This document shows, piece by piece, positions 1-64,000 of a stretch of DNA of 64,000 nucleotides. The DNA comes from Cordylochernes scorpioides (taxonomy: Eukaryota; Arthropoda; Arachnida; Pseudoscorpiones; Chernetidae): the NCBI GenBank assembly GCA_030710605.1, contig CP092886.1:163540000-163603999 (forward strand). The letters are read 5' to 3'. Position numbers and translations under genes: made by a program. How positions within the stretch are numbered: the stretch's first letter is position 1; each line of letters begins with the position of its first letter. Below the pieces are notes generated by a model. It saw only the letters and a program-made list of their open reading frames with translations. It was not told the DNA's origin and ran no database searches.

Positions 1-74
1 TATTTAACGCAATGGTTATCTTTTTTAGGATTAAAAAAACTTTCTACTATTTTTCCTGCGCTGAAATATTATTG

Positions 75-125
75 GGTGAGTCTGGGAACGTTCTCACCAC
101 TGATGAGCCAGGACCTCCTATTTTT
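75..125 (+). repeat. Family D repeat fragment
   Basis: A short copy of a repeat seen about ten times in the window. The plus strand has CTGATGAGCCA just after a GTTC..CACCA segment, and the left half (normally TGGCGAAACCGCTGGG) is worn. A trailing part resembling GCAGT..GGCAGTAG follows to about 165. In better copies a GAAA box lies upstream of CTGATGA, with TGGC and GCCA able to pair. No gene is seen in 1-230. Confidence 0.4.
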
Positions 126-229
126 TCATAGCAGTTAGTGGCAGTAGGAAATGGCTTTAAAAATTGTAAAAAGAAGAAGAAAAGAAAAATTTCCGCTCGT
201 TAAATAGTTTAAAATTTAATTTAAACATA

Positions 230-600
230 AGTATTTGTAAAAATAATGCAATAACTTTGCACCTTATCCCAGTACAATATCACATTTGTACTATTTTTTT
301 TTTCACATTGTGTCCCGGTCTCACGCAATTCTGGCCTTAACTAGCCGTTTGATGATTTTTCAGGATGCCTGAAAGACCAGTTTTTTGGTCGTTGAGGTAC
401 AGCTTGCACCACGCTGATGAGGGCCAACAGCCCGAAACGCGTCCGTGGTTAGCTTTTCTTGATTAATCAAGAATGGGTATTTGGCCAATTCTGGAATAAT
501 TAAAAATAAACGAGAATAGTTGATATTTATTCCGATAGATGGCGCAAGCCATCAGCAACTTTCAGTTGCACGATAAGAAGATGCCTTTTTTCATAATTAT
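230..600 (+). repeat. Family A repeat carrying a hammerhead ribozyme
   Basis: A unit of about 350 bp found again in inverted orientation at 22620-22960. Both copies share the stretch with GTACAATATCACATTTGTAC, the ribozyme, a TTGATTAATCAAG palindrome and a terminal block with the hairpin GATGGCGCAAGCCATC followed by AGTTGCACGAT. Fragments of that terminal block recur at 1235-1290, 2045-2100, 12205-12240 and 23490-23545. The block size and the ribozyme suggest the terminal repeat of a Penelope-like element or a related non-autonomous unit. No reading frame is present. Confidence 0.6.
408..449 (+). ncRNA. Hammerhead ribozyme, family A, complete core
   Basis: Stem I pairs ACCACG (408-413) with CGTGGT (444-449), six perfect pairs. 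The core CTGATGA is at 414-420. Stem II pairs GGGC (421-424) with GCCC (430-433) around loop CAACA. GAAA follows at 434-437. Stem III is minimal (A437 with T442, C438 with G441, loop GC), ending in the cleavage triplet GTC, so cleavage is predicted after 443. Every conserved core position is present. The very short stem III matches the minimal hammerheads known from Penelope-like elements, which are thought to act best as dimers. Activity cannot be judged from sequence. Confidence 0.75.
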
Positions 601-679
601 TTGGATAAGAATCTCTTATTTTCAGGTATTCTTATTTTTCATTTATGTTCAATAAACACTTTTCTCATTTAACTATGTT

Positions 680-1170
680 CCATTGTAAATTTAGAATAGA
701 AATCCAGTTTTTTTTTTAGGTTAGAATTAATATCATAACCCCTTATTAAAGGCTATTTCAAAGAATGTTCTATTTATATGCCTCATTGCGGTAAACTTTA
801 ATCTCCACGCTCCAACCCACGTTTGAGCTTGGCATGATATGAATCATAGTCTAACCATTGTTAGCGTAAGCTTCGGTACAAGTGTTAAGTTCCTGACCAA
901 ATAAATACACCTAGTATCATGACGTGGTGATTATAGTGTTAGAGTTTCACACTTTTATAACTTGTTATTTGCATTTTTATTCATTCTCCTTTAATTCATA
1001 CTGAAATTTTTATTTTTTCTCATATTATCTTTTGAATAACTCAACTTTCATTCCCTAAACTTACTCCCCTACTATAGATGACCAAGTCTAGAGTTTAAAT
1101 ACATTAGTATCAATTTGAATTACTTAATACAATATTAGATGCATTCAATCTCGTAGATGTATGGTTGATT
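680..1170. other. No recognisable feature
   Basis: AT-rich sequence with only short chance frames. I see no gene, RNA or clear repeat here. Confidence 0.5.
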
Positions 1171-1173
1171 TAA

Positions 1174-1345
1174 CTGGCGAAACCGCTGGGAGGCTTCAAC
1201 AAAGATGTATTTATTAAGATAAGGGTATCTCCTGATCGTGCAACTAAAAGTTGCTGATGGCTTGCGCCATCTGTCGGAATAATTATCAAATAATCGATGA
1301 TTTTTTCAAATATTCCAGAATTATAAGCTGAGAGAGTGCAAATCT
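1174..1345 (+). repeat. Family D fragment joined to family A end block
   Basis: TGGCGAAACCGCTGGGAGG at about 1177 is the left half of family D. It is cut short and followed by the family A terminal block with the GATGGC..GCCATC hairpin and CGTGCAACTAAAAG. The junction shows that these two repeats insert into or recombine with each other. Confidence 0.45.
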
Positions 1346-1420
1346 AAATCCTACCCATTGAAGATTAAAGTTTCAAGTTTTGATGAGCAAAGTAAAACCG
1401 TTGGTAAGAAATATGAGATA

Positions 1421-1854
1421 CTAGCCGAATGACCCGGGCAACGCCCGTGTTTTACCCGATTGAATGTTTTTATTCAAATACTATTTGTTACAATTATAAA
1501 TTGGCGCCTTAAATAAATGCATATAATAGTTAATAACTATAGCCTATGTGCTTTATCTGTCTATGTACTGTTGGCTTCCGTAGGCGTCTCTTACTGGGAG
1601 AAGGAAAGAGAGGATTCCATTTAGTTATTAACTAATATATGCATTTATTTAAGGAGCGACCCGCTCCAACACAATAGTTACAAAAACGAAAAAGCGAGTG
1701 GGGTGGGCATGATGGGGGGGGGGCAAAGGTGGCGTGATCGTAGCCAACCAATAGGAGAGCGCCATTCCAAAAAAAAAAAAGCAAACGGTGACAGAGATGA
1801 AAACTGAAGAATTAAGAGATGAAGAACGCATGACGCTCGTAACTGTATATTGAA
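1421..1854 (-). mobile_element. Non-autonomous Helitron (copy 1)
   Basis: On the minus strand the 3' end has a GC hairpin (ACGGGCG..GCCCGGGT) about ten bases before a terminal CTAG, and the host dinucleotide is A|T (A at 1420, T at 1855). These are Helitron hallmarks. The other end reads TTCAATATACAG. The same unit lies at 53789-54205 and 58282-58678. No Rep/helicase frame is present, so it is a passenger element. A 60-aa minus frame inside is a poly-T shadow. Confidence 0.65.
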
Positions 1855-1874
1855 TAGGAAAATACGTTTGTCAC

Positions 1875-1881
<7 letters not shown>

Positions 1882-1914
<33 letters not shown>
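1882..1914. repeat. (CA)n microsatellite
   Basis: About 16 CA units directly follow a CT-rich run just outside the Helitron. Confidence 0.9.
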
Positions 1915-1917
<3 letters not shown>

Positions 1918-2035
1918 GAATTATATTGATATTTATCACTGAACATATGTTATATATCCTTACTTCAAAAATAATCAAAATGTAGTGAAAAATGGAACAC
2001 GGATGACATTTTACTAGGATCAGGTTGGTAAATTA

Positions 2036-2245
2036 AGGGAAAGGTACCTCCTGATTGGGCAACTAAAATGTGCTGATGGCTTGCGCCATCTCTCTGGATA
2101 AATATTAACTAATTGTCGATTTTTTCATTATTACAGAATTATAAGACTCAAAGAGTCAAGATTTTTTGGTCGTTGAAAAGTACAGCTTGCACCAGGCTGT
2201 TTTGGGTCAAGAGGCTGAAACGCTCACGTGGTTAGTATTTCGAAT
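2036..2245 (+). repeat. Degraded family A repeat
   Basis: It has the same order as the copy at 230-600 but with the end block first: the GATGG..CCATC hairpin, then the TTTTTTGGTCGTTGA lead-in and a decayed ribozyme at about 2189-2241. The core CTGATGA has become CTGTTTT, while GAAACGC and the CACGTGGTTAG flank remain, so this copy should not cleave. Confidence 0.5.
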
Positions 2246-2371
2246 ATTTATTTTCACATTTATATAGAATTCCATTCTTAAATGAAAATATAAAATTTCT
2301 ACTACTCATTTTGTTTCTCCTACTTACTCTTCATTATTTTCTATATACATATATATTATGATGCATTAGCG

Positions 2372-2612
2372 CGCCATCTGTTATCAAAATTCTAAGCTAT
2401 TATAGACGTGTATGATTATTTTAAAAATAAACAATTTCTACTGTCCTTACTGCAATGAATACGCCAAAACTGACGAAACCGCTGGGAGGGTTCACCAATG
2501 ATGAACCAGGCCCTCCCGTTAATTTTCCCATTGCAGTAAGGGCAGTAGAAATTGCTTATTTTTAAAAAGAATCATACGCGTCTATAATAGTTTCGAATTT
2601 TGATACATATAT
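2372..2612. mobile_element. Foldback element with a family D core
   Basis: Two inverted arms of roughly 85 bp (left about 2372-2456, right about 2528-2612) pair almost throughout, including CTGTCCTTACTGCAATG against CATTGCAGTAAGGGCAG. The central 70 bases hold the family D motif (GACGAAACCGCTGGG ... AATGATGAACCAGG), itself able to fold as GGGAGGG/CCCTCCC. No coding potential. It is a whole-element palindrome with a ribozyme-like sequence in the loop. Confidence 0.6.
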
Positions 2613-2619
2613 ATAATGT

Positions 2620-3727
2620 TATGAAATTAATAAAGTTTTAAAATAATTTTAATTTGAGAGGCTTGTAAACGTTATGATATCTATTAAAATTTTATACTTT
2701 CTCTGGATAAGATCTGTTGTCTAGGACGACAAAGAATAAATCCAATATATTGTTCCAGTACAAGTTTTACAGGGCTGCGCAAGAGAAGAAACATTGAGAG
2801 AAGAGAGCCGTATGTAAATGGATATGTAAATGGACGATCACCTGTAAATACCTAACTCATCTTTTCTAAGCAATTATGTACCTGAGCGAATCCTGTGTGG
2901 GACATAGGTACCCAATAAAATCTTGTTATTGGTATGTTAAAAGTTAATAAATATCACTTTATGAAGTATTATTTCATTATTTTTTATTTAATATATAAAA
3001 AAAAAGTGTCTTTTGTTTAGCCATTTCAAGATACTGATAAGCCCAATTGATAGGTAGAGGTTCTTCAATTTTAAATTATACTGGGTGTTAAAAGAACGCT
3101 GCTAAACAGAACTTTTATTATTATTATTATTATCACATGGGTAAGATTACACCAGTCATGAAGGTTGAAAGCAATATTTTTTTTACTATAGTTTTGTGGT
3201 TCTTGTATATGTCTTCCTTCTTAGCTCCAATACAGTCCAGGATATATGCTGGAGTTGGAGTGAAGTTGGAGCATTTTGAGCAGAAGCAGAACTGTAGAAA
3301 TATCAACTAACGCATGACTAGTTCTCGACTATAAAATCACCAAGAAACAAGAATTCCAAAATGTGTGTGTTCAGAGTTTTGTAATTAAACCAATGTCCAC
3401 ACAGCGTTAGGTTTATTATACGTATATATAGATGGATATAGAATAAACATTAGAAAATATAATACCAAATCTATATATAGCTTCATAAGGTTGTTGATAT
3501 CAAATGTGTAATAAAAAAAGGAATGTTCTGAAATTTTAATTATAAATGTATAAAAAAATTGTAATATTGACAAAAATAATATATAGAAAAATATTATGTT
3601 AAAAAATACTCTTTCTTACCAATACAAAAGTATTATATAAAAAATTACTCTTGACCAATACAAAATATTATATTTAAAAATCCTTCACAATACAAAAATA
3701 TTATATAAAAAATATAAAAATATTATA
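2620..3727. other. No gene seen; AT-rich sequence
   Basis: Contains an ATT microsatellite near 3118-3132 and a run of short AT-rich direct repeats at 3570-3725. A stretch at 2740-2930 ends with CCCAATAAAATC and could be an LTR or UTR relic, but no partner copy is visible. Confidence 0.4.
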
Positions 3728-3729
3728 TA

Positions 3730-3976
3730 CACCAATACCTCGCTTTGCGTCGTTTCGTTTTGCGTTTTTTCGAAGTTGCGTCGCTGCTTAATTTTTACTG
3801 ATTTTCACAGTGCGTCGTTAGATTTTCGAAGTTGCGTTGTTTTGAATTCGAGTCTTTAATTTTTTTTCCTAAAATATGGCAACACCTTTGTTTTTGATTG
3901 CGCCAATTTATTTTCACTTTGCGTCGTGTTTTTTTTTTTTTGGAACGTAACCACGACGCAAAGCGAGGTATGGGTG
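3730..3976. mobile_element. MITE with CACC(C/A)ATACCTCGCTTTG terminal repeats
   Basis: Terminal inverted repeats of about 23 bp (left CACCAATACCTCGCTTTGCG, right its complement with one change), flanked by TA on both sides. Size is 247 bp with no frame. TA duplication and C-rich ends suggest the Tc1/mariner/pogo superfamily. Inside are several internal copies of CGTCG and CGAAGTTGCGT. No other copy in the window. Confidence 0.7.
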
Positions 3977-4180
3977 TATTAAAAGAGTCGCTCTCATAAG
4001 AGAAAAATAAAAAAAATAAAGGTTTATAATGTGTAAGGTGTTTGTGAACAATTATTTAGAAATTGTATATGCATATTGGGAGGAACTTTGGTGTAACACT
4101 AAATCTTTCTTGAATATATTTAACACATATTCTATATATATACACACACACAACACAGCATAGATTAATATTCAATAATA

Positions 4181-4320
4181 CTATATATGCATATATGTGA
4201 GAAAAAGGGCACCTGCCAGTTTAAAAATGCAATGAAACAAAGCATTTTTAATAATACTTGTAGTAAACACAAAGATGAAAGAATGTGTCACAACACCAGT
4301 TTTGACAAATTCAGACAAAA
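4181..4320. other. No recognisable feature
   Basis: AT-rich sequence between the MITE and the next ribozyme-like motif. A short minus frame reads through the motif below and is a shadow. Confidence 0.4.
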
Positions 4321-4327
4321 AGCCAAT

Positions 4328-4370
4328 CTGTATACCATGGTTTCGGGCTCTGGCCCTCATTAGTATAGGG
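4328..4370 (-). ncRNA. Hammerhead-like motif, family A2 (one core change)
   Basis: On the minus strand: a partly paired stem I (CTATA with TACAG), the core CTAATGA (G5 is A), stem II GGGC/GCCC with loop CAGA, GAAA, stem III ACC/GGT with a two-base loop, and the triplet GTA. All pairings hold, but G5 is a conserved catalytic base, so this copy is probably inactive. Related copies are at 20993-21540, 47540-47600 and 57286-57340. Confidence 0.5.
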
Positions 4371-4869
4371 ACGGCTTCGATTTCATAGCAACCTATGAAA
4401 TCGTTTGAATTTTCCAAAAAGATGTTTTAAGTGGTGAAATGCTAGGGTCGATCTTAAGCAAGAATATATTTTAATTTGCCGATGAAAATGTCTTTTTGCG
4501 GAAAGTCACCTTTCCTTTCGATAATACTTTACCTCAATGCTGAAGAGAGGTGCACCTTTTGTATATGAAAATCTTCAGCACGCAAAATTACCATAAAAAC
4601 ATATACAACAACAAAAAGCTTTATTAAGACCTGATTCTCCAAACAGAAATGTAGGGTACATACAGGGATAATAGTAATAGTACTAGTAATAAGCAATGTT
4701 ATTATTATTTTTAAAGATAATCATATTTAATGGTAATATGAAATTTATATACAGGAAAAATTAATTAAGACTTCTGGGTTAATTAGAAAAGAAATTTCTT
4801 ATACATGGATTTACCACGGAGTCTCTGCAAATGAAGAAAAATAAACAAATAAAATACAAACATTGTATA

Positions 4870-4960
4870 CATATACAAAGGTTGGCGTTCATTCAACTGA
4901 AATATTGGTAAAATAAACTATATTTTGATCCAATATATGCCTTTTTAATTAAACAAACAT
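4870..4960 (+). repeat. Family E hammerhead-like repeat
   Basis: GGTTGGCG..CAACT forms a long stem II followed by GAAATATT. In other copies (12020-12090 minus, 23060-23110 plus) the left half reads CTTGATAAA, a damaged CTGATGA plus one base. GAAATATT has the layout of GAAACGTC in families B and C but with U-A in place of C-G at pair 15.2-16.2. The tail reads CCAATATATGCCTTTTTAAT. Confidence 0.45.
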
Positions 4961-4964
4961 ATAT

Positions 4965-5700
4965 ATAAATGCAGAGGCGCTTCTTTTAGGGAAAATAAAA
5001 AATCTCTATATATAAAATGTTAAAAAAGTAATGCGATTTTTGCCACATTTAATAACATCATAAATGATGATTATGAGTCTTTCATCATGTTGGTCATACG
5101 AGGATCGAACATTTAATTTTGAGGCGGCAGTTTTCTTAAGTTGCACACGGACCGAATAAGAACCTTTGGATTCCATAGAAGAATGAAAGCTCATTATTGC
5201 TCATCCTAAAAAAGTTATTTATATTTTTTTCTACAATTTTTTAAACTCATTATAGTTAAAGGCTGTATCTTATATAAATTATACTGATATTAAGCTGTTT
5301 TTAAAACGTTGTATTATAAGGATTTGTTAGTTAATCTTTTAGTATATTTTAGCGGAATTTTAGATTTTATTTTGATTTAAAAAGTCTGTTAAATGCGCCC
5401 AGTTTATCTTGGTGCTATCAAACATAACTCCATTTCTAGAATGCTGCAGCTTCTTGAATTAATGTTCGTTCCTAGCTCCAAGATGCTATAATCCATTTAA
5501 CCCCCATTGTATTAACAACTTACAAGAAAATTGCATTACTTTATAGCCTTTGGTTTTATTTGTTATCATCTCTATTATAAAAAACTGGTATTTAAGAAAT
5601 CATAATTTTCTCTATAAAATTGAAGTTTGAACGGTTAAAATAATATACAAACTAATATATATATGTGTGTATAATGAGAAGATAATATATGACATACCCT
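4965..5700. other. No gene seen
   Basis: AT-rich sequence. A 62-codon minus frame at 5006-5194 has no recognisable domain, and I do not support it as a gene. Confidence 0.4.
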
Positions 5701-5772
5701 TCTAAACACTCACAGAGACGACAATGAAGGATTTACAATATTTAATCTCTATCAGACAATGTCCGTGATGAT

Positions 5773-6084
5773 GTGACGATTATTAATGTAGAAGATGAGA
5801 TAGAATGTAGAATCCACAATAACGTATCCCGGTCAAAGCAAACAGTTCCAGTCCCAGCAAGGAAGTCTTCGGGCCATTTCCATGATGATGTGGTACTGAT
5901 CGAGGTAGAAGATGAGATAGAAGGTACAATCCACAATAACGTATCCCGGTCAAAGCAAACAGTTCCAGTCCCAGCAAGGAAGTCTTCAGTGCATATCGAT
6001 GATGATGTGGTACTGATCGAGGTAGAAGCGGGTGAAGGTCAAGTCGTAGATGGCAGCCTGGAACAGCCGAGTGAGCCGGAGTAG
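5773..6084 (+). CDS. Unrecognised 103-codon frame with a 39-residue internal duplication
   Basis: I do not recognise a family. The frame is built from a tandem 117-bp repeat: the protein unit contains VEDEIE, IHNNVSRSKQTVPVPARKSS and DDVV, seen nearly twice, plus a partial third unit upstream at 5750-5775. It ends in an acidic tail rich in E and P. Lysine/arginine-rich and acidic patches alternate, and there is no signal peptide or membrane segment. It is less AT-rich than its surroundings, which favours a coding or expressed origin, but the tandem repeat alone could keep a frame open. The minus strand of the same repeat also has open frames (5783-5977, 5986-6222). It may be an exon of a larger gene or a minisatellite. 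Confidence 0.25.
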   Translation: MTIINVEDEIECRIHNNVSRSKQTVPVPARKSSGHFHDDVVLIEVEDEIEGTIHNNVSRSKQTVPVPARKSSVHIDDDVVLIEVEAGEGQVVDGSLEQPSEPE

Positions 6085-6249
6085 ACCAGGCACAGACAAC
6101 CTACCAGATCGAGAAAAAAACTCATGTAGGACGAGTCGGTGAATTCCAATGAGATGACGAAACGGCCTGGTCGGTTCCTTCTGAACATGGCTCTCAAAAG
6201 CTCCATGGTCTACAATGCACAAGACATTTCTAAATCAAGTTTAAAATAT

Positions 6250-7310
6250 TAAGGATCACATACAAAGTTATACATTCGAATAAAATATATCTATAACTAT
6301 TAATGTATAAACATTGTAGAAATTACTATTTATATTTGTACTAAATACTGTAAACTAGAGCATTAGTTCATCGCATCTAAGGCAGCAAAATTTTGAATAT
6401 ATCTCAACCAAATTATAAAAAATTAGCTTATTTTCAACCTATTACTAATTACAACAAATTGTACTTAATAATGACATTTGGCTTTTGATTGGATTAAATA
6501 TTTGTTTTGATTTTCTTTCACTTTACCATATGGTTGAGTATTGCTTTACAAAACTTTTGTCTAACTCGCTAAACCAATTAAACAAGCCAGCCAAAATTGC
6601 GTCAGAAAAATTATCTAGGTAATCGAGCACTGCAGTATCTAAAATACATTTTTAGTGAACCTTATGGGAGCCTAATATCTATTTCTGAAAAACTCAGAAA
6701 TATTAATTTTGAAAACATCTGTTCCATCTAAGGTTAATCATTAATGATCTCTCTTGAATATAATACTTTAACATTCCAGGTGCTCATGGTGTATGCACGA
6801 CATGATGAAGGCTGTGATTATGGGATTGCTTATACACCCCCGAGTCTGCAGGTATAAAAGCAGCACAATTTTGCAATCATAGGGTCAAAGGCACGTTCTA
6901 GTTAGCTTCTCTTGCTGATTAAGTTGGACTTGCGCAAAATTTAGGAGCCTAGTTAAGAAATGTATTATTAATATTGTCGCGTTAGGAAAATAGTTGCGTG
7001 AAGAGGGGAAAGTAGAAATAAACTTTATTCTTTGATACCAACGAACTATTCTAAAATTAGATGTACGAATTTATATAGCAATCCAATCTCTATGCAAATA
7101 AACCTAATAGAATCTGAAACTTAAAATAATTTAACACATAAATACATAATAAACTACGCTACAATATCATTAAAAATTTTAACGGATGTCCTGATTGATG
7201 AGAAAGATAATTTCAAAAATCCAAAAAGATTAATATAGAAACCAGCTAAAATACCGAGAAATAATAAAAATATAAATAAAATATTTGACAATATTAGATG
7301 TATAATAAAT
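6250..7310. other. No gene seen
   Basis: AT-rich intergenic or intronic sequence. If the METTL23-like gene continues to its 3' end it should lie below 7516, but I could not find the next exon here. Confidence 0.4.
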
Positions 7311-7346
7311 AAATGCAATATTTGAGCGGTGTGGAAGATTAAGCTG

Positions 7347-7392
7347 GGTGAATCGCTGTGAGAGTTCACCATTGATGGGCCAGGCCATCCCA
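7347..7392 (+). repeat. Family D hammerhead-like motif
   Basis: Decayed copy: TGGGTGAATCGCTGTG ... TTCACCATTGATGGGCCAGG, followed by the CATCGCAGAGAAATGG tail. The GAAA and CTGATGA boxes both have changes. Confidence 0.4.
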
Positions 7393-7515
7393 TCTTTTTT
7401 CATCGCAGAGAAATGGCACAGAAGGAAGTTTTTTTGGTATATATAAAATATAAATTCGCGCGCTCTCTCTCTAAATATAGCTTAAAATTTCTCAAATAAA
7501 AATTTGTGTACTCAC

Positions 7516-7908
7516 CTCCGGTTCGGCAAATCTGGGTCTTGAAAGGAAAACAACATCAATGGTGGCTGGGCGGCGAGGATACGAGTCCGAAATCACTAGG
7601 GAGCCTAGAAAGGAGTTCTGGCTGGCCACGATGTCTTGAATCATCAAGCTCTTATGATCCCGTAGAATCATCGTCACTTTTGCTCCATTTTTTGCGGCAT
7701 AAAGAGCGCCCAGTCTTGCCTGGATTCCAATGCCAACCATTCTCCGACGGTTTATCTGGATTTTGTCTGTCTTCATGTATTCAACCAAAGCTTCGTCGGA
7801 TGGAAAAATCTGGGAGGCTACATGTTGTGAATAAAAATGCAGATCCCAATTTTTCCAGGGAATTTGGACAAGATTTGGCTGGAGACTAGATCCTACTGGT
7901 TCATCCTG
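7516..7908 (-). CDS. Exon of a METTL23-like methyltransferase gene
   Basis: An open 131-codon exon (393 bp, phase 0 at both ends) on the minus strand, bounded by acceptor TTTTATTTTAG and donor CCGGAG|GTGAGTAC. It is clearly less AT-rich than its flanks. The protein follows the layout of the class I family-16 methyltransferases, closest to METTL23 as I know it: a SQHVASQIFPSDEALVEY segment in place of the usual V-W-P-S start, a glycine motif G-I-G-x-x-x-x-L-G, AAKNGAKVT, D-x-x-S-L, and a final D-V-V ... F-x-E-P-E that matches the family's D-x-F-x-E-P-E. The SAM-binding glycine motif is imperfect (no E-L/I-G-x-G), and the acidic residue after strand 2 is R-D, so substrate and activity are unclear. 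The C-terminal exon was not found. Confidence 0.6.
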
Positions 7909-7960
7909 CTAAAATAAAACATTAAAACAAAGGAATTAGAAGATGGTTGTGTTTTCTTAC

Positions 7961-8042
7961 GGTATTTGGGGTATTTATGAAGACTTCATCATCCTGGAAA
8001 ACCACATCAGGGTTACAGGAATTTGTGGCAAAATTCTTCTCA
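7961..8042 (-). CDS. Upstream small exon of the METTL23-like gene
   Basis: The frame reads NSCNPDVVFQDDEVFINTPN and ends at donor ACC|GTAAGAAA in phase 0, matching the phase-0 start of the 7516-7908 exon across an intron of about 52 bp. The start is uncertain: acceptors ending at 8047, 8043 or 8039 are all possible. The sequence is acidic and domain-free, suitable for a leader before the methyltransferase core. Confidence 0.45.
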
Positions 8043-8189
8043 CTTGCTTACATTTATATCAAGAGTAGAAGTTTGCATTTGTTTTCAGCCATCTAAGAAT
8101 TAAAGTGAAGATAACAAATGGAGTAAAATCAACGTCAAATATTTCACAGAGATGCTGCCCCTTAATAAAGTAAAATATAATTAAATCTT

Positions 8190-8556
8190 CTTATTCTTTC
8201 TTATCTTCACTCAATCATATTAGGGTATCAAGCTTGTAGAGCTTGAGACTTTTAATAGTGTTTGACAACCATCATGACTGGATGAAGTAGAATTCATCTG
8301 CCTTTGTCATTAAGACTGGGAGCACTACTCAGTGGCAGGCCGACTTAGCTCCAAAAGAATGGCCGCCTCTGACATGAGGAACAGACGCCATGTGTAGCCG
8401 CTCCTAACATGGAGTACAAACGCTGCTCATTCTGTATCCCTGGATCAGGAGCCCTTACAGGGTACTATCAGCCGGGCCAGCTGAGCCCAGGTTTTTTAGT
8501 GAGCTTGTTACTGTTCCCCGTCCCCCTTTTTCATCCGGGCTTGGGATCGGCATATA
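8190..8556 (+). mobile_element. SINE-like repeat R350, copy 1
   Basis: One of seven copies of a repeat of about 300-370 bp. Shared blocks are CTTCTTTCTTATC..CCACTC, GTCTGCCTTTGTCATTAAGA, GGCAGGCCGACTTAGCTCC, CTAACATGGAGTACAAACGC, CCCTGGAT..AGGAGCCC and CATCCGGGCTTGGGA. Read on the opposite strand it begins near GCCGGTCCCAAGCCCGG and ends in an AAGAAGAAG-type tail, so that strand is probably the sense of a short retroelement. Short frames within it are shadows. Confidence 0.65.
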
Positions 8557-8559
8557 TAT

Positions 8560-8855
8560 ATAATTAAATGAACCTAGAGAACTTAAGGTATATGTGGGTT
8601 TATTTAAAAGTTTCCATATAGAAGTCATTTATATAAAGTTTTAATGTATTTGTGAAGGTTTTTATATTGGAAAATCTAGTCTGAACTCATTGTTTTTATA
8701 AGTTCGTACGACTCATAGCCATATATGTTCGATATTCATATAAAAGCTTCTGTCCTAAAGTTAAGAACTGTTTTGTGCGCATATAAAAATGCTCTATTAT
8801 ATAAAAAAGGTTTTATTTAAATATATTTTCTCTCTAATGTATGTAGTAACTATTA
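8560..8855. other. No recognisable feature
   Basis: AT-rich sequence between the R350 copy and the next family D motif. Confidence 0.4.
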
Positions 8856-8859
8856 TAAA

Positions 8860-8955
8860 AAGTGGCGAAACCACTGGGAGGGTTCTCCATTAATGAGCCA
8901 TGCCCTTCTTCTTTCAAATTTTAATCATCGCAGGATAAGGGCAGTAGAAATAATT
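8860..8955 (+). repeat. Family D hammerhead-like repeat
   Basis: TGGCGAAACCACTGGGAGGGTT then TTAATGAGCCA; TGGC and GCCA can pair next to GAAA. The tail ATCGCAGGATAAGGGCAGTA is intact. C3 and G5 of the CTGATGA box are changed in this copy. Confidence 0.5.
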
Positions 8956-9079
8956 GTAATTGTATATTTTTTAAAATAATAATAGAGTTAAAATATGTTT
9001 GTATTTTTTTAGAAGGTTTATTGGTTTTCATCATTTCTTCGTAGTTATTTTTATATACGTTATCAAAACATATCCTGCC

Positions 9080-9400
9080 CAGAAATCCAACACTCCTCTA
9101 CGTGGCGGACGGGAGAAGCAGCACAAGTAAGGGTCTGCCCTGTAGGGCGAAGTACGGTGTGGTGAGCCCCGAGCCGCTACGGAAACCGTGAAGGCCTACA
9201 GGGAACTCTGAAATGTGGCTGACTAACGGAGCAATGGCACCCTCCCATTCCATGGAGCAAAAAAAAAAATCAGAAATTGACAGTTGCTCGGCCATCCTTG
9301 CAGCCCTCTATATGGCAGACATCAATCCAGAAGAGGGCATCCATACGGACAAGGCACCTCGGTTGGCCGGTATTGTGATCAGGGTGCACGGACCCATCTG
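9080..9400 (+). pseudogene. GC-richer broken coding segment, possibly RNase H-like
   Basis: Stands out by base composition. One plus frame reads LYVADGRSSTSKG then YGVVSPEP, meets one stop, and continues to LTNGAMAP; after an A11 run a frame reads SAILAALYMADINPEEG. The order Y-x-x-D-G, Y-G-V-V, T-N and A-I-x-A-L is reminiscent of an RNase H fold, but the spacing is poor and the second acidic residue is uncertain. It could be a LINE or host relic. Open minus frames overlap it. Confidence 0.25.
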
Positions 9401-9604
9401 ATCTGTTCCATGGACAAGACACAACCACCATCAAAACATATAATTGAGGTCGACTTGTTGCCTGGAAAAAAAGTCGAATATGATCTAAAACCAGCGCATA
9501 CTCCTTCTATGAATATCATGATTCCTGATATTGAAATATATTTTTAAAATGATAAATATTTCTCATCACAATAAAAGCTTGAAGAGATAAATGGTTTCAC
9601 TCAC

Positions 9605-9643
9605 CTCGTCTTCGCTATCGCTGGAGAAGATGAAGAAGGCTCG
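9605..9643 (-). CDS. Candidate 39-bp microexon
   Basis: A short, GC-rich block on the minus strand with good splice signals: acceptor CAATGTTTCAG and donor GAG|GTGAGTGA. Two frames are open. One ends SSDSEDE, the other reads EPSSSSPAIAKT. The second is phase-compatible with both the candidate exon at 24504-24726 and the exon at 7961-8042, so all four could belong to one gene. Length and phase alone are weak proof. Confidence 0.35.
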
Positions 9644-9752
9644 CTGAAACATTGAGATAAATTGGAACCAAAGACAATTGTAGATTGATACTAAGGTCCA
9701 GCTTGGATTAGAGGTGAGAGCCAAAGGTAGCTAGACTAAATCTAAATAACTA

Positions 9753-9962
9753 CATTCATAGACAAATTAAGGAAGTTGTACCTTTTTGCATGTATATCGG
9801 AATTCAGACAATATCTCTTAAAGATATTTGATACACAGTGACCTTTATTGAAGACACACAAGATAACCAAGTGTGAACAAAATTGCTTCTGTCTCCTTAA
9901 AAAAAAACAGACAACTGGCGACATCAAAGACTTTCCACTTCCTTATGTTTTGTCCATGAGTG
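9753..9962 (-). mobile_element. MITE with CACTCATGGACAAA ends (copy in reverse)
   Basis: TA-flanked, about 210 bp. Ends are CATTCATAGACAAA and the complement of CACTCATGGACAAA. Internally it matches the complement of the element at 10198-10410, including CAGTGACCTTTATTGAAG. Tc1/mariner-type by TA target and end sequence. No transposase. Confidence 0.65.
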
Positions 9963-10197
9963 TAAATTCTAAGGATCATTTCAGTCACAACGTTATTGCC
10001 GAAATGTCATGTATAATTTACTTTTTTTACGTGGTCTTGTTACCTTTAAATTGATGGTAAATAAAAAATAATATCAGCCATCATTATTAATATACACGGT
10101 TTGAGAATTTTCAAATTTACAAAATTTATGGAAAGTGTGTTTTTGACAATAAAATATTAAAAATTTAAGTTATTCATATTTTGTAAATGAATATTTA

Positions 10198-10410
10198 CAC
10201 TCATGGACAAACTTCAAGGAAGTTGAAAGTCGTTGATGTCGCCGGTCGTCTGTTTTTTTTTTTTTTTTTGAGACAGAGGCAATTTTGTTCACACATGGTT
10301 ATCTCATGTGTCTTCAATAAAGGTCACTGTAATATCTTGCTGAGTTATTGTCTGAATCCCGATATATACATTGTAAAATATACAACTTCCATAAGTTTTG
10401 TCCATGAGTG
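10198..10410 (+). mobile_element. MITE with CACTCATGGACAAA ends
   Basis: Ends CACTCATGGACAAACTT and AAGTTTTGTCCATGAGTG are near-perfect inverted repeats flanked by TA. Size 213 bp. The reverse-oriented relative at 9753-9962 lies only 235 bp away, and other copies are at 39510-39863 and 55560-55765. Confidence 0.75.
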
Positions 10411-10414
10411 TATT

Positions 10415-11720
10415 TTAGCAATATTTTTTATTTATTTATTTTGTAGTTTCAACAACTAAAACATCTTCCAATTCTTAGCGCTAAAATAGTTTAAATTATG
10501 AAATATAGGTTGCGCGCTAATTCCCTATTTGCTCTAATATACGCTTTAATGTTGCATTAATGTAATCATAGATGTCCGTTTACTTCGCGCTGATTGGTTG
10601 TCCATTGTCATGTGAGCTAAATCAGGCATTCAGCTTTGAGTTGATTAGCCAATCAGCGTGTAGTTTTTCTTTAACTCGGAGGTTACATTGAACAACGAAA
10701 CTCCATATTAAATATAAAATCGTAGGTTCAACTTCAAGAAATTCAACTTTATTTAAAAATCTCTTTTAAAAAAATGTATTTGAATATATTTTGAGAAAAC
10801 GAATTTATTTTAGATATCTAGTTAGGAATCACATATATTGGTATTAGGTTTTTTATAACTTAGTGTTATAGGGATATGACGCTTGATCTATTTGTTTTAT
10901 AATCGTAGTTAATTTCAGTAGCGTAGCGTTCAATTTTATTACATCGACGCATTTTTAGGTTTACTCATTCTTGAAATGTCGCGTCGCATTTGCGACCGTA
11001 GGCTAATGTGTTTTAGCGTCTAATAGTAATCTAGGAATGTGGAAGGAGTCTTGTAGAAATAAGGATTGATACTGCTGGAATGCCCACTCTTCTTCACCTC
11101 TAGACAACAGACAATAAACAATGTTGTATATCTATATCAATTTGTAAATAGCAGAGAGAATTATCATAGGTTTAACTATTTTTGTAAATATATTTATGAT
11201 TTTCTTTCAAACCTGAAATGTTCAGGTTCCTAATATATATTATTGTTTCTCTTTTTATTTCGATTACTTTTTTTGTATAATATGTTTATAACTGTTTCTG
11301 TTTAAGAAATGTAAATCGACGCAATTATCCCTAGCCGGGATATCGCGTTTTGTGTGTTGAAATAAAATAAAGGCAAATAGCTAGTTTTATATTCATTATA
11401 TTGAATAAAATTGTTTAAAATATATAAATACAGAAATAAATTAACAATAAGTTTATTGTGACAAAGCAATATCTTTCGATAAAAATTGTTCTTCTTCAAT
11501 TAGCCAGTAGAAAAGATTTTTTTCTCGAAAGTTTGTCCAGTCTAAAAACAAATAAAATTGTTAATTTTTAAAATTAGCTTATATATATGCAAATAGCTAG
11601 TGTTTTAATTATTATTATTTTTAAAATGATTCATCAAAACAAATTGGTGAGAAAGGTATAAAGGAAAGAATGTATTGTATATTATAATGGCAAAAATTAG
11701 GAAAAACTAACTCCGAAAAT
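10415..11720. other. No gene seen
   Basis: AT-rich sequence with short frames only. A GC-richer strip with several CG dinucleotides lies at 10540-10680, but it has no frame or splice signals I trust. Confidence 0.4.
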
Positions 11721-11835
11721 GTGAAATTTACGTGTGAGATGGCTCGCGCTATCTATCGGAATAACAATTAAACGTGGATTTAATTTAATTGTTTTAAATG
11801 GCCGGAAAATTGTTCGCCCATATTCCAATAAAATA

Positions 11836-11975
11836 TTTATCGTAAAGATAGAGGCTGCCTGGCCGGCATTCATAGTTCTTCAAATTAAAGATACTTCGGC
11901 CAGTAAATCTTTTTATTATATCGACGTTTCGACAAAAATCTTTTGTCCTCATCAGGAGCGAACAAAAAATAAAAC
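11836..11975 (-). repeat. Family C repeat with hammerhead-like core
   Basis: Minus strand, core at 11922-11975: CTGATGA, one extra G, stem II GACAAAA/TTTTGTC (seven pairs), GAAAC and GTC. The extra base between A9 and stem II also occurs in families B and E. The other end of the unit carries GATAGAGGCTGCCTGGCCGG, also present at 20212-20290, and its relatives at 34211-34610 and 54530-54985 carry GGCCGAAGTGTC. Confidence 0.55.
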
Positions 11976-12019
11976 ATTTAGCAAAGTTTTTTTTTTTCAT
12001 TAAAAAGGCATATATTGTA

Positions 12020-12095
12020 TCAAAAAATCATTTATTTTACCAATATTTCAGTTGGCTGAGCGCCAACCTTTATCAAGGTGTTATAACATATTTAA
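12020..12095 (-). repeat. Family E hammerhead-like repeat
   Basis: Minus strand: CCTTGATAA, one A, stem II GGTTGGC/GCCAACT (seven pairs, one G-U), GAAA, TATT. The CTGATGA box is damaged (TTGATAA). The tail leads into CAATATATGCCTTTTTA. Confidence 0.45.
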
Positions 12096-12408
12096 TGTGT
12101 CTCTTTGGCAATTTGGCAAAGTGTTAAAAATTATTCTCTAAAAATTATAAAATTTATATTCCAAATTAAAATTATTCTAAATCCTTGATGATATGTTTTC
12201 TTACAGATGGCGCAAGCCACCATACAAATTAGTCACACGATCATATTTTTTGTTTGTTGATTAAAAACAATGTTGTTGATTTGAATTTCCTAAACTTCGC
12301 TAAGGATAAGTAAAGCATATATGATTCGTATTTCTATTTATCACAGGTATTTATTACATTTGGACCATATCAAGAGAGAGGGTGAAAGGCTTAGCATATC
12401 ATTTTAAA

Positions 12409-12690
12409 TCACAAATCACATTAAGCACATGGGTGAAAATAATATTTCAAATAAATCTCTCACGGAGAGAGAGGTATCCATAACACAGCTAGTCCAACCA
12501 ATAGATGCCAAGCAGAATGGTCGACTCAGTACACAATAATATCGTGAATAAATTCAGACGAAATGTTGGCATCCATTCTCTTTATTCTCACACTGAGGCG
12601 ACCTATTCAAGGGATTACCGGGCCCAGATAAAGAGGAGTTCAGTTCTAGGGAAAAAATCACAAATTCAGAAATATGACAAGCTCTAGATA
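12409..12690 (+). other. Possible coding relic, unrecognised
   Basis: Two overlapping frames: a 37-codon frame starting MGENNIS at about 12429, and a 60-codon frame at 12505-12687 ending in RSSVLGKKSQIQKYDKL. The segment is less AT-rich than its flanks. No domain is recognisable and no splice sites are convincing. Confidence 0.2.
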
Positions 12691-12699
12691 ATGTATGAC

Positions 12700-13250
12700 G
12701 TCACACCCTATCACCCAACAACATTAGAAATAATGCAGTTTTATTATGCCCACCTATATATATATATTATATATTTAAAAAAAGAGATTTTCTGCTTGAA
12801 ATTAGATCATGTTGAGGATTATGGTAATGCAGTCGTTGCTAAAATTCTTGAAAGAATAATAATATAAAGTCTTGATCAGATATTTCTTTAATTGAACCAA
12901 TGGAATATATAAAAATCAATTTGATAAAAGTAATGCCTGGCTTAAGGCGAGTAGAATAAGGAAAACAAAAGATTATTTACATAATGTACAAAAGTTTTGA
13001 GCCAGCCATCGGGAAATAACAACAATGAATTATTATAGGGGAAGTGTGACCTCTGGCGGTCGATTTAACAGAATATTAGAATCTTTGAAATATATTTGAA
13101 AAACATATTTTTATATAACATATATATTTATCAAAAGAAAAGAGAGATTTATTTAATCCAACTTTTCCAAAAAAATGACAAAGAGAGAGTACTATGAAAG
13201 TTCAAACAGAAATACATAACCAGTTTTCTTTCTTTACAATAAAAGACACC
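12700..13250. other. No recognisable feature
   Basis: AT-rich, no frame or repeat that I can support. Confidence 0.4.
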
Positions 13251-13315
13251 TTAGCCAGAGTTTTGTCAACGTTTCTTTAAAATTCATTTGTCCTTGTCAG
13301 GAAAAATGAAAAATA
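13250..13315 (-). repeat. Decayed family C repeat
   Basis: Minus strand: CCTGACAAGGACAAAT, then AAGAAACGTTGACAAAAC and GGCTAAGGTGTC. Stem II is eroded and the core reads CTGACAA. Confidence 0.4.
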
Positions 13316-13619
13316 AGATATTTGGAAAATCTTTACAAATATATCTAAAGCTATATACGCGTTCTTGGGCGATATATTTTAAATTTACCACATCAATATC
13401 AAGAATCGAAAACAAATATTCAAAAAAGATAGTTATCTAACTAAAAGACTATGCAATTTTTGAAATTATTATATATCGGTTTGTATAAACAAGATTCTTG
13501 GAAAAGAGGCTAGAGGCCATTTTGACTTTCTAGTCAGACGGCAGATACCTGTTGAGACCCCTGTTGTTCCTCGACTGATGAAGATTCCAGGCTGAATGAT
13601 TCAGGGGTACAAAGTGTGG

Positions 13620-14130
13620 CTTGGGTCTACAACCACAGTATATAGACATTTAGTAGACAAATTGAACTTATATATACAACCACAGTATTGTCATTAGGTA
13701 GACTGATTGGAACTTGTCTCTACAACCACAGTATTGTCATTAGGTAGACTGATTGGGACTTGTCTCTACAACCACAGTATTGTCATTAGGTAGACTGATT
13801 GGGACTTGTCTCTACAACCACAGTAATGTCATTAGGTAGACTGTTTGGGACTTGTCTCTACAACCACCATATAGACATTTAGTGGGACTAATTGATCTTA
13901 TCTCTACAACCACAGTATTGTTATTAGGTAGACTGATTGGGACTTGTTTCTACAACCACAGTATTGTTATTAGGTAGACTGATTGGGACTTGTCTCTACA
14001 ACCACAGTATTGTCATTAGGTAGACTGTTTGGGACTTGTCTCTACAACCACTATATAGACATTTAGTGGGACTAATTGAACTTATCTCTACAACCACAGT
14101 ATTATATTTAAGAAGACTAATTGGTAGTTG
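13620..14130. repeat. 46-bp minisatellite
   Basis: About ten copies of a 46-bp unit containing TCTCTACAACCACAGTATTG and GTAGACTGATTGGGACTTG, with two shorter variants carrying ATATAGACATTTAGTGGGAC. Phase is exact at 13697, 13743 and 13789. A diverged relative lies at 17060-17160. The array ends where the Tigger element is inserted. Confidence 0.85.
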
Positions 14131-14142
14131 TCTCACTCTATA

Positions 14143-15270
14143 CAGTGGTACCTCGACATACGAGTTTAATTCGTTCCGCAACCTTGCTCGTATCTTGAAT
14201 TACTCGTATCTCGAAGCAAATTTCCCCATACAAAACAATTGAACTACCATTAATCCGTTCCAACCTCCAAAATGTCCCCCCAGTTATTTTTGTTACGTGG
14301 TTTTAAATAATAAAAACGTATTTATAAATATCAAATATTTATTGCACAAAAACAAAAAAGAGAATGTAAAGAAATAAATTAGATATCCTCACTGGCCTTT
14401 GCCTTTTTCGCTACATTTTTGTCGCTTTCACCTGTAGGCCGTTTAGAAAAAAACATGTCCAAGGAGGTTTGTTTCTTCCTCCCTCTCAGAATGTTCCGGA
14501 AATGAGTTAGGCAAGTGTCATTAAAAAGGTCAGATGCACGACCTGTTGCAACTTTTTCTGGGTGTTTTTTTTTTCCACGAACTGTGAAACTCTCTCCCAC
14601 ATTCCTAAGATCTCTTTTATCTCACTTGTAGAAATAACCTCCTCCTCTGACTCCTCAAAACCAATTACTTGCATAACCTCAGTATGCTGCTGTGACTGTA
14701 ACTCTTGTATCTCCTCTCGATTCGAACACCTTGCTCATGTTTTTCTATAATTTCACGTTTTAATTCAATACTCATCATCTTTTTCTTAGCACTTGACTTT
14801 TTACAAACTTTCTTCCGATCCATGGTTATAAAAATAAATGAACTAAAACTGTAAATGTAAACGCAACACAAAACGCGAACACAAAACACAACTTATCACA
14901 GCGGAAGCACGCTGCTAACTGATCGTGATGGCGCGACTGCGTTGTTACTACCTGTTGTGTTTTAACTTTAAAAGCACACAAAAATATAATAAACTTGAAT
15001 TTGTTTATTCAAGTCTCAAAAAACAAAGCTTTTCATATAGAACAAATAATAATGAAGAAGAAGAAAGAAACATTTTAGAAAAAGCAAAAACAAAACAAAA
15101 GTACTGGTCAAAAAGAAACATTTAAAATCACAGATTAATATCTTCAACACTACCGAACCGAACTCGTATCTCGAATTTCGCTCGTAACTAAAAGCAAAAA
15201 ATCACTTGCTCGTCGGCAGGTATCTCGAAAAACTCGTATGTTGGGGCGCTCGTATGTCGAGGTACCACTG
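14143..15270 (-). mobile_element. Internally deleted Tigger/pogo element
   Basis: Ends CAGTGGTACCTCGACATACG and its near-complement define terminal inverted repeats of more than 20 bp, flanked by TA. On the minus strand the first part (14665-14889) encodes a transposase N-terminus with MDRKKVCKKSS and KREIIEKHEQGVR, the CENP-B-type DNA-binding start. The last part (14379-14600) encodes a Tigger-like C-terminus with HFRNILRGRKKQTSLDMFF. The catalytic DDE core is missing, so the element is 1.1 kb instead of about 2.5 kb and needs a transposase in trans. Confidence 0.85.
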
Positions 15271-15297
15271 TATATATAATTAGCATATATTGGATCT

Positions 15298-15360
15298 AAA
15301 TGAAAATTTATTTTACCAATATTTCAAAGAGCAATTCGCCTCTATTTATTTTTTTCTGTG
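15298..15360 (-). repeat. Family E fragment
   Basis: TTTATTTTACCAATATTTCAAAG..CGCC is a broken family E stem next to the Tigger end. Confidence 0.35.
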
Positions 15361-15411
15361 ATTTAAACAATATATATAAATCACGTGGGCAGGTAAGCCG
15401 CCCTCGCTATA

Positions 15412-16298
15412 CGAGAGCTGTTAAAAAAGTATCCGACTTTGTTTCGTGATAACCTGGTGGATTTCAATGAAGCGCGCTTGTATGAGGCGGCTTTAAACTT
15501 TCATACGCATGCGTGAATTTCTTCCCACCTGTCAATAGCGTCAGTTGATGACAAGCAGTATTTGATAAGGTAGTGCTTAGTGCTCTCGTCGTATTTTCAT
15601 TGTAAGGAAAATGACGGAACGACTGGAGCAGCGCTACTGCATTATCTTTTGCCAGAAATGAACACCATAATCCTTTGTGACGAGTCCTGGGTGTACGGAT
15701 ACGACCCGGAAACCAAATCCCAGTCGTCAAAGTGTCCACGTCACCAAGACCAAAGAAGGCCCGCTAAGTGCGCAGCAACGTCAAAGTGATACTGACTGTT
15801 TTATTTGACTCCCGAGGTGTGATACACCCCGAGTACACACCACAGGGTCAAACAATTACTTAAGAGTACTACAGTGATGCTGTGCGACACAAGAGACCGG
15901 AGTTGTGATCAACAGGTAATTGTGCCTCAATCGCGACAATGCTCCAGCCCATTCCTCATTCTTGATGCAGACTTTTTTTGCCGAAAAACCGAACCCCTGT
16001 GGTTCGTCAGGCTTTTTAATCTTCTGATATGGCTCCCTGAGACTTCTGGCTGTACCCCAAACTCAAGAGGCCATTGAAAGGAAAGCGATTTCAGATAAGA
16101 AAGGACATTATGACTGCAACGACAGCTGAGCTAAACACCATTCCGAAAGAAGCTTTCTCCAAATGCTTCCAACAATGGCGCTGGGAGAAGTGTACGAAGT
16201 CCCAAGGAGACTACTTTGAGGGTGATTAGGTTTCCAGCGCTCCAGGTATGGCTGTTTTTTTCCTGTCCGAAGGTCGAATACTTTTCTAACAGACGTCG
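15412..16298 (+). mobile_element. Deleted mariner element
   Basis: Inverted ends (CGAGAGCTGTTAAAAAAGTA against the complement of ACTTTTCTAACAGACGTCG) with TA duplications. The transposase starts at 15611 as MTERLEQRYCI, then jumps to the catalytic part with CDESWVYGYDPETKSQSS. Later parts in shifted frames keep the PEYTPQGQTI region and the C-terminal TTAELNTIPKEAFSKCFQQW. About 130 residues with the helix-turn-helix region are gone, and stops and frameshifts break the rest. Typical D,D34D mariner in layout. Confidence 0.85.
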
Positions 16299-16299
16299 T

Positions 16300-17650
16300 A
16301 TAAGACCAAAGTAAGAAACGATCTTATTCCGTTGTACATAATATATATATAATATACAATTGTTATAACAATAAAAAGTTTATAAAATAAATAGAATAAT
16401 AAGGAATAAATAAAAAAATCGCTAAAATGATTATGATTTAAATGAAAAATAATATGTTATAATAATTATATATATTAAAAATAAAAGTGGCATATCCTGA
16501 CCACGTTCACATTTCTAGATGGCAGAGCGCCTCAATATATATATAGTTGCATCATGATTAATGGCGTATTTCTTATATTATTTATAATATTGTTTTTAAT
16601 ATATTTAAAATTTAAATTATATATTTATTTATTTTATATAAAATATTTTATCATATTTATTTAAAACAGATTATTTAGATTATCATCATTCCTTTTGTAA
16701 TATTTTATTGTACATATATCTTTATTGCTTATTGGAGGGAGGGAAGACCTAGACGAAGACTGCGGATCGCAACCTACGAGGAAGACAAGAATAAATAAAC
16801 ACAATAACTTTAAAAGGTAATTTATTTTCATTTAATTTTATTTATTTACTTTTAATATGGAAACCCGCTCGGGAAACGTGTATAACACCAAGAAGGAAGA
16901 AACCAAGGTCGATGACCCTGCAAAGCTTCAACTTGGTGCAACAATATTGAGACAAATATTTCAAAATAGATTTTAGAATTTTATACCAAAAGTGTAATAA
17001 AAAGAAATATAATTTAGAAGATATATAAAATCTATAGAGAGAATTTATATCTAAGGTGTATCTATACAACCACACTATATCATTCAGGGAGGCAAATTAG
17101 GTCTTGTCTCTACACAGCCACAATAAGTCATGCAGGTTGGAAAATTGAGGTATATCTTTACGACTAAAATGTTTCACACATGCGAGGAATGGGAAAATTG
17201 CTCACAATCGATTAATATTCTGAATAATTAAATATGTTGAATTATTGTGATTTTATAAAAGGATTGAATAAATAAGTAGAGGAGTAAGCCAAGCTGTTAT
17301 CGCTAAGCTACCAGGACTGTCATTGGGCAGGTAACCTCTGTTGAGGAACTCACCGTCAGCTGAGCGGGAGGAACGGCTGAAGATGCTTCAACGTCCAAGT
17401 GATCCTGCACAAGTCAGTCTATGAAAGTGATCATGTCGCAAATGTGAAAATATGGAGAGATATGCGTTTTTTAAAATAGATTTTGGAAAAAAATAGCTAT
17501 ATATATATATATATTGATAAATCAAGAAAAACCAACCATTTAGATGGCGCTCTACCATCAAAAATGCTCATATGAGCGGACAGTATATGCCTTTTTTGAT
17601 TTTAAATTCAACACCTGATCTTTTTATCTTTTTTTTTTTCTTTCGTTTTT
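16300..17650. other. No gene; scattered repeat fragments
   Basis: AT-rich. A fragment with GGCATATCCTGACCA..AGATGGCAGAGCGCC at 16485-16540 recurs at 25680-25730. A minisatellite relic lies at 17050-17160. 17280-17430 is GC-richer but has no recognisable frame. A tract at 17600-17672, with TTCAACACCTGATC and (AT)n, is the complement of 25580-25665. Confidence 0.4.
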
Positions 17651-17675
17651 ATATATATATATATATATATATATA

Positions 17676-18950
17676 CAGGGTAGCCCGTAAGACCGATATC
17701 ATTTAAAAAAATTAACTATAATAAATTATTTATAATATTTGTCTAATTAACATGTGTGTGTTCAGGTTTCATCCAAGTTTAATTCAGAAAATGTCTTCCC
17801 TCGATATTAAAGAAAGAATTAAAATTATCAAACTCTATTATCAACATGGTAGTTTCACAACTCTACGACGTCAATGGTCAAAACATTCTAAGTCTTCTGC
17901 ACCTTCTAAATCAACCGTAACAAGAATAATTTTAAAATTTGAAACTACCGGTAGTGTAGCAGATCTCCCTAGATCAGGAACTCTGCTACCTGTGAAACTA
18001 ATATAACCTAGTTAAATATCTTTATAAGCTAGTCCTCAAAAATCAACAAGGAAGTTGTCTCAAGAGCTAAAAAGAGCTATAACATTCATCCAAATAATGC
18101 TAAAAAGCCTTGATTATAAGCCCTATATTCCTAAATTAATTCATGCATTTCATGAAGATGATTGGGATAGAAGGATGGAATTTTGTGAAAAAAATGCTTG
18201 AAATGATGAAAATTTGCCTAATCGAATAATGAGGACTGATAATGCTATTTTTTAAAATTGATTGGCCATGTTAATCGACATAATTGTGTTAATTGGGCTT
18301 CAGAAAATCCAACGATAGAAATTGAGAAGGAAGTTAATTCCTCTGGCTTAACTGTTTGGGTTGGAATTTGTTCGGAAGGAATAATTGTACCTTACATTTT
18401 CGATGGAAAAGTAAATGGTGAGAACTATTTTAAAAGGTTGGAGGAATTATGGAGCAAAATTTGGTTGTAAAAAAACCTTTACCTCATGCAGGATGGTGCA
18501 CCCGCCCTTTACTCGAACATTGTGAACATTGTTAGAACATTTCTCTATATATATGAAATATTCCCTCAAAATGGACGGGGCGAGGTGGACCCATTAATTG
18601 GCCTGCGCGGTTACCTGATCTCATTCCGGCAGATTTTTTGGGATTTATTTAAAGTTAAAGTTTATCATCGAAAACCCAAGACTTTAAAGCAAAGGAAAAT
18701 TCCACTAGAAGAAGAATTTAATCATCTCGATGCGGATTTATCTGCTCGTGTTTGTCAAAGTTTCCCTAAAAGACTTAGATCTTGTTTGGAAGAAAATGGA
18801 GGACATTTCGAATAACTATTAAATTTAAATATATTTGAAAAAACATTAATCTCTATTACCTAAAATAAAATAGTTTTAGTTTTTTATTCTAGTTTCCCTT
18901 TTAATTTTTAATAAAAAATAAAAGGGTTCACGAATTATGGGGCCACCCTG
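17676..18950 (+). mobile_element. Mariner/Tc1 superfamily element with CAGGGT ends
   Basis: Ends CAGGGTAGCCCGTAAGACCG and the complement of CGAATTATGGGGCCACCCTG, with TA duplications; 1275 bp, about full length. The transposase is broken by frameshifts. The N-terminal helix-turn-helix region starts MSSLDIKERIKIIKLYYQHG. A middle part has VNRHNCVNWASENP and GLTVWVGICSEGIIVPYIF. A later part has QDGAPAL, and a shifted frame has the P-D-L-I-P-A-D-F motif. Decayed, not active. Confidence 0.8.
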
Positions 18951-19007
18951 TATATATATTTTTTTACATAAATAATATTTGAAAAACAATAGAAAAAATA
19001 AAAGATA

Positions 19008-19100
19008 AAGGAAAATTGCACTAGAAGAAGAATTTAATCATCTCGATGCGGATTTATGTGCTCGTGTTTGTCAAAGTTTCCCTAAAAGACTTAGATTTTG
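19008..19100 (+). repeat. Duplicated piece of the adjacent mariner transposase
   Basis: GAAGAAGAATTTAATCATCT through TTTCCCTAAAAGACTTAGAT repeats 18699-18786 almost exactly, just outside the 3' end of the element. Probably a remnant of a second copy or a local duplication. Confidence 0.65.
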
Positions 19101-19281
19101 TATATTGTATTATATAATATTGTAATAGAATATATTTATTATTATATCTACAGAATGTTAATTCTAATGTTTTTCTACTCAGCACATTTCTCTCCTTGCC
19201 TCTCTTTAAATTTATATAAATAAGGTTGAGTTTATTTGATGAGAAAATGAATTGGCTTGTCATCTTTACGTTTGGCTTGCC

Positions 19282-19620
19282 TCACTTTTCTGATGGACAT
19301 TTTGATGGAGATTCAAGGTAGAGTAGACGAGACAAACTGGAGATATATCCCAGCAGAACTTGAAGCCATGGTTGCTCTAACCTGCAGTTACCAAGACTGA
19401 CTCCAAGATTACGTGTCAACGCCAAAACTCCTCTCCAAGAAGACGATCTCCTTATAGACGCTAAGACGACAAAGCCTCCCTTGACTCCGCAATAAAAATG
19501 TTTTGAACTACTAGAAACTACTTTCAAGACGCTGAAGGAAACCTTGACCGAACTACGCCAGATCCATCTCAATATCAACGGAATTTTCTAGCTGTGGGCC
19601 ACAGATCCCACAGGGAAGGA
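19282..19620. other. GC-richer segment, unrecognised
   Basis: Frames open on both strands, broken by stops: plus MDILMEIQGRVDETNWRYIP, then a shifted frame with TFKTLKETLTELRQIHLNIN. A minus frame of 98 codons overlaps. This may be a transposon gag or a host relic. No family recognised. Confidence 0.2.
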
Positions 19621-19629
19621 GCTTTGAAA

Positions 19630-20120
19630 CAAAATATTTATTTATTTTTTTTTACTCAGAAAATGTCTCTTTATTATTTATGTAAATAAAAATGAGTATT
19701 TTAATCCAAATGAATTGCCTTGAAATTATTACTTTGAATTCTCTCATTTTTTGCGTCACAATATATTCCAAATATACTTTATAGTTTAATTAAAAAGGCA
19801 TATACTGGATACATATTATATAAAACATTAAATCACAAAAAAATTGTTTCTCTCGGTGAAATAAAATCTGTTTATTCTTACACTACTGAAATTTACCATT
19901 AGAGAATAAGGAGATCCAGGTCCCTATAATACATACAGCTCCATCTTGCAACTTAATGTCGCTGATGGCAAAACGTCATTTATTGGACTAAGTACAGTAT
20001 ACAAAATGCACCCATTAAGTGAATGCAAAGTAAATATATAGTATATACATAAATGCTCCCTTACAGTTAGTACAAGGTAAATATACAGTATATACATAGC
20101 GCCCCATAGAGTGAGTGCAA
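19630..20120. other. No gene seen
   Basis: AT-rich. Short tandem copies of a unit with AAGTAAATATACAGTATATACAT and AGTGAGTGCAAAGTA lie at 19990-20130. Confidence 0.4.
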
Positions 20121-20126
20121 AGTACA

Positions 20127-20960
20127 GAGGGTGTCCCATTTTTAAAAGAACTATTTTATTAATCTATTAAAAGTAATTTTCAAATGTTTGTACAACTTAT
20201 CGTTTTTCGTAAAGATAGAGGCTGCCTGGCCAGCATTTATAGTTCTTTATAAAAATATTTACTGGCCGAAGTATCTTTAATTTTAAGAACTTATTGTTTT
20301 CTATGTGTAAGCCTTGACGTTTTGCAACAGACCGCATCGATGTTTTCACGAAATAAGACTTGATCTTAGAGTATTTTGATCAAGACCATTTTAACAGCCC
20401 TTAAAGACTTTCCAGAATCCGGCTAACTTCTTCGGTTTTCTATATCTAAGAGCAGTTTTCAGCAAGCCAAAAACACAAAATTCTATGGTGACCAAGTGTG
20501 GGGATTTGTCAAGGATATGCTTAAAAGGGATGTACCAAATGCCGGTTTCAATCCCTCTTTTCAAGTTATTGACATGTTGAGCGTAAGGTAGACTCGTGGC
20601 TTTATCCTGGTGCAGTCACACGGATCTTGAGTCACTTGAATACAAAAATGGGATCTCATTGTCGAATAATGGGTCTAAGACACGTCTTTGGTAAATTTGC
20701 GAATTTATCTTGACATTCGGGTCCACCTTCTTTATAGGAAGCTTCCCATTGTATCAGAAACCTACAACGATCATGAAGCCCTTTGAGAAACTTTCTTTGC
20801 ATTGCTTGACTCAGTTCTGAAAGGTGTTTTTTGAGAGTTAACGTGGTAAATGGCACGGGGTTTATTGATATCATTGAGGTAGATCCAAGCTTCATCCAGC
20901 GTAACAACATTCTTCCTTTTCACACCTGTCAGATACTTTTAATAAAGGGCCCTTGGGTGC
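20127..20960 (-). mobile_element. 5'-truncated mariner-like element, minus strand
   Basis: On the minus strand the transposase core begins VVTLDEAW (first catalytic D) near 20910, with INKPRAIYH next in a shifted frame, then the region containing LDPLF, and later DQDKAT in place of the D-x-A-P-A-H box. The other end reads GGGTGTCCCATTTTTAAAAG. Many stops and frameshifts. A family C fragment (20212-20290) interrupts its 3' part. Confidence 0.65.
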
Positions 20961-20992
20961 AATATCTATATTTATTTAGGACCGACTGTTCG

Positions 20993-21540
20993 GACAGATT
21001 CACATAAAAGTAACTCTTAAATATACTTTGACATATTTAAACTTTTTCATGTCACTTCCCATTGAACCATTGAAAATCGTAATTCCTGTACTGATGAGGG
21101 CCACAGTTCGACACCATGGAATTACAGGGAGGTCAAATATTTGACAGATTCACATAAAAGGATCTTAAAAAATGTTTTTCCCATTGAATCTATGAAAATC
21201 TTAGCCATTCCTGTACTGGTGAGGGCCATAATTCGACACCATGGAATACAGGGAGGTCAAATATTGGACAGATTCACATAAAAGGATCTTTAAAAATGTC
21301 TTTTCCCATTGAACCTATGAAAATCTTAGCCATTCCTGTACTGGTGAGGGCCACAGTTCGACACTATGGAATACAGGGATATAAAATATCGGACAGATTC
21401 ACATAAAAGGATCTTAAAAATGTTTTTCACATATTTAAACTTTTACATGTCTCTTCCCATTGAACCTATGAAAGTCTTAGCCGTCCCTGTACTGATGAGG
21501 GTCACAGTTCGACACCATGGAATACAGGGAGGTCAAATAC
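20993..21540 (+). repeat. Tandem array of four units with hammerhead-like cores (family A2)
   Basis: Units start at 20993, 21142, 21267 and 21392 (periods 149, 125 and 125 bp), each opening GACAGATTCACATAAAA. Each holds CCTGTA, CTGATGA (or CTGGTGA), GGGC..GTTC, GACA, CCATGG, then TACAGGG. Stem I (CCTGTA with TACAGG) is perfect, and stem II pairs with two G-U wobbles. All four units have GACA in place of GAAA, and A in place of the cleavage-site U, so they are predicted inactive as hammerheads. The array resembles the tandem layout of retrozymes. Confidence 0.55.
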
Positions 21541-21849
21541 CATCATCATTAACATAGCGCCTTCTATTGCTGAAAATTGTAATTGGGGTGAAAAAACAAT
21601 TATTGTGCTTTATTATACATTTTGATTAAGTAAAACTTTAAATAATAAAAAAAAAAAGAATAAAACTATTGCTCTATGCAAAGAGCATTTCTCGGTGCAA
21701 ATATTTATATGTAATTCTACTGTCTATAAAGCTTATGTCCATAGTTTTATTGAATGACATTTCTGAAATTCAACTCTTCAGTGTAGCATATATAAGCAGA
21801 ATCGTCTACTACAGTATTAGAGCTCTAAAAAGAGATCTGGTATATTAAA

Positions 21850-21940
21850 TTGACGGAAGTGTTAGGAGAGTTCACCACTGGTGAGCCAAGTCCTCCCAAT
21901 ATATTTATTTATCGCAATAAGGACAGTAGAAGCTTGTTTT
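21850..21940 (+). repeat. Family D hammerhead-like repeat
   Basis: TTGACGGAAGTGTTAGGAGAG, TTCACCACTGGTGAGCCAAG, then ATCGCAATAAGGACAGTAG. Both boxes have changes. Confidence 0.4.
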
Positions 21941-22074
21941 TATGTGTAAAATAAACTTTCGTGCTTTAATACCTTCGTTTTCTATCGACACACGACACAC
22001 ATACGTTATCGTGTGTGTTTATATCTACATATATTTAAACCCGTTTTTACAAAATTTAGTTTTGTCATTAATCG

Positions 22075-22345
22075 TATATATGTGGGCAATAGTTACCCAG
22101 AAATTATTTGAAAAAGGAAAAATAAAATCAGGTACAAATTTTCTTCTTATTTTGAATTTGCAAGCTTTCGAGAAAATATACTGCTCTTCAACGGGCTATG
22201 TACAATCTCTGAAAAGATTATTAAGAGATTGTACATAGAATAACAGCCCGTTGAAGAGCAGTATATTTGCTCGAAAGCTTGCAAATTCAAAATTAAATGA
22301 AACTTTTTAAACTGATTTTTATTTTTCCTTTTTCAAATCGTATAT
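22075..22345. mobile_element. Long foldback element (family F)
   Basis: Inverted arms of roughly 110-120 bp meet at 22200-22230 (ACAATCTCT..AGAGATTGT). Arms include CAAGCTTTCGAG..GAGCAG-type blocks and AACGGGCT/AGCCCGTT, and end near TATTTGAAAAAGG. The right arm carries TTGAAGAGCAG..TTTGCTCGAAAGCTT, which looks like a degraded stem II-GAAA-triplet motif. No frame is credible. Confidence 0.65.
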
Positions 22346-22365
22346 ATATTATTCTTCTCCCACAA

Positions 22366-22460
22366 AAAATGAGTCGGTGGACGAGTGATTAAAACCCTCG
22401 ATTCCCGATAGCCATGAACCGGGATCGAATCCCGCGTTGAACACTTTGTTTTAATATGTG
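22366..22460 (+). mobile_element. tRNA-derived SINE head (type T2)
   Basis: GTCGGTGGACGAGTGATTAA resembles a tRNA A-box region and GGGATCGAATCCCGC a B box, with a long variable-arm-like spacer, so the source may be a class II tRNA. The trailing AACACTTTGTTTTAA and the following body with AGTAAAGTTATTTTGGAAC recur at 27466-28008. Not a functional tRNA gene: the acceptor arm does not pair. Confidence 0.6.
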
Positions 22461-22619
22461 AATAACCTTCACATATATTATTTATTGTTGTAAATATTAT
22501 AAGCTAGGTTTATCTTTTTAGCGGTATCTAGTAAAGTTATTTTGGAACCAGGTTATTCCTCTACAACATTTTCCATACCACTGAATCTAAACGAAACATT
22601 ATTTTAAACTATAATCTAT

Positions 22620-22960
22620 ATTATGAAAAAGGCATCTCCTTATCGTGCAACTGAAAGTTGCTGATGGCTTGCACCATCTATCAGAATATATATCAACTAT
22701 TCGCATTGATTTTTAATTATTCCAGAATTGGCCAAATACCCATTCTTGATTAATCAAGAAAAGCTAACCACGGACGCGTTTCGGGCTGTTGGCCCTCATC
22801 AGCGTGATACAAGCTGTACCTCAACAACGAAAATATTGGTCATTCAGGCATCCTGAAAAATCATGAAACGGGTAGTTATGGCCAGAATTGCGTGAGACCG
22901 CGACACAATGTGAAAAAAAAATAGTACAAATGTGATATTGTACTGGGATAAGGTGCATAA
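22620..22960 (-). repeat. Family A repeat, inverted copy
   Basis: Reverse of the unit at 230-600, nearly full length, ending at GTACAATATCACATTTGTAC. A partial second copy of the end block follows at 22965-23000. Confidence 0.6.
22767..22808 (-). ncRNA. Hammerhead ribozyme, family A, second complete core
   Basis: Minus strand: stem I ATCACG/CGTGGT (one G-U wobble), CTGATGA, GGGC-CAACA-GCCC, GAAA, CGCG, TC. The core is identical to that at 408-449. The one stem I change keeps pairing. Confidence 0.7.
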
Positions 22961-23059
22961 ATTATGAAAAAGGTATCTTCTTATCGTGCAACTGAAAGTT
23001 GCTTTATAATCTATATGTAGCGCTAAGCTTGTTCATATAAAATAAATACGTTGTTGTAC

Positions 23060-23110
23060 CTTGACAAAGGTTGGCGTTCAGTCAACTCAAATATTGATAA
23101 ATAAATACAT
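23060..23110 (+). repeat. Family E hammerhead-like repeat
   Basis: CCTTGACAAAGGTTGGCG, CAGTCAACT, then CAAATATT. GAAA has become CAAA. Confidence 0.4.
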
Positions 23111-23439
23111 CTTTTAATCCAATAAACGAATTTTTTAAGTTGAAAATATCAGGCTTCAGAGATAAGTTTTTTTTTTTTGTTAATTCACAAATCTCTATCT
23201 TTCGGGCACGAACGCTAGAAATTTGCATATTAAAATTTTAAAATATATATAGAAAATTTTCCCTGAAAACCTAATGTTCTCGAATTAATATTGGTACAGG
23301 GGATTATATTTTATTAAATTATGAATTTTTATTATTAAAGGTTTTATTTATGGCTTTCTATATTTTCAAAATAATTCAAACTATGTGAAAATAGTACAAA
23401 AGTGAGATTGTAGATCAATATCAGGTGGATATTTTAAGA

Positions 23440-23560
23440 AAAATAAATCTGGAATAATTTTTAAAAAATCACCGATTAGTTGGTATTTATTCCTACAGAT
23501 GGCGCAAGCCATCAGCAACTTTTAGTTGCACGATCAGCATTGCCCCGTTTTTTCTTATAA
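23440..23560 (-). repeat. Family A end block
   Basis: GATGGCGCAAGCCATCAGC, then TTAGTTGCACGATCAG. No ribozyme is attached. Confidence 0.45.
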
Positions 23561-23604
23561 TTAAAACTATGTTTCATATCATATACCGCAATGATTATAA
23601 ATTC

Positions 23605-23790
23605 AAAAAGGAGTGAGCGTGACTCATCATTGGTGAACCCACCCAGCGATTTCGCCATCTTCACACTTCTCAGACTCTATATATAAAATCAGTCTCACAC
23701 AATAATACAATAAATAAATCCGTCTGGAGATTTAAATGGCAAAGTCACTGGGAGTTTACCACTTGATGAGCTATTTTCCCTCCTTTTAAA
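23605..23790. repeat. Two family D motifs in opposite orientation
   Basis: A minus copy at 23615-23665 (TGGCGAAATCGCTGGGTGGG, then AATGATGAGTCA) and a plus copy at 23740-23790 (TGGCAAAGTCACTGGG, then TTGATGAGC). Together they form a loose inverted pair. Confidence 0.45.
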
Positions 23791-23844
23791 TATTTTTTTT
23801 AATTACAGTATATAGCTTATAGAAAAAAAAGCTCGAATTATATA

Positions 23845-23993
23845 CCTCCCTGTAAAGGACGAATAATTGCAAAGCCAAAGTGTCCTTTAGGGAGAGGTGT
23901 CCTCTTACCGGAGAGTTGAAAAATAGTAAAAATGATAATTTTGCAAATGAAAACTGTCCCCTAGCGCGTTATCTCATGGAGGTTCTATTGTAC
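23845..23993. mobile_element. MITE of the CCTCCCTGTAAAGGAC type
   Basis: Starts at CCTCCCTGTAAAGGAC and ends at GGAGGTTCTATTGTAC. Better copies at 47116-47352 and 49798-50126 begin ACAGTAGAACCTCCCTGTAA. Contains CTTACCGGAGAGTTG. TA-type ends suggest pogo/mariner. Confidence 0.6.
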
Positions 23994-24154
23994 ATAAAGT
24001 AGCGATAAAATGTTGCTAAAATTCTCATACAGGGAGATGTTTTCATAATTCCCATAAGTTCCTGTATAAAATACACCGATATATCAAACAAAGCCATATA
24101 TGAAGAGAATACTAAAGCTATCTAATTTTACTATATATATAACTTTTACTATAA

Positions 24155-24300
24155 GTGCACCACATGTCTACACATGTGAAAATCAGTTCGACTTTGCACT
24201 TACAAATGTGCCAGAGCCCCGTTTGGTTACTTGCATTCGCTGGTGGGGTTGGAGTTTTGCAAGGATCGGGGACCATTAGAGCATTTTTTATCGATCTTTT
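24155..24300 (-). mobile_element. SINE-T tail fragment
   Basis: Complement of the tail seen at 44868-45165: CCACATGTCTACACATGTG, CACTTACAAATGTGCCAGAG and CGCTGGTGGGGTTGGA. The tRNA-like head is missing. Confidence 0.65.
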
Positions 24301-24503
24301 TAAAGGGGAAAAGTGAACCCTAAAAATTATTCTTAAAATCCAGTATAAAGGGTATGGATCAGTTATTTTCTTCTAAAAAGTTAAACTTTACATTAAAAAT
24401 CTCTTCTATATATATATATAAATCTTATCTTTACTATGAAGAGGTTATGACAAAGTTTTAAAGAAAAAGTAGTGAAATATTAAAAATAGGAAATTATACA
24501 TAC

Positions 24504-24726
24504 CCTTCTAGGTCTTCGTCGGATGGTGAAGCATCGGAAGAAATTTCCGAGATGTTTTCTGAAGCCAGACATGGAAGCTGAGGAGATTCCGCTGCAGTGG
24601 GATAGGACAGAGATGACGTGACAGAGACCGGCAGCGTCCTTACGTCACTTCCGAAAGACGTCGCCACTGCTCCCTCCCCGTTCTCTGTTTCTTTCCATGC
24701 GCCGTTCTCCAAACCGCGGTGTGGGT
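24504..24726 (-). CDS. Candidate exon, acidic low-complexity protein
   Basis: GC-rich in an AT-rich setting. The minus frame reads ENGAWKETENGEGAVA through SEISSDASPSDEDLEG and meets a donor AAGG|GTATGT. A possible acceptor is GATATGAAG at 24727. Rich in S, D and E, no domain. Ending in phase 2, it could join the microexon at 9605-9643, hence perhaps the METTL23-like gene, but the implied intron is about 15 kb. Confidence 0.35.
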
Positions 24727-24729
24727 CTT

Positions 24730-25574
24730 CATATCATTTAAACAAAATGGTTTCCTATTAACGCCTTCACTCCAAGTAACCCATGTAAAAATGTTTAGAA
24801 ACTCCTCTCATTTAAATTTCTCTCTAACAATTCATTAATCAGTAATCGGATTCTTATGTAAATTTGTATTTTTCTCTTCTTCTATGAGCATTATATAATC
24901 TTTGAATAATGTTCATGGATTGTTTTTTTTACATTTCATATTTTTACATTTGAACTATCTACTTTTATACATATATTTGAACTATAAATATTATATAATC
25001 TAAAATGCAAATATTTAATTTTTCAAAAACATGTATTTTCATCATTGACAATTCTTTTATTTTTTGACCATAGATTTAGAACATAACACTTTGAATATTG
25101 TTGTTTATATGTATAGTTAGCCTACCTATTTTTTTAAATCACGAATATAGAATCCATTTTATAAATTCTATATTACTGTGATAAATAATTTTATTTGTAA
25201 TTTGCTTTGTGGGGGCTGAGAGACTTCATTCCATTGGGATGACGCACCACGCCGTCAACAAAAACATACAAACGGGCCATGAAATAGGAGATGACGACCG
25301 CTGTGCCGCAACCAGAGAGGACCAGAATGTGCATTCTAGGGGGTTGTTCTTTTTGTCTTCCCATATAAATGTAGCTAATAAGTAATACTAATAAAACGCT
25401 AACTTTGAGAGACTTTCTGAGCCATCTCTGGACTAATAAATCGACACACTACAGCTTCAAGTAATTCAAAATAAAAACTACTTGATATATATATATAAGA
25501 AAATAATTTATTTCCTATTTTTCACGACTGCACCTCCAATTCTATCTTTTTCAACAACAAAACAAAATAATCAT

Positions 25575-25627
<53 letters not shown>

Positions 25628-26435
25628 AAATGAAAGAAAAAATAAAAGATAAAAAGATCAGGTGTTGAAATCAAAAATAAAAATGGCATATCCTGACCAG
25701 AAGCACATGTGCTTTACAGAAGGCAGAACGCCATCTGGTGGAACAGAAATCAAATAAATATATGCTTTTTTAATTAAATATATATATATATATATTATAT
25801 AATTTAAAAATATTATATAATCTAAAAACCTCAAATATTTCTATATTTTAAAAAATATATATTTTATTTTATTCATTGATATTTTTATTTTTGTTATCAT
25901 CGTTTTTTAAAAAAGACTTTCAGTTTAGTTATATAGTTTTGTTGTAAATATGCGTAGTTAACCAATCAATCATTTTAAATCACTAATATAGGATTAACTT
26001 ATAAATTCTATATAATGTGAAAACTAACTAATATGTAATATTTCCTCAAGTAATTGAAAATAAAAGCTACTTGACGGTAAATAATTATATTTTTTTATCA
26101 CGACTGCACCTCAACCCTTTATCTTATCGATCCTTTGTCTTATCAAGCCTTATCTAACAACAACACAAAATATTCATAACATATATATATATTAATATTC
26201 TTTATGTTTATAATAAAAATGTATAATGAATTAGAGTGCTATTCATATTTTCATTTTATATGAGGTTTATTTATTAAATAAAAGAAACAAAATCATTTTT
26301 CGAATTATTTGACCATTTCTACTTACTTAGCTAAAGATATCATATTTCCAATTTAATAGATGGAAAAATGGCTCTTTAATATAAAATGCAATATTTCCCA
26401 TATTTTGAAAATTAAATAAACATTTTTTTTATAAA
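24730..26435. other. No gene; AT-rich with dispersed fragments
   Basis: Block 24890-25140 repeats at 26700-26910 (GAGCATTATAT..CTTTGAATAATGTTCATGGA). A (TA)n run lies at 25579-25622, and a complement of 17500-17672 at 25580-25760. A GC-richer strip at 25205-25360 has no clear frame. Confidence 0.4.
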
Positions 26436-26454
26436 GCTACTTATTTTTCTAATT

Positions 26455-26640
26455 TTTCTAACAATTGATTTACTGGTAATGTGTTTCTTTCTAATAATAT
26501 CATCAAATATTATCTTTACACACCTTACTTTGTGATGATAAAAGTTATTGAATTATCATTGCAATAAGGTCTGTAGAAATAATAAATATTTGAAGATATT
26601 AATAAAAAGAAACACATTACCAGTAAATCAATTGTTGCAA
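26455..26640. mobile_element. Foldback MITE
   Basis: Inverted ends of about 30 bp (AACAATTGATTTACTGGTAA and its complement) enclose 120 bp including GCAATAAGGTCTGTAGAAAT, which is the tail of family D. Related single ends are at 48000-48060 and 57708-57790. Confidence 0.65.
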
Positions 26641-26929
26641 ATTTTATCGATATGTGGAAATTGAACTTAGAAAATTATCTTTTAAAATATATAATTGAAA
26701 TAGATTTCTCTACTTCTATGAGCATTATATGAACTTTGAATAATGTTCATGGATTGTTTTTTTACATTTCATATTTTTACATTTGAATTATCTACTTTTA
26801 TACATATATTTAAACTATAAATATTATATATAATCTAAAATGCAAATATTTAATTTTTCAAAAACATGTATTTTCATCATTGACAATTCTTTTATTTTTT
26901 GACCATAGATATATATAATCTCTCAAATT

Positions 26930-27110
26930 CAAGGATCCACTCAGAGCACATTCTCGAATCGAGAATACTGACAAATGCTAGCCAAAATATTATTAGGTTG
27001 TTCTTTTTGAACGGTACCTAATAAAGTTATTTTGGAACAGAACAGTTAATGAAGATATTTTAAATCTTATTTTATCCCGTATATATAATCTCTCAAATTC
27101 TTCAATTAAT
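26930..27110. repeat. Uninterrupted copy of the gypsy target sequence
   Basis: Contains CGGTACCTAATAAAGTTATT through GATATTTTAAATCTTATTTT and CCCGTATATATAATCTCTC. The same sequence is split at 28008 and 35855 by the outer gypsy element. It is part of the T2 SINE body. Confidence 0.75.
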
Positions 27111-27124
27111 AAAATTTGAAAAAG

Positions 27125-27200
27125 GGAGGGTATGGCTCATCAGTAGCGAAATCTCACAGTAATTTTTATTCTTTGGAATATGTGGGCTGTAGAAATAAAT
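27125..27200 (-). repeat. Family D fragment
   Basis: Minus: GATTTCGCTACTGATGAGCC, then CATACCCTCC. The boxes are rearranged. Confidence 0.35.
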
Positions 27201-27209
27201 TTAATTATA

Positions 27210-27386
27210 CAGTTAAACCTGTCTATAGCGCCCTCTCTAAATAGCGCCTCCCTCTCTATAGCGACCGATTTTAAATACGTAGTACGATGCTATTTACATT
27301 AAAAGTGACCTGTCTATAGCACCCCCTCTCTATAGCACCCTATTTTGGTGAGTCCCAAGAGGGGGCGCTATAGACAGGTTTAACTG
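27210..27386. mobile_element. MITE with CAGTTAAACCTGTCTATAGC ends
   Basis: Perfect inverted ends of 20+ bp, TA on both sides, 177 bp. Internal repeats CTCTCTATAGC occur three times. Likely pogo-type by its ends. Confidence 0.8.
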
Positions 27387-27465
27387 TATATAGTTTAAAA
27401 AATAGCGTTAAAAATATGTTAATAATTTTCAGCGATAGATAGCTCTAAGTTGATAAAGATATAAA

Positions 27466-28008
27466 GTCGGTGGCCGTCGGTGTGAACCGTCGGTTTCTGA
27501 CAGCCATGAACCGGGATCGAATCCCGCATTGGACACTTTTTTTATGTAAAGAACCTGTTAATATTATCCATTGTCTTCTCTTCTTCTTCTTTCTTATCTC
27601 CACTCAATCATATTAGAGTATCAAGGGTGAAGTAGTATGCGTCTGCCTTTGTCATTAAGACTGGGAACACTACTCAATGGCAGGCCGACTTAGCTCCAAA
27701 AGAAATGGCCGCCTCTGACATGAGGAACAGATGCCATGTACAGCCGCTCCTAACATGGAGTACAAACGCTGCTCATCCTGTATCCCTGGATTAGGAGCCC
27801 TTACAGGGTACTATCAGCCGGGCCAGCTGAGCCCAGGTTTTTTACCGAGCTTGTTACTGCTCCCCCTCCTCCTTTTTCATCCGGGCTTGGGACCGGCAAA
27901 GGCGAAGTTATTATCAATTGTAAATAACATAAGCCAGATTACTCTTTTTGAGCGGTTCCTAATAAAGTTATTTTGGAACAGAACAGTTAATGAAGATATT
28001 TTAAATCT
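27466..28008 (+). mobile_element. T2 SINE interrupted by R350
   Basis: The tRNA-like head (27466-27540, with GGGATCGAATCCCGC) is followed by ATTATCCATTGT, then the R350 insert, then ATTATCAATTGT, a near-perfect 12-bp target duplication. The body resumes to GAAGATATTTTAAATCT at 28008, where the gypsy element starts. Confidence 0.65.
27576..27906 (+). mobile_element. SINE-like repeat R350, copy 2
   Basis: Inserted inside the T2 SINE. A 132-codon plus frame running through it and on into the LTR is a shadow. Confidence 0.7.
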
Positions 28009-28219
28009 CTTGTGTCTCCTCCCAGTAATAGTCAGACACCGTCAAACATCCGTTTATCTCGAGATACTTCTCCAGGTACACACCACGTGCCGAGATCTAC
28101 TCGTCAATTCTCTCCAATTACACTGTTAATGTCCTATATATACAAATATATATTTACATGATGATAATGATAAAACATGCAAAATAAATACAGATGTTTA
28201 ACCATTTACATACACAACA
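28009..28219 (-). repeat. 3' LTR of outer gypsy
   Basis: Differs from the right LTR at only a few bases, so the element is fairly young. The inner boundary abuts the purine tract. Confidence 0.8.
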
Positions 28220-29191
28220 CATCTCCCCTCTTAATAGTAGTGCAGCCGGTCTGGTGGTCTTCTGAATCGCTGCGGTCTTGGACTGCGCACAGAGACAGAG
28301 ACAGCCGCAGCAGCAGGGCCCGGTTCTGGAGTGTCCTCTTGTGCTGAAGACTCCGCTCCTTTCAATTCTTCGTCCACCTCCGAGGCTTTTCCATTTTCTT
28401 CTCCTGTCCTCCAAGCCTAGGGTGATCTCGAGAAGTGCCAGGAAGTATAAAGTCTCTTGATGTACCCGGCAATACCAAATCTCTCACTACAGGAACTTCT
28501 TTCTTGATAACTGGCCTTAGTTGATTTATGTGTCTTTTCACATAACGGCCTTCGTCTTCTATAAGGTAATGTCGGCTGCTCAGTAGTTCCATGATCCTGC
28601 CCCTTTTCCATTTTGGTCCGTTAGCAAAACCCCGGAAATACACATCAGAGCCGACCGAAAAATGCTCTTGCTTCCTCACGGCATCATGGTACACCTCTCC
28701 CACCTTCGCCATTTTTTTGGAATCAAATTTGAAAATCTTGATCTTAAACTTCTTTTCATTAAAGGTTCCGCGGGAGACTCTTTTAATACCGTTTGAGGAA
28801 AAGCTCTATGGGTGAATAAAAATCGCTGTAGATTGATTTCTATACTGTCCTTTCCTTGGTTCTTTCGTAAAGAGTTTTTGAATTCACGTACATATCGCTC
28901 AGCTAAGCCATTAGTACTGGGATTGTACGGACTCGTTTTTGTGTGTTTTATTCCATTCATTGTTGTAAATTCTTCAAATTCACTTGAGACAAAAGGTCTG
29001 CCATTATCGGTTACCAAAATTTCAGGTAATCCAAATCTGGCAAAGATCTCCCTAAGATGTCCTATGATAGTCCTGCTCGTAATGTCCTTTATGTGATGAC
29101 AATCTCTAGCCATTTGGTGTACGCGTCTACAAGGACCATAAACCTTCGTCCCATAAAGGGACCTGCTAGATCTAAGTGTAGACGGTGCCAC
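28154..29191 (-). pseudogene. Outer gypsy integrase core and C-terminal part
   Basis: The core shows TDNG (second catalytic D) and a GLAERYV block with the catalytic E. The first D region lies upstream in another frame. The C-terminal part, in shifted frames (28362-28712), has VGSDVYFRGFANGPKW and ends in a proline/glycine-rich tail with the repeated motif LPGTSRD. Confidence 0.75.
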
Positions 29192-29304
29192 GGCTTTTCA
29201 GGTCAAGTCCACTCTGAAATGGTAGACGGCGGCATACTTGCAGATTCTTGGCATATTCTACAATCTCTAGCCAACTCTTCTATGTTCTTATCTTTGCCTG
29301 GCCA

Positions 29305-29717
29305 TCAAAAATACCGTCTAGCAATCATTTTCATTTTCACTATCCCTAGGTGCATCACATGTAAATCGTCCAAAATTAAGGATCTTAATTTCTGGGGAAT
29401 TACCACACTTTCACGCCATTGAAGACACCCAAACTCACAACTTAATTCGTCTTTTATCCTATAATAGGGATATAGTGGATTTTCCTGAGTACCTTTGGAA
29501 TTTGCCAATTATTTTCCCTGACATTTCTTGACACAATTGATAGTAATCTATCCTGGCGTGTCTCAACTGCCACATCCTGGAATGAGAAAGGGACCTCACT
29601 CATTTTCCGAAGGAGAAGCACCTGATCCTCATCCAAAGATTCCGTGGTCTTTAGGCCTAAAGGTAAACGTGATAACGCGTCTGCATTGCCATTATCACCA
29701 GTTTTTCGAAACTCCAC
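29305..29717 (-). pseudogene. Outer gypsy integrase zinc-binding and RNase H junction
   Basis: Frames with DDLHVMHLGIVKMK (the H-H half of the HHCC zinc finger) and GDNGNADALSRLPL, the typical RNase H end. Confidence 0.7.
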
Positions 29718-29747
29718 AGTGTATTTAAATGTAGCTAATTTTAAAGA

Positions 29748-30239
29748 TCACCTCTTAATTCTTGATGCAGCACATATGGGGATCGGTTTCTGGAGTGAAA
29801 AAATGTGCATTAAAGGTCGGTTGTCTGTGACCAACACAAATTCACGTCCCAATAGATATTGTCGGAATTTCTCACAACCTAAAATGATGCTTAAGGCTTC
29901 TTTTTCTAATTGAGAATACCGCCTTTCCGCTTCAGTTAGCGTTCTTGAAGCAAAAGCTATAGGAGTTTCTTCCTTTCTATCGTTTCTGTGACTCAGAACT
30001 ACTCCTAATCCATAGCTAGAGACGTCACATGCAAGGACTAGTTTCCTAGTTGCATCATAATGTGCCAGTACCGACTCGTTAGTTAGCAGTGCTTTGCATT
30101 TTGCAAATAATATACGGTGTTCGCTAGTCCAATTCCATTTGGAATTCTTTTTTAAGAGGCGATAGAATGGCGCTAAAATATCTGCAATATTTCGTATAAA
30201 CCTAGAGTAATATATAAGGAGACCTATAAAAGATCTCAA
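29748..30239 (-). pseudogene. Outer gypsy RT thumb and RNase H
   Basis: MRSFIGLLIYYSRFI is the RT C-terminal part. LACDVSSYGLGVVLSH holds the first RNase H D, RRYSQLEKEALSI the E, and LVTDNRPL the next D. All three visible acidic residues are kept. Confidence 0.8.
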
Positions 30240-30680
30240 TTAAGAAACGTTTGTAGGTTCAAGCGCCTCTACCACCGCTTCTATTTTACTACTTATGGGA
30301 TGCAGTCCCTTTTTATCGATTTTAAAACCTAAATATTCAACAGCATTTACTGCGAATTTGCATTTATCCTTATTTAATCTTAAACCTTTTTCTTGCAGCC
30401 TTTTAAAGACCAATTCCAGCTTTTGCTCGTGATCCCTATGATCCTTTCCGGCTACCAGGATGTCATCGATGTAGCAAGCCACACCCGACATATCTGCAAA
30501 TAAATTGTCCATTACTCTTTGGAACTTATTTGGTGCTACAGCTACTCCATAGGGTAGCCTTTTAAAGGCAAATAACCCCTTCGAAGTATTAATGTTCACC
30601 ACTCCTTTGGCCTCTTCAGATAACCTGACCCGCAAATAAACTCTGGATAAGTCCAATGACGAAAACACTGATTTCCAGAC
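30240..30680 (-). pseudogene. Outer gypsy RT palm
   Basis: FSSLDLSRVYLRV has the first catalytic D, and GVACYIDDILVAGKDH the Y-I-D-D box. The frame is cut on its upstream side by the inner element at 30681 and resumes at 33670. A stop separates it from the RNase H frame. Confidence 0.85.
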
Positions 30681-30788
30681 TGTGCTGGGAACATTGTATG
30701 TTTTCCCACGTGCCGCGGCGGAGCGTGACCGGGCCTCTACGGGTGAATAGTGGTTGTCTTGAACTCTGTATGGATGGACATTAAAACA
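30681..30788 (+). repeat. 5' LTR, inner gypsy
   Basis: Starts TGT, ends ACA. Contains CCACGTGCCGCGGCGGAGCG, GC-rich for this window. Confidence 0.9.
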
Positions 30789-30870
30789 TGGTGGCAGCGA
30801 TAACTGGATAAAATACGAACCCGTATATTGCAAAATATTGATTTTTGCGTACCTTGGAAGATAATTCAAC

Positions 30871-31318
30871 ATGGCTCAGATTGAACCTCCAGAAACTTTC
30901 GACTTCTCGACTCCAAACGAATGGCCCAAATGGAGGAAGAGATTCGAACGATATCTCGTGGTCAGTGGAATGAAGAAGAAAGAGGAGGCGGACAAGATCG
31001 ATTTGTTCATGTACTTGATGGGTGACCGCGCGGATGATATATTCAGGACCTTCAAGTTCGAAAAGGAGGAAGAGGCAACGAAAATTGATTCCGTCCTCAA
31101 GGCGTTCGACAGCCACTTCTGTGTCAGAAAGAATATTATCTACGAACGTACGAATCTACGAATTTAATTCAAGTATCCAAGAGGATCGGGAGCCAGTGGA
31201 CGAATTCATCACTTCATTGTACAAATTGGCTGATAGTTGCAAATTTGAGGGTCTTCATGAGCAGTTGATCCGTGACCGAATAGTGGTTGGAGTGAGGGAC
31301 AAAGCTTTATCTGAATGA
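30871..31318 (+). pseudogene. Inner gypsy gag, N-terminal part
   Basis: Capsid-like frame starting MAQIEPPETFDF, with FERYLVVSG and YLMGDRADDI typical of this gypsy group. A frameshift near 31150 moves the rest (YEFNSSIQEDREPVDEFITS) to another frame, and a TGA at 31316 separates it from the pol frame. Confidence 0.8.
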
Positions 31319-32965
31319 ATGCAGTTGGACAGCGAACTGACTTTGCAAAAGACGGTGAAATTGGTTCGACAGCAGGAAGCCGTTCGACAGCAGCAAATCG
31401 ACCTGCAGCGTCCCTCAACAAGCCAAAAGGTCAATCAGGTGAAGTTCAACTCGAAGAAACAATCACCGAAACAACAACAGCAGCCTTCGAGGAAGAAGGA
31501 GAAGTCAGCCAAAATAAGATCACGATGTCCAAAATGCGGAGGTTTCACCCACAGGGAAGGACAGGCTTGCCGTGCTGAAGGACAAAGATGTAACCAATGT
31601 TCAAAAACTGGCCATTTTGCAAATTGCTGCCCAGATAAGCAGGCGAAGACTGCGGAAGTCAAAGCTGTTTCTGAACATGGTGAAGAAATTGGTTTTCTCC
31701 TGGAGGTCTCAGCAGTGGAGGATTCATCTAATCTCGATGATGATGAAGGCGAGTGCAGGAGGCGATGGACAGCAGAAATCCAAGTGAACGGGAAACAGGT
31801 GAAGTTCAAGCTCGACTCCCAGGCGGATGTTACATGTGTTCCTCTGTGTCTCTTCAAGAAGATAATGGGACAGCAACGACTGGTGGAAAGTGATATCAGC
31901 ATTAGAGCTGCGGAATTTTCCGAACTTCAGACTGTGTGTATGTTTATATCAACGCTGAGAAATGGCAATTATGAAATCAAGGAGAAGATTTATGTCATTC
32001 GTCGTTTAAGTGAACCTCTTCTGAGTCGCCGGGCATGTGAGCTCTTGAACCTGGCGAGGCGGATTGAAGTGGTTGCGACGAGAATTAACCCGATCAAGGA
32101 ATTCCCTGAAGTGCATATCCCTGGAAAGGAGCTGCTCGACGCCGATGCATTATCCAGACAACCACTTCTTACAACCGAGGGAGGTGAAAACGAACGACCA
32201 ACCTCAGCGCATATAAATGCAGTTCTCTCGAGTATAACCAACAAAGACGAGATGTTGACGAAGATTTTTGAAGCTCAACAAGAAGATACGACCCTGAAAG
32301 CAGTAGTCAACTACCTTGAACAAGGCTGGCCAGATAAGAAGAAAATGTCGCAGGCTCTGCTCTCTTATTGGCATGTTAAGGATGAACTCGGCGTTCAAAA
32401 TGGACTACTGATGCGTAGCTGTCGTCTTGTTATTCCAGCAAGTATGAAACTGGAGATCCTAGATAAGTTGCACGCTGGGCACTTCGGGATTACAAAAACA
32501 AGACTTCGCGCACGTGAGACGGTATGGTGGCCTGGAATTTCGGAAGAGAGCGCGGAAACGGTCAGAAAGTGCAGTGTCTGTGTCCAGGAAGCCGTCTCAA
32601 AACATGAACCTTTGATACCAACCAACTTTCCTACACGATCGTGGCAAAAGATTGGAATGGATTTGTTCAAGTTCGAAAATAAGTGGTATCTAGTCGTCAT
32701 TGACTATTATTCTCGCTTTCCTGAAACGATTCAGCTGGATCGGCTCACAGCCAATGTGGTGGTGCGTAGTTGCAAATCCATATTTGCCCGACATGGAATA
32801 CCAGAAACTGTTGTAAGCGATAATGGGACGCAATTTGGAGCTGCTCGTGAATTTGCAAATTTCGCAAGGCAGTATGATTCACACATGTCACTTCAAGTTC
32901 TCGATTCCCGCAGAGCAATGGGATGGCAGAAGCACACACACACACACAGGTGTAAAAATTGCTAA
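31319..32965 (+). CDS. Inner gypsy gag-protease-integrase fusion (RT deleted)
   Basis: A 548-codon open frame. Residues 70-105 hold two zinc knuckles (CPKCGGFTH.., CNQCSKTGHFANCC). The protease site at about 166 reads LDSQADVT, with Q in place of the usual G after D-T/S. Near residue 264 the RT lead-in (NPIKEFPE) runs straight into the RNase H exit (VHIPGKELLDADALSR), an in-frame deletion of RT and RNase H at about nt 32108-32113. The integrase follows: HHCC finger (H386, H390, CSVC), first D in GMDLF, second D in SDNG. The frame then shifts just before the catalytic E, and a (CA)n run ends it. Confidence 0.85.
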   Translation: MQLDSELTLQKTVKLVRQQEAVRQQQIDLQRPSTSQKVNQVKFNSKKQSPKQQQQPSRKKEKSAKIRSRCPKCGGFTHREGQACRAEGQRCNQCSKTGHFANCCPDKQAKTAEVKAVSEHGEEIGFLLEVSAVEDSSNLDDDEGECRRRWTAEIQVNGKQVKFKLDSQADVTCVPLCLFKKIMGQQRLVESDISIRAAEFSELQTVCMFISTLRNGNYEIKEKIYVIRRLSEPLLSRRACELLNLARRIEVVATRINPIKEFPEVHIPGKELLDADALSRQPLLTTEGGENERPTSAHINAVLSSITNKDEMLTKIFEAQQEDTTLKAVVNYLEQGWPDKKKMSQALLSYWHVKDELGVQNGLLMRSCRLVIPASMKLEILDKLHAGHFGITKTRLRARETVWWPGISEESAETVRKCSVCVQEAVSKHEPLIPTNFPTRSWQKIGMDLFKFENKWYLVVIDYYSRFPETIQLDRLTANVVVRSCKSIFARHGIPETVVSDNGTQFGAAREFANFARQYDSHMSLQVLDSRRAMGWQKHTHTHRCKNC

Positions 32966-33498
32966 GTTAATCTTTAAAAAAAAATCTAGACCCATCGCTT
33001 GGACTCCTGGAGTATCGTTTGACCCCTTTGGAGAACGGTTACAGCCTTGCTGAGCTTCTCATGGGACGTAAACTCCGAACGACCTTGCCAATTGCACCAG
33101 AGAATCTTAATCCAAGGTTGGTGGACTCACAGACTCTGAAAAGAAAGGAGGGGAGAAGGAGAAAGGATATGAAATCCAGATATGATCGACGCTGCGGAGC
33201 TGCGGACATGGAGGAGCTATCCGAAGGTGACACGGTTTGGATTACAGATATGCGAATCTGGGGGATTGTAAAGCAGAAAGCATCGACACCAAGGTCATAT
33301 ATGGTTGATACTCCAGTTGATCTTTACGTCGAAACAGGTTCCATCTACGAAAAGGAGTTACAGTGCTTTTCGGGGGAGGAACTGGTTGAAAATGAAAAGA
33401 CCCCAGTTGTGGATTATCCCTCTAACGACTCAGAAGACGGCCAGATAAGAACCCGGAGTGGACGAATTCTTAAACCCGTGGATCGCCTTCATTATTAA
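32933..33498 (+). pseudogene. Inner gypsy integrase C-terminal part
   Basis: After a (CA)n microsatellite (about 32934-32949) that sits right behind the G-M-A-E motif, the C-terminal part continues in other frames. 33019-33498 has TPLENGYSLAELLMGRKL and a basic KRKEGRRRKDMKS. Frameshifts rather than a large deletion explain the break. Confidence 0.75.
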
Positions 33499-33556
33499 TT
33501 ATATTATGCATTTAAAGTTTGTAATGTATATATATTTCAAATCTTAAAAAGGGGGA

Positions 33557-33664
33557 TGTGCTGGGAACATTGTATGTTTTCCCACGTGCCGCGGCGGAGC
33601 GTGACCGGGCCTCTACGGGTGAGTAGTGGTTGTTTTGAACTCTGTATGAATGGACATTAAAACA
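33557..33664 (+). repeat. 3' LTR, inner gypsy
   Basis: Same length as the 5' LTR, with a few changes (GTGAGTAG for GTGAATAG, TGTTTTG for TGTCTTG). Confidence 0.9.
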
Positions 33665-33669
33665 CAGAC

Positions 33670-34210
33670 AATTTTGAAAATATTTCGTCTATTGATGGCA
33701 GCGGGTACTTATCCAATTCTATGGCCTTATTTGCGGTGCATCTGAAATCGCCGCAAATTCTAAGGCTTCCATCTTTCTTCAGTACCGGTACTATAGGTGC
33801 GGCCCAGTTTGCATACTCAATAGGTTATAAAGTTCCCTCGTTAACCATACAATCGATTTCAGTTTCTACTTTTTTTTTTCAAAGAAAAAGGCAAACTTTT
33901 CGCCTTACAAAATACAGGAGTCGTATTTTTTTTTATATTAAAATCAATATGGACGTTTTTTAAGCAACCTAATTCTTTGCTGAATAAATTAGCATACTTA
34001 TTTATTATAACTTTGATATCGGACTCACTTACTTGTCTAATGTTCAATAACCTAGAAAAATCAAGATTTAAACTTTTTTGCCATTCTTGTCCCAACAAAA
34101 TTATCGAAATATCTTCATTTACAACTATCAACCGCAAATTTTGATTTGCTTCTTTTACAAAAACTCTTCTCTCACCAATAATTTTTATAGGTTTTCCGCA
34201 AAAGGATTTT
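33670..34210 (-). pseudogene. Outer gypsy RT N-terminal part
   Basis: Minus frames with SKELGCLKNVHIDFNIKK, an internal T-run frameshift, and NKAIELDKYPLPSIDEIF just before the interruption by the inner element. It joins logically to the palm part at 30680. Confidence 0.8.
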
Positions 34211-34610
34211 TAAAAAACCTTAAATAAGATTTTTATATAAAAATAGACACTTCGGCCAGTTGGAGTTTTTTATTTTCTCAACGTTTCGACAAAAAAATTT
34301 TGTCTTCGTCAGGAGAAGTAAATAAAAATAAAACATTTGGAAAGGCGTTAAAAACTGTTCTGAGGTTTGCAAGGGCGTTCTCACGTGATTCTTCGAATTT
34401 AGCACAACATCTAAAGCGCGAGTCAAAAACAAATATTAAACTCGTCAAAGACTATGATCCTGGAAATAAAAATATATAATAATAAAATTATAATAAATTA
34501 AGTAAAAATAAATAAATAAATTAATATAATAATAATAATCACAAAGATTATTATATACATTTATAACTATTATTTATTATATATATAATAATATAACTAT
34601 TATTATATTA
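34211..34610 (-). repeat. Family C repeat inserted in outer gypsy
   Basis: Minus core at 34285-34325: TTCTC, CTGACGA, A, GACAAAA/TTTTGTC, GAAAC, GTT, GAGAA. Stem I TTCTC/GAGAA pairs over five bases. The end reads GGCCGAAGTGTC. The rest is AT-rich (AATAATAAT runs). It separates the protease and RT frames of the host element. Confidence 0.6.
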
Positions 34611-35552
34611 TTAAATAAGATGGAGATAATTTGTTATCCTTCCAATATTTTTTATAAATTGTTTTAGGTATCAGTGTGACGAGACTTCCCGTGTCCACCA
34701 CAAAACACAACTGGTACTCGTCTACATGTAGATTTATCTTTGCATAAGTATCACCCTGTACCGAATAAATCAACTCGTCCTGCACATATGTGCAGTCTGG
34801 CAATGATTTACCCGTTTTGCACACCCTGCTCAAATGTCCAATTCTTTGGCATTTAAAACAACATTTTGTTTTATGTGGGCATGCAGGTGCAAGGTGAGAG
34901 TTTTTTTCGCCGCATCGGAAACAAATTGTCTCCCTTTTTTGCATACTGGGCCCATGCTGCCATCCCCTACGAGCTTCATTCTTTCTATCTCCTCCTGGAA
35001 CAATATCCATCTTAGCCACTAGTCCATCCTGCAACTCCTTAGCATTTTGTTCAGCTAGCTCAAACGAGACTGCTACAGAAAATACCCTGTCCAAGGTGAC
35101 ATCGTCATCCTCCTGCAACAATTTCTTCTGAAGGCTTTCAGACTTTATACCAGCCACAAAACGGTCTCGTAACATGACCTCCAACATTTCACCAAAAGTG
35201 CAATCCATAGCCAAATGCCTGAGCTCACGCAAGTATTCTGAGAAACGGATTCATTCCCTAGTTGTGTTCTTTTTAAGAACCTGCATCGTTGAGGAATCAC
35301 CTTCTTTCTTGGAGCTAGATGTAGCTTTATTCTTTGTACTGACAGTTCATAAGGCTGTTCTCTCATTGTACTCGGGAAGAAAAGATCATTGCCCAGTTTC
35401 AACATTTCAGAATCCAGTATAAAGAAACAAAAAATAGGTATTCTTTTTCCTTCCTCCAATACATTTGCTTCAAACCTTTGAACGAAAATCTCCAAGGATT
35501 CTTCCACTGGCCTGAAGAAACCGAACGGTACAATCATTGAACAACCAGACAT
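34611..35552 (-). pseudogene. Outer gypsy gag and protease
   Basis: Gag C-terminal part with LRDRFVAGIKSESLQKKLL, then two zinc knuckles (CFRCGEKNSHLAPAC and CFKCQRIGHLSRVC) and protease VVDTGSLVTLIP with the intact D-T-G. The N-terminal part (35145-35552) is in another frame. Confidence 0.8.
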
Positions 35553-35642
35553 ACTGTTGGCTTCTCGTTCACTTTAGATTTCTGTCTTCCTTTACTTGCG
35601 AATGTGCACTTGATCTGGTTCCTACAGATCCTCGTCGCCAGT

Positions 35643-35854
35643 TGTTGTATTTGCTCCCAGTAATAGTCAGACACCGTCAAACATCCGTTTATCTCGAGAT
35701 ACTTCTCCAGGTACACACCACGTGCCGAGATCTACTAGTCAATTCTCTCCAATTACACTGTTAATGTCCTATATATACAAATATATATTTACATGATGAT
35801 AATGATAAAACATGCAAAATAAATACAGATGTTTAACCATTTACATATACAACA
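35643..35854 (-). repeat. 5' LTR of outer gypsy
   Basis: Primer site TGGCGACGAGGA (minus) begins directly beside it at 35641. A TATATATACAAATATATATT stretch lies inside. Confidence 0.8.
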
Positions 35855-36290
35855 AAATCTTATTTTATCCCGTATATATAATCTCTCAAATTCAAGGATC
35901 CAATCAGAGCACATTCTCGAATCGAGAACACTGACAAATACAAGCCCAAATATTATTAGCAGCCAGTATTACAAATTTTCATTCCAAAATAATATTGAAA
36001 CAATTGACACTTGCCGATATATACTATTAATAGAGGAAAAAAATTAAAATTAGTGTGTGTGTGTGTGAGGCTAATATTTTTTTCAAGAATTTTGTTTCCC
36101 CATCGTCTTATGATTTTCATTGCTAAAATGTCTTAAAGTAATTAAAGCCTCCTCGAGAAAGCATCGTATGTCTGCAACGGGGTCTCGAGGCCAGTTTAAT
36201 CTCTTGCTCTCTAGTAAACTTCAATCTCTGCAAAATTCTAGAATGCCAAAAAATGTGCTTCTCTCTATTTGAATAGATCAAAATTTGTGT
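35855..36290. other. Right flank of the outer gypsy, T2 SINE body then unique sequence
   Basis: Starts AAATCTTATTTTATCCCGTA, the continuation of the split target. From about 35980 I see no feature apart from (GT)n at 36052-36067. Confidence 0.6.
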
Positions 36291-36304
36291 TGTGAAGAGT
36301 TGAG

Positions 36305-36329
36305 CCCCCCCCCCCCCCCCCCCCCCCCC
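36305..36329. repeat. Poly-C tract (25 C)
   Basis: A run of 25 C followed by A and GGG. The minus strand is a G-run that could form a quadruplex. Homopolymer length is often misassembled. Confidence 0.9.
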
Positions 36330-36689
36330 AGGGCCGAAATTCTATGAAATGAGAGACGACATATATATATGATTGTAACTTTTATAATAATTCTTTTCAT
36401 GCACAAATTCCCCCCCACCTACTTTGTATTTTTTAAAAATTATTTCAACTGTAATAATATAACACTATGCGGCGCTGAGTTTGTTTATACAAAAATGTAA
36501 TGCCTTGATTCATCCAACCGAATTATTTGCAAATAAATATTTTATATGCCTAATCCAATATATGTCTTTTTATTATCTTATACTAGTATATATTGTCAAG
36601 CGGCTCAGCGGCTCCAACCACGAGAGGCCCCATGGGACGCCTGTCAATCATCCCTGGACACCGGGTGTGAGGGGCTCTCTGAATCTGGC

Positions 36690-36920
36690 CGGCTTCATTC
36701 GCCGCATCGTTAGAGAAGAGATACAAAAGGTTTTCTCAGCACCTGAAGTGATCAATCCGCTCCGAGAGGTGAACGCCCTGGAACAGACTGTGAGGGAAGA
36801 GGTCAGCCGTGCTCTATAACCTACCAGACCACAAGTCAATGTGGTACAACAACAACCACGAACGCCCTATTATAATATCGACCGACCAACCCAACCCAGG
36901 AAGACGGAACATTGGAGAAC
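36690..36920 (+). pseudogene. Gypsy 3 gag fragment
   Basis: Frame FIRRIVREEIQKVF and EQTVREEVSRAL, stopped at 36819, then a degraded stretch with CCCAGGAAGACGGAACATTG. Confidence 0.6.
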
Positions 36921-37040
36921 GACCCGCTGATTAGCTTGTCTCAGCCCTTGTTCTGGAAGGAAATCTATCACGGCTGGTGTTCCCTAGTAGAATAGAATGT
37001 TGTTCTTCAGGGTCCAGGTAGGGCTTCATCCGAATGACAT

Positions 37041-37640
37041 GGACGACATCGTAGCTTACGCACCTACCTTTGAGGAACATCTACGTCGTCTACAACTTGT
37101 ATTAAGGTGCATCCAGAAAGCTGGACTAAACTTACACCACAAAAAGTGTATTTTTGGATCAAGGAGGATAAAGATTTTGTGACACCTTGTTGACGCCAAT
37201 GGAATTCATCCAGATCCAGATAAAGTTAAAGCCGTCTCTAAATTTCCGAGGCCAAGGAATATCTCTGAACTGAGGAGCTTTCTTGGATTATGTTCCTATT
37301 ACCGAAGATTTATTGAAAACTCTGCCGACAAAGCTAGATCTTTGCATGACCTACTGAAGACTGAAAAACAATTCTATTGGGATGCAGCTCAAGAGAAAGC
37401 GTTTGAAGTCCTTAAAACAGCTCTAATTTCAGAGCCTGTGTCTTGGGACACTTTGATGAATCCGCTGATACCCATCTACACGCGGATGCAAGCGGGCATG
37501 GTATTGGAGCTGTTCTTCTACAAATACAAGGTGGAAAGGAGCGGCCTATATCTTATGCATCTAGAAGCTTGACAAAGGCTGAGAATAACTATTCTACAAC
37601 GGAAAAAGAATGCCTTGCTGTAGTCTGGTCTATTAGCAAA
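37041..37640 (+). pseudogene. Gypsy 3 RT C-terminal half and RNase H start
   Basis: MDDIVAYAPTFEEHLRRLQ has the D-D of the RT active site, then the HHKKCIFGS region and, after a stop, ELRSFLGLCSYYRRFI. The RNase H part has [14 protein letters not shown] and [10 protein letters not shown] in a shifted frame. Confidence 0.8.
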
Positions 37641-37651
37641 TTCCCCCATAT

Positions 37652-38143
37652 TTGTTTGGTCGACCATTCACTGTTGTCACTGACCATCATTCTCTATGTT
37701 GGTTGGTAGGGCAGAAAGATCCTTCTGGCCGTTTGGCAAGATGGGCGCTGAAGTTGCAAGAATTTGACGTGACCGTTATCTACAAGAGCGGACGCAAACA
37801 TAAGGATGCCGATTGTCTGTCAAGGAGCCCGCTTGAGAACGATCAACCAAGTTCTGTGATGTCACTAACCAACGTCGATATAGAGCAGACTAAAGACCCG
37901 GATTTAGCTAAAATAATCGATAATTTAAACTCGGGATACACCAGAAAGGAATTCAGCATTATCGACGGCATCTTATACAAGAAAAACTATAGCACAACTG
38001 GAAGACCCTGGCTTATGATGATCCCTAAGCACTTAAGATCGGAAATTATGGCAGATTTACATGATGCTCCTACAGCTGGGCATTTAGGTTTCGCCCGAAC
38101 GTATGACAAAGTCAAGAAACGATTCTATTGGTCTGGCCTTTAA
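37652..38143 (+). pseudogene. Gypsy 3 RNase H end and integrase zinc finger
   Basis: [11 protein letters not shown] (RNase H D), then DADCLSRSPL, and the integrase finger start H-D-A-P-T-A-G-H. One TAA (38141-38143) interrupts what is otherwise a continuous frame into the integrase core. Confidence 0.85.
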
Positions 38144-39292
38144 AGAACTGTTCGCCAATATGTAAGCCATTGTCGGGAGTGTCAACGAAGGAAGAAATTA
38201 CCTCGACGTCCGGCTGGACAACTTGTATCCATACCGCCCGTAGAAAAGCCATTCTATAAAGTCGGGGTTGATCTCCTTGGAAGATTTCTAGTTTCTAAAG
38301 ATGGAAACCGTTGGATCATTGTGTGCACCGATTATATGACAAGGTATGCCATAACGAAAGCGATCCCAGACGGAGGAGCAATCGAAACAGCTAAGTTCCT
38401 GGTTGAAGACGTCATCTTGAAGCATGGAGCTCCTAGAGAAATGATAACAGATCGCGGCAGAAATTTCATTTCTCAAGTAATAAAAGAGATCAATGCTCTG
38501 TGCGGAATTGTGCACAGATTTACAACGGCCTACCATCCCCACACCAACGGCCTGACTGAAAGGTTCAACAAAACTCTGGGAGACATGTTGTCCATGTACA
38601 CAGGTGTTGAGCAGAAGGACTGGGACCAAGTTTTGCCCTATGTAACTTTTGCTTACAACACTGCTAAACAGGAGGCGACCGGCTACACCCCGTTCTTTCT
38701 TGTCCACGCCCGCGAGGCCGAGACCTACATCGATGCCGTACTACCCTACCTACCAGATGAGATCTCTGACGACTCTGTTGGAGAACTTGTGACCAGAGCT
38801 GAGGAAGCGCGTCAACTCTCCCGATCACGCCTTCTACAATCACAGGCGAAAGACCGTAGACTCTACGACCAGAAACATACTCCAGTCTATTACCAGAAGG
38901 ATGATCTTGTGTGGGTTTTTACTCCCATCCGAAAAGTAGGACTATCAGAAAAGCTACTGAAGAGATACTTCGGTCCCTACAAGGTGACCAAGAAGCTTTC
39001 AGAAGTTACGTATGAAGTAGAACCCGTGGACCCCTCTCCCCGATCACGGAAAGCCAAGGATATCGTCCATGTCATTCGGATGAAGCCCTACCTGGACCCT
39101 GAAGAACAACATTCTATTCTACTAGGGAACACCAGCCGTGATAGATTTCCTTCCAGAGAACAAGGGCTGAGACAAGCTAATCAGCGGGTCGCTGTTTTCT
39201 CTAAGGAGGGAGTAATGTCAAGCGGCTCAGCGGCTCCAACCACGAGAGGCTCCATGGGACGCCTGTCAAGCATCCCTGGACACCGGGTGTGA
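38144..39292 (+). CDS. Gypsy 3 integrase core and C-terminal domain
   Basis: Open from the stop to 39292. Finger C-x-x-C (CRECQ), first D in VGVDLLG, second D in TDRGRNF, catalytic E in GLTERFNKTL: all three present. The C-terminal part has KDDLVWVFTP and LLKRYFGPYKV, a GPY/F-type module. It runs into the 3' LTR. The best preserved frame in the window. Confidence 0.88.
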   Translation, partial: RTVRQYVSHCRECQRRKKLPRRPAGQLVSIPPVEKPFYKVGVDLLGRFLVSKDGNRWIIVCTDYMTRYAITKAIPDGGAIETAKFLVEDVILKHGAPREMITDRGRNFISQVIKEINALCGIVHRFTTAYHPHTNGLTERFNKTLGDMLSMYTGVEQKDWDQVLPYVTFAYNTAKQEATGYTPFFLVHAREAETYIDAVLPYLPDEISDDSVGELVTRAEEARQLSRSRLLQSQAKDRRLYDQKHTPVYYQKDDLVWVFTPIRKVGLSEKLLKRYFGPYKVTKKLSEVTYEVEPVDPSPRSRKAKDIVHVIRMKPYLDPEEQHSILLGNTSRDRFPSREQGLRQANQRVAVFSKEGVMSSGSAAPTTRGSMGRLSSIPGHRV

Positions 39293-39450
39293 GGGGTTCT
39301 CGGAATCTGGTCGGCGGGGGGAGCTGACGTCGCTCATTAGGATTATCTTTAACTTGGGGTAAGTTGTACACTCTCTCTCTCCCTATAAATACCGCTTATA
39401 ATAAATTAATTATCCCCAAACTTGCCCTTGCTTTATTTATCTCCGCGACA
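39216..39450 (+). repeat. 3' LTR of gypsy 3
   Basis: 235 bp with a CTCTCTCTCTCCCTATAAATA promoter-like stretch and an AATAAATTAATT region. Confidence 0.85.
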
Positions 39451-39509
39451 ATATAATTTAAAAAAGACGACCGGCGACTTCACTTCCTCAATGTTTCTTT
39501 CTTCATGTA

Positions 39510-39863
39510 CACTCATGGACAAATCTTGAGGAAGTTATGTCGCCGGTGGTCTCTTTTTTTTTTTTCGAGGAGACAGAGGAAATTATATGTTTACACTTGG
39601 TTATCTCGTGTGTCTTCAATGAAGATCCCTGTATCAAATATCTTTCAGAGTTATTGTGTGAATCCCGATATACATGCTAAAAGTGTGTCTTCAATGAAGG
39701 TCACTGTATCAAATATATTTCAGAGTTATTGTGTGAATCCCGATATACATGTTAAAAGTGTGTCTTTAATGAAGGTCACTGTATCAAATAAATTTCAGAG
39801 TTATTGTGTGAATCCTGATATACATGTTACAAGGTACAACTTCCTTAGGTTTTGTCCATGAGT
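39510..39863 (+). mobile_element. CACTCATGGACAAA MITE with internal triplication
   Basis: Same ends as 10198-10410. A block of about 64 bp (GTGTCTTCAATGAAGGTCAC to CCCGATATACATGTTA) is repeated three times, lengthening the element to about 354 bp. Confidence 0.75.
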
Positions 39864-39869
39864 ATATAT

Positions 39870-40250
39870 ATATGCAACTAGCGATAATTAAGTCCAAAAG
39901 ATGAGAGTAAAGCTCGAGCTCTGAACGCCTGTTTGAACGATATTGCCTTCGTGTTAGAAATTTGGCACCGAATCAATGTAATTAACCCGTCATTGGACGC
40001 GCAAAAAAAAAAAGAAGAAGAAGAAATATTGCGCGAGATTGCACGCCGTGTCAAATAAACCCCAAAAAATATTTGGTTGGCCAATAAAATAATGGCCCTT
40101 TTTTTAAACTGATTTTAGGATAATTTTCAAAATTATAGAAATATTGGTGACAAATAGCTTTCTTGTAATAAAAAGTTACGGGAGGATGGAATTCGTGTAT
40201 TAAAAAAGGCACATGTCCATTCAGAAATGCAGTAAATAAATACATTTTAA
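39870..40250. other. No gene seen
   Basis: AT-rich sequence between the MITE and the foldback element. Confidence 0.4.
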
Positions 40251-40252
40251 TA

Positions 40253-40400
40253 AAGATAAATGTCACCTCTCCCGTCAAAATTAACGCCAAAACTGGACGC
40301 CATCTATTGACCGTCGCCGCTAGTTTTCGTTGACGGTCTATAGATGGCGCCTAGTTTTGATGTCTATTTTGACGGGAGAGGTGACCTTCATCTTTATAAA
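40253..40400. mobile_element. Foldback MITE (GTCACCTCTCCCGTC ends)
   Basis: Arms AAAGATAAATGTCACCTCTC and complement GAGGTGACCTTCATCTTT, with nearly the entire 145 bp self-complementary (GGCGCC..GACGCC, TCAACG..CGTCGCC). Ends recur at 47417 and 49470. Confidence 0.75.
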
Positions 40401-40599
40401 TGAATATCCTCTCGGCAAAATTTCCCCAATACATTTTGTTTATCCAATGAGAGCTCGTGAAGCGCGATTTCACCTTCAGTTGTTCTTTCTAAACTTTAAT
40501 AGTCGATAACATTATTTTAATAAAAAGAATAAACAATGGGAATTTGCATATTATTTCGTTTTATGAATTTAAACCTGGGCGTTCCATCGCCACAATAAC

Positions 40600-40795
40600 A
40601 TTACTGTTAAAAATTCAATTACCATCTATTGATGAAATTTGTAATAATTATTTTTCAAAATGTATTTCCTATTATGAACGATATCAAATAATATACTACA
40701 GACCTTACTACAATGATGAAAGCTATTAAATGAGAGGGCTTGGCTCTTCAGTGTTGAACCCTTTCAGCGATTTCGCCAAATTAATCTCCAGACCG
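40600..40795 (-). repeat. Family D repeat, long version
   Basis: Minus: TTTGGCGAAATCGCTGAAAG, GGTTCAACACTGAAGAGCCA, then the CATTGTAGTAAGGTCTGTAG tail. The boxes read GAAA and CTGAAGA, both fitting the hammerhead consensus, and TGGC/GCCA can pair. A longer flank with GTAATAATTATTTTTC recurs at 41260-41340 without the core. Confidence 0.5.
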
Positions 40796-40799
40796 ATCT

Positions 40800-41415
40800 A
40801 GCATTGTATTGGATTGTTTTCATATATTTTCCCAGCATACACACATACATTGACTAAGGAAGGCAGCTTAGGGGTGTTTAGGGAATCTATATGGGCATAA
40901 GATTATAGATCTGTAGAGAGGTGCATGCGCATAATTACAACTCTCTACACCAAAAAATACTTCTGGGTAGCATATAAAACTTCTTTATTCAAAAGAAATT
41001 TAAAAGATCTGACAAATATACCTTTCCTTTAAGACCCAATTATTAACTCTCTAGTAAAGATGCTTTCAGATGAAATCCTGTCAGCTATGTCGAAATCAGA
41101 GATGTGCTTTGTAAAGAGATGCAACAGTTTAAGATAAGACGCAGCATAATTACAAGAAATTGCTTCGAACAATGCTCTTCCGCAGATATTTTGTTTCATA
41201 TTAAGGTCATTATTAGTAAATTACAGTTACAACTTCAATTGCTATCAATCGGAAAGTTCGTAATAATTATTTTTGGAAATGTGTTTCTTAATATAAATAC
41301 TATCAAATATCATCTCTGAAGACCATACTACAATGATGAAAGTTATTAAAGTTAAATATTAAGTTAATCTCAACCTAAAGTAATGACAAAAATATGCAAA
41401 CAAAAAGTAATTTAC
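40800..41415. other. No gene; family D flank copy
   Basis: 41105-41350 repeats the flank of the family D unit (TACTACAATGATGAAAG). Confidence 0.35.
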
Positions 41416-41419
41416 TCTT

Positions 41420-43915
41420 TGGGTAACCCAGGTTCCTGAAAGTTATCCGTAGAGATTGCCAACTACACTGGTGAAAATATAGGAAACCCAGGTTCCTGGA
41501 AGGTATCCGTAGATCACCAACTACACTAGTGAACATATAAGTGACCCAGGTTCCTGAAAGGTATCCGTAGATTGTCAACTACCCTGGTGAACATATAGGC
41601 AACCCAAGTTCCTGGAGGGTATCCGTAGATCGCCAACTACCCTGGTGAACATATAGGTAACCCAGGTTCCTGGAGGGTATCCGTAGATCGCCAACTACCC
41701 TGGTGAACATATAGGTAATCCAGGTTCCTGGAGAGTATCCGTAGATCACCAACTACCCTGGTGAACATATAGGTAACCCAGGTTCCTGGAGAGTATCCGT
41801 AGATCGCCAACTACCCTGGTGAACATATAGGTAATCCAGGTTCCTGAAAGGTATCCGTAGATGGCCAACTACACTGGTGAACATATAAGTGACCCAGGTT
41901 TCTGAAAGGTATCCGTAGATTGCCAACTACACTGGTGAACATATAGGTAACCCAGGTTCCTGGAGGGTATCTGTATATCATCAACTACCCTGGTAAACTT
42001 ATAGGTGACCCAGGTTCCTGGAGGGTATCTGTAGATCACCAACTACCCTGGTGAACATATAGGAACGGTTCCTGAAAAGTATCCGTAGATCTCCAACTAT
42101 CTTGGTGAACATAGGTAACCCAGGTTCCTGGAGAGTATCGGTAGATCACCAACTACCCTGGTGAACATATAGGTACGGTTCTGGAGAGTATCCGTAGATC
42201 GCCAACTACCCTGGTGAACATATAGATAACCCAGGTTCCTGGAGGGTATCTGTAGATCACCAACTACCCTGGTGAACATATAGGTAACCCAGGTTCCTGG
42301 AGGGTATCTGTAGATCATCAACAACCCCGGTGAACTTATAGGTGACCCAGGTTCCAGGAGGGTATCTGTAGATCACCAACTACCCTGGTGAACATATAGG
42401 TACGGTTCCTGGAGAGTATCCGTAGATCGCCAACTACCCTTGTGAACATATAGGTAACCCAGGTTCCTGGAGGGTATCCGTAGATCGCCAACTACCCTGG
42501 TGAACATATAGGTAACCCAGGTTCTGGTGGGTATCCGTAGATCGCCAACTACCCTGGTGAACATATAGGTACGGTTCCTGGAGAATATCTGTAGATTGCC
42601 AACTACCCTGGTGAACATATAGGTAACCCAGGTTCTGGTGGGTATCCGTAGATCGCCAACTACCCTGGTGAACATATAGGTACGGTTCCTGGAGAATATC
42701 TGTAGATTGCCAACTACCCTGGTGAACATATAGGTACGGTTCCTGGAGAGTATTCGTAGATTGCCAACTACCCTGGTGAACATATATGTACGGTTGAGTA
42801 TCCGTAGATCGCCAACTACCCTGGTGAACATATAGGTAACCCAGATTCCTGAAAGGTATCCGTAGATTGCCAACTACACTAGTGAACATATAGGTAACCC
42901 AGGTTCCTGAAAAGTATCCGTAGATCTCCAACTACACTAGTGATCATATAGGTAACCCAGGTTCCTGAAAAGTATCCGTAGATCTCCAACTATCTTGGTG
43001 AACATATAGGTAACCCAGATTCCTGGAGAGTATCCGTAGATCACCAACTACCCTGGTGAACATATAGGTAACGCAGGTTCCTGGAGGGTATCCGTAGATC
43101 GCCAACTACCCTGGTGAACATATAGGTAACCTGGGTTCCTGGAGTGTATCCGTAAATCACCAACTACCCTGGTGAACATATAGGTTACCCAGGTTCCTGG
43201 AGAGTATCCGTAGATCACCAACTACCCTGGTGAACATATAGGTAACCCAGGTTCCTGGAGGGTATCCGTAGATCACAAACTACCCTGTTGAACATATAGA
43301 TAACTCAAGTTCCTGGAGTGTATCCGTAGATCGCCAACTACACTGGTGAACATATAGATAACCCAGGTTCCTGGAGGGTATCTGTAGATCACCAACTACC
43401 CTGGTGAACATAGAGGTACGGTTCCTGGAGAGTATCCGTAGATCACCAACTACCCTGGTGAACATATAGATAACCCAGGTTCCTGGAGGGTATCTGTAGA
43501 TCACCAACTACCCTGGTGAACATACAGGTAACCCAGGTTCCTGGAGAGTATCTGTAGATCGCCAACTACCCTGGTGAACATATAGGTAACCCAGGTTCCT
43601 GGAGAGTATCCGTAGATCGCCAACTACCCTGGTGAACATATAGGTACGGTTCCTGGAGAGTATCCGTAGGTCATCAACTACCCTGGTGAACCTATAGGTA
43701 ACCCAGGTTCCTGGAGGGTATCCGTAGATCGCCAACTACCCTGGTGAACCTATAGGTAACACAGGTTCCTGGAGAGTATCCGTAGATCGCCAACTACCCT
43801 GGTGAACATATAGGTAACACAGGTTCCTGGAGAGTATCCGTAGATCGCCAACTACCCTGGTGAACATATAGGTAACACAGGTTCCTGGAGAGTATCCGTA
43901 GATCGCCAACTACCA
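41420..43915. repeat. 58-bp satellite array
   Basis: About 43 tandem copies of a 58-bp unit (GGTAACCCAGGTTCCTGGAG, GGTATCCGTAGATCGCC, AACTACCCTGGTGAACATAT). Variants of about 51 bp lack part of AACCCAGG. Open frames on the minus strand, up to 166 codons, are read-through of the repeat and not genes. Isolated monomer relics lie at 44705-44745, 48850-48890 (inverted) and about 60820. Confidence 0.95.
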
Positions 43916-44290
43916 GATTTATTATTTATACAGCAACACATTTGATGAAAATCGCCTTTGTAGGGCCACCGATTTTGACCAAGATCACTTAATTTTGGCC
44001 CCCTCACTTTTTTTTTTTTTTTTGTCAAATATGAAAGTATTCATCTAATGAAACAAAAAGTATAAAGAATTCAAATTAAAAAAAAAAAAACAATAAATAT
44101 ATATAAGTTCCCCCCCCCCCCTTTTTTTTTTATGTTAGAAATATAGACGAACATCAGGAGAATATTATTACTTGAGACCAAGAGTTCAGTTTGCTATAAC
44201 CATAGCTTAAACAATTAAGATGCCATAACCGAGTTGTTGTTATAAAAGAGTATGTTTTAAGGAGGTGTTCTACTGTATATTTCTCGAATG
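43916..44290. other. No gene; homopolymer tracts
   Basis: T15 at about 44009, A12 at 44079 and C12 then T9-10 at 44110-44131. Possible assembly weak points. Confidence 0.5.
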
Positions 44291-44302
44291 AATTATTGTT
44301 TT

Positions 44303-44566
44303 GATAAAGCCGAATTTGGATTATAGATTATTGCTACAATAAAATAAGAACTAATCCAAATAAATTAATAGTGTGTGACGTTTCGGTAACTGCATTGTTA
44401 CCATCATCAGACAAAAGAATAAATTACATACTTGATAATAGTACTATTTGAAAACATGTTGTGATATTTTTTCTCATTTATTCTTTTGTCTGATGATGGT
44501 AACAACGCTGTTACCAAAATGTCACACACTATTAATTTATTTGTATTAGATCTTATTTTCTTGTAT
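44303..44566 (-). mobile_element. Family B palindromic unit (B' variant), target duplication 12 bp
   Basis: Starts GATAAAGCC and ends CTTATTTTCTTGTAT. Flanked by AATTATTGTTTT at 44291-44302 and 44567-44578. Two hammerhead-like cores face each other: minus 44377-44410 (CTGATGA, T, GGTAAC/GTTACC, GAAAC, GTC) and plus 44490-44523 (GAAAC changed to AAAAT). The spacer is about 80 bp. Confidence 0.75.
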
Positions 44567-44867
44567 AATTATTGTTTTCTTTCTGTCAAATTTTGAAATG
44601 GGGGCTAAAACTAGAAATTGAGGTTTAAAATGTTTGAAAAGTTGTTGTTTCTTCATTGAAACATAAATGCTGAACAAAAAAAAGCCATGCCTTAATGATC
44701 TGGAACAAACATATAGGTAACACAGGCTCCTGGGAGAAAGATCTGGAGTCATCTATTAAATACATTTAGAAAAATTGTCATCGTAAGCAATCAATGATGG
44801 AAATCTATTATTTTTTATTCTGCTTGAGGCTTTATGGGGTAGAGGCTCTTTATTTATATTGTATGGG

Positions 44868-45165
44868 GGGTCGGTGGAAGGCTGGTTGACCGTTTGGTTT
44901 TCGACCACTACCACCCGGGTTCGATTCCCGCATTGGACACTTTTTTCTGTTAGAAAAAAAAATGCTCCAATGGCCCCCGATTTTTGCAAAAGTCCAACCC
45001 CACCAGCGAGTGCAAGTAACCAAACGGGGCTCTGGCACATTTGTAAGTGCAAAGTCAAACTGCTTTACACATGTGTAGACATGTGGTGCACTTACAGTAA
45101 AAGCAGTCGCTAACTACCCACCATGATTATCATGGCCTCTACCACGTGTACTAGGGATAAGCAAA
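44868..45165 (+). mobile_element. SINE-T, full copy
   Basis: The tRNA-like head has GGTCGGTGGAAGGCTGG (A-box-like) and GGGTTCGATTCCCGC (B box), followed by GACACTTTTTT and a body with CAAAAGTCCAACCCCACCAG, CACATGTGTAGACATGTGG and CACGTGTACTAGGGATAAGC. Not a functional tRNA gene. Confidence 0.75.
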
Positions 45166-45354
45166 AAAAAAAATTATATTGTGTGGTACTCAAGCGCTGA
45201 CTGGTGTGGCCCAAAAATGGAAGTGCATGAACCCGAGCATATCTCAGGTCTGCCACTTAAAATGTTATAGGTGAATGAGAAAGGCAAAGGCCTGTATTAA
45301 AACTCCCAAAATGTATTCCTACAAATGCAATATTTTCAATCCTTCTTTATATAT

Positions 45355-45660
45355 ATAAAAATAAGGCCAAATCCAAATAAATAAATAGTGTATGACATTT
45401 AGGTAACAGCATTGTTACCATCATCAGACAAAAGTACTGAATGACGCTGTTACGTGTGACGTTTCGGTAAAGGTGTTGTTACCATCTTCAGACAAAAGTA
45501 CTGAATGAGAAATTTTACCACAGCATGTTCATCTCATTCAGTACTTTTGTCTGAAAATGGTAACAACGCTGTTACCGAAACGTCACACAATATTTATTTA
45601 TTTCGATTTGGTCTTATTACCTTGTGTTTATAATCTATAATCCAAATTGTGCTTTATCAG
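45355..45660. mobile_element. Family B units, clustered
   Basis: Cores: minus 45394-45427, minus 45458-45491 (CTGAAGA, GAAAC, GTC) and plus 45551-45584 (CTGAAAA). The last two are an inverted pair around GTACTGAATGAG. The right end runs to CAAATTGTGCTTTATCAG. Confidence 0.7.
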
Positions 45661-45736
45661 GTAAAGGTACTGATAAATTATTTATTTATTTGTTCTTGTC
45701 ACCTTCATAAAGCACTTTTGGGATTATAGATACAAA

Positions 45737-46010
45737 AAAATTATGATACTAACAACGCTGTGTGTGTGTTGCCAAAACGTCACACACTATTAATTTATTT
45801 GGATTAGGGTTTATTTTCTTGAATTCTTGTCACCTTGTTTCCAATCTATAAACCAATTTTTACCTCATCAAGAGTTACCTAATCATCATCCAGTACTTTG
45901 TCTGATGATGGTAACAATGCTGTTATTGAAATGCCATAAACATTTCAATAATTTGGATTTGGTCTTGTTACCTTTTGATTATGCTCTAAGCAGCTTTGTA
46001 TCAGAAAGAA
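45737..46010 (+). repeat. Decayed family B copies
   Basis: Cores at about 45737-45785 (AACAACGCTG, then CCAAAACGTCAC) and 45902-45935 (CTGATGA, T, GGTAAC, TGAAATGCC). A tail at 45930-45975 (CATTTCAATAATTTGGATTT) is the B2 variant also seen at 54240-54385. Confidence 0.5.
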
Positions 46011-46221
46011 GTATTTGGAAGGCATAGTCAGAACCTTGAGCGTCGCTTTCTTTGCTAGGTAATCTTTGGATTTTCAGCAAGCTTCAGCTCCGCCCACAAG
46101 TCAAAACAACACAGGAGTTGCTACAGAACAATGTTCTTGCCTTTGTAAGACTGGCCATCTGAAAACCCAGACTTCAACTTCCTTGACTGATCTCTTGTCT
46201 AAAAGCTTTACAAGAAGTGCA

Positions 46222-46910
46222 ACTCCACCTTTTCCAGTCCCAAGCCCGGATGAAAAAGGAGGAGGGGGAGCAGTAACAAGCTCGGTAAAAAACCTGGGCT
46301 CAGCTGGCCCGGCTGATAGTATCCTGTAAGGGCTCCTAATCCAGGGATACAGGATGAGCAGTGTTTGTACTCCATGTTAGGAGCGGCTGCACATGGCGTC
46401 TGTTCCTCATGTCAGAGGCGGCCATTTCTTTTGGAGCTAAGTCGGCCTGCCACTGAGTAGTGCTCCCAGTCTTAATGACAAAGGCAGACACATTCTACTT
46501 CATCCAGTCATGATGATTGTCGGGGGGTCGGTGGAAGGCTGGCTAAACCGTTTGGTTTTCGACCACTACGACCCGGGTTCGATTCCCGCATTGGACACTT
46601 TTTTCTGTTTAAAAAAAAAAATGCTCCAATGGCCCCCGATTTTTGCAAAAGTCCAACCCCACCAGCGAGTGCAAGTAACCAAACGGGGCTCTGGCACATT
46701 TGTAAGTGCAAAGTCAAACTGCTTTTCACATGTGTAGACATGTAGTGCGCTTACAGTAAAAGCAGTCGCTAACTTTCCACCATGATTATCATGGCCTGTA
46801 CCACGTGTACTAGGGATAAGCATAAAAAAAAATGTGTCAAACAGACACAGTCACAACTTTATACCCTAATATGATTGAAGGAGATAAGAAAGAATAAGAA
46901 GACAAGAAGA
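46222..46910 (-). mobile_element. R350 copy 3, interrupted by SINE-T
   Basis: R350 runs 46222-46513 on the minus strand and resumes at about 46840 (CACAACTTTATACCCTAATA, then GAGATAAGAAAG). A SINE-T (46518-46830, plus, with GGGTTCGATTCCCGC) sits between. Confidence 0.7.
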
Positions 46911-47115
46911 GCATTCCAAATTGGACAGTTTAAAGCTTCCATTGAGGAAACAGTAGCCAAATTAATTCTGTTGATGATGCATGCAGCTATGGCATTCTGG
47001 TCTGATTGTGTTAGGCTGGGGTTTGATTATACTCTGGTAGTTGCTTGGACTGTTTTTATAAAATGTGTAAAAAAAATGCCCCTTTTGTTTCAATACCTTT
47101 CTGAAGGTATATATA

Positions 47116-47352
47116 CAGTAGAACCTCCCTGTAAAGGACACCTAATTGCAGAGCCAAAGTGTCCTTTAGGGAGAGGTGTCCTCTTACCGGAGAGTTGCTA
47201 AATTATAAAAATGGTAATTTTGTAAGTGAAAACTGTCCTTTGTAGAGAGGTGTCCTCTTACCGGAGAGTTGCTAAATTATAAAAATGGTAATTTTGCAAA
47301 GGAAAACTGTTCTTTATAGAGATGTGTCTGCTAAAGGGAGGTTCTACTGTAT
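47116..47352. mobile_element. MITE ACAGTAGAACCTCCCTGTAA
   Basis: Inverted ends (ACAGTAGAACCTCCCT with the complement GGGAGGTTCTACTGT). The middle has an internal duplication of CTTACCGGAGAGTTGCTAAA. Confidence 0.75.
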
Positions 47353-47416
47353 ATCTAAGAAGCTCTAATAGAGATAAAATTATTTGCTAGAAGGATAAAT
47401 TGATCTTTAAAAAGAA

Positions 47417-47640
47417 ATGTCACCTCTCCTGTCAAAAAAAAAAAAAGCTAAAAACAAAGTGCAATATATTGACAGTCTTTGCAAACTAACAGACTAGGTC
47501 GGTGACAAAGCCACAATATCAGCTTTGGCAATTTCAAATATCCACCTGGAAACCATGGTTTTGGGCTATGGCCCTTGTCAGTGCCGGGTGAGCTTAGAAT
47601 TCATGAGATTCATAGGGGATTCATGAAATCATCGGAAGTG
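47417..47640 (-). repeat. Family A2 hammerhead-like repeat
   Basis: Minus core at 47540-47600: CTGACAA, GGGC/GCCC, AAAAC, CATGGT. Core bases are changed, stem II is intact. The left flank carries a foldback end (ATGTCACCTCTC) and CAAAGCCACAATATCAGC, which recurs inverted at 49375-49490. Confidence 0.45.
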
Positions 47641-47654
47641 GCTGAAGAGGTGTT

Positions 47655-48545
47655 TAAGTAGAAAAATGGCTAGGACAATTCTGTGGTTAAAAATATAGAT
47701 AAAAACTTTGCCAGGAAAATATATATAGAGTCGAACCTTTTTAATTCAACACCCCAAGGGATCAGAGCTTTCGGTTGGATTAGAGGAGGTGTTGAATTAA
47801 GGTTAGATGATTAGCTAATCATCTAACTCCTAAAATAATATTTATTAAAAATAACTTTGTAATATAAATTAATGATATTAATTGAAACAATTGTGTATGT
47901 ACTTTTTTTGTATTTTTATTTTTTTATTTTCATGATTAACCTTTATTATCAGGGACAAAATGGCATTAATACATATTTTATAAACATAAATAATTGTAAC
48001 AAATAAATTTACTGGCAATGTGTTTATTTTCAATAATATAATCAAATATTAACTCTACATACCTTATTTAAAGGAAATAAATATGGTAAATAAAAAGAAA
48101 ATTTAAAAAATATTATTTTTTAAAAAATCATGAAGATCTTTTCAAAAATTCCTTTATAGATATCTGTTTTTGCACTGAAATCCTATTCAGGATGTATTCC
48201 AGATGGTCATTTAAAAAAAAAAAAAACATGCTTGTCTTTTTCTGAAATGTCATTTAATAAATAAATTTTATTTTATTAAAGGCATCCACTGCTGCTGCAG
48301 GTGTTATTGATTTTGTGTTTGAATCTTTTATAATAACATGGAAATGGAATATTGAAATAAAATGTTATCATAATCATTGTGGCTACATTTTATAAATATT
48401 TATTTATTTAAAAGGAAATTATTTTTAAATTTTAAAATAACAAAAATATTTAAATGCTGAAATTTAAAAATAAAATACACATCTACACGTATATATTTTA
48501 TAAATTTTTATCTTTCTTTTTTCTTAAAAAAAATCTGCATGTGTA
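47655..48545. other. No gene seen
   Basis: AT-rich. A single foldback-type end (AATAAATTTACTGGCAATGT) lies at 48001. The 47728-47810 stretch with CAACACCCCAAGGGATCAGA is complementary in part to 52310-52400. Confidence 0.4.
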
Positions 48546-48552
48546 AAATGGA

Positions 48553-48790
48553 ATTTTCTTTTGATAAAGCACAATTTGGATTATAGATACAAGAAAATAA
48601 GACCTAATCCAAATAATTAATAGTGTGTGATGTTTCAGTAACAGCATTGTTACCATCATCAGACAAAAGAATAAAAAAGAATAATAAAAAAAATATTCTT
48701 TTGTCTGATGATGGTAATAATGCTGTTACCGAAACATCACACATTATTAAATTATTTGGACTAGGTCTTATTTTCTTGTATATTTTTTTT
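48553..48790 (-). mobile_element. Family B' palindromic unit
   Basis: Starts GATAAAGCACAATTTGG and ends CTTATTTTCTTGTAT. Cores: minus 48629-48662 and plus 48705-48738, both CTGATGA with GAAACATC. Spacer about 42 bp. Confidence 0.7.
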
Positions 48791-48972
48791 ATTTTTTTTT
48801 TTTATTAGAAAAATACGTACCTTCATTTGGCTGCTGCATAAATAGTAAATCTGGTAGTTGACAATCTATGGATACCTTCTGGTGCCTGGGAAAGAGTAAA
48901 TTACTTTCTCTTTTTTTACCATAATTTTTTTTTCATGTTGGGCCATAGCTCACAATCATGTTCTCCAGAAAC

Positions 48973-49340
48973 TCCGCCATTGCCGGTCCCAAGCCCGGAT
49001 GAAAAAGGAGGAGGGGGAGCAGTAACAAGCTTGCTAAAAAACCTGGGTTCAGCTGGCCCGGCTGATAGTACCCTGTAAGGGCTCCTAATCCAGGGATACA
49101 GTATGAGCAGCGTTTGTACTCCATGTTAGGAGAAGCTGCACATGGCGTCTGTTCCTCATGTCAGTGGCGGACATTTCTTTTGGAGCTAAGTCGGCCTGCC
49201 ACTAAGTAGTGCTCCCAGTCATAATGACAAAGGCAGACGCATTCTACTTCACCCAGTCATGATGGTTGTCAAACATACACCATCAAGGGTCACAACTTGA
49301 TACCTAATATGATTGAGTGGAGATAAGAAAGAAGAAGATG
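48973..49340 (-). mobile_element. SINE-like repeat R350, copy 4
   Basis: Minus-strand sense from GCCGGTCCCAAGCCCGG to GATAAGAAAGAAGAAG. Confidence 0.7.
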
Positions 49341-49374
49341 TTCTTCAGATGGGCATCCAGAATTTGCCAAAGCT

Positions 49375-49490
49375 GGTGTTGTGGCTTTGTCACCGACCCG
49401 GGTTAGTTTGTGGAGACATGTCAATAAATAGTGCTTAGTTTTTTATTTGCATCTATTTTGATGGGGGAGGTTACCTCTCTTTTTATAGAC
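49375..49490 (-). repeat. Inverted copy of the 47417-47530 repeat
   Basis: GTTGTGGCTTTGTCACCGAC through GATGGGGGAGGTTACCTCTC. Confidence 0.55.
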
Positions 49491-49499
49491 ACATATTCT

Positions 49500-49685
49500 C
49501 ACAATAATAAGGCCAAATCCAAATAAATAAATAGTATGTGATGTTTCGGTAACAGCGTTGTTACCATCATCAGGCAAAGTACGAAACGTCACACACTTTT
49601 TTTAATTTGGATTTGATCTTATTATTACCTTGTATTTCTAATCTATAATTCAAATTGAACTTTATCGGACTTATGTCCTAAGTAA
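49500..49685. mobile_element. Family B unit
   Basis: Minus core 49540-49573 (CTGATGA, GAAACATC) facing a truncated plus half (GAAACGTCACAC at about 49583). Right end CCAAATTGAACTTTATC. Confidence 0.6.
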
Positions 49686-49797
49686 CAGAACTTATGAGAT
49701 AGAAGTACTATAGTTCTAAAAGATTAAGTCTATCTCTCTCTCTCATTTCCTTGAATAACACTTTGTCAAAATTTCTACCAAGCGTCTACAATGTATA

Positions 49798-50126
49798 TAC
49801 AGTAGAACCTCCCTGTAAAGAACACCTAATTGCAGAGCCAAAGTGTCCTTTAGGGAGAGATGTCCTTCTACCGGAGAGTTGCTAAATAGTAAAAATGATA
49901 AACACAAGGTAATAAGGCCAAATCCAAATAAATAAATAGTGCGTGACGTTTCGGTAACAGTGTTGTTACCGAAACGTCACACACTATTTATTTATTTGGA
50001 TTTGGTCTTATTACCTTGTGTTTATAATCTATAATCCAAATTGTGCCTTATCAGTAAAAATGATCATTTTAAAAATTAAAACTGTCCTTTATAGAGAGGT
50101 GTCCTCTCATGGAGGTTCTACTGTAT
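49798..50126. mobile_element. MITE interrupted by a family B unit
   Basis: The ACAGTAGAACCTCCCTGTAA MITE is split: left 49798-49899, right 50053-50126. The insert is 49900-50052. Confidence 0.85.
49900..50052 (+). mobile_element. Family B palindromic unit, target duplication 12 bp
   Basis: Inside the MITE, flanked by AGTAAAAATGAT at 49888-49899 and 50053-50064 (perfect). Starts AAACACAAGGTAATAAG, ends ATTGTGCCTTATC. The two arms meet inside stem II (GACGTTTCGGTAAC then GTTACCGAAACGTC), so each arm keeps GAAACGTC but neither has CTGATGA. Only the right arm carries the extra tail after CTTGTGTTT. Confidence 0.9.
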
Positions 50127-50129
50127 AGA

Positions 50130-50920
50130 GAGAGAGAAGCCAAGAGACAAAATATTAGGTGTCTGGAAATTAAACTGGACAAACACAGCTGGGTGGGTTT
50201 CCCTCTACTGAGCTTGGTGGACATTTTAAAAAATAATTTCATTGTAGTTAGGACTGTATAGAAAGACAATTGACAATTTAAACATTTTATTGACATTGTG
50301 TCAATTCTCACAAATTAAAGATGAAAACTAAATATTCTAAGGATAATATAATGATAAATACAAGTGTACAATGTCTATATACAATGATTGCTAGCATGTT
50401 GTGGAATTTGTCTGAAGATTATAAGCAGGTCTCCATCCACACACACACACACACAGTGCATTTCCTTGTTGACAAAGAAGACATACTGTGTTACATTGAG
50501 GAAGTGATGTCATGATCTTCAAGGCCCACTGAGAAGATCCAGTCTGAAGATCCAGCAGCCTCCTGATGATGGAGAATGCCTCTCTATGAGAAGCAGGTAG
50601 CGCTGCAGGACCAGTAGTGGTGGGAGAGCCACCAGTGATACAGACAGGCTGGATTGATACAGAGTGCCCTGGATGAGGCAGATTCAGCCATAGAGCAATG
50701 TCTGCTGCAAGACCCCCAAAGGAACCACAACAGAGAGACACAAAGGACATGCTAGTAAAGGGCAGGTCAACCACAGGTGCCTTGCTGAAGATACCTCAAG
50801 ATGGAAATGGCAGCAAGGCAGGGATGCTTCAGAATTCAACACACAATGTGCAGCGACTTCAAAATATGAACTTTTTGTCCATGAGTGTATGTTAGGGTTT
50901 GCTAACAGCATTTTTACCAC
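50130..50920. other. No gene that I can support
   Basis: GC-richer 50420-50880 has open frames on both strands (minus 50391-50774, 127 codons; plus 50698-50895) but no recognisable domain. It ends in a MITE-like TTTTTGTCCATGAGTGTATG at about 50872. May be a relic of a transposon interior. Confidence 0.3.
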
Positions 50921-50921
50921 A

Positions 50922-51383
50922 TCTATATATATAAAAATGAATGTTTGTATGTTTGTCTGTTGGTTGGTCTGTATGTCCGGTATACAAATTCGCAGTAGTT
51001 CACTAATTCAAACCAAAATTTCCATACATAGGTAAAAAAAAACGAGGATGACGATAGGCTATTTTAAAAATATATAAATCAATTATTAAAACTATATATT
51101 CAAATTATTGTAAATAGCTCACGAGCAGCGCCCTCTAGAATGCGGTGGATCTGATGGCGGGGCGCGCCCATTGGCCGCCTGCGAGCACGTGGCTTCCCTG
51201 TGCGCGCGCATGCGCCGGGAAGCCACTTGCTCGCCGGCAGCCGACGGGAGCAGTCACTTGCTCGCCGGGAGTCAACGGGCGCAGACATTTACTCGCTGGC
51301 AGCCAACGGGCACATGTTTATAATGTGTTTGAATAATACATTTAATCATGTAAACCCGGGCGTTGCCCGGGTCATTCGTCTAG
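50922..51383 (+). mobile_element. Non-autonomous Helitron (second family)
   Basis: 5' TCTATATATATAAAAATGAA, 3' hairpin ACCCGGGCGTTGCCCGGGT, then CATTCGTCTAG; host A at 50921 and T at 51384. The GC-rich interior has three copies of CACTTGCTCGCCGG-like units. Short frames are shadows. Confidence 0.85.
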
Positions 51384-51407
51384 TACATTATATTACATAC
51401 ATTACAC

Positions 51408-51762
51408 TTTGCCGGTCCCAAGCCCGGATGAAAAAGGAGGAGGGGGAGCAGTAACAAGCTCACTAAAAAAACCTGGGCTCAGCTGGCCAAGCTGATAATA
51501 CCCTGTTAGGGCTCCTAATCCAGGGATACAGGATGAGCAGTGTTTGTACTCCATGTTAGGAGCAGCTGCACATGGTGTCTGTTCCTCATGTCAGAGGCGG
51601 CCATTTCTTTTGGAGCAAAGCGACCTGCCACTGAGTAGTGCTTCCAGTCTTAATGACAAAGGCAGACACATTCTACTTCACCCAGTCATGATGGTTGTCA
51701 AGTCTCAAGCTTTACAAGCTTGATACCCTAATTTGATTGAGTGGAGATAAGAAAGAAGAAGA
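51408..51762 (-). mobile_element. SINE-like repeat R350, copy 5
   Basis: Full-length copy ending GATAAGAAAGAAGAAGAG. Confidence 0.7.
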
Positions 51763-51819
51763 GAAGATTATTACCATAATTAGATGAGGTACTGAATGAA
51801 TATACATGCTTACAATGAA

Positions 51820-51925
51820 ATGCGCTCATTCAGTGCTTTTTCCTGATGATGGTAACAATGTGGTTACCAAAACATCACATATGATTTAATAATTTGTATG
51901 TGTTCTTGTTACCTTTATGTTTCTC
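51820..51925 (+). repeat. Family B copy
   Basis: Core 51843-51876: CTGATGA, T, GGTAAC..GGTTACC, AAAACATC. Tail as in variant B2 (GTTCTTGTTACCTTTATG). Confidence 0.5.
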
Positions 51926-51929
51926 TACT

Positions 51930-52430
51930 ATTCTATTAATTCTTGCACATTTCTTTTGAATTGAAAAGAGGCTTCTTTAAATTATTTATTGAAATATATA
52001 ATTATCTCATAGTCTAGAATTTTTGCTAAAGTAAAATTATTTTTCCCAACATTTTTTATATGTATCCCAACCAATCCCAACCATTTTGCTTCCAAAAATT
52101 TCCATATTTAATTCAATTAATATAATTTAATACCTTCTATAATTCAACCATTTTCCAAATTCCAAAAATCCTATACGTTAATTTATATCAAATCCTCCAA
52201 AAAAGACCTCTGGGAAACCCCCAGGACTATAATATAAAAGCTGAGACAATGGAACCTAATGGAGATCATTTAAATGACTTGAGGAATAAGCAACAACAAC
52301 AACAATGTTAATTTAACCAGGGATAATTCAACACTAACTTCAAATCAACCTAAAACTCCTATTTCTTGAGGTGTCGAATTAAAGAAGTTGAAAACTGTAT
52401 TATCCTATAATGACATTTACATAAGGCAAT
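51930..52430. other. No gene seen
   Basis: AT-rich sequence. 52300-52400 (AACCAGGGATAATTCAACAC) resembles the complement of 47728-47810, a dispersed MITE-like fragment. Confidence 0.4.
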
Positions 52431-52436
52431 AACCAA

Positions 52437-52515
52437 ATGTAAACTCAATAAATTGTGTGACATTTCAGTAACAGCATTGTTACCAATATATCATATATAA
52501 TTTATGTATTTGGAT
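52437..52515 (-). repeat. Truncated family B half
   Basis: GTGTGACATTTCAGTAACAG then GTTACCAATATATC. No CTGATGA. Confidence 0.4.
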
Positions 52516-52549
52516 AGGAAATGCTGCTATAGTAACAAAATAAAATGCC

Positions 52550-52732
52550 CAAGGAAATAAGACCAAATCCAAATAAATTAATAAATAGTGTGTGATATTT
52601 CGGTAACAGCATTGTTACCATCTTCAGATGATGGTAACAACGCTGTTACCGAAACATCACACACTATTTATTTATTTGAATTTGGTCGTATTACCTTGTG
52701 TTTTTAATCTATAATCCAAATTGTGCCTCATC
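52550..52732 (+). mobile_element. Family B palindromic unit, target duplication 11 bp
   Basis: Flanked by AAAATAAAATG at 52539-52549 and 52733-52743. Cores: minus 52594-52627 (CTGAAGA, GAAATATC) and plus 52625-52658 (CAGATGA, GAAACATC) share only the bases CAG at the centre. Ends in ATTGTGCCTCATC. Confidence 0.8.
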
Positions 52733-52849
52733 AAAATAAAATGTCTTTTCATGTAAAACACCCAAAAATAAAATTAATATAACCAGTTATGAAAAGAATA
52801 TTTTTATAAGCTAAATGTTGAATATAATGAAAATATTATTAAGCATAAT

Positions 52850-53060
52850 TTTTTGGATTATAGATTAGAAACACAAGATAATAAGACCTAATCTAAAAAG
52901 ATAAATAGTATGCGATGTGTTTCGGTAACAGCATTGTTGCCATCATCAGTACTTTCATTCAGTACTTTTGTCTGATGATGGTAACAAAACTGCTACCGAA
53001 ATGCCACACATTATTTATTTAAAGTTGGTTTTATTACTTTGTGTTTATAATGAAACTCCT
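52850..53060. mobile_element. Family B inverted pair
   Basis: Minus core 52914-52949 (two-base insertion before GAAAC) and plus core 52972-53005 (GAAATGCC). Spacer 22 bp with GTACTTTCATTCAGTAC. Confidence 0.6.
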
Positions 53061-53164
53061 GAAATTTTCTGTCATTAATAAAAATGAAAACAAGAAGTTA
53101 TTAAAAAAAAAGTACTTACCAACGTCAATGAAAGTGAATATACTCAGTAAATATTTATATTATA

Positions 53165-53330
53165 CTAAACACAAGGTAATTAGACCAAATTCAAATAAAT
53201 AAATAGTGTGTGACGTTTTGGTAACAGCATTGTTACCAAAATGTCCCACACTATTAAATTATTTGGATTTGGTCTTATTTTCTTGTATCTATAATCCAAA
53301 ATGTGCTTTATCATACCTTGTGTTTACTTT
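53165..53330 (+). mobile_element. Family B palindromic unit, arms meeting in stem II
   Basis: 53212-53245: GACGTTTTGGTAACAGC then GTTACCAAAATGTC. Left end AAACACAAGGTAATTAG, right end AATGTGCTTTATC. Confidence 0.65.
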
Positions 53331-53604
53331 TTGTCACTTATAGTATAATATATCAGCCGTTAACTACCCTCCATTATTATCATGGCCTGCACAATGTGTA
53401 CTTGTAATTAGCAATATGTATATTGATTTAACAATATGAATTGGGAAAGAATGGCAATCATGTACCAAAAGACAATCTTTCCATTTTAAAATGCATTCCT
53501 TTAATGCAGAGTGTCCCATAGTGAGAATGTCCTCTCATTGTGTGTATTTGTGGAAGTTTTACTGTATTTTTAATTATGTAACAAAAGTAACAAGATAAAT
53601 TTAG

Positions 53605-54226
53605 ACACAAGGTAATAAGACCAAATCCAAATAAATAAATAGTGTGTGACGTTTCGGTAGCAGCGTTGTTACCATCTTCAGACAAAAGTACTGAAGTGTC
53701 TGAAGATGGTAACAACGCTCTGTTACCGAAACGTCACACACTATTTATTTATTTGGATTTGGTCTTATTACCTTGTGTTTATTATCTACTAGCCGAATGA
53801 CCCGGGCAACGCCCGTGTTTTACCCGATTGAATGTTTTGATTCAAATACTATTTGTTACAATTATAAATTGGCGCCTTATATAAATGCATATGTTAGTTA
53901 ATAACTATAGCCTATGTGCTTTATCTGTCTATGTACTGTTGGCTTCCGTAGGCGTCTCTTACTGGGAAAAAGAAAGAGAGGATTCCATTTGGTTATTAAC
54001 TAATATATGCATTTATTTAAGGAGCGACCCGCTCCAACACAATGGTTACAAAAACGATAAAGCGAGTGGGGGGCATGATGGGGGGGGGGGGGGCAAAGGT
54101 GGCGTGATCGTAGCCGACCAATAGGAGGGCGCCATTCCAAAAAAAAAAAAGCAAACGGTGACAGAGATGACTGATGAAGAATGACGCTCGTAACTGTATA
54201 TAGAAAAATCCAAATTGTGCCTTATC
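53605..54226 (+). mobile_element. Family B unit carrying a Helitron, target duplication 13 bp
   Basis: Flanked by AAGATAAATTTAG at 53592-53604 and 54227-54239 (perfect). Inverted cores: minus 53648-53681 (CTGAAGA, GAAACGTC) and plus 53700-53735 (CTGAAGA, GAAACGTC, one insertion in the loop). The Helitron 53789-54205 (minus) sits in the right tail between ..ATCTA and AATCCAAATTG. Ends ATTGTGCCTTATC. Confidence 0.85.
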
Positions 54227-54239
54227 AAGATAAATTTAG

Positions 54240-54385
54240 GAAACAAAAGGTAACAAGACCAAATCAAATTATTGAAATGTATGTGATTGTTCGGTAAAAA
54301 TGCTGTTACCAATATGTGACAAACATTTCAATAATTTGGTCTTGTTACCTTTTGTTTATAATCTATAATCTAAATTGTACCTTAT
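54240..54385 (+). mobile_element. Family B2 palindrome
   Basis: Related unit with AAAAGGTAACAAGACCAAAT ... ATTTGGTCTTGTTACC-type arms and a decayed core at 54286-54320. Right end CTAAATTGTACCTTATC. Confidence 0.6.
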
Positions 54386-54529
54386 CAAGACTAAACAACT
54401 CAGCATGACAATCCAGTATCACCAAGAGTGACATTATCAGAATAGAAATTGTAGCAATGCTGCTACTCTAACATTGTTAATGCTAATGGAATTTGGAGAC
54501 ACTCCAGCTACTGAATGTTTTTATTCTCT

Positions 54530-54985
54530 CGACGTTCCGACTAAACGCTTTTGTCAAAACATCGAGAGAATAAAAACATTTTCTAGCCGAAGTGTCTCTT
54601 CTTCTTCTTTCTTATCTCCACTCAATCATTTATGACTGGGTGAAGTAGAATGTGTCTGCCTTTGTCATTAAGACTGGGAGCACTACTCAGTTGCAGGCCA
54701 ACTTAGCTCCAAAAGAAATGGCCTCTTCTGACATGAGGAACAGACGCCATGTGCAGCCGCTCCTAACATGGAGTACAAACACTGCTCATCCCTTATCCCT
54801 GGATTAGGAGCCCTTACAGGATACTATCAGCCGGGCCAGCTGAGCCCAGGTTTTTTTAGTGAGCTTGTTATTTCTCCCCCTCCTCTTTTTTCATCCGGGC
54901 TTGGGACCGGCAAAGGCGGAGTTAGAAGTGTCCCTTAATTCTAATGGATGCCGGCCAGGCAACCTCTATCTTCATGATAATTGAA
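54530..54985. repeat. Family C repeat interrupted by R350
   Basis: 54530-54590 has GTTTTTATTCTCTCGACGTT and its complement AACATCGAGAGAATAAAAAC as an inverted pair, then GCCGAAGTGTC. The R350 copy 6 (54595-54925, plus) is inserted next to GAAGTGTC, which recurs after it. The end block GCCGGCCAGGCAACCTCTAT follows. Confidence 0.6.
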
Positions 54986-55119
54986 TTTGTTTATTTTTAT
55001 TTTTACTTTTATACTCCCATATTTCTGGAGTTGATTGAAGAGTGATATAAACCATTAATTTTTCAAAACCACCACAACCCAGAATCCCACATGGGCACTT
55101 TTTTATAATAAAAAAATTT

Positions 55120-55256
55120 TAAACACAAGGTAATAAGACCAAATCCAAATAAATAAAAAGAGTTGTTACCGAAACGTCACACACTATTTATTTATTTATT
55201 TGGATTTGGTCTTATTACCTTGTGTTTATAATCTATAATCCAAATTGTGCCTTATC
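55120..55256 (+). mobile_element. Family B unit, target duplication 13 bp
   Basis: Flanked by AATAAAAAAATTT at 55107-55119 and 55257-55269. Left arm shortened to AAACACAAGGTAATAAG..AATAAAAAG; right arm from GTTGTTACCGAAACGTC. Ends ATTGTGCCTTATC. Confidence 0.8.
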
Positions 55257-55329
55257 AATAAAAAAATTTCTCCAATGGCCACTGATACTTGCAAAAGTCC
55301 AATACCACCAATGAGTGCAAGTAACCAAA

Positions 55330-55429
55330 NNNNNNNNNNNNNNNNNNNNNNNNNNNNNNNNNNNNNNNNNNNNNNNNNNNNNNNNNNNNNNNNNNNNNNN
55401 NNNNNNNNNNNNNNNNNNNNNNNNNNNNN
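55330..55429. other. Assembly gap, exactly 100 N
   Basis: A round-number gap is normally a placeholder of unknown size. Confidence 0.95.
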
Positions 55430-55559
55430 CCAGGCTCTGGCACATTTCTAAGTGCAAAAATCAAACTGCTTTCCACATATGTAGACATGTGGTACATTTA
55501 CAGTAAAAACAGTCGCTAATTTCTACCCACCATGATTATCATGGCCTGTACCACGTATC

Positions 55560-55765
55560 GACTCATGGACAAAAGGAAGTTTTACCTTTTAGCATGTATA
55601 TCGGGATTCAGACAATAACTCTGAAAGATATTTGATGCCCAGTGACCTTTATTGAAAATACACAAGTTAACCAAGTGTGAACAAAATTGCCTCTATTTTC
55701 TTTAAAAAAAATATATAGATGATCAGCAACATCAAAGACAATTTTGTTCATGAGAGCGTGTGTAC
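55560..55765 (-). mobile_element. CACTCATGGACAAA MITE, decayed
   Basis: Left end GACTCATGGACAAAAGGAAG, internal CAGTGACCTTTATTGAA, right end ATTTTGTTCATGAGAG. Confidence 0.6.
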
Positions 55766-55769
55766 TTAG

Positions 55770-56035
55770 AATTTTTTTTTTTTTTTTAAGTTTTGTCAGT
55801 GTCTTTAGTTAACAATAACTAAAATGTATATTTAATAACAGTAAGGTCAATAGTATAATACACTTAGCCATGTACTTTAATAATATACCTTATATCATAT
55901 AACTAATTATCGTATGATGATATATTTATATGACTAATTATTTTATTTGCTCACTCCCCACACACACACTGTTGGAAGATTTCTTGCAAGTTTCATTTTT
56001 AAAATTGAATATTTAGAATTGAATGAATACATAAA
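55770..56035. other. No recognisable feature
   Basis: AT-rich. Confidence 0.4.
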
Positions 56036-56039
56036 GTAA

Positions 56040-56440
56040 CAAGGGGGTTGAGTGCTATAAACCATAAATTTTCAACAACCCCACAACCCAAGATCAAAAA
56101 TCCCATATTGGACACTTTTCAAAAATAAAAATGTTTCAATGGCTCCTGATTCTTGTAAAAGTCCAATCCAATCATTGATTGCAAATAGCCAAACAAGGCT
56201 GTCTTACAAACACAAGGTAATAAGACCAAATGCAAATAAATAAATAGTGACGTTTCGGTAACAGCATTGTTACCATCTTCAGACAAAAGTTCTGAATGAG
56301 ATGGTAACAACGCTGTTACCGAAGCGTCGCACACTATTTATTCATTTGGATTTGGTCTTATCACCTTGTGTTTATAATCTATAATCCAAATTGTGCTTTA
56401 TCAAGGCTGTCTTACTTTAAGTGTAAAAGTTGAACTGCTT
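56040..56440 (+). mobile_element. SINE-T copy interrupted by family B
   Basis: A decayed SINE-T (CACAACCCAAGATC.., TTGGACACTTTTC, GCAAATAGCCAAAC) is split at 56207; after the insert it continues TTTAAGTGTAAAAGTTGAAC. Confidence 0.65.
56208..56402 (+). mobile_element. Family B palindromic unit, target duplication 13 bp
   Basis: Flanked by AAGGCTGTCTTAC at 56195-56207 and 56403-56415 (perfect). Minus core 56249-56282 (CTGAAGA, GAAACGTC) and plus half 56300-56328 (GAAGCGTC). Starts AAACACAAGGTAATAAG, ends ATTGTGCTTTATC. Confidence 0.88.
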
Positions 56441-56527
56441 TCTACATGATATGTACAATTTGGATAATAGCTTAGAAACATAAGGTAAGAAGACTAAATC
56501 CAAATTAATGAAATGTTTGTGACATTT

Positions 56528-56735
56528 AGGTAACAGCATTGATAAGGCACAATTTGGATTATCGATTATAAAACAAGGTAATAAGACCAAATAAATAAAT
56601 AGTGTGTGTGCAACACACTATTTATTTGGATTTGGTCTTATTACCTTGTTTTAGGTAACAGCATTGTTACTGAAAGATCACAAGCATTTCATTATTTTGG
56701 GTTTGGATTTGTTACCTTATGCTTTCTACATGGGT
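56528..56735 (-). mobile_element. Family B unit nested in an older family B unit, duplication 14 bp
   Basis: The insert 56542-56652 is flanked by AGGTAACAGCATTG at 56528-56541 and 56653-56666. Its arms meet at GTGTGTGTG|CAACACAC, so both ribozyme cores are gone. It sits within the stem II of an older minus-strand B copy. A SINE-T tail follows at 56725-56810. Confidence 0.8.
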
Positions 56736-56864
56736 AGACATCCAGTGCACATACAGTAAAAGCAGCCGCTAACTACCCATATGGTTACCATGGCCTGTAC
56801 CACGTGTATTTGAAATAATAAAAAGAAACAACCTTGTGATCCATATCCATAATCCAAACCCTTT

Positions 56865-57280
56865 TGATAAAGCACAATTTGGATTATAGATTATAATACA
56901 AGAAAATAAGACCTATATAATATTACCCTAATAAACTAATTGGATTAGGTCTTATTTTCGTGTATCCAAACCCTTTTATAAAAAGGAAAATCATTTTCCA
57001 AGGTACAAGATAATCTAAATAACTCTATTCTCTATCTGCAAAGTTTTGATAATTATCAGCAAGGCTACCAGACTGTGCCAACACTATATAGGAGACATGC
57101 ATGGTAGCAATGCTTTTACCAAAGATGGTCGCTTAATATATTTATTGGTCTATTTTGTGATTCTTTGTTTAATATCCAAATTGTATCTTATCGAAGTACA
57201 TTATATGTGAAAAAGGCACCTCATCCTTTTAACAAATGAGTAAAATGTCTTAAAACAATGCATCTTAACCAAACTAGTCA
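56865..57280. other. Family B' fragments and unidentified AT-rich sequence
   Basis: 56870-56970 is a short B' palindrome without ribozyme (GATAAAGCACAATTTGG.., TAGGTCTTATTTTCGTGTAT). No gene. Confidence 0.45.
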
Positions 57281-57285
57281 ACCCT

Positions 57286-57340
57286 GTACTGATTAGGGCA
57301 ATAGTCTGAAATTTGGTATACACACACAGGGGTATGAATT
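57286..57340 (+). ncRNA. Hammerhead-like motif, family A2, beside the Penelope remnant
   Basis: CCCTGTA, CTGATTA (G8 is T), GGGC..GTCT, GAAAT, TTGGTATAC, then ACACAGGGG. The CCCTGT/ACAGGG stem I is kept across a small insertion. Core changes suggest it is inactive. Confidence 0.4.
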
Positions 57341-57378
57341 TGTTCAAATTTTCCAAAGCTGGAATTGTTGTTTATTTG

Positions 57379-57697
57379 GTAAGTGAGTTTAATTTATGAA
57401 GTGAAATGTGAAAAATGTGACCAATGCTATGTAGGACAAACATCCGGAACTTTAAAAAAGAGAATGAAAAACCATGAATATGCTCTGATATGGGATAAAA
57501 TTGATAAATTCTGCACTTGTAGAACATGGAAAAATCACAGGGCATAATAATTTTAACCTAAAAGAAACAAAGATACTAGATTATGAGAAAAATTATTTTA
57601 AGAGACAATTTAAAGAAGCATTTTTCATTCAAAAGAAATGTGCTACAATTAACAGAATGGAAGAAAGAGGAAATATAAATGATATTTATAGATATTA
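57379..57697 (+). pseudogene. Penelope-like GIY-YIG endonuclease remnant
   Basis: The frame reads VKCEKCDQCYVGQTSGTLKK then RMKNHEYA, the C-x-x-C, Y-V-G and R-x-x-x-H pattern of the Penelope GIY-YIG domain. Near 57490 the frame shifts by one in an A/T run and continues (57501-57697) with LVEHGKITGHN, KILDYEKNYFKRQFKEAFFI and INRMEERGN, matching the family's C-terminal order. Reverse transcriptase is absent; only the element's 3' coding end remains. It is followed at once by inverted repeats (57698-57790). Confidence 0.75.
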
Positions 57698-57800
57698 AAA
57701 TTTTACACAAATAAATTTACTGGCAATGCGTTTCTTTTAAATATCATCAAATATTATCATTGCCAGTAAATTTATTTGTGTAAAATTTTAATGATAGATG
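57698..57800. repeat. Inverted repeat behind the endonuclease
   Basis: AATTTTACACAAATAAATTT, ACTGGCAATG and their complements (57757-57790) enclose a 25-bp loop. Same ends as 26455-26640. Confidence 0.65.
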
Positions 57801-57989
57801 GCAATAAAATTTAATTTACTAATTTATAGATATGCTTTTAATTATATTTAATTTTAAAAAATGGGTTTTTCCACTTTTAATTTTAAGAATAATATTCTGT
57901 GTTTCTCAGATAACTATCTTCTTCTTATCTGTTATCTTGTTTACACACTTGATAACAGTAACTATTTAAAAAATGCTGTGGTAAAATTT

Positions 57990-58080
57990 CTCATCCAGTA
58001 CTTTTGTCTGAAGATGGTAACAACCGAAACGTCACACACTATTTATTTATTTGGATTTGGTCTTATTCCCTTGTTTTATA
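57990..58080 (+). repeat. Family B copy with shortened stem II
   Basis: Core 58008-58033: CTGAAGA, T, GGT-AACA-ACC, GAAAC, GTC. A deletion in stem II leaves a three-pair stem with a four-base loop but keeps every core base. Confidence 0.6.
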
Positions 58081-58182
58081 TACCCTTTAACTTAATATAA
58101 CCTTAAAACCCAACCAAAATAATTTTGCTTATTGTTTAAAATTAAATGTTATAGCACCTTTGTGGTAACAAGTCCAAATATT

Positions 58183-58699
58183 AACACAAGGCAATAAGAC
58201 AAAATCTAAACGCTGTTACCAAAATGTCACACGCTATTTATTTATTTGGATTTGGTCTTATTACCTTGTGTTTATATTCTACTAGCCGAATGACCCGGGC
58301 AACGCCCGTGTTTTACCCGATTGAATGTTTTGATTCAAATACTATTTGTTACAATTATAAATTGGCGCCTTATATAAATGCATATGTTAGTTAATAACTA
58401 TAGCCTATGTGCTTTATCTGTTTTTGTACTGTTGGCTTCCATAGGCGTCTCTTACTGGGAAAAAGAAAGAGAGGATTCCATTTGGTTATTAACTAATATA
58501 TGCATTTATTTAAGGAGCGACCCGCTCCAACACAATGGTTACAAAAAAGAAAAAGCGAGTGGGGGGGGGCAAAGGTGGGGTGATCGTAGCCGACCAATAG
58601 GAGGGCGCCATTCCAAAAAAAAAGCAAACGGTGACAGAGATGACTGATGAAGAATGACGCTCGTAACTGTATATAGAATAATCCAAATTGTGCCTTATC
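58183..58699 (+). mobile_element. Second family B + Helitron composite
   Basis: Flanked by AAGTCCAAATATT (58170-58182) and AAGTCCAACTATT (58700-58712), 12 of 13 identical. The core is reduced (ACGCTGTTACCAAAATGTC at about 58211-58231). The Helitron 58282-58678 lies at the same site as in the 53605 composite, between ..TTCTA and TAATCCAAATTG. Ends ATTGTGCCTTATC. Confidence 0.82.
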
Positions 58700-58854
58700 A
58701 AGTCCAACTATTGTTGAGCCTCCTTATAACATCACTTAGAACCAACCTCAATTTTGTTATAATCATTTTGTTGTTATAAAAGAGGCTGTTAAAACAAGGT
58801 CCCACTTTTAGTAATATACAGGAGTATTTCAGTAACAGCCAAGTGCTTCTATCT

Positions 58855-58920
58855 ATAATCCAAATTATAACCATGTTGCTTGAAGATGTTAACAAAGCTG
58901 TTACTGAAAGTCGCATATAA
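58855..58920 (+). repeat. Decayed family B copy
   Basis: TTGAAGATGTTAACAAAGC, then GTTACTGAAAGTCGC. Confidence 0.4.
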
Positions 58921-58923
58921 ATT

Positions 58924-59226
58924 AACTCCGCCTTTGCTGGTCCCAAGCCCAGATGAAAAAGGAGGAGCAGTAACAAGCTCACTAAAAAACCTGGGCTCAG
59001 CTGGCCCGGCTGATAGTACCCTGTAAGGGCTCCTAATCCAGGGATACAGGATGAGCAGCGTTTGTACTCCATGTTAGGAGCGGCTGCACATGGCGTCTGT
59101 TCCTCATGTCAGAGGCGGCCATTTCTTCTGGAGCTAAGTCAGCCTGCCACTGAGTAGTGCTCCCAATCTTAATGACAAAGGCAGAAGCATTCTACTTTAC
59201 CCAGTGTGGAGATAAGAAAGAAGAAG
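58924..59226 (-). mobile_element. SINE-like repeat R350, copy 7
   Basis: Complete apart from a small deletion. Ends GAGATAAGAAAGAAGAAG. Confidence 0.7.
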
Positions 59227-59308
59227 ACATATAAATGACTTATTTGGATTTGGTCTTGTTACCTTGTGATATTTAGCTACTCAAGTTTTATCTAGTGATT
59301 TTTATCTA

Positions 59309-59627
59309 TGCAATTTGATATAAAGCACAATTTGGGTTATAGATTATAATTCAAGAAAAGACCTAATCCAAATAATTTAATAGTGTAAAAATAAGACCTG
59401 ATCCAAATAATTTAATAGTGTGTAAAATAAGACCTAATCCAAATAATTTAATAATGTGTAAAAATAAGACCTAATCCAAATAATTTAATAATGTGTAAAA
59501 TAAGACCTAATCCAAATAATTTAATAATGCGTGTTAAAATAAGACTTAATCCAAATAATTTAATAGCGTTTCACACACTATTAAATTATTTAGATTAGGT
59601 CTTATTTTCTTGTATCTCTGCAATTTG
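59309..59627 (-). mobile_element. Family B' unit with tandem left arm
   Basis: TGCAATTTG at 59309-59317 and 59619-59627 is a likely 9-bp duplication. The arm AAAATAAGACCTAATCC..AATTTAATA is repeated about six times with a 36-bp period (59388-59560) before the single facing arm. No ribozyme core remains. Confidence 0.65.
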
Positions 59628-59629
59628 TT

Positions 59630-61360
59630 TTGAAATCTAAACAAAAAAATAATAAAGTAAAAAAGCTTATGTGGAGCAAATATGTTATGACCTATTGAAT
59701 TTGAAATATTTATATATGGGGTGAATAAACCTTTAAAATATTTGGATAAAATGTGCACTCTTATTCTTTTTTCGATTAAAATGTGCATCTAACATCAATT
59801 TATTTCTTCTGCGTGTACCAATCGCTTTATGCGAATTTTACACGCCATATTGAAAATACGAGTTTCTAGTTGGCTTTTTCCCTTTTTTTTTTCAACTGCG
59901 CGCTCCATAAATTACAATAATAAACATATCACTTGGTCATAAATATTTATTGCAAAATGTTTTTTTCGATATTTTATAAAAGTATATCGTAATTTTCTTA
60001 TATTTTTACTCATAAATTTTTATTTATTTATTTTTAATATATTTATATTAAAAGATAATAATGAATAAATATATATAATATTTTGATGTATTGTAGTTCA
60101 AATATCAAGCAAACTCTTAACGCACACTCTAAAGAAGACTTTTTAACTTTTATTAAAACTTTTTTTTAAGTAGAGTAAATTTTTTAAAATTTTAATAGAA
60201 ACTTTTTAAAAATAGTCACAAAAACTCCGAAATCAACCATCATTTTTTAATTATATACATTTTAAATAAATATAGATTAAAATTAATCCTGTTCCATCTA
60301 TGATAACCATTCATTCATTTATAAGATCTAAAAATATATGGCATTGATTGTGACAGAGCTTCTTAAAATATATATTTTTTTCGAAAACTTATTTTCTTCT
60401 GGATTTAACATAAAGATTTATTGAGCGAAAAAAATGGAGCCCAATTATAAAATTAATTTATTAAATTTCTTACATTAATATGTTTGTTCAAATTTCAGGC
60501 GTTATATTCATGATTATCCAATCACATCTCTCTGCACTATTTTCATTGTGTTCTTACCTTTTTTTTACAAAATATTTTGTTATTTTGAAACTTATCATTT
60601 TAAATAATTCCTATGAAAAACACCTTTAAGTGCTCGCTATTGCAACTTCTATTTAAACTTAATTAAAAATGAATAATTCGAGAATAATTTGTAAGTGAAA
60701 AAATTTTTGCCCCCCTTTTTGAACAATAGGTTCAGCTAAAGATCCCATTTTTTGAAGATTTAGACCGTTTACCATCTTTTTAATACATTTTGAAACCAGA
60801 TTCATCAAGAGAGATATTAATAACCCAAGTTCCTGGAACGCCAACTACTGTTGCGTTCCCTGGTTTGGATAGATGAAAAGGGAGGATACACGATGTGACT
60901 TATTAAAGTTTCCTTACTTAAGTATATATATATATAGCAATTTAGGCCAACAACCCCATGTATATAACCCGCAGCAAGACCTTAATGTTGTATAATGGTA
61001 AATATGATGGAATAACGCACTGAAACACATAAAAGTACAAACATTACTAAAACCTGACAGATAATTACCCTCAAAGTAGCCCTAATAAAGTCGTAATTTT
61101 GCAACTGTTGCTGTGTCAATATATCACAGCAAAGATATAGTACACAACTCTATTTCAACAGAGTCGGTTGTTCTATAATTTGTACACTTTGTAAAATTAA
61201 GGTGTGGGGGGTAGTACCATAAAGCAAAAGGAATGAAATATGTATGAGAGAAAACAAGAAAATTTCTCTAGATATTTATTTAAATAAATTAAAATTTGGG
61301 AACATGTCTATACTGACGAGATATGCTATTTACATAGTAAAAATTTAGATAGAGGTGACC
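59630..61360. other. No gene seen
   Basis: Strongly AT-rich. A 58-bp satellite relic (AACCCAAGTTCCTGGAACGC) is at about 60820 and a frame at 60659-60844 is unsupported. Confidence 0.45.
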
Positions 61361-61379
61361 TGAAGCTACTTTATAGCCC

Positions 61380-62213
61380 TTTAGGGCCCATGCGAAATCT
61401 AGGTTGGTTACTACACAAAAAGGGGGGGGGGGCGCTAAGTCATAATGACAAATGGCTTACCTTTTTCTCGAAAGTGCCGGCAAAGGTCTGATCTCCCGTC
61501 TGAAGACTGTCCTCTCACTGAGCGACTCCGATCGAATCTGCCTTTTGGCCAAGAAACCCTCTTTTATTCATGTCTCTCTCCGTTTTCATTCGCTGAAAGA
61601 AACACCAATCAAAATGGCCAACGGCTCCAGTATACAATTTCATCGACGCCCCAGGCCTCTCCCATCAAAATAGAACATATAGTATTACCAAAACAAAAAA
61701 AAAATCTAAAGAGAGAAACAGCTACGGCGATAGTGTAAAATTTCAGACGCCAGGCCCCCCCCCCTCCACATGGATTGAAATACTATCCTCCCTTTTTCTC
61801 GGGACGGTATATATATATCGCCCCCCTTCCGTCTTAGCTAAAAATCGACACAGGCCCCTTTTCACTTGAACTGTAATATAACGCTTTCCTTTATCGGGAA
61901 GGATATTTTATAAGGTTCAGTCTTTTAGAGATCTTCCTTCTCCATTTTTTTTTCTGGTCACCTTTACCTAAATTTTTGGTGAGGGGAATATATGTACATA
62001 TGAAACAACAGCTTCCAGCGCGGATGTCTCTGGGTGTCACTGGTGTCTTCTTCACCAGGCATCAGCTTTCGGCATGGAAGTCTGGTGTCATCAATTGTCT
62101 AGGTTTCTGGGCAAAAAGTGGTCTGTAAGTCTATGTGGGAGGGAAGCCATGTATCCATTTGATTTGATTATACATACGCCTTCTGTTGGGGTATGGTTAC
62201 AAAAACGTGCCCC
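61380..62213 (-). mobile_element. Possible LTR of a retroelement on the minus strand
   Basis: On the minus strand a purine tract (GGCAGGGGGAGGAT) at 62213-62228 is followed by TGTTGGGGCACG, a typical LTR start. A TATATATATACCG promoter-like stretch lies at 61808-61822, then a GC-rich transcribed-looking part and AAAAAG|GTAAGCC, a splice-donor-like site at about 61458-61464. No second LTR copy is in the window. A 97-codon plus frame here is unsupported. Confidence 0.35.
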
Positions 62214-62228
62214 AACAATCCTCCCCCT

Positions 62229-62710
62229 GCCAAGTAATGGACAAATGCGTTTGTGCTACTCATTATTCATCTGCCTTTCATCAGTTACTATGAAAGCAGG
62301 CCCATTTCTAGCAAAATGCATTTTCCATTACTAGGTGAAGCCAGATGTACCGAAACCTGTAGGAAGATAAGGCTAGTCAAAATGATGGTATGCCATTCTA
62401 GATGTTTATTATTCCGAACATTAGTGGGCATTGCGCATCCTGGCAAAGGGGTTTTTATGTGTTATTATTCCGTCAGCACACTGTTATCAACATAGGTTAT
62501 GGGGGACAGTCATATCATATGTATGGAAGTAAGCAAGGTCATCTGTCTTACCATTCATGGGTATATATACCACCCTTCCACTTTCTTCTTTGGCCTTGAG
62601 GAGTAGGCCTTCCTTGTGGTAAGTCCTCTCAACCCCATCCTTGCCTCTTGTGGTGCTGGATTAATTGCTACCTTCTTTCTGCTAACAATACAGTTAGAAC
62701 ATTTCCCTAT
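62229..62710 (-). pseudogene. Coding-like relic next to the possible LTR
   Basis: Minus frames with VYIPMNGKTDDLAYFHTYD and ITHKNPFARM read like decayed protein, in the position expected for the 3' coding end of the retroelement. Many stops, no family recognised. Confidence 0.25.
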
Positions 62711-64000
62711 TACATATTATATATAAAAAATTGGGCGCCAAGAAGTCGTTTAGAAATAACTGACTAGTCCAACTCCTAAAACATGCCAGCATCTTTATTT
62801 AAGTACCAATCAAGACATTCGTGTGGTATAGTTATACATATACAATCAAAGGAAAGGATAATTATAGTTAGCTGAAAGAAATATCTTGATACATAATAAT
62901 TAGCCTATGACATGATGACTTTTGCTAAATTAAAAAAATTACAGAAACAAATTGTGAAAGTAATTATTAAATAAGGCACGAAATATGTAATGATAAAATG
63001 AATCCTTCCATGTTATATGATGAGTATAATATATATTGAAGTAAACATATCATGTAGATAGTGATTAAATATGTTAAGATATAAGTGATAAAAAAATCAT
63101 CCCATGATAGATGACAAAAGAAACTACTACAAGATTATATATGGTGACAAAATATATATAATTAAATATTTAATATAAATATTAATATCATGAATATCAA
63201 AATAAAATTGTTGAAATGAATAGTATACGACTATAATATAATATATATGACATAAAAATAATAACATATTGAATAAGAAAATGTAAACATAATATATATT
63301 TGTGCGCTGAGGGTTCAAGGTTTAGTATCTCAGTTAAGTTTTCAATCTTATCCAGTCTGGAATCACGAGTTGGTCACTGGGTAATATTCGTCTATCCCGA
63401 TCCTATTGGAGGGTGTGTTCTCTCTTGTGTGTTAGATTCCTCAAATTACAATACTCTCTCAACCCAGATGGGTACGTCATTTAGAATCTTGGTCAAATGG
63501 AACATAGCCCAGACCTCTATTAAACTACACAGTCCATTTAAATCTAGGGTGACAACCGTATGAAGAGAAATTTTCTGTTTTGGCAGAGAGACTAATCAAT
63601 TTCTACTATTTTGTTTGTGGCTCCGTTTACCTTGCCTCTGGGGTGTGTACAGTTCAGCTACCTCCCCCTTCCAAGAAATTCACATTACTTTCATCTACTA
63701 ATATACCCTCTATTCATTGACCTGAATCCTATAAATCTACATCTTATAAGTTTGAATTTTATCAATCTGAAATTTTGGTTCCTTTTACAAATTCCTTCAG
63801 AATTCTACTCCCTGTATAACTGCTCTTAATTCTACTGTCCTCAATACAACACTTCTAAAACTTTGACTCACTGGCTTGTTCTGGCGTCTCGTTCGCGGTC
63901 ATTATAGTTAACTAATACTTTAAAATCTTATCCTAACATGGAACGAGTCTAAACTCGTTGAAGGTCCTAATAATTACTTATTCTGCCTCTCGAATCGGTC
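62710..64000. other. No recognisable feature
   Basis: AT-rich to 63300. 63300-64000 is less AT-rich with short frames on both strands but no domain or repeat I can name. It may be the interior of the same element. Confidence 0.4.

Follow-up and report, generated by a model that had tools for sequence, protein, structure and literature searches.

Short palindromic repeats with hammerhead-like motifs (family B) are scattered through part of a 64,000-nucleotide stretch of the Cordylochernes scorpioides genome (the window), and they raise the question of what it is that moves: the palindrome itself, or an element that leaves a palindrome behind. In published accounts of Penelope, elements have inverted pseudo-LTRs, a tail of ~30 bp at one end and short target site duplications (TSDs) (PMC3846280; PMC11167929), so the end structure of family B, which a preliminary description held not to be a standard one, has already been described. 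How Penelope integration is completed is an unsettled question; inverted pseudo-LTRs have so far been attributed to self-priming, and the 2024 in vitro study, in its own account, leaves the later integration steps to validation (PMC11167929). Short insertions are very numerous in the C. scorpioides genome (on the order of 100,000 units, by rough extrapolation), and their ends, tails, junctions and natural tag can be read directly; if most palindromes are formed at landing, these repeats are a natural record of integration by Penelope-like elements (PLEs).

The repeats of family B in C. scorpioides are real and mobile. In the reading that we prefer, to which we assign a probability of roughly 80%, the units represent insertions of a GIY-YIG PLE that have undergone very strong 5' truncation, and the palindrome is remade at most insertions. 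Family B is not a new kind of element, and its donor belongs to a known type of animal retroelement. We infer that the palindrome is an integration scar, new at most insertions, and not a heritable mobile unit.

Target duplications carry the case for mobility. All nine of those listed in the preliminary description hold, one of them (52539/52733) after a correction of about 2 bases that places the repeat CAAAATAAAATG at 52536-52547 and 52732-52743. When a TSD was scored by its effective length, that is, its length minus 3 for each mismatch, with a threshold of 9 bp, 12 of 19 two-armed window units had one, against 5 of 342 mismatched flank pairs. Genome copies were collected with the 153-bp unit at 49900-50052 as query, and TSDs were found in 27 of 36 non-duplicate copies (40 units minus the local duplicates L012, L024, L025 and L032) and in 11 of 1260 mismatched flanks. 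Over 66 TSDs, the length is 9-17 bp with a median of 13, and A+T content is 76.9% versus 64.5%. The preliminary description had named a genome-wide lack of consistent ends or of target duplications as grounds for abandoning mobility; both were looked for and neither occurred.

In the window, subfamily P2 lies on the minus strand, with u1 at 44303..44566 (tail left, right arm entering the 3'UTR, TSD AATTATTGTTTT), u3 at 45707..45824 (tail left, TSD TTCTTGTCACCTT, 13 bp), u5 at 48563..48781 (tail left, no clear TSD), u19 at 56866..56966 (TSD ATCCAAACCCTTTT, 14 bp) and u21 at 59320..59617, which has a tandem 36-bp arm segment and a TSD (59309/59619) that is 9 bp long if exact and 15 bp long if one mismatch is allowed. 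On the same strand, u17 of subfamily P3 (56455..56724, TSD TGCTTTCTACATG, 13 bp) is interrupted by u18 (56542..56652), which sits inside it and duplicates 14-17 bp of u17's own sequence. The TSDs of u3, u17 and u19 had been missed earlier. Plus-strand units are u7 (49900..50052, stem-II-centred, tail right, TSD AGTAAAAATGAT), u10 (52550..52732, tail right, TSD CAAAATAAAATG), u15 (55121..55256, TSD AATAAAAAAATTT) and u16 (56208..56402, TSD CAAGGCTGTCTTAC), together with two that carry a Helitron-like insert: u13 (53605..54226, insert within the tail, TSD CAAGATAAATTTAG) and u20 (58184..58699, the same insert with a different junction, TSD with one mismatch).

The arms of these units are the pseudo-LTR of a GIY-YIG PLE, as is shown by contiguity with the endonuclease end. 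At 57387..57695 (plus strand) the donor family's coding end for the GIY-YIG endonuclease is present in frameshifted form (Pfam 18.3 bits, cutoff 22.6), and the 3'UTR and pseudo-LTR of the same copy follow at 57822..58080 (plus strand). Among the matches listed, the endonuclease end joins the 3'UTR and pseudo-LTR directly at 40 of 40 places outside the window. Some arms hold only a piece of the pseudo-LTR, others extend across the 3'UTR and others reach the endonuclease ORF, so that 5' truncation can be seen; the earlier statement that the unit has no coding capacity is right for the short units and wrong for the family. One 1.25-kb copy, L068, is a single insertion with a 12-bp TSD and comprises an inverted pseudo-LTR, a truncated ORF with GIY-YIG, a pseudo-LTR and a tail; the inverted pseudo-LTR stands head to head with the element, as in PLEs. 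Its GIY-YIG domain scores 23.0 bits in Pfam, above the cutoff of 22.6, while those of the window copy and of P0001 fall below it. Two shorter insertions, L120 and L121, supply the same line of evidence. For the part of the L068 ORF before the endonuclease, a Pfam search gave no match and a homolog search with the reverse transcriptase-side piece found none, which counts against our reading; a search of solved structures returned nothing useful.

The outer ends of the units differ from each other. The shared ends AAACACAAGG and (C/T)TTATC are present as first described, and one outer end corresponds to the distal tail site (..CTTATC) and the other to the proximal site (AAACACAAGG). Among 31 units (13 random and 18 from the window, with u2, u4, u8, the ORF copy and the composite L067:4954 set aside), 6 have no tail, 25 have one and none has two (P = 2e-4 versus independent tails), and two tails occur in none of the scored TSD-bearing two-armed units. 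The 6 tail-less units run counter to our best reading. Inverted repeats with flanking target duplications would also be expected of a DNA transposon with terminal inverted repeats (MITE), but the TSDs are of no fixed length (9-17 bp), the extra tail is at one end only, the inner ends are cut off at many places and the family runs into a GIY-YIG ORF, and we attach almost no credence to such an origin.

Whether the palindrome is inherited can be read from the Helitron-like tag, passenger DNA in the PLE tail that is present at 4824 places. The unit classes were drawn from matches to a query sequence, and the tagged sample consists of 20 exact matches on one chromosome (the right ends of L111 and L115 lie outside the stretch examined). 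Five of 23 tagged copies are not two-armed, and L107 has two tails and no TSD that could be found. Of the 18 two-armed tagged copies, none has the tag in its inverted arm and 13 have a TSD; the junctions of these 13 are stem-II-centred in 4, and the other 9 are all distinct. Because inverted arm and junction differ between insertions, the palindrome of tagged copies is not inherited as such, and the proposal that family B moves as a palindromic unit is for the most part wrong. If the palindrome were itself a non-autonomous element, with a transcript spanning both arms that the PLE enzyme copies in full, this would account for the many units with the same stem-II centre and for the junction of u16, which is found at 13 places with different flanks, ~10 of them not local duplicates (11 of the 12 other places were examined). 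Two of the copies with this junction, L096 and L098, have arm variants in common, and a third, L095, resembles a copy read through a junction; on these grounds some palindromes, though few, may be copied whole. Against whole copying as the usual route stand the 9 different junctions among tagged insertions and the arm ends of the 13 random and 18 window units, which are mostly different. We consider this route unlikely, and inheritance as a palindrome was rejected as a general rule.

Comparison of the two arms bears on the same question and on self-priming, in which a cDNA turns back on its own 3' end, for example at stem II, and copies itself into a palindrome. This is the explanation favoured in the Discussion of PMC3846280, there with an antisense template, and it agrees with our own tally of two-armed units, 11 of 46 of which are centred on stem II. 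It predicts equal arms, but a rare arm variant, present overall in 1 of 24 arms, is confined to a single arm in 48 of the 49 units that could be scored and is shared by both arms in just 1. Decay of a CpG does not explain the one-armed variant, since the C of a neighbouring CpG is retained in 52 of 62 arms. Arm end points are likewise uncorrelated (rho 0.18, p 0.34), and self-priming alone does not yield a single tail; we regard it as quite improbable. Within the stem-II class both arrangements of the rare variant exist, which also tells against copying of whole units. Distances of left and right arms are uncorrelated (r = 0.02, p = 0.45), a weak test for a star-like family, and distance tests between arms do not discriminate between the readings. 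A left-arm bias of the G variant, seen in the 40 units minus the four duplicates named above and the incomplete L030, L033, L043, L045 and L047, was tried as proof of unit copying and discarded: a query of the opposite type (20 of 40 scored places examined) reversed the bias, and we therefore read it as ascertainment.

The insertions speak for priming at both ends with two RNAs as templates, and against self-priming. In such two-ended target-primed reverse transcription, the element's protein would make staggered cuts in both target strands, and each 3' end would prime one cDNA, starting at the distal tail site for one and at the proximal site for the other. The templates would usually be two different RNAs of the same subfamily, and the two 5'-truncated cDNAs would be joined head to head, often within the self-complementary stem II of the hammerhead. 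In vitro, a PLE protein is reported to cut and extend both strands and to start at two internal sites, the tail being the stretch between them (PMC11167929). A more specific version, an asymmetric integration by a protein pair on two RNAs, with distal and proximal priming and with the cDNAs joined chiefly at the stem II hairpin, is possible, and we offer it tentatively; what is conserved in the hairpin would then be its use in joining DNA, in place of or in addition to a ribozyme function.

The element studied in that work, Poseidon of Anolis carolinensis (PAc), resembles the present family in having two reverse transcription start sites that bound the tail, a hammerhead in the pseudo-LTR, AT-rich targets, and cutting and extension of both strands; the in vitro account gives no difference in start site between strands, whereas genomic units here have, as a rule, one distal and one proximal end (PMC11167929). 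In Adineta vaga Pen2a and other GIY-YIG PLEs, the account in PMC3846280 likewise has a pseudo-LTR head to head with an inverted one, a 31-bp tail at one inverted pseudo-LTR, short TSDs, a junction palindrome and 5' truncation. Those elements, by that account, mostly carry an ORF and are present in few copies, and self-priming is the favoured explanation, whereas the units here are mostly ORF-less, number ~100,000 by the rough estimate, have a median TSD of 13 bp, and have arms that look like products of two RNAs.

The hammerhead, judged by its motifs, is mostly degenerate across units and an optional part of the pseudo-LTR arm. More than 25 cores had been claimed, a number that was not borne out: a search of family B for the strict motif finds 6, including the core with a shortened stem II at 58008, in the 3'UTR and pseudo-LTR of the window's PLE copy. 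Of the 22 alignments from a tolerant scan, at least 4 lack the CTGANGA side and 6 have all 11 invariant bases and stem II; these 6 together with 53648-53681 (minus strand), from the strict search, make about 7 complete cores. The unit at 49900-50052, the exemplar of the preliminary description, is without a complete hammerhead because CTGANGA is absent on both strands, and the motif is missing from all 51 aligned units of the 153-bp class (the exemplar and 50 others). Rfam gave no hammerhead match at its gathering score, although the sequence motif is present. Hammerhead cleavage is not required for the product, as 36 of 50 arms of one-tailed units extend upstream beyond the cleavage site. Minimal type I hammerheads, described from PLEs and as dispersed motifs, are thought to act as dimers; as in these, helix III is nearly missing and the location is the pseudo-LTR; compared with the published descriptions, there is here an extra T between A9 and stem II, and most copies are degenerate or lack the 5' half (PMC6155905; PMC7761336).

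Such motifs could also point to an animal retrozyme, whose genomic copies would derive from a small circular RNA with a hammerhead. Metazoan retrozymes are described as short, AT-rich, hammerhead-related and possibly PLE-dependent (PMC7229834), with PLE enzymes thought to be used (PMC7761336), and the units here are likewise short and AT-rich, with cores that resemble type I hammerheads. Their basic form, however, is the inverted pair and not the head-to-tail dimer or multimer, the ribozyme is mostly incomplete, with CTGANGA absent throughout the 153-bp class, and the sequence runs on into an endonuclease ORF; a retrozyme is accordingly very improbable indeed. The truncated insertions also show where the dispersed hammerhead-like motifs of this genome come from: they are left behind as debris. 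Rfam matches to microRNAs (mir-2513 and others), each below its own gathering score, were taken as long-hairpin artefacts, and for each of six unit transcripts the predicted fold is a long hairpin in which arm pairs with arm.

The frameshifted coding end of a GIY-YIG endonuclease (EN) lies at 57387-57695 and, as a query against the source assembly G000 (24 contigs, 2.62 Gb), gave at least 40 full-length places listed outside the window (the best of 4361 candidates). At 40 of the 40 listed places the EN end is adjoined by a match to 57822-58024, that is, the 3'UTR and the start of the pseudo-LTR, with identities of 90-95% in 7 and 74-80% in 33. In the window a 126-bp palindromic insert (57696-57821), not in the 40 listed copies, lies between EN end and 3'UTR; related pieces occur at 26468, 26585 and 47999 and in two places elsewhere in the genome (L049 and L066). 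Elsewhere in the genome, L068 holds a whole insertion: between two copies of the target duplication (TSD) ATTTTTAGTTTT lie, in this order, an inverted pseudo-LTR, a truncated ORF whose GIY-YIG part scores 23.0 bits (cutoff 22.6), the 3'UTR, a pseudo-LTR and the tail. The only homolog found for its EN piece is annotated to the pseudoscorpion Cordylochernes scorpioides, and domain and homolog searches of its truncated ORF piece confirmed no reverse transcriptase domain. Truncation is further advanced in the EN-only copies L120 and L121, and L067:4614 and the window unit u1 end within the 3'UTR; the short palindromes are the far end of this Penelope-like element (PLE) truncation series, from L068 through L120/L121 to L067:4614/u1. 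A head-to-head pair at G000:C5:104031009-104032109, with the EN end in both arms, is a long-armed form of the family B palindrome.

Approximately 20 units, each of two head-to-head arms, occupy 44.3-59.6 kb of the window; arms were mapped on P, a model of the pseudo-LTR that also has versions for two subfamilies (P2 and P3). All nine TSDs of the preliminary description are present, three more were found, and an effective TSD of at least 9 bp flanks 12 of 19 two-armed window units, versus 5 of 342 mismatched flank pairs. Unit 56542-56652 is nested within unit 56455-56724 and is flanked by a duplication of sequence from that host. In unit u21 (59320-59617), a 36-bp arm segment (P2 343-378) occurs in tandem copies.

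Thirteen two-armed units in 5 of 20 random 10-kb stretches (one composite dropped) extrapolate roughly to the order of 100,000 units genome-wide; all samples other than the window and random stretches were drawn by query similarity or exact pattern. TSDs (n = 66) have a median length of 13 bp (range 9-17) and are 76.9% A+T, versus 64.5% in random stretches. In the 153-bp class they flank 27 of 36 non-duplicate copies (mismatched flanks: 11 of 1260); a second query gave 20 copies, 17 of them with a TSD.

The tails of u13 (53605-54226) and u20 (58184-58699) carry an insert at the same position (53780-54206 and 58281-58677, respectively), which we take to be Helitron-like from its TC start, hairpin and CTAG end. 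The insert-tail joint occurs at 4824 genome places with up to 2 mismatches, and a reversed control at 0. We read 23 tagged copies: u13, u20, L052 and 20 of 100 listed places, these being exact matches from the first part of contig C1 with neighbours skipped. Eighteen are two-armed (not L103, L112, L114, L116 and L118), and the right ends of L111 and L115 lie beyond the stretch read. TSDs, all different and that of L119 weak, flank 13 of the 18; the junctions of these 13 comprise four centred on stem II (L100, L109, L110, L052) and nine mutually different ones, and the insert is in the inverted arm of none of the 18. Therefore, the tail-bearing arm comes from a tagged source, and in tagged copies the inverted arm and junction are new; the proposal that the repeat moves as a palindromic unit is not upheld, and the observation underlying it was a good one. 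The junction of u16 (56208-56402), however, recurs at 13 places, approximately 10 of them not local duplicates, arm variants are common to two of these copies, and L095 resembles a copy read through a junction, so some palindromes may be copied as such; chance recurrence of a junction would also be expected at this copy number.

Fold-back (self-priming) of one cDNA would also make a palindrome, and predicts that a rare variant will be present in both arms. With a window unit as query, a variant found in 1 of 24 arms in the window plus random sequence was present in a single arm in 28 of the 29 units that could be scored: 26 had it on the left and 2 on the right, and the remaining unit had it in both (2 more units were gapped at the site). 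With an opposite-type unit as query, it was on the right only in 20 of 20. Both results disfavour fold-back. Loss of a hypermutable CpG is unlikely to explain them, because in 52 of 62 arms the C of a neighbouring CpG is retained. We favour two cDNAs, usually from two RNAs, primed at both target ends and joined head to head. The arms match in subfamily in 27 of the 29 units that could be classified, where 13.1 would be expected. Hence both RNAs usually come from a single subfamily, an agreement that fits copying as a unit as well; tests on the distance between arms were not discriminating.

In 36 of the 50 arms of units with one tail, sequence continues upstream beyond the cleavage site, so the templates of those arms were not cut there. 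Stem II is a hotspot for joining or pausing, being the centre in 11 of the 46 units with two arms. In the available part of Frangieh et al. 2024 (PMC11167929), one PLE protein cuts and extends both strands, RT initiates at two internal positions, the tail being the interval between them, and ribozyme mutants still insert. That study saw no strand difference in the start site, whereas family B follows a one-tail rule: of the 31 two-armed units sampled from the window and the random stretches, a single tail is present in 25, none in 6 and two in 0, with approximately 15, 11 and 5 expected under independence (P = 2e-4 for at least 25 with one). L107, a tagged copy, has two tails, and no TSD was found for it. 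A palindromic mobile unit with this end structure had been called, to the describer's knowledge, not a standard description, but the accessible text of Arkhipova et al. 2013 (PMC3846280) describes PLEs with pseudo-LTRs in inverted orientation, TSDs and a tail of 31 bp, and favours self-priming. As far as these texts go, our data are consistent with the former study and disfavour the self-priming of the latter. A search of open-licence literature, for most papers at the level of listed entries, found no published account of two-template priming or of palindromes made of pseudo-LTR alone. Family B is a very abundant PLE family whose integration products are unusually informative.

More than 25 hammerhead cores had been counted in the 15 kb; family B has only 6 instances of the strict motif. 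Scanning with tolerance returned 22 alignments, of which at least 4 lack the CTGANGA side and 6 retain all 11 invariant bases and at least 5 stem II pairs; with one clipped there and caught by the strict search, complete cores number approximately 7. The unit 49900-50052, proposed as query for genomic copies, lacks CTGANGA, as do the 50 further units of that class that were aligned (0/51). An unusual extra T precedes stem II; one cited study, by its title, deals with a viroid hammerhead that has an additional nucleotide in its core. For six palindromic units, the predicted transcript fold is a long hairpin in which the two arms pair. With stem III loopless (GAAAC-GTC), activity would need dimers, and PLE hammerhead motifs may self-cleave as dimers according to the available portions of two reviews (PMC6155905, PMC7761336).

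A second hammerhead family, CTGATGA..GAAACGCGTC, occurs at 414-443 (+) and 22773-22802 (-), the former overlapped by an HH9 match at 398-463 below threshold (26.5 bits, gathering 52), and a third kind of hammerhead-like core lies at 11923-11955 (-) and 34280-34312 (-). Matches to the twister-P1 ribozyme that stay below threshold (27-50 bits; gathering 67.2), at 46216, 48965, 51393 and 58919 (+) and 54874 and 27860 (-), fall within a dispersed repeat that has GCCGGTCCCAAGCCCGG and may represent a non-autonomous retroelement's 5' end. Long ORFs on both strands of 28362-39292 resemble, by eye, Gypsy-type gag-pol fragments.
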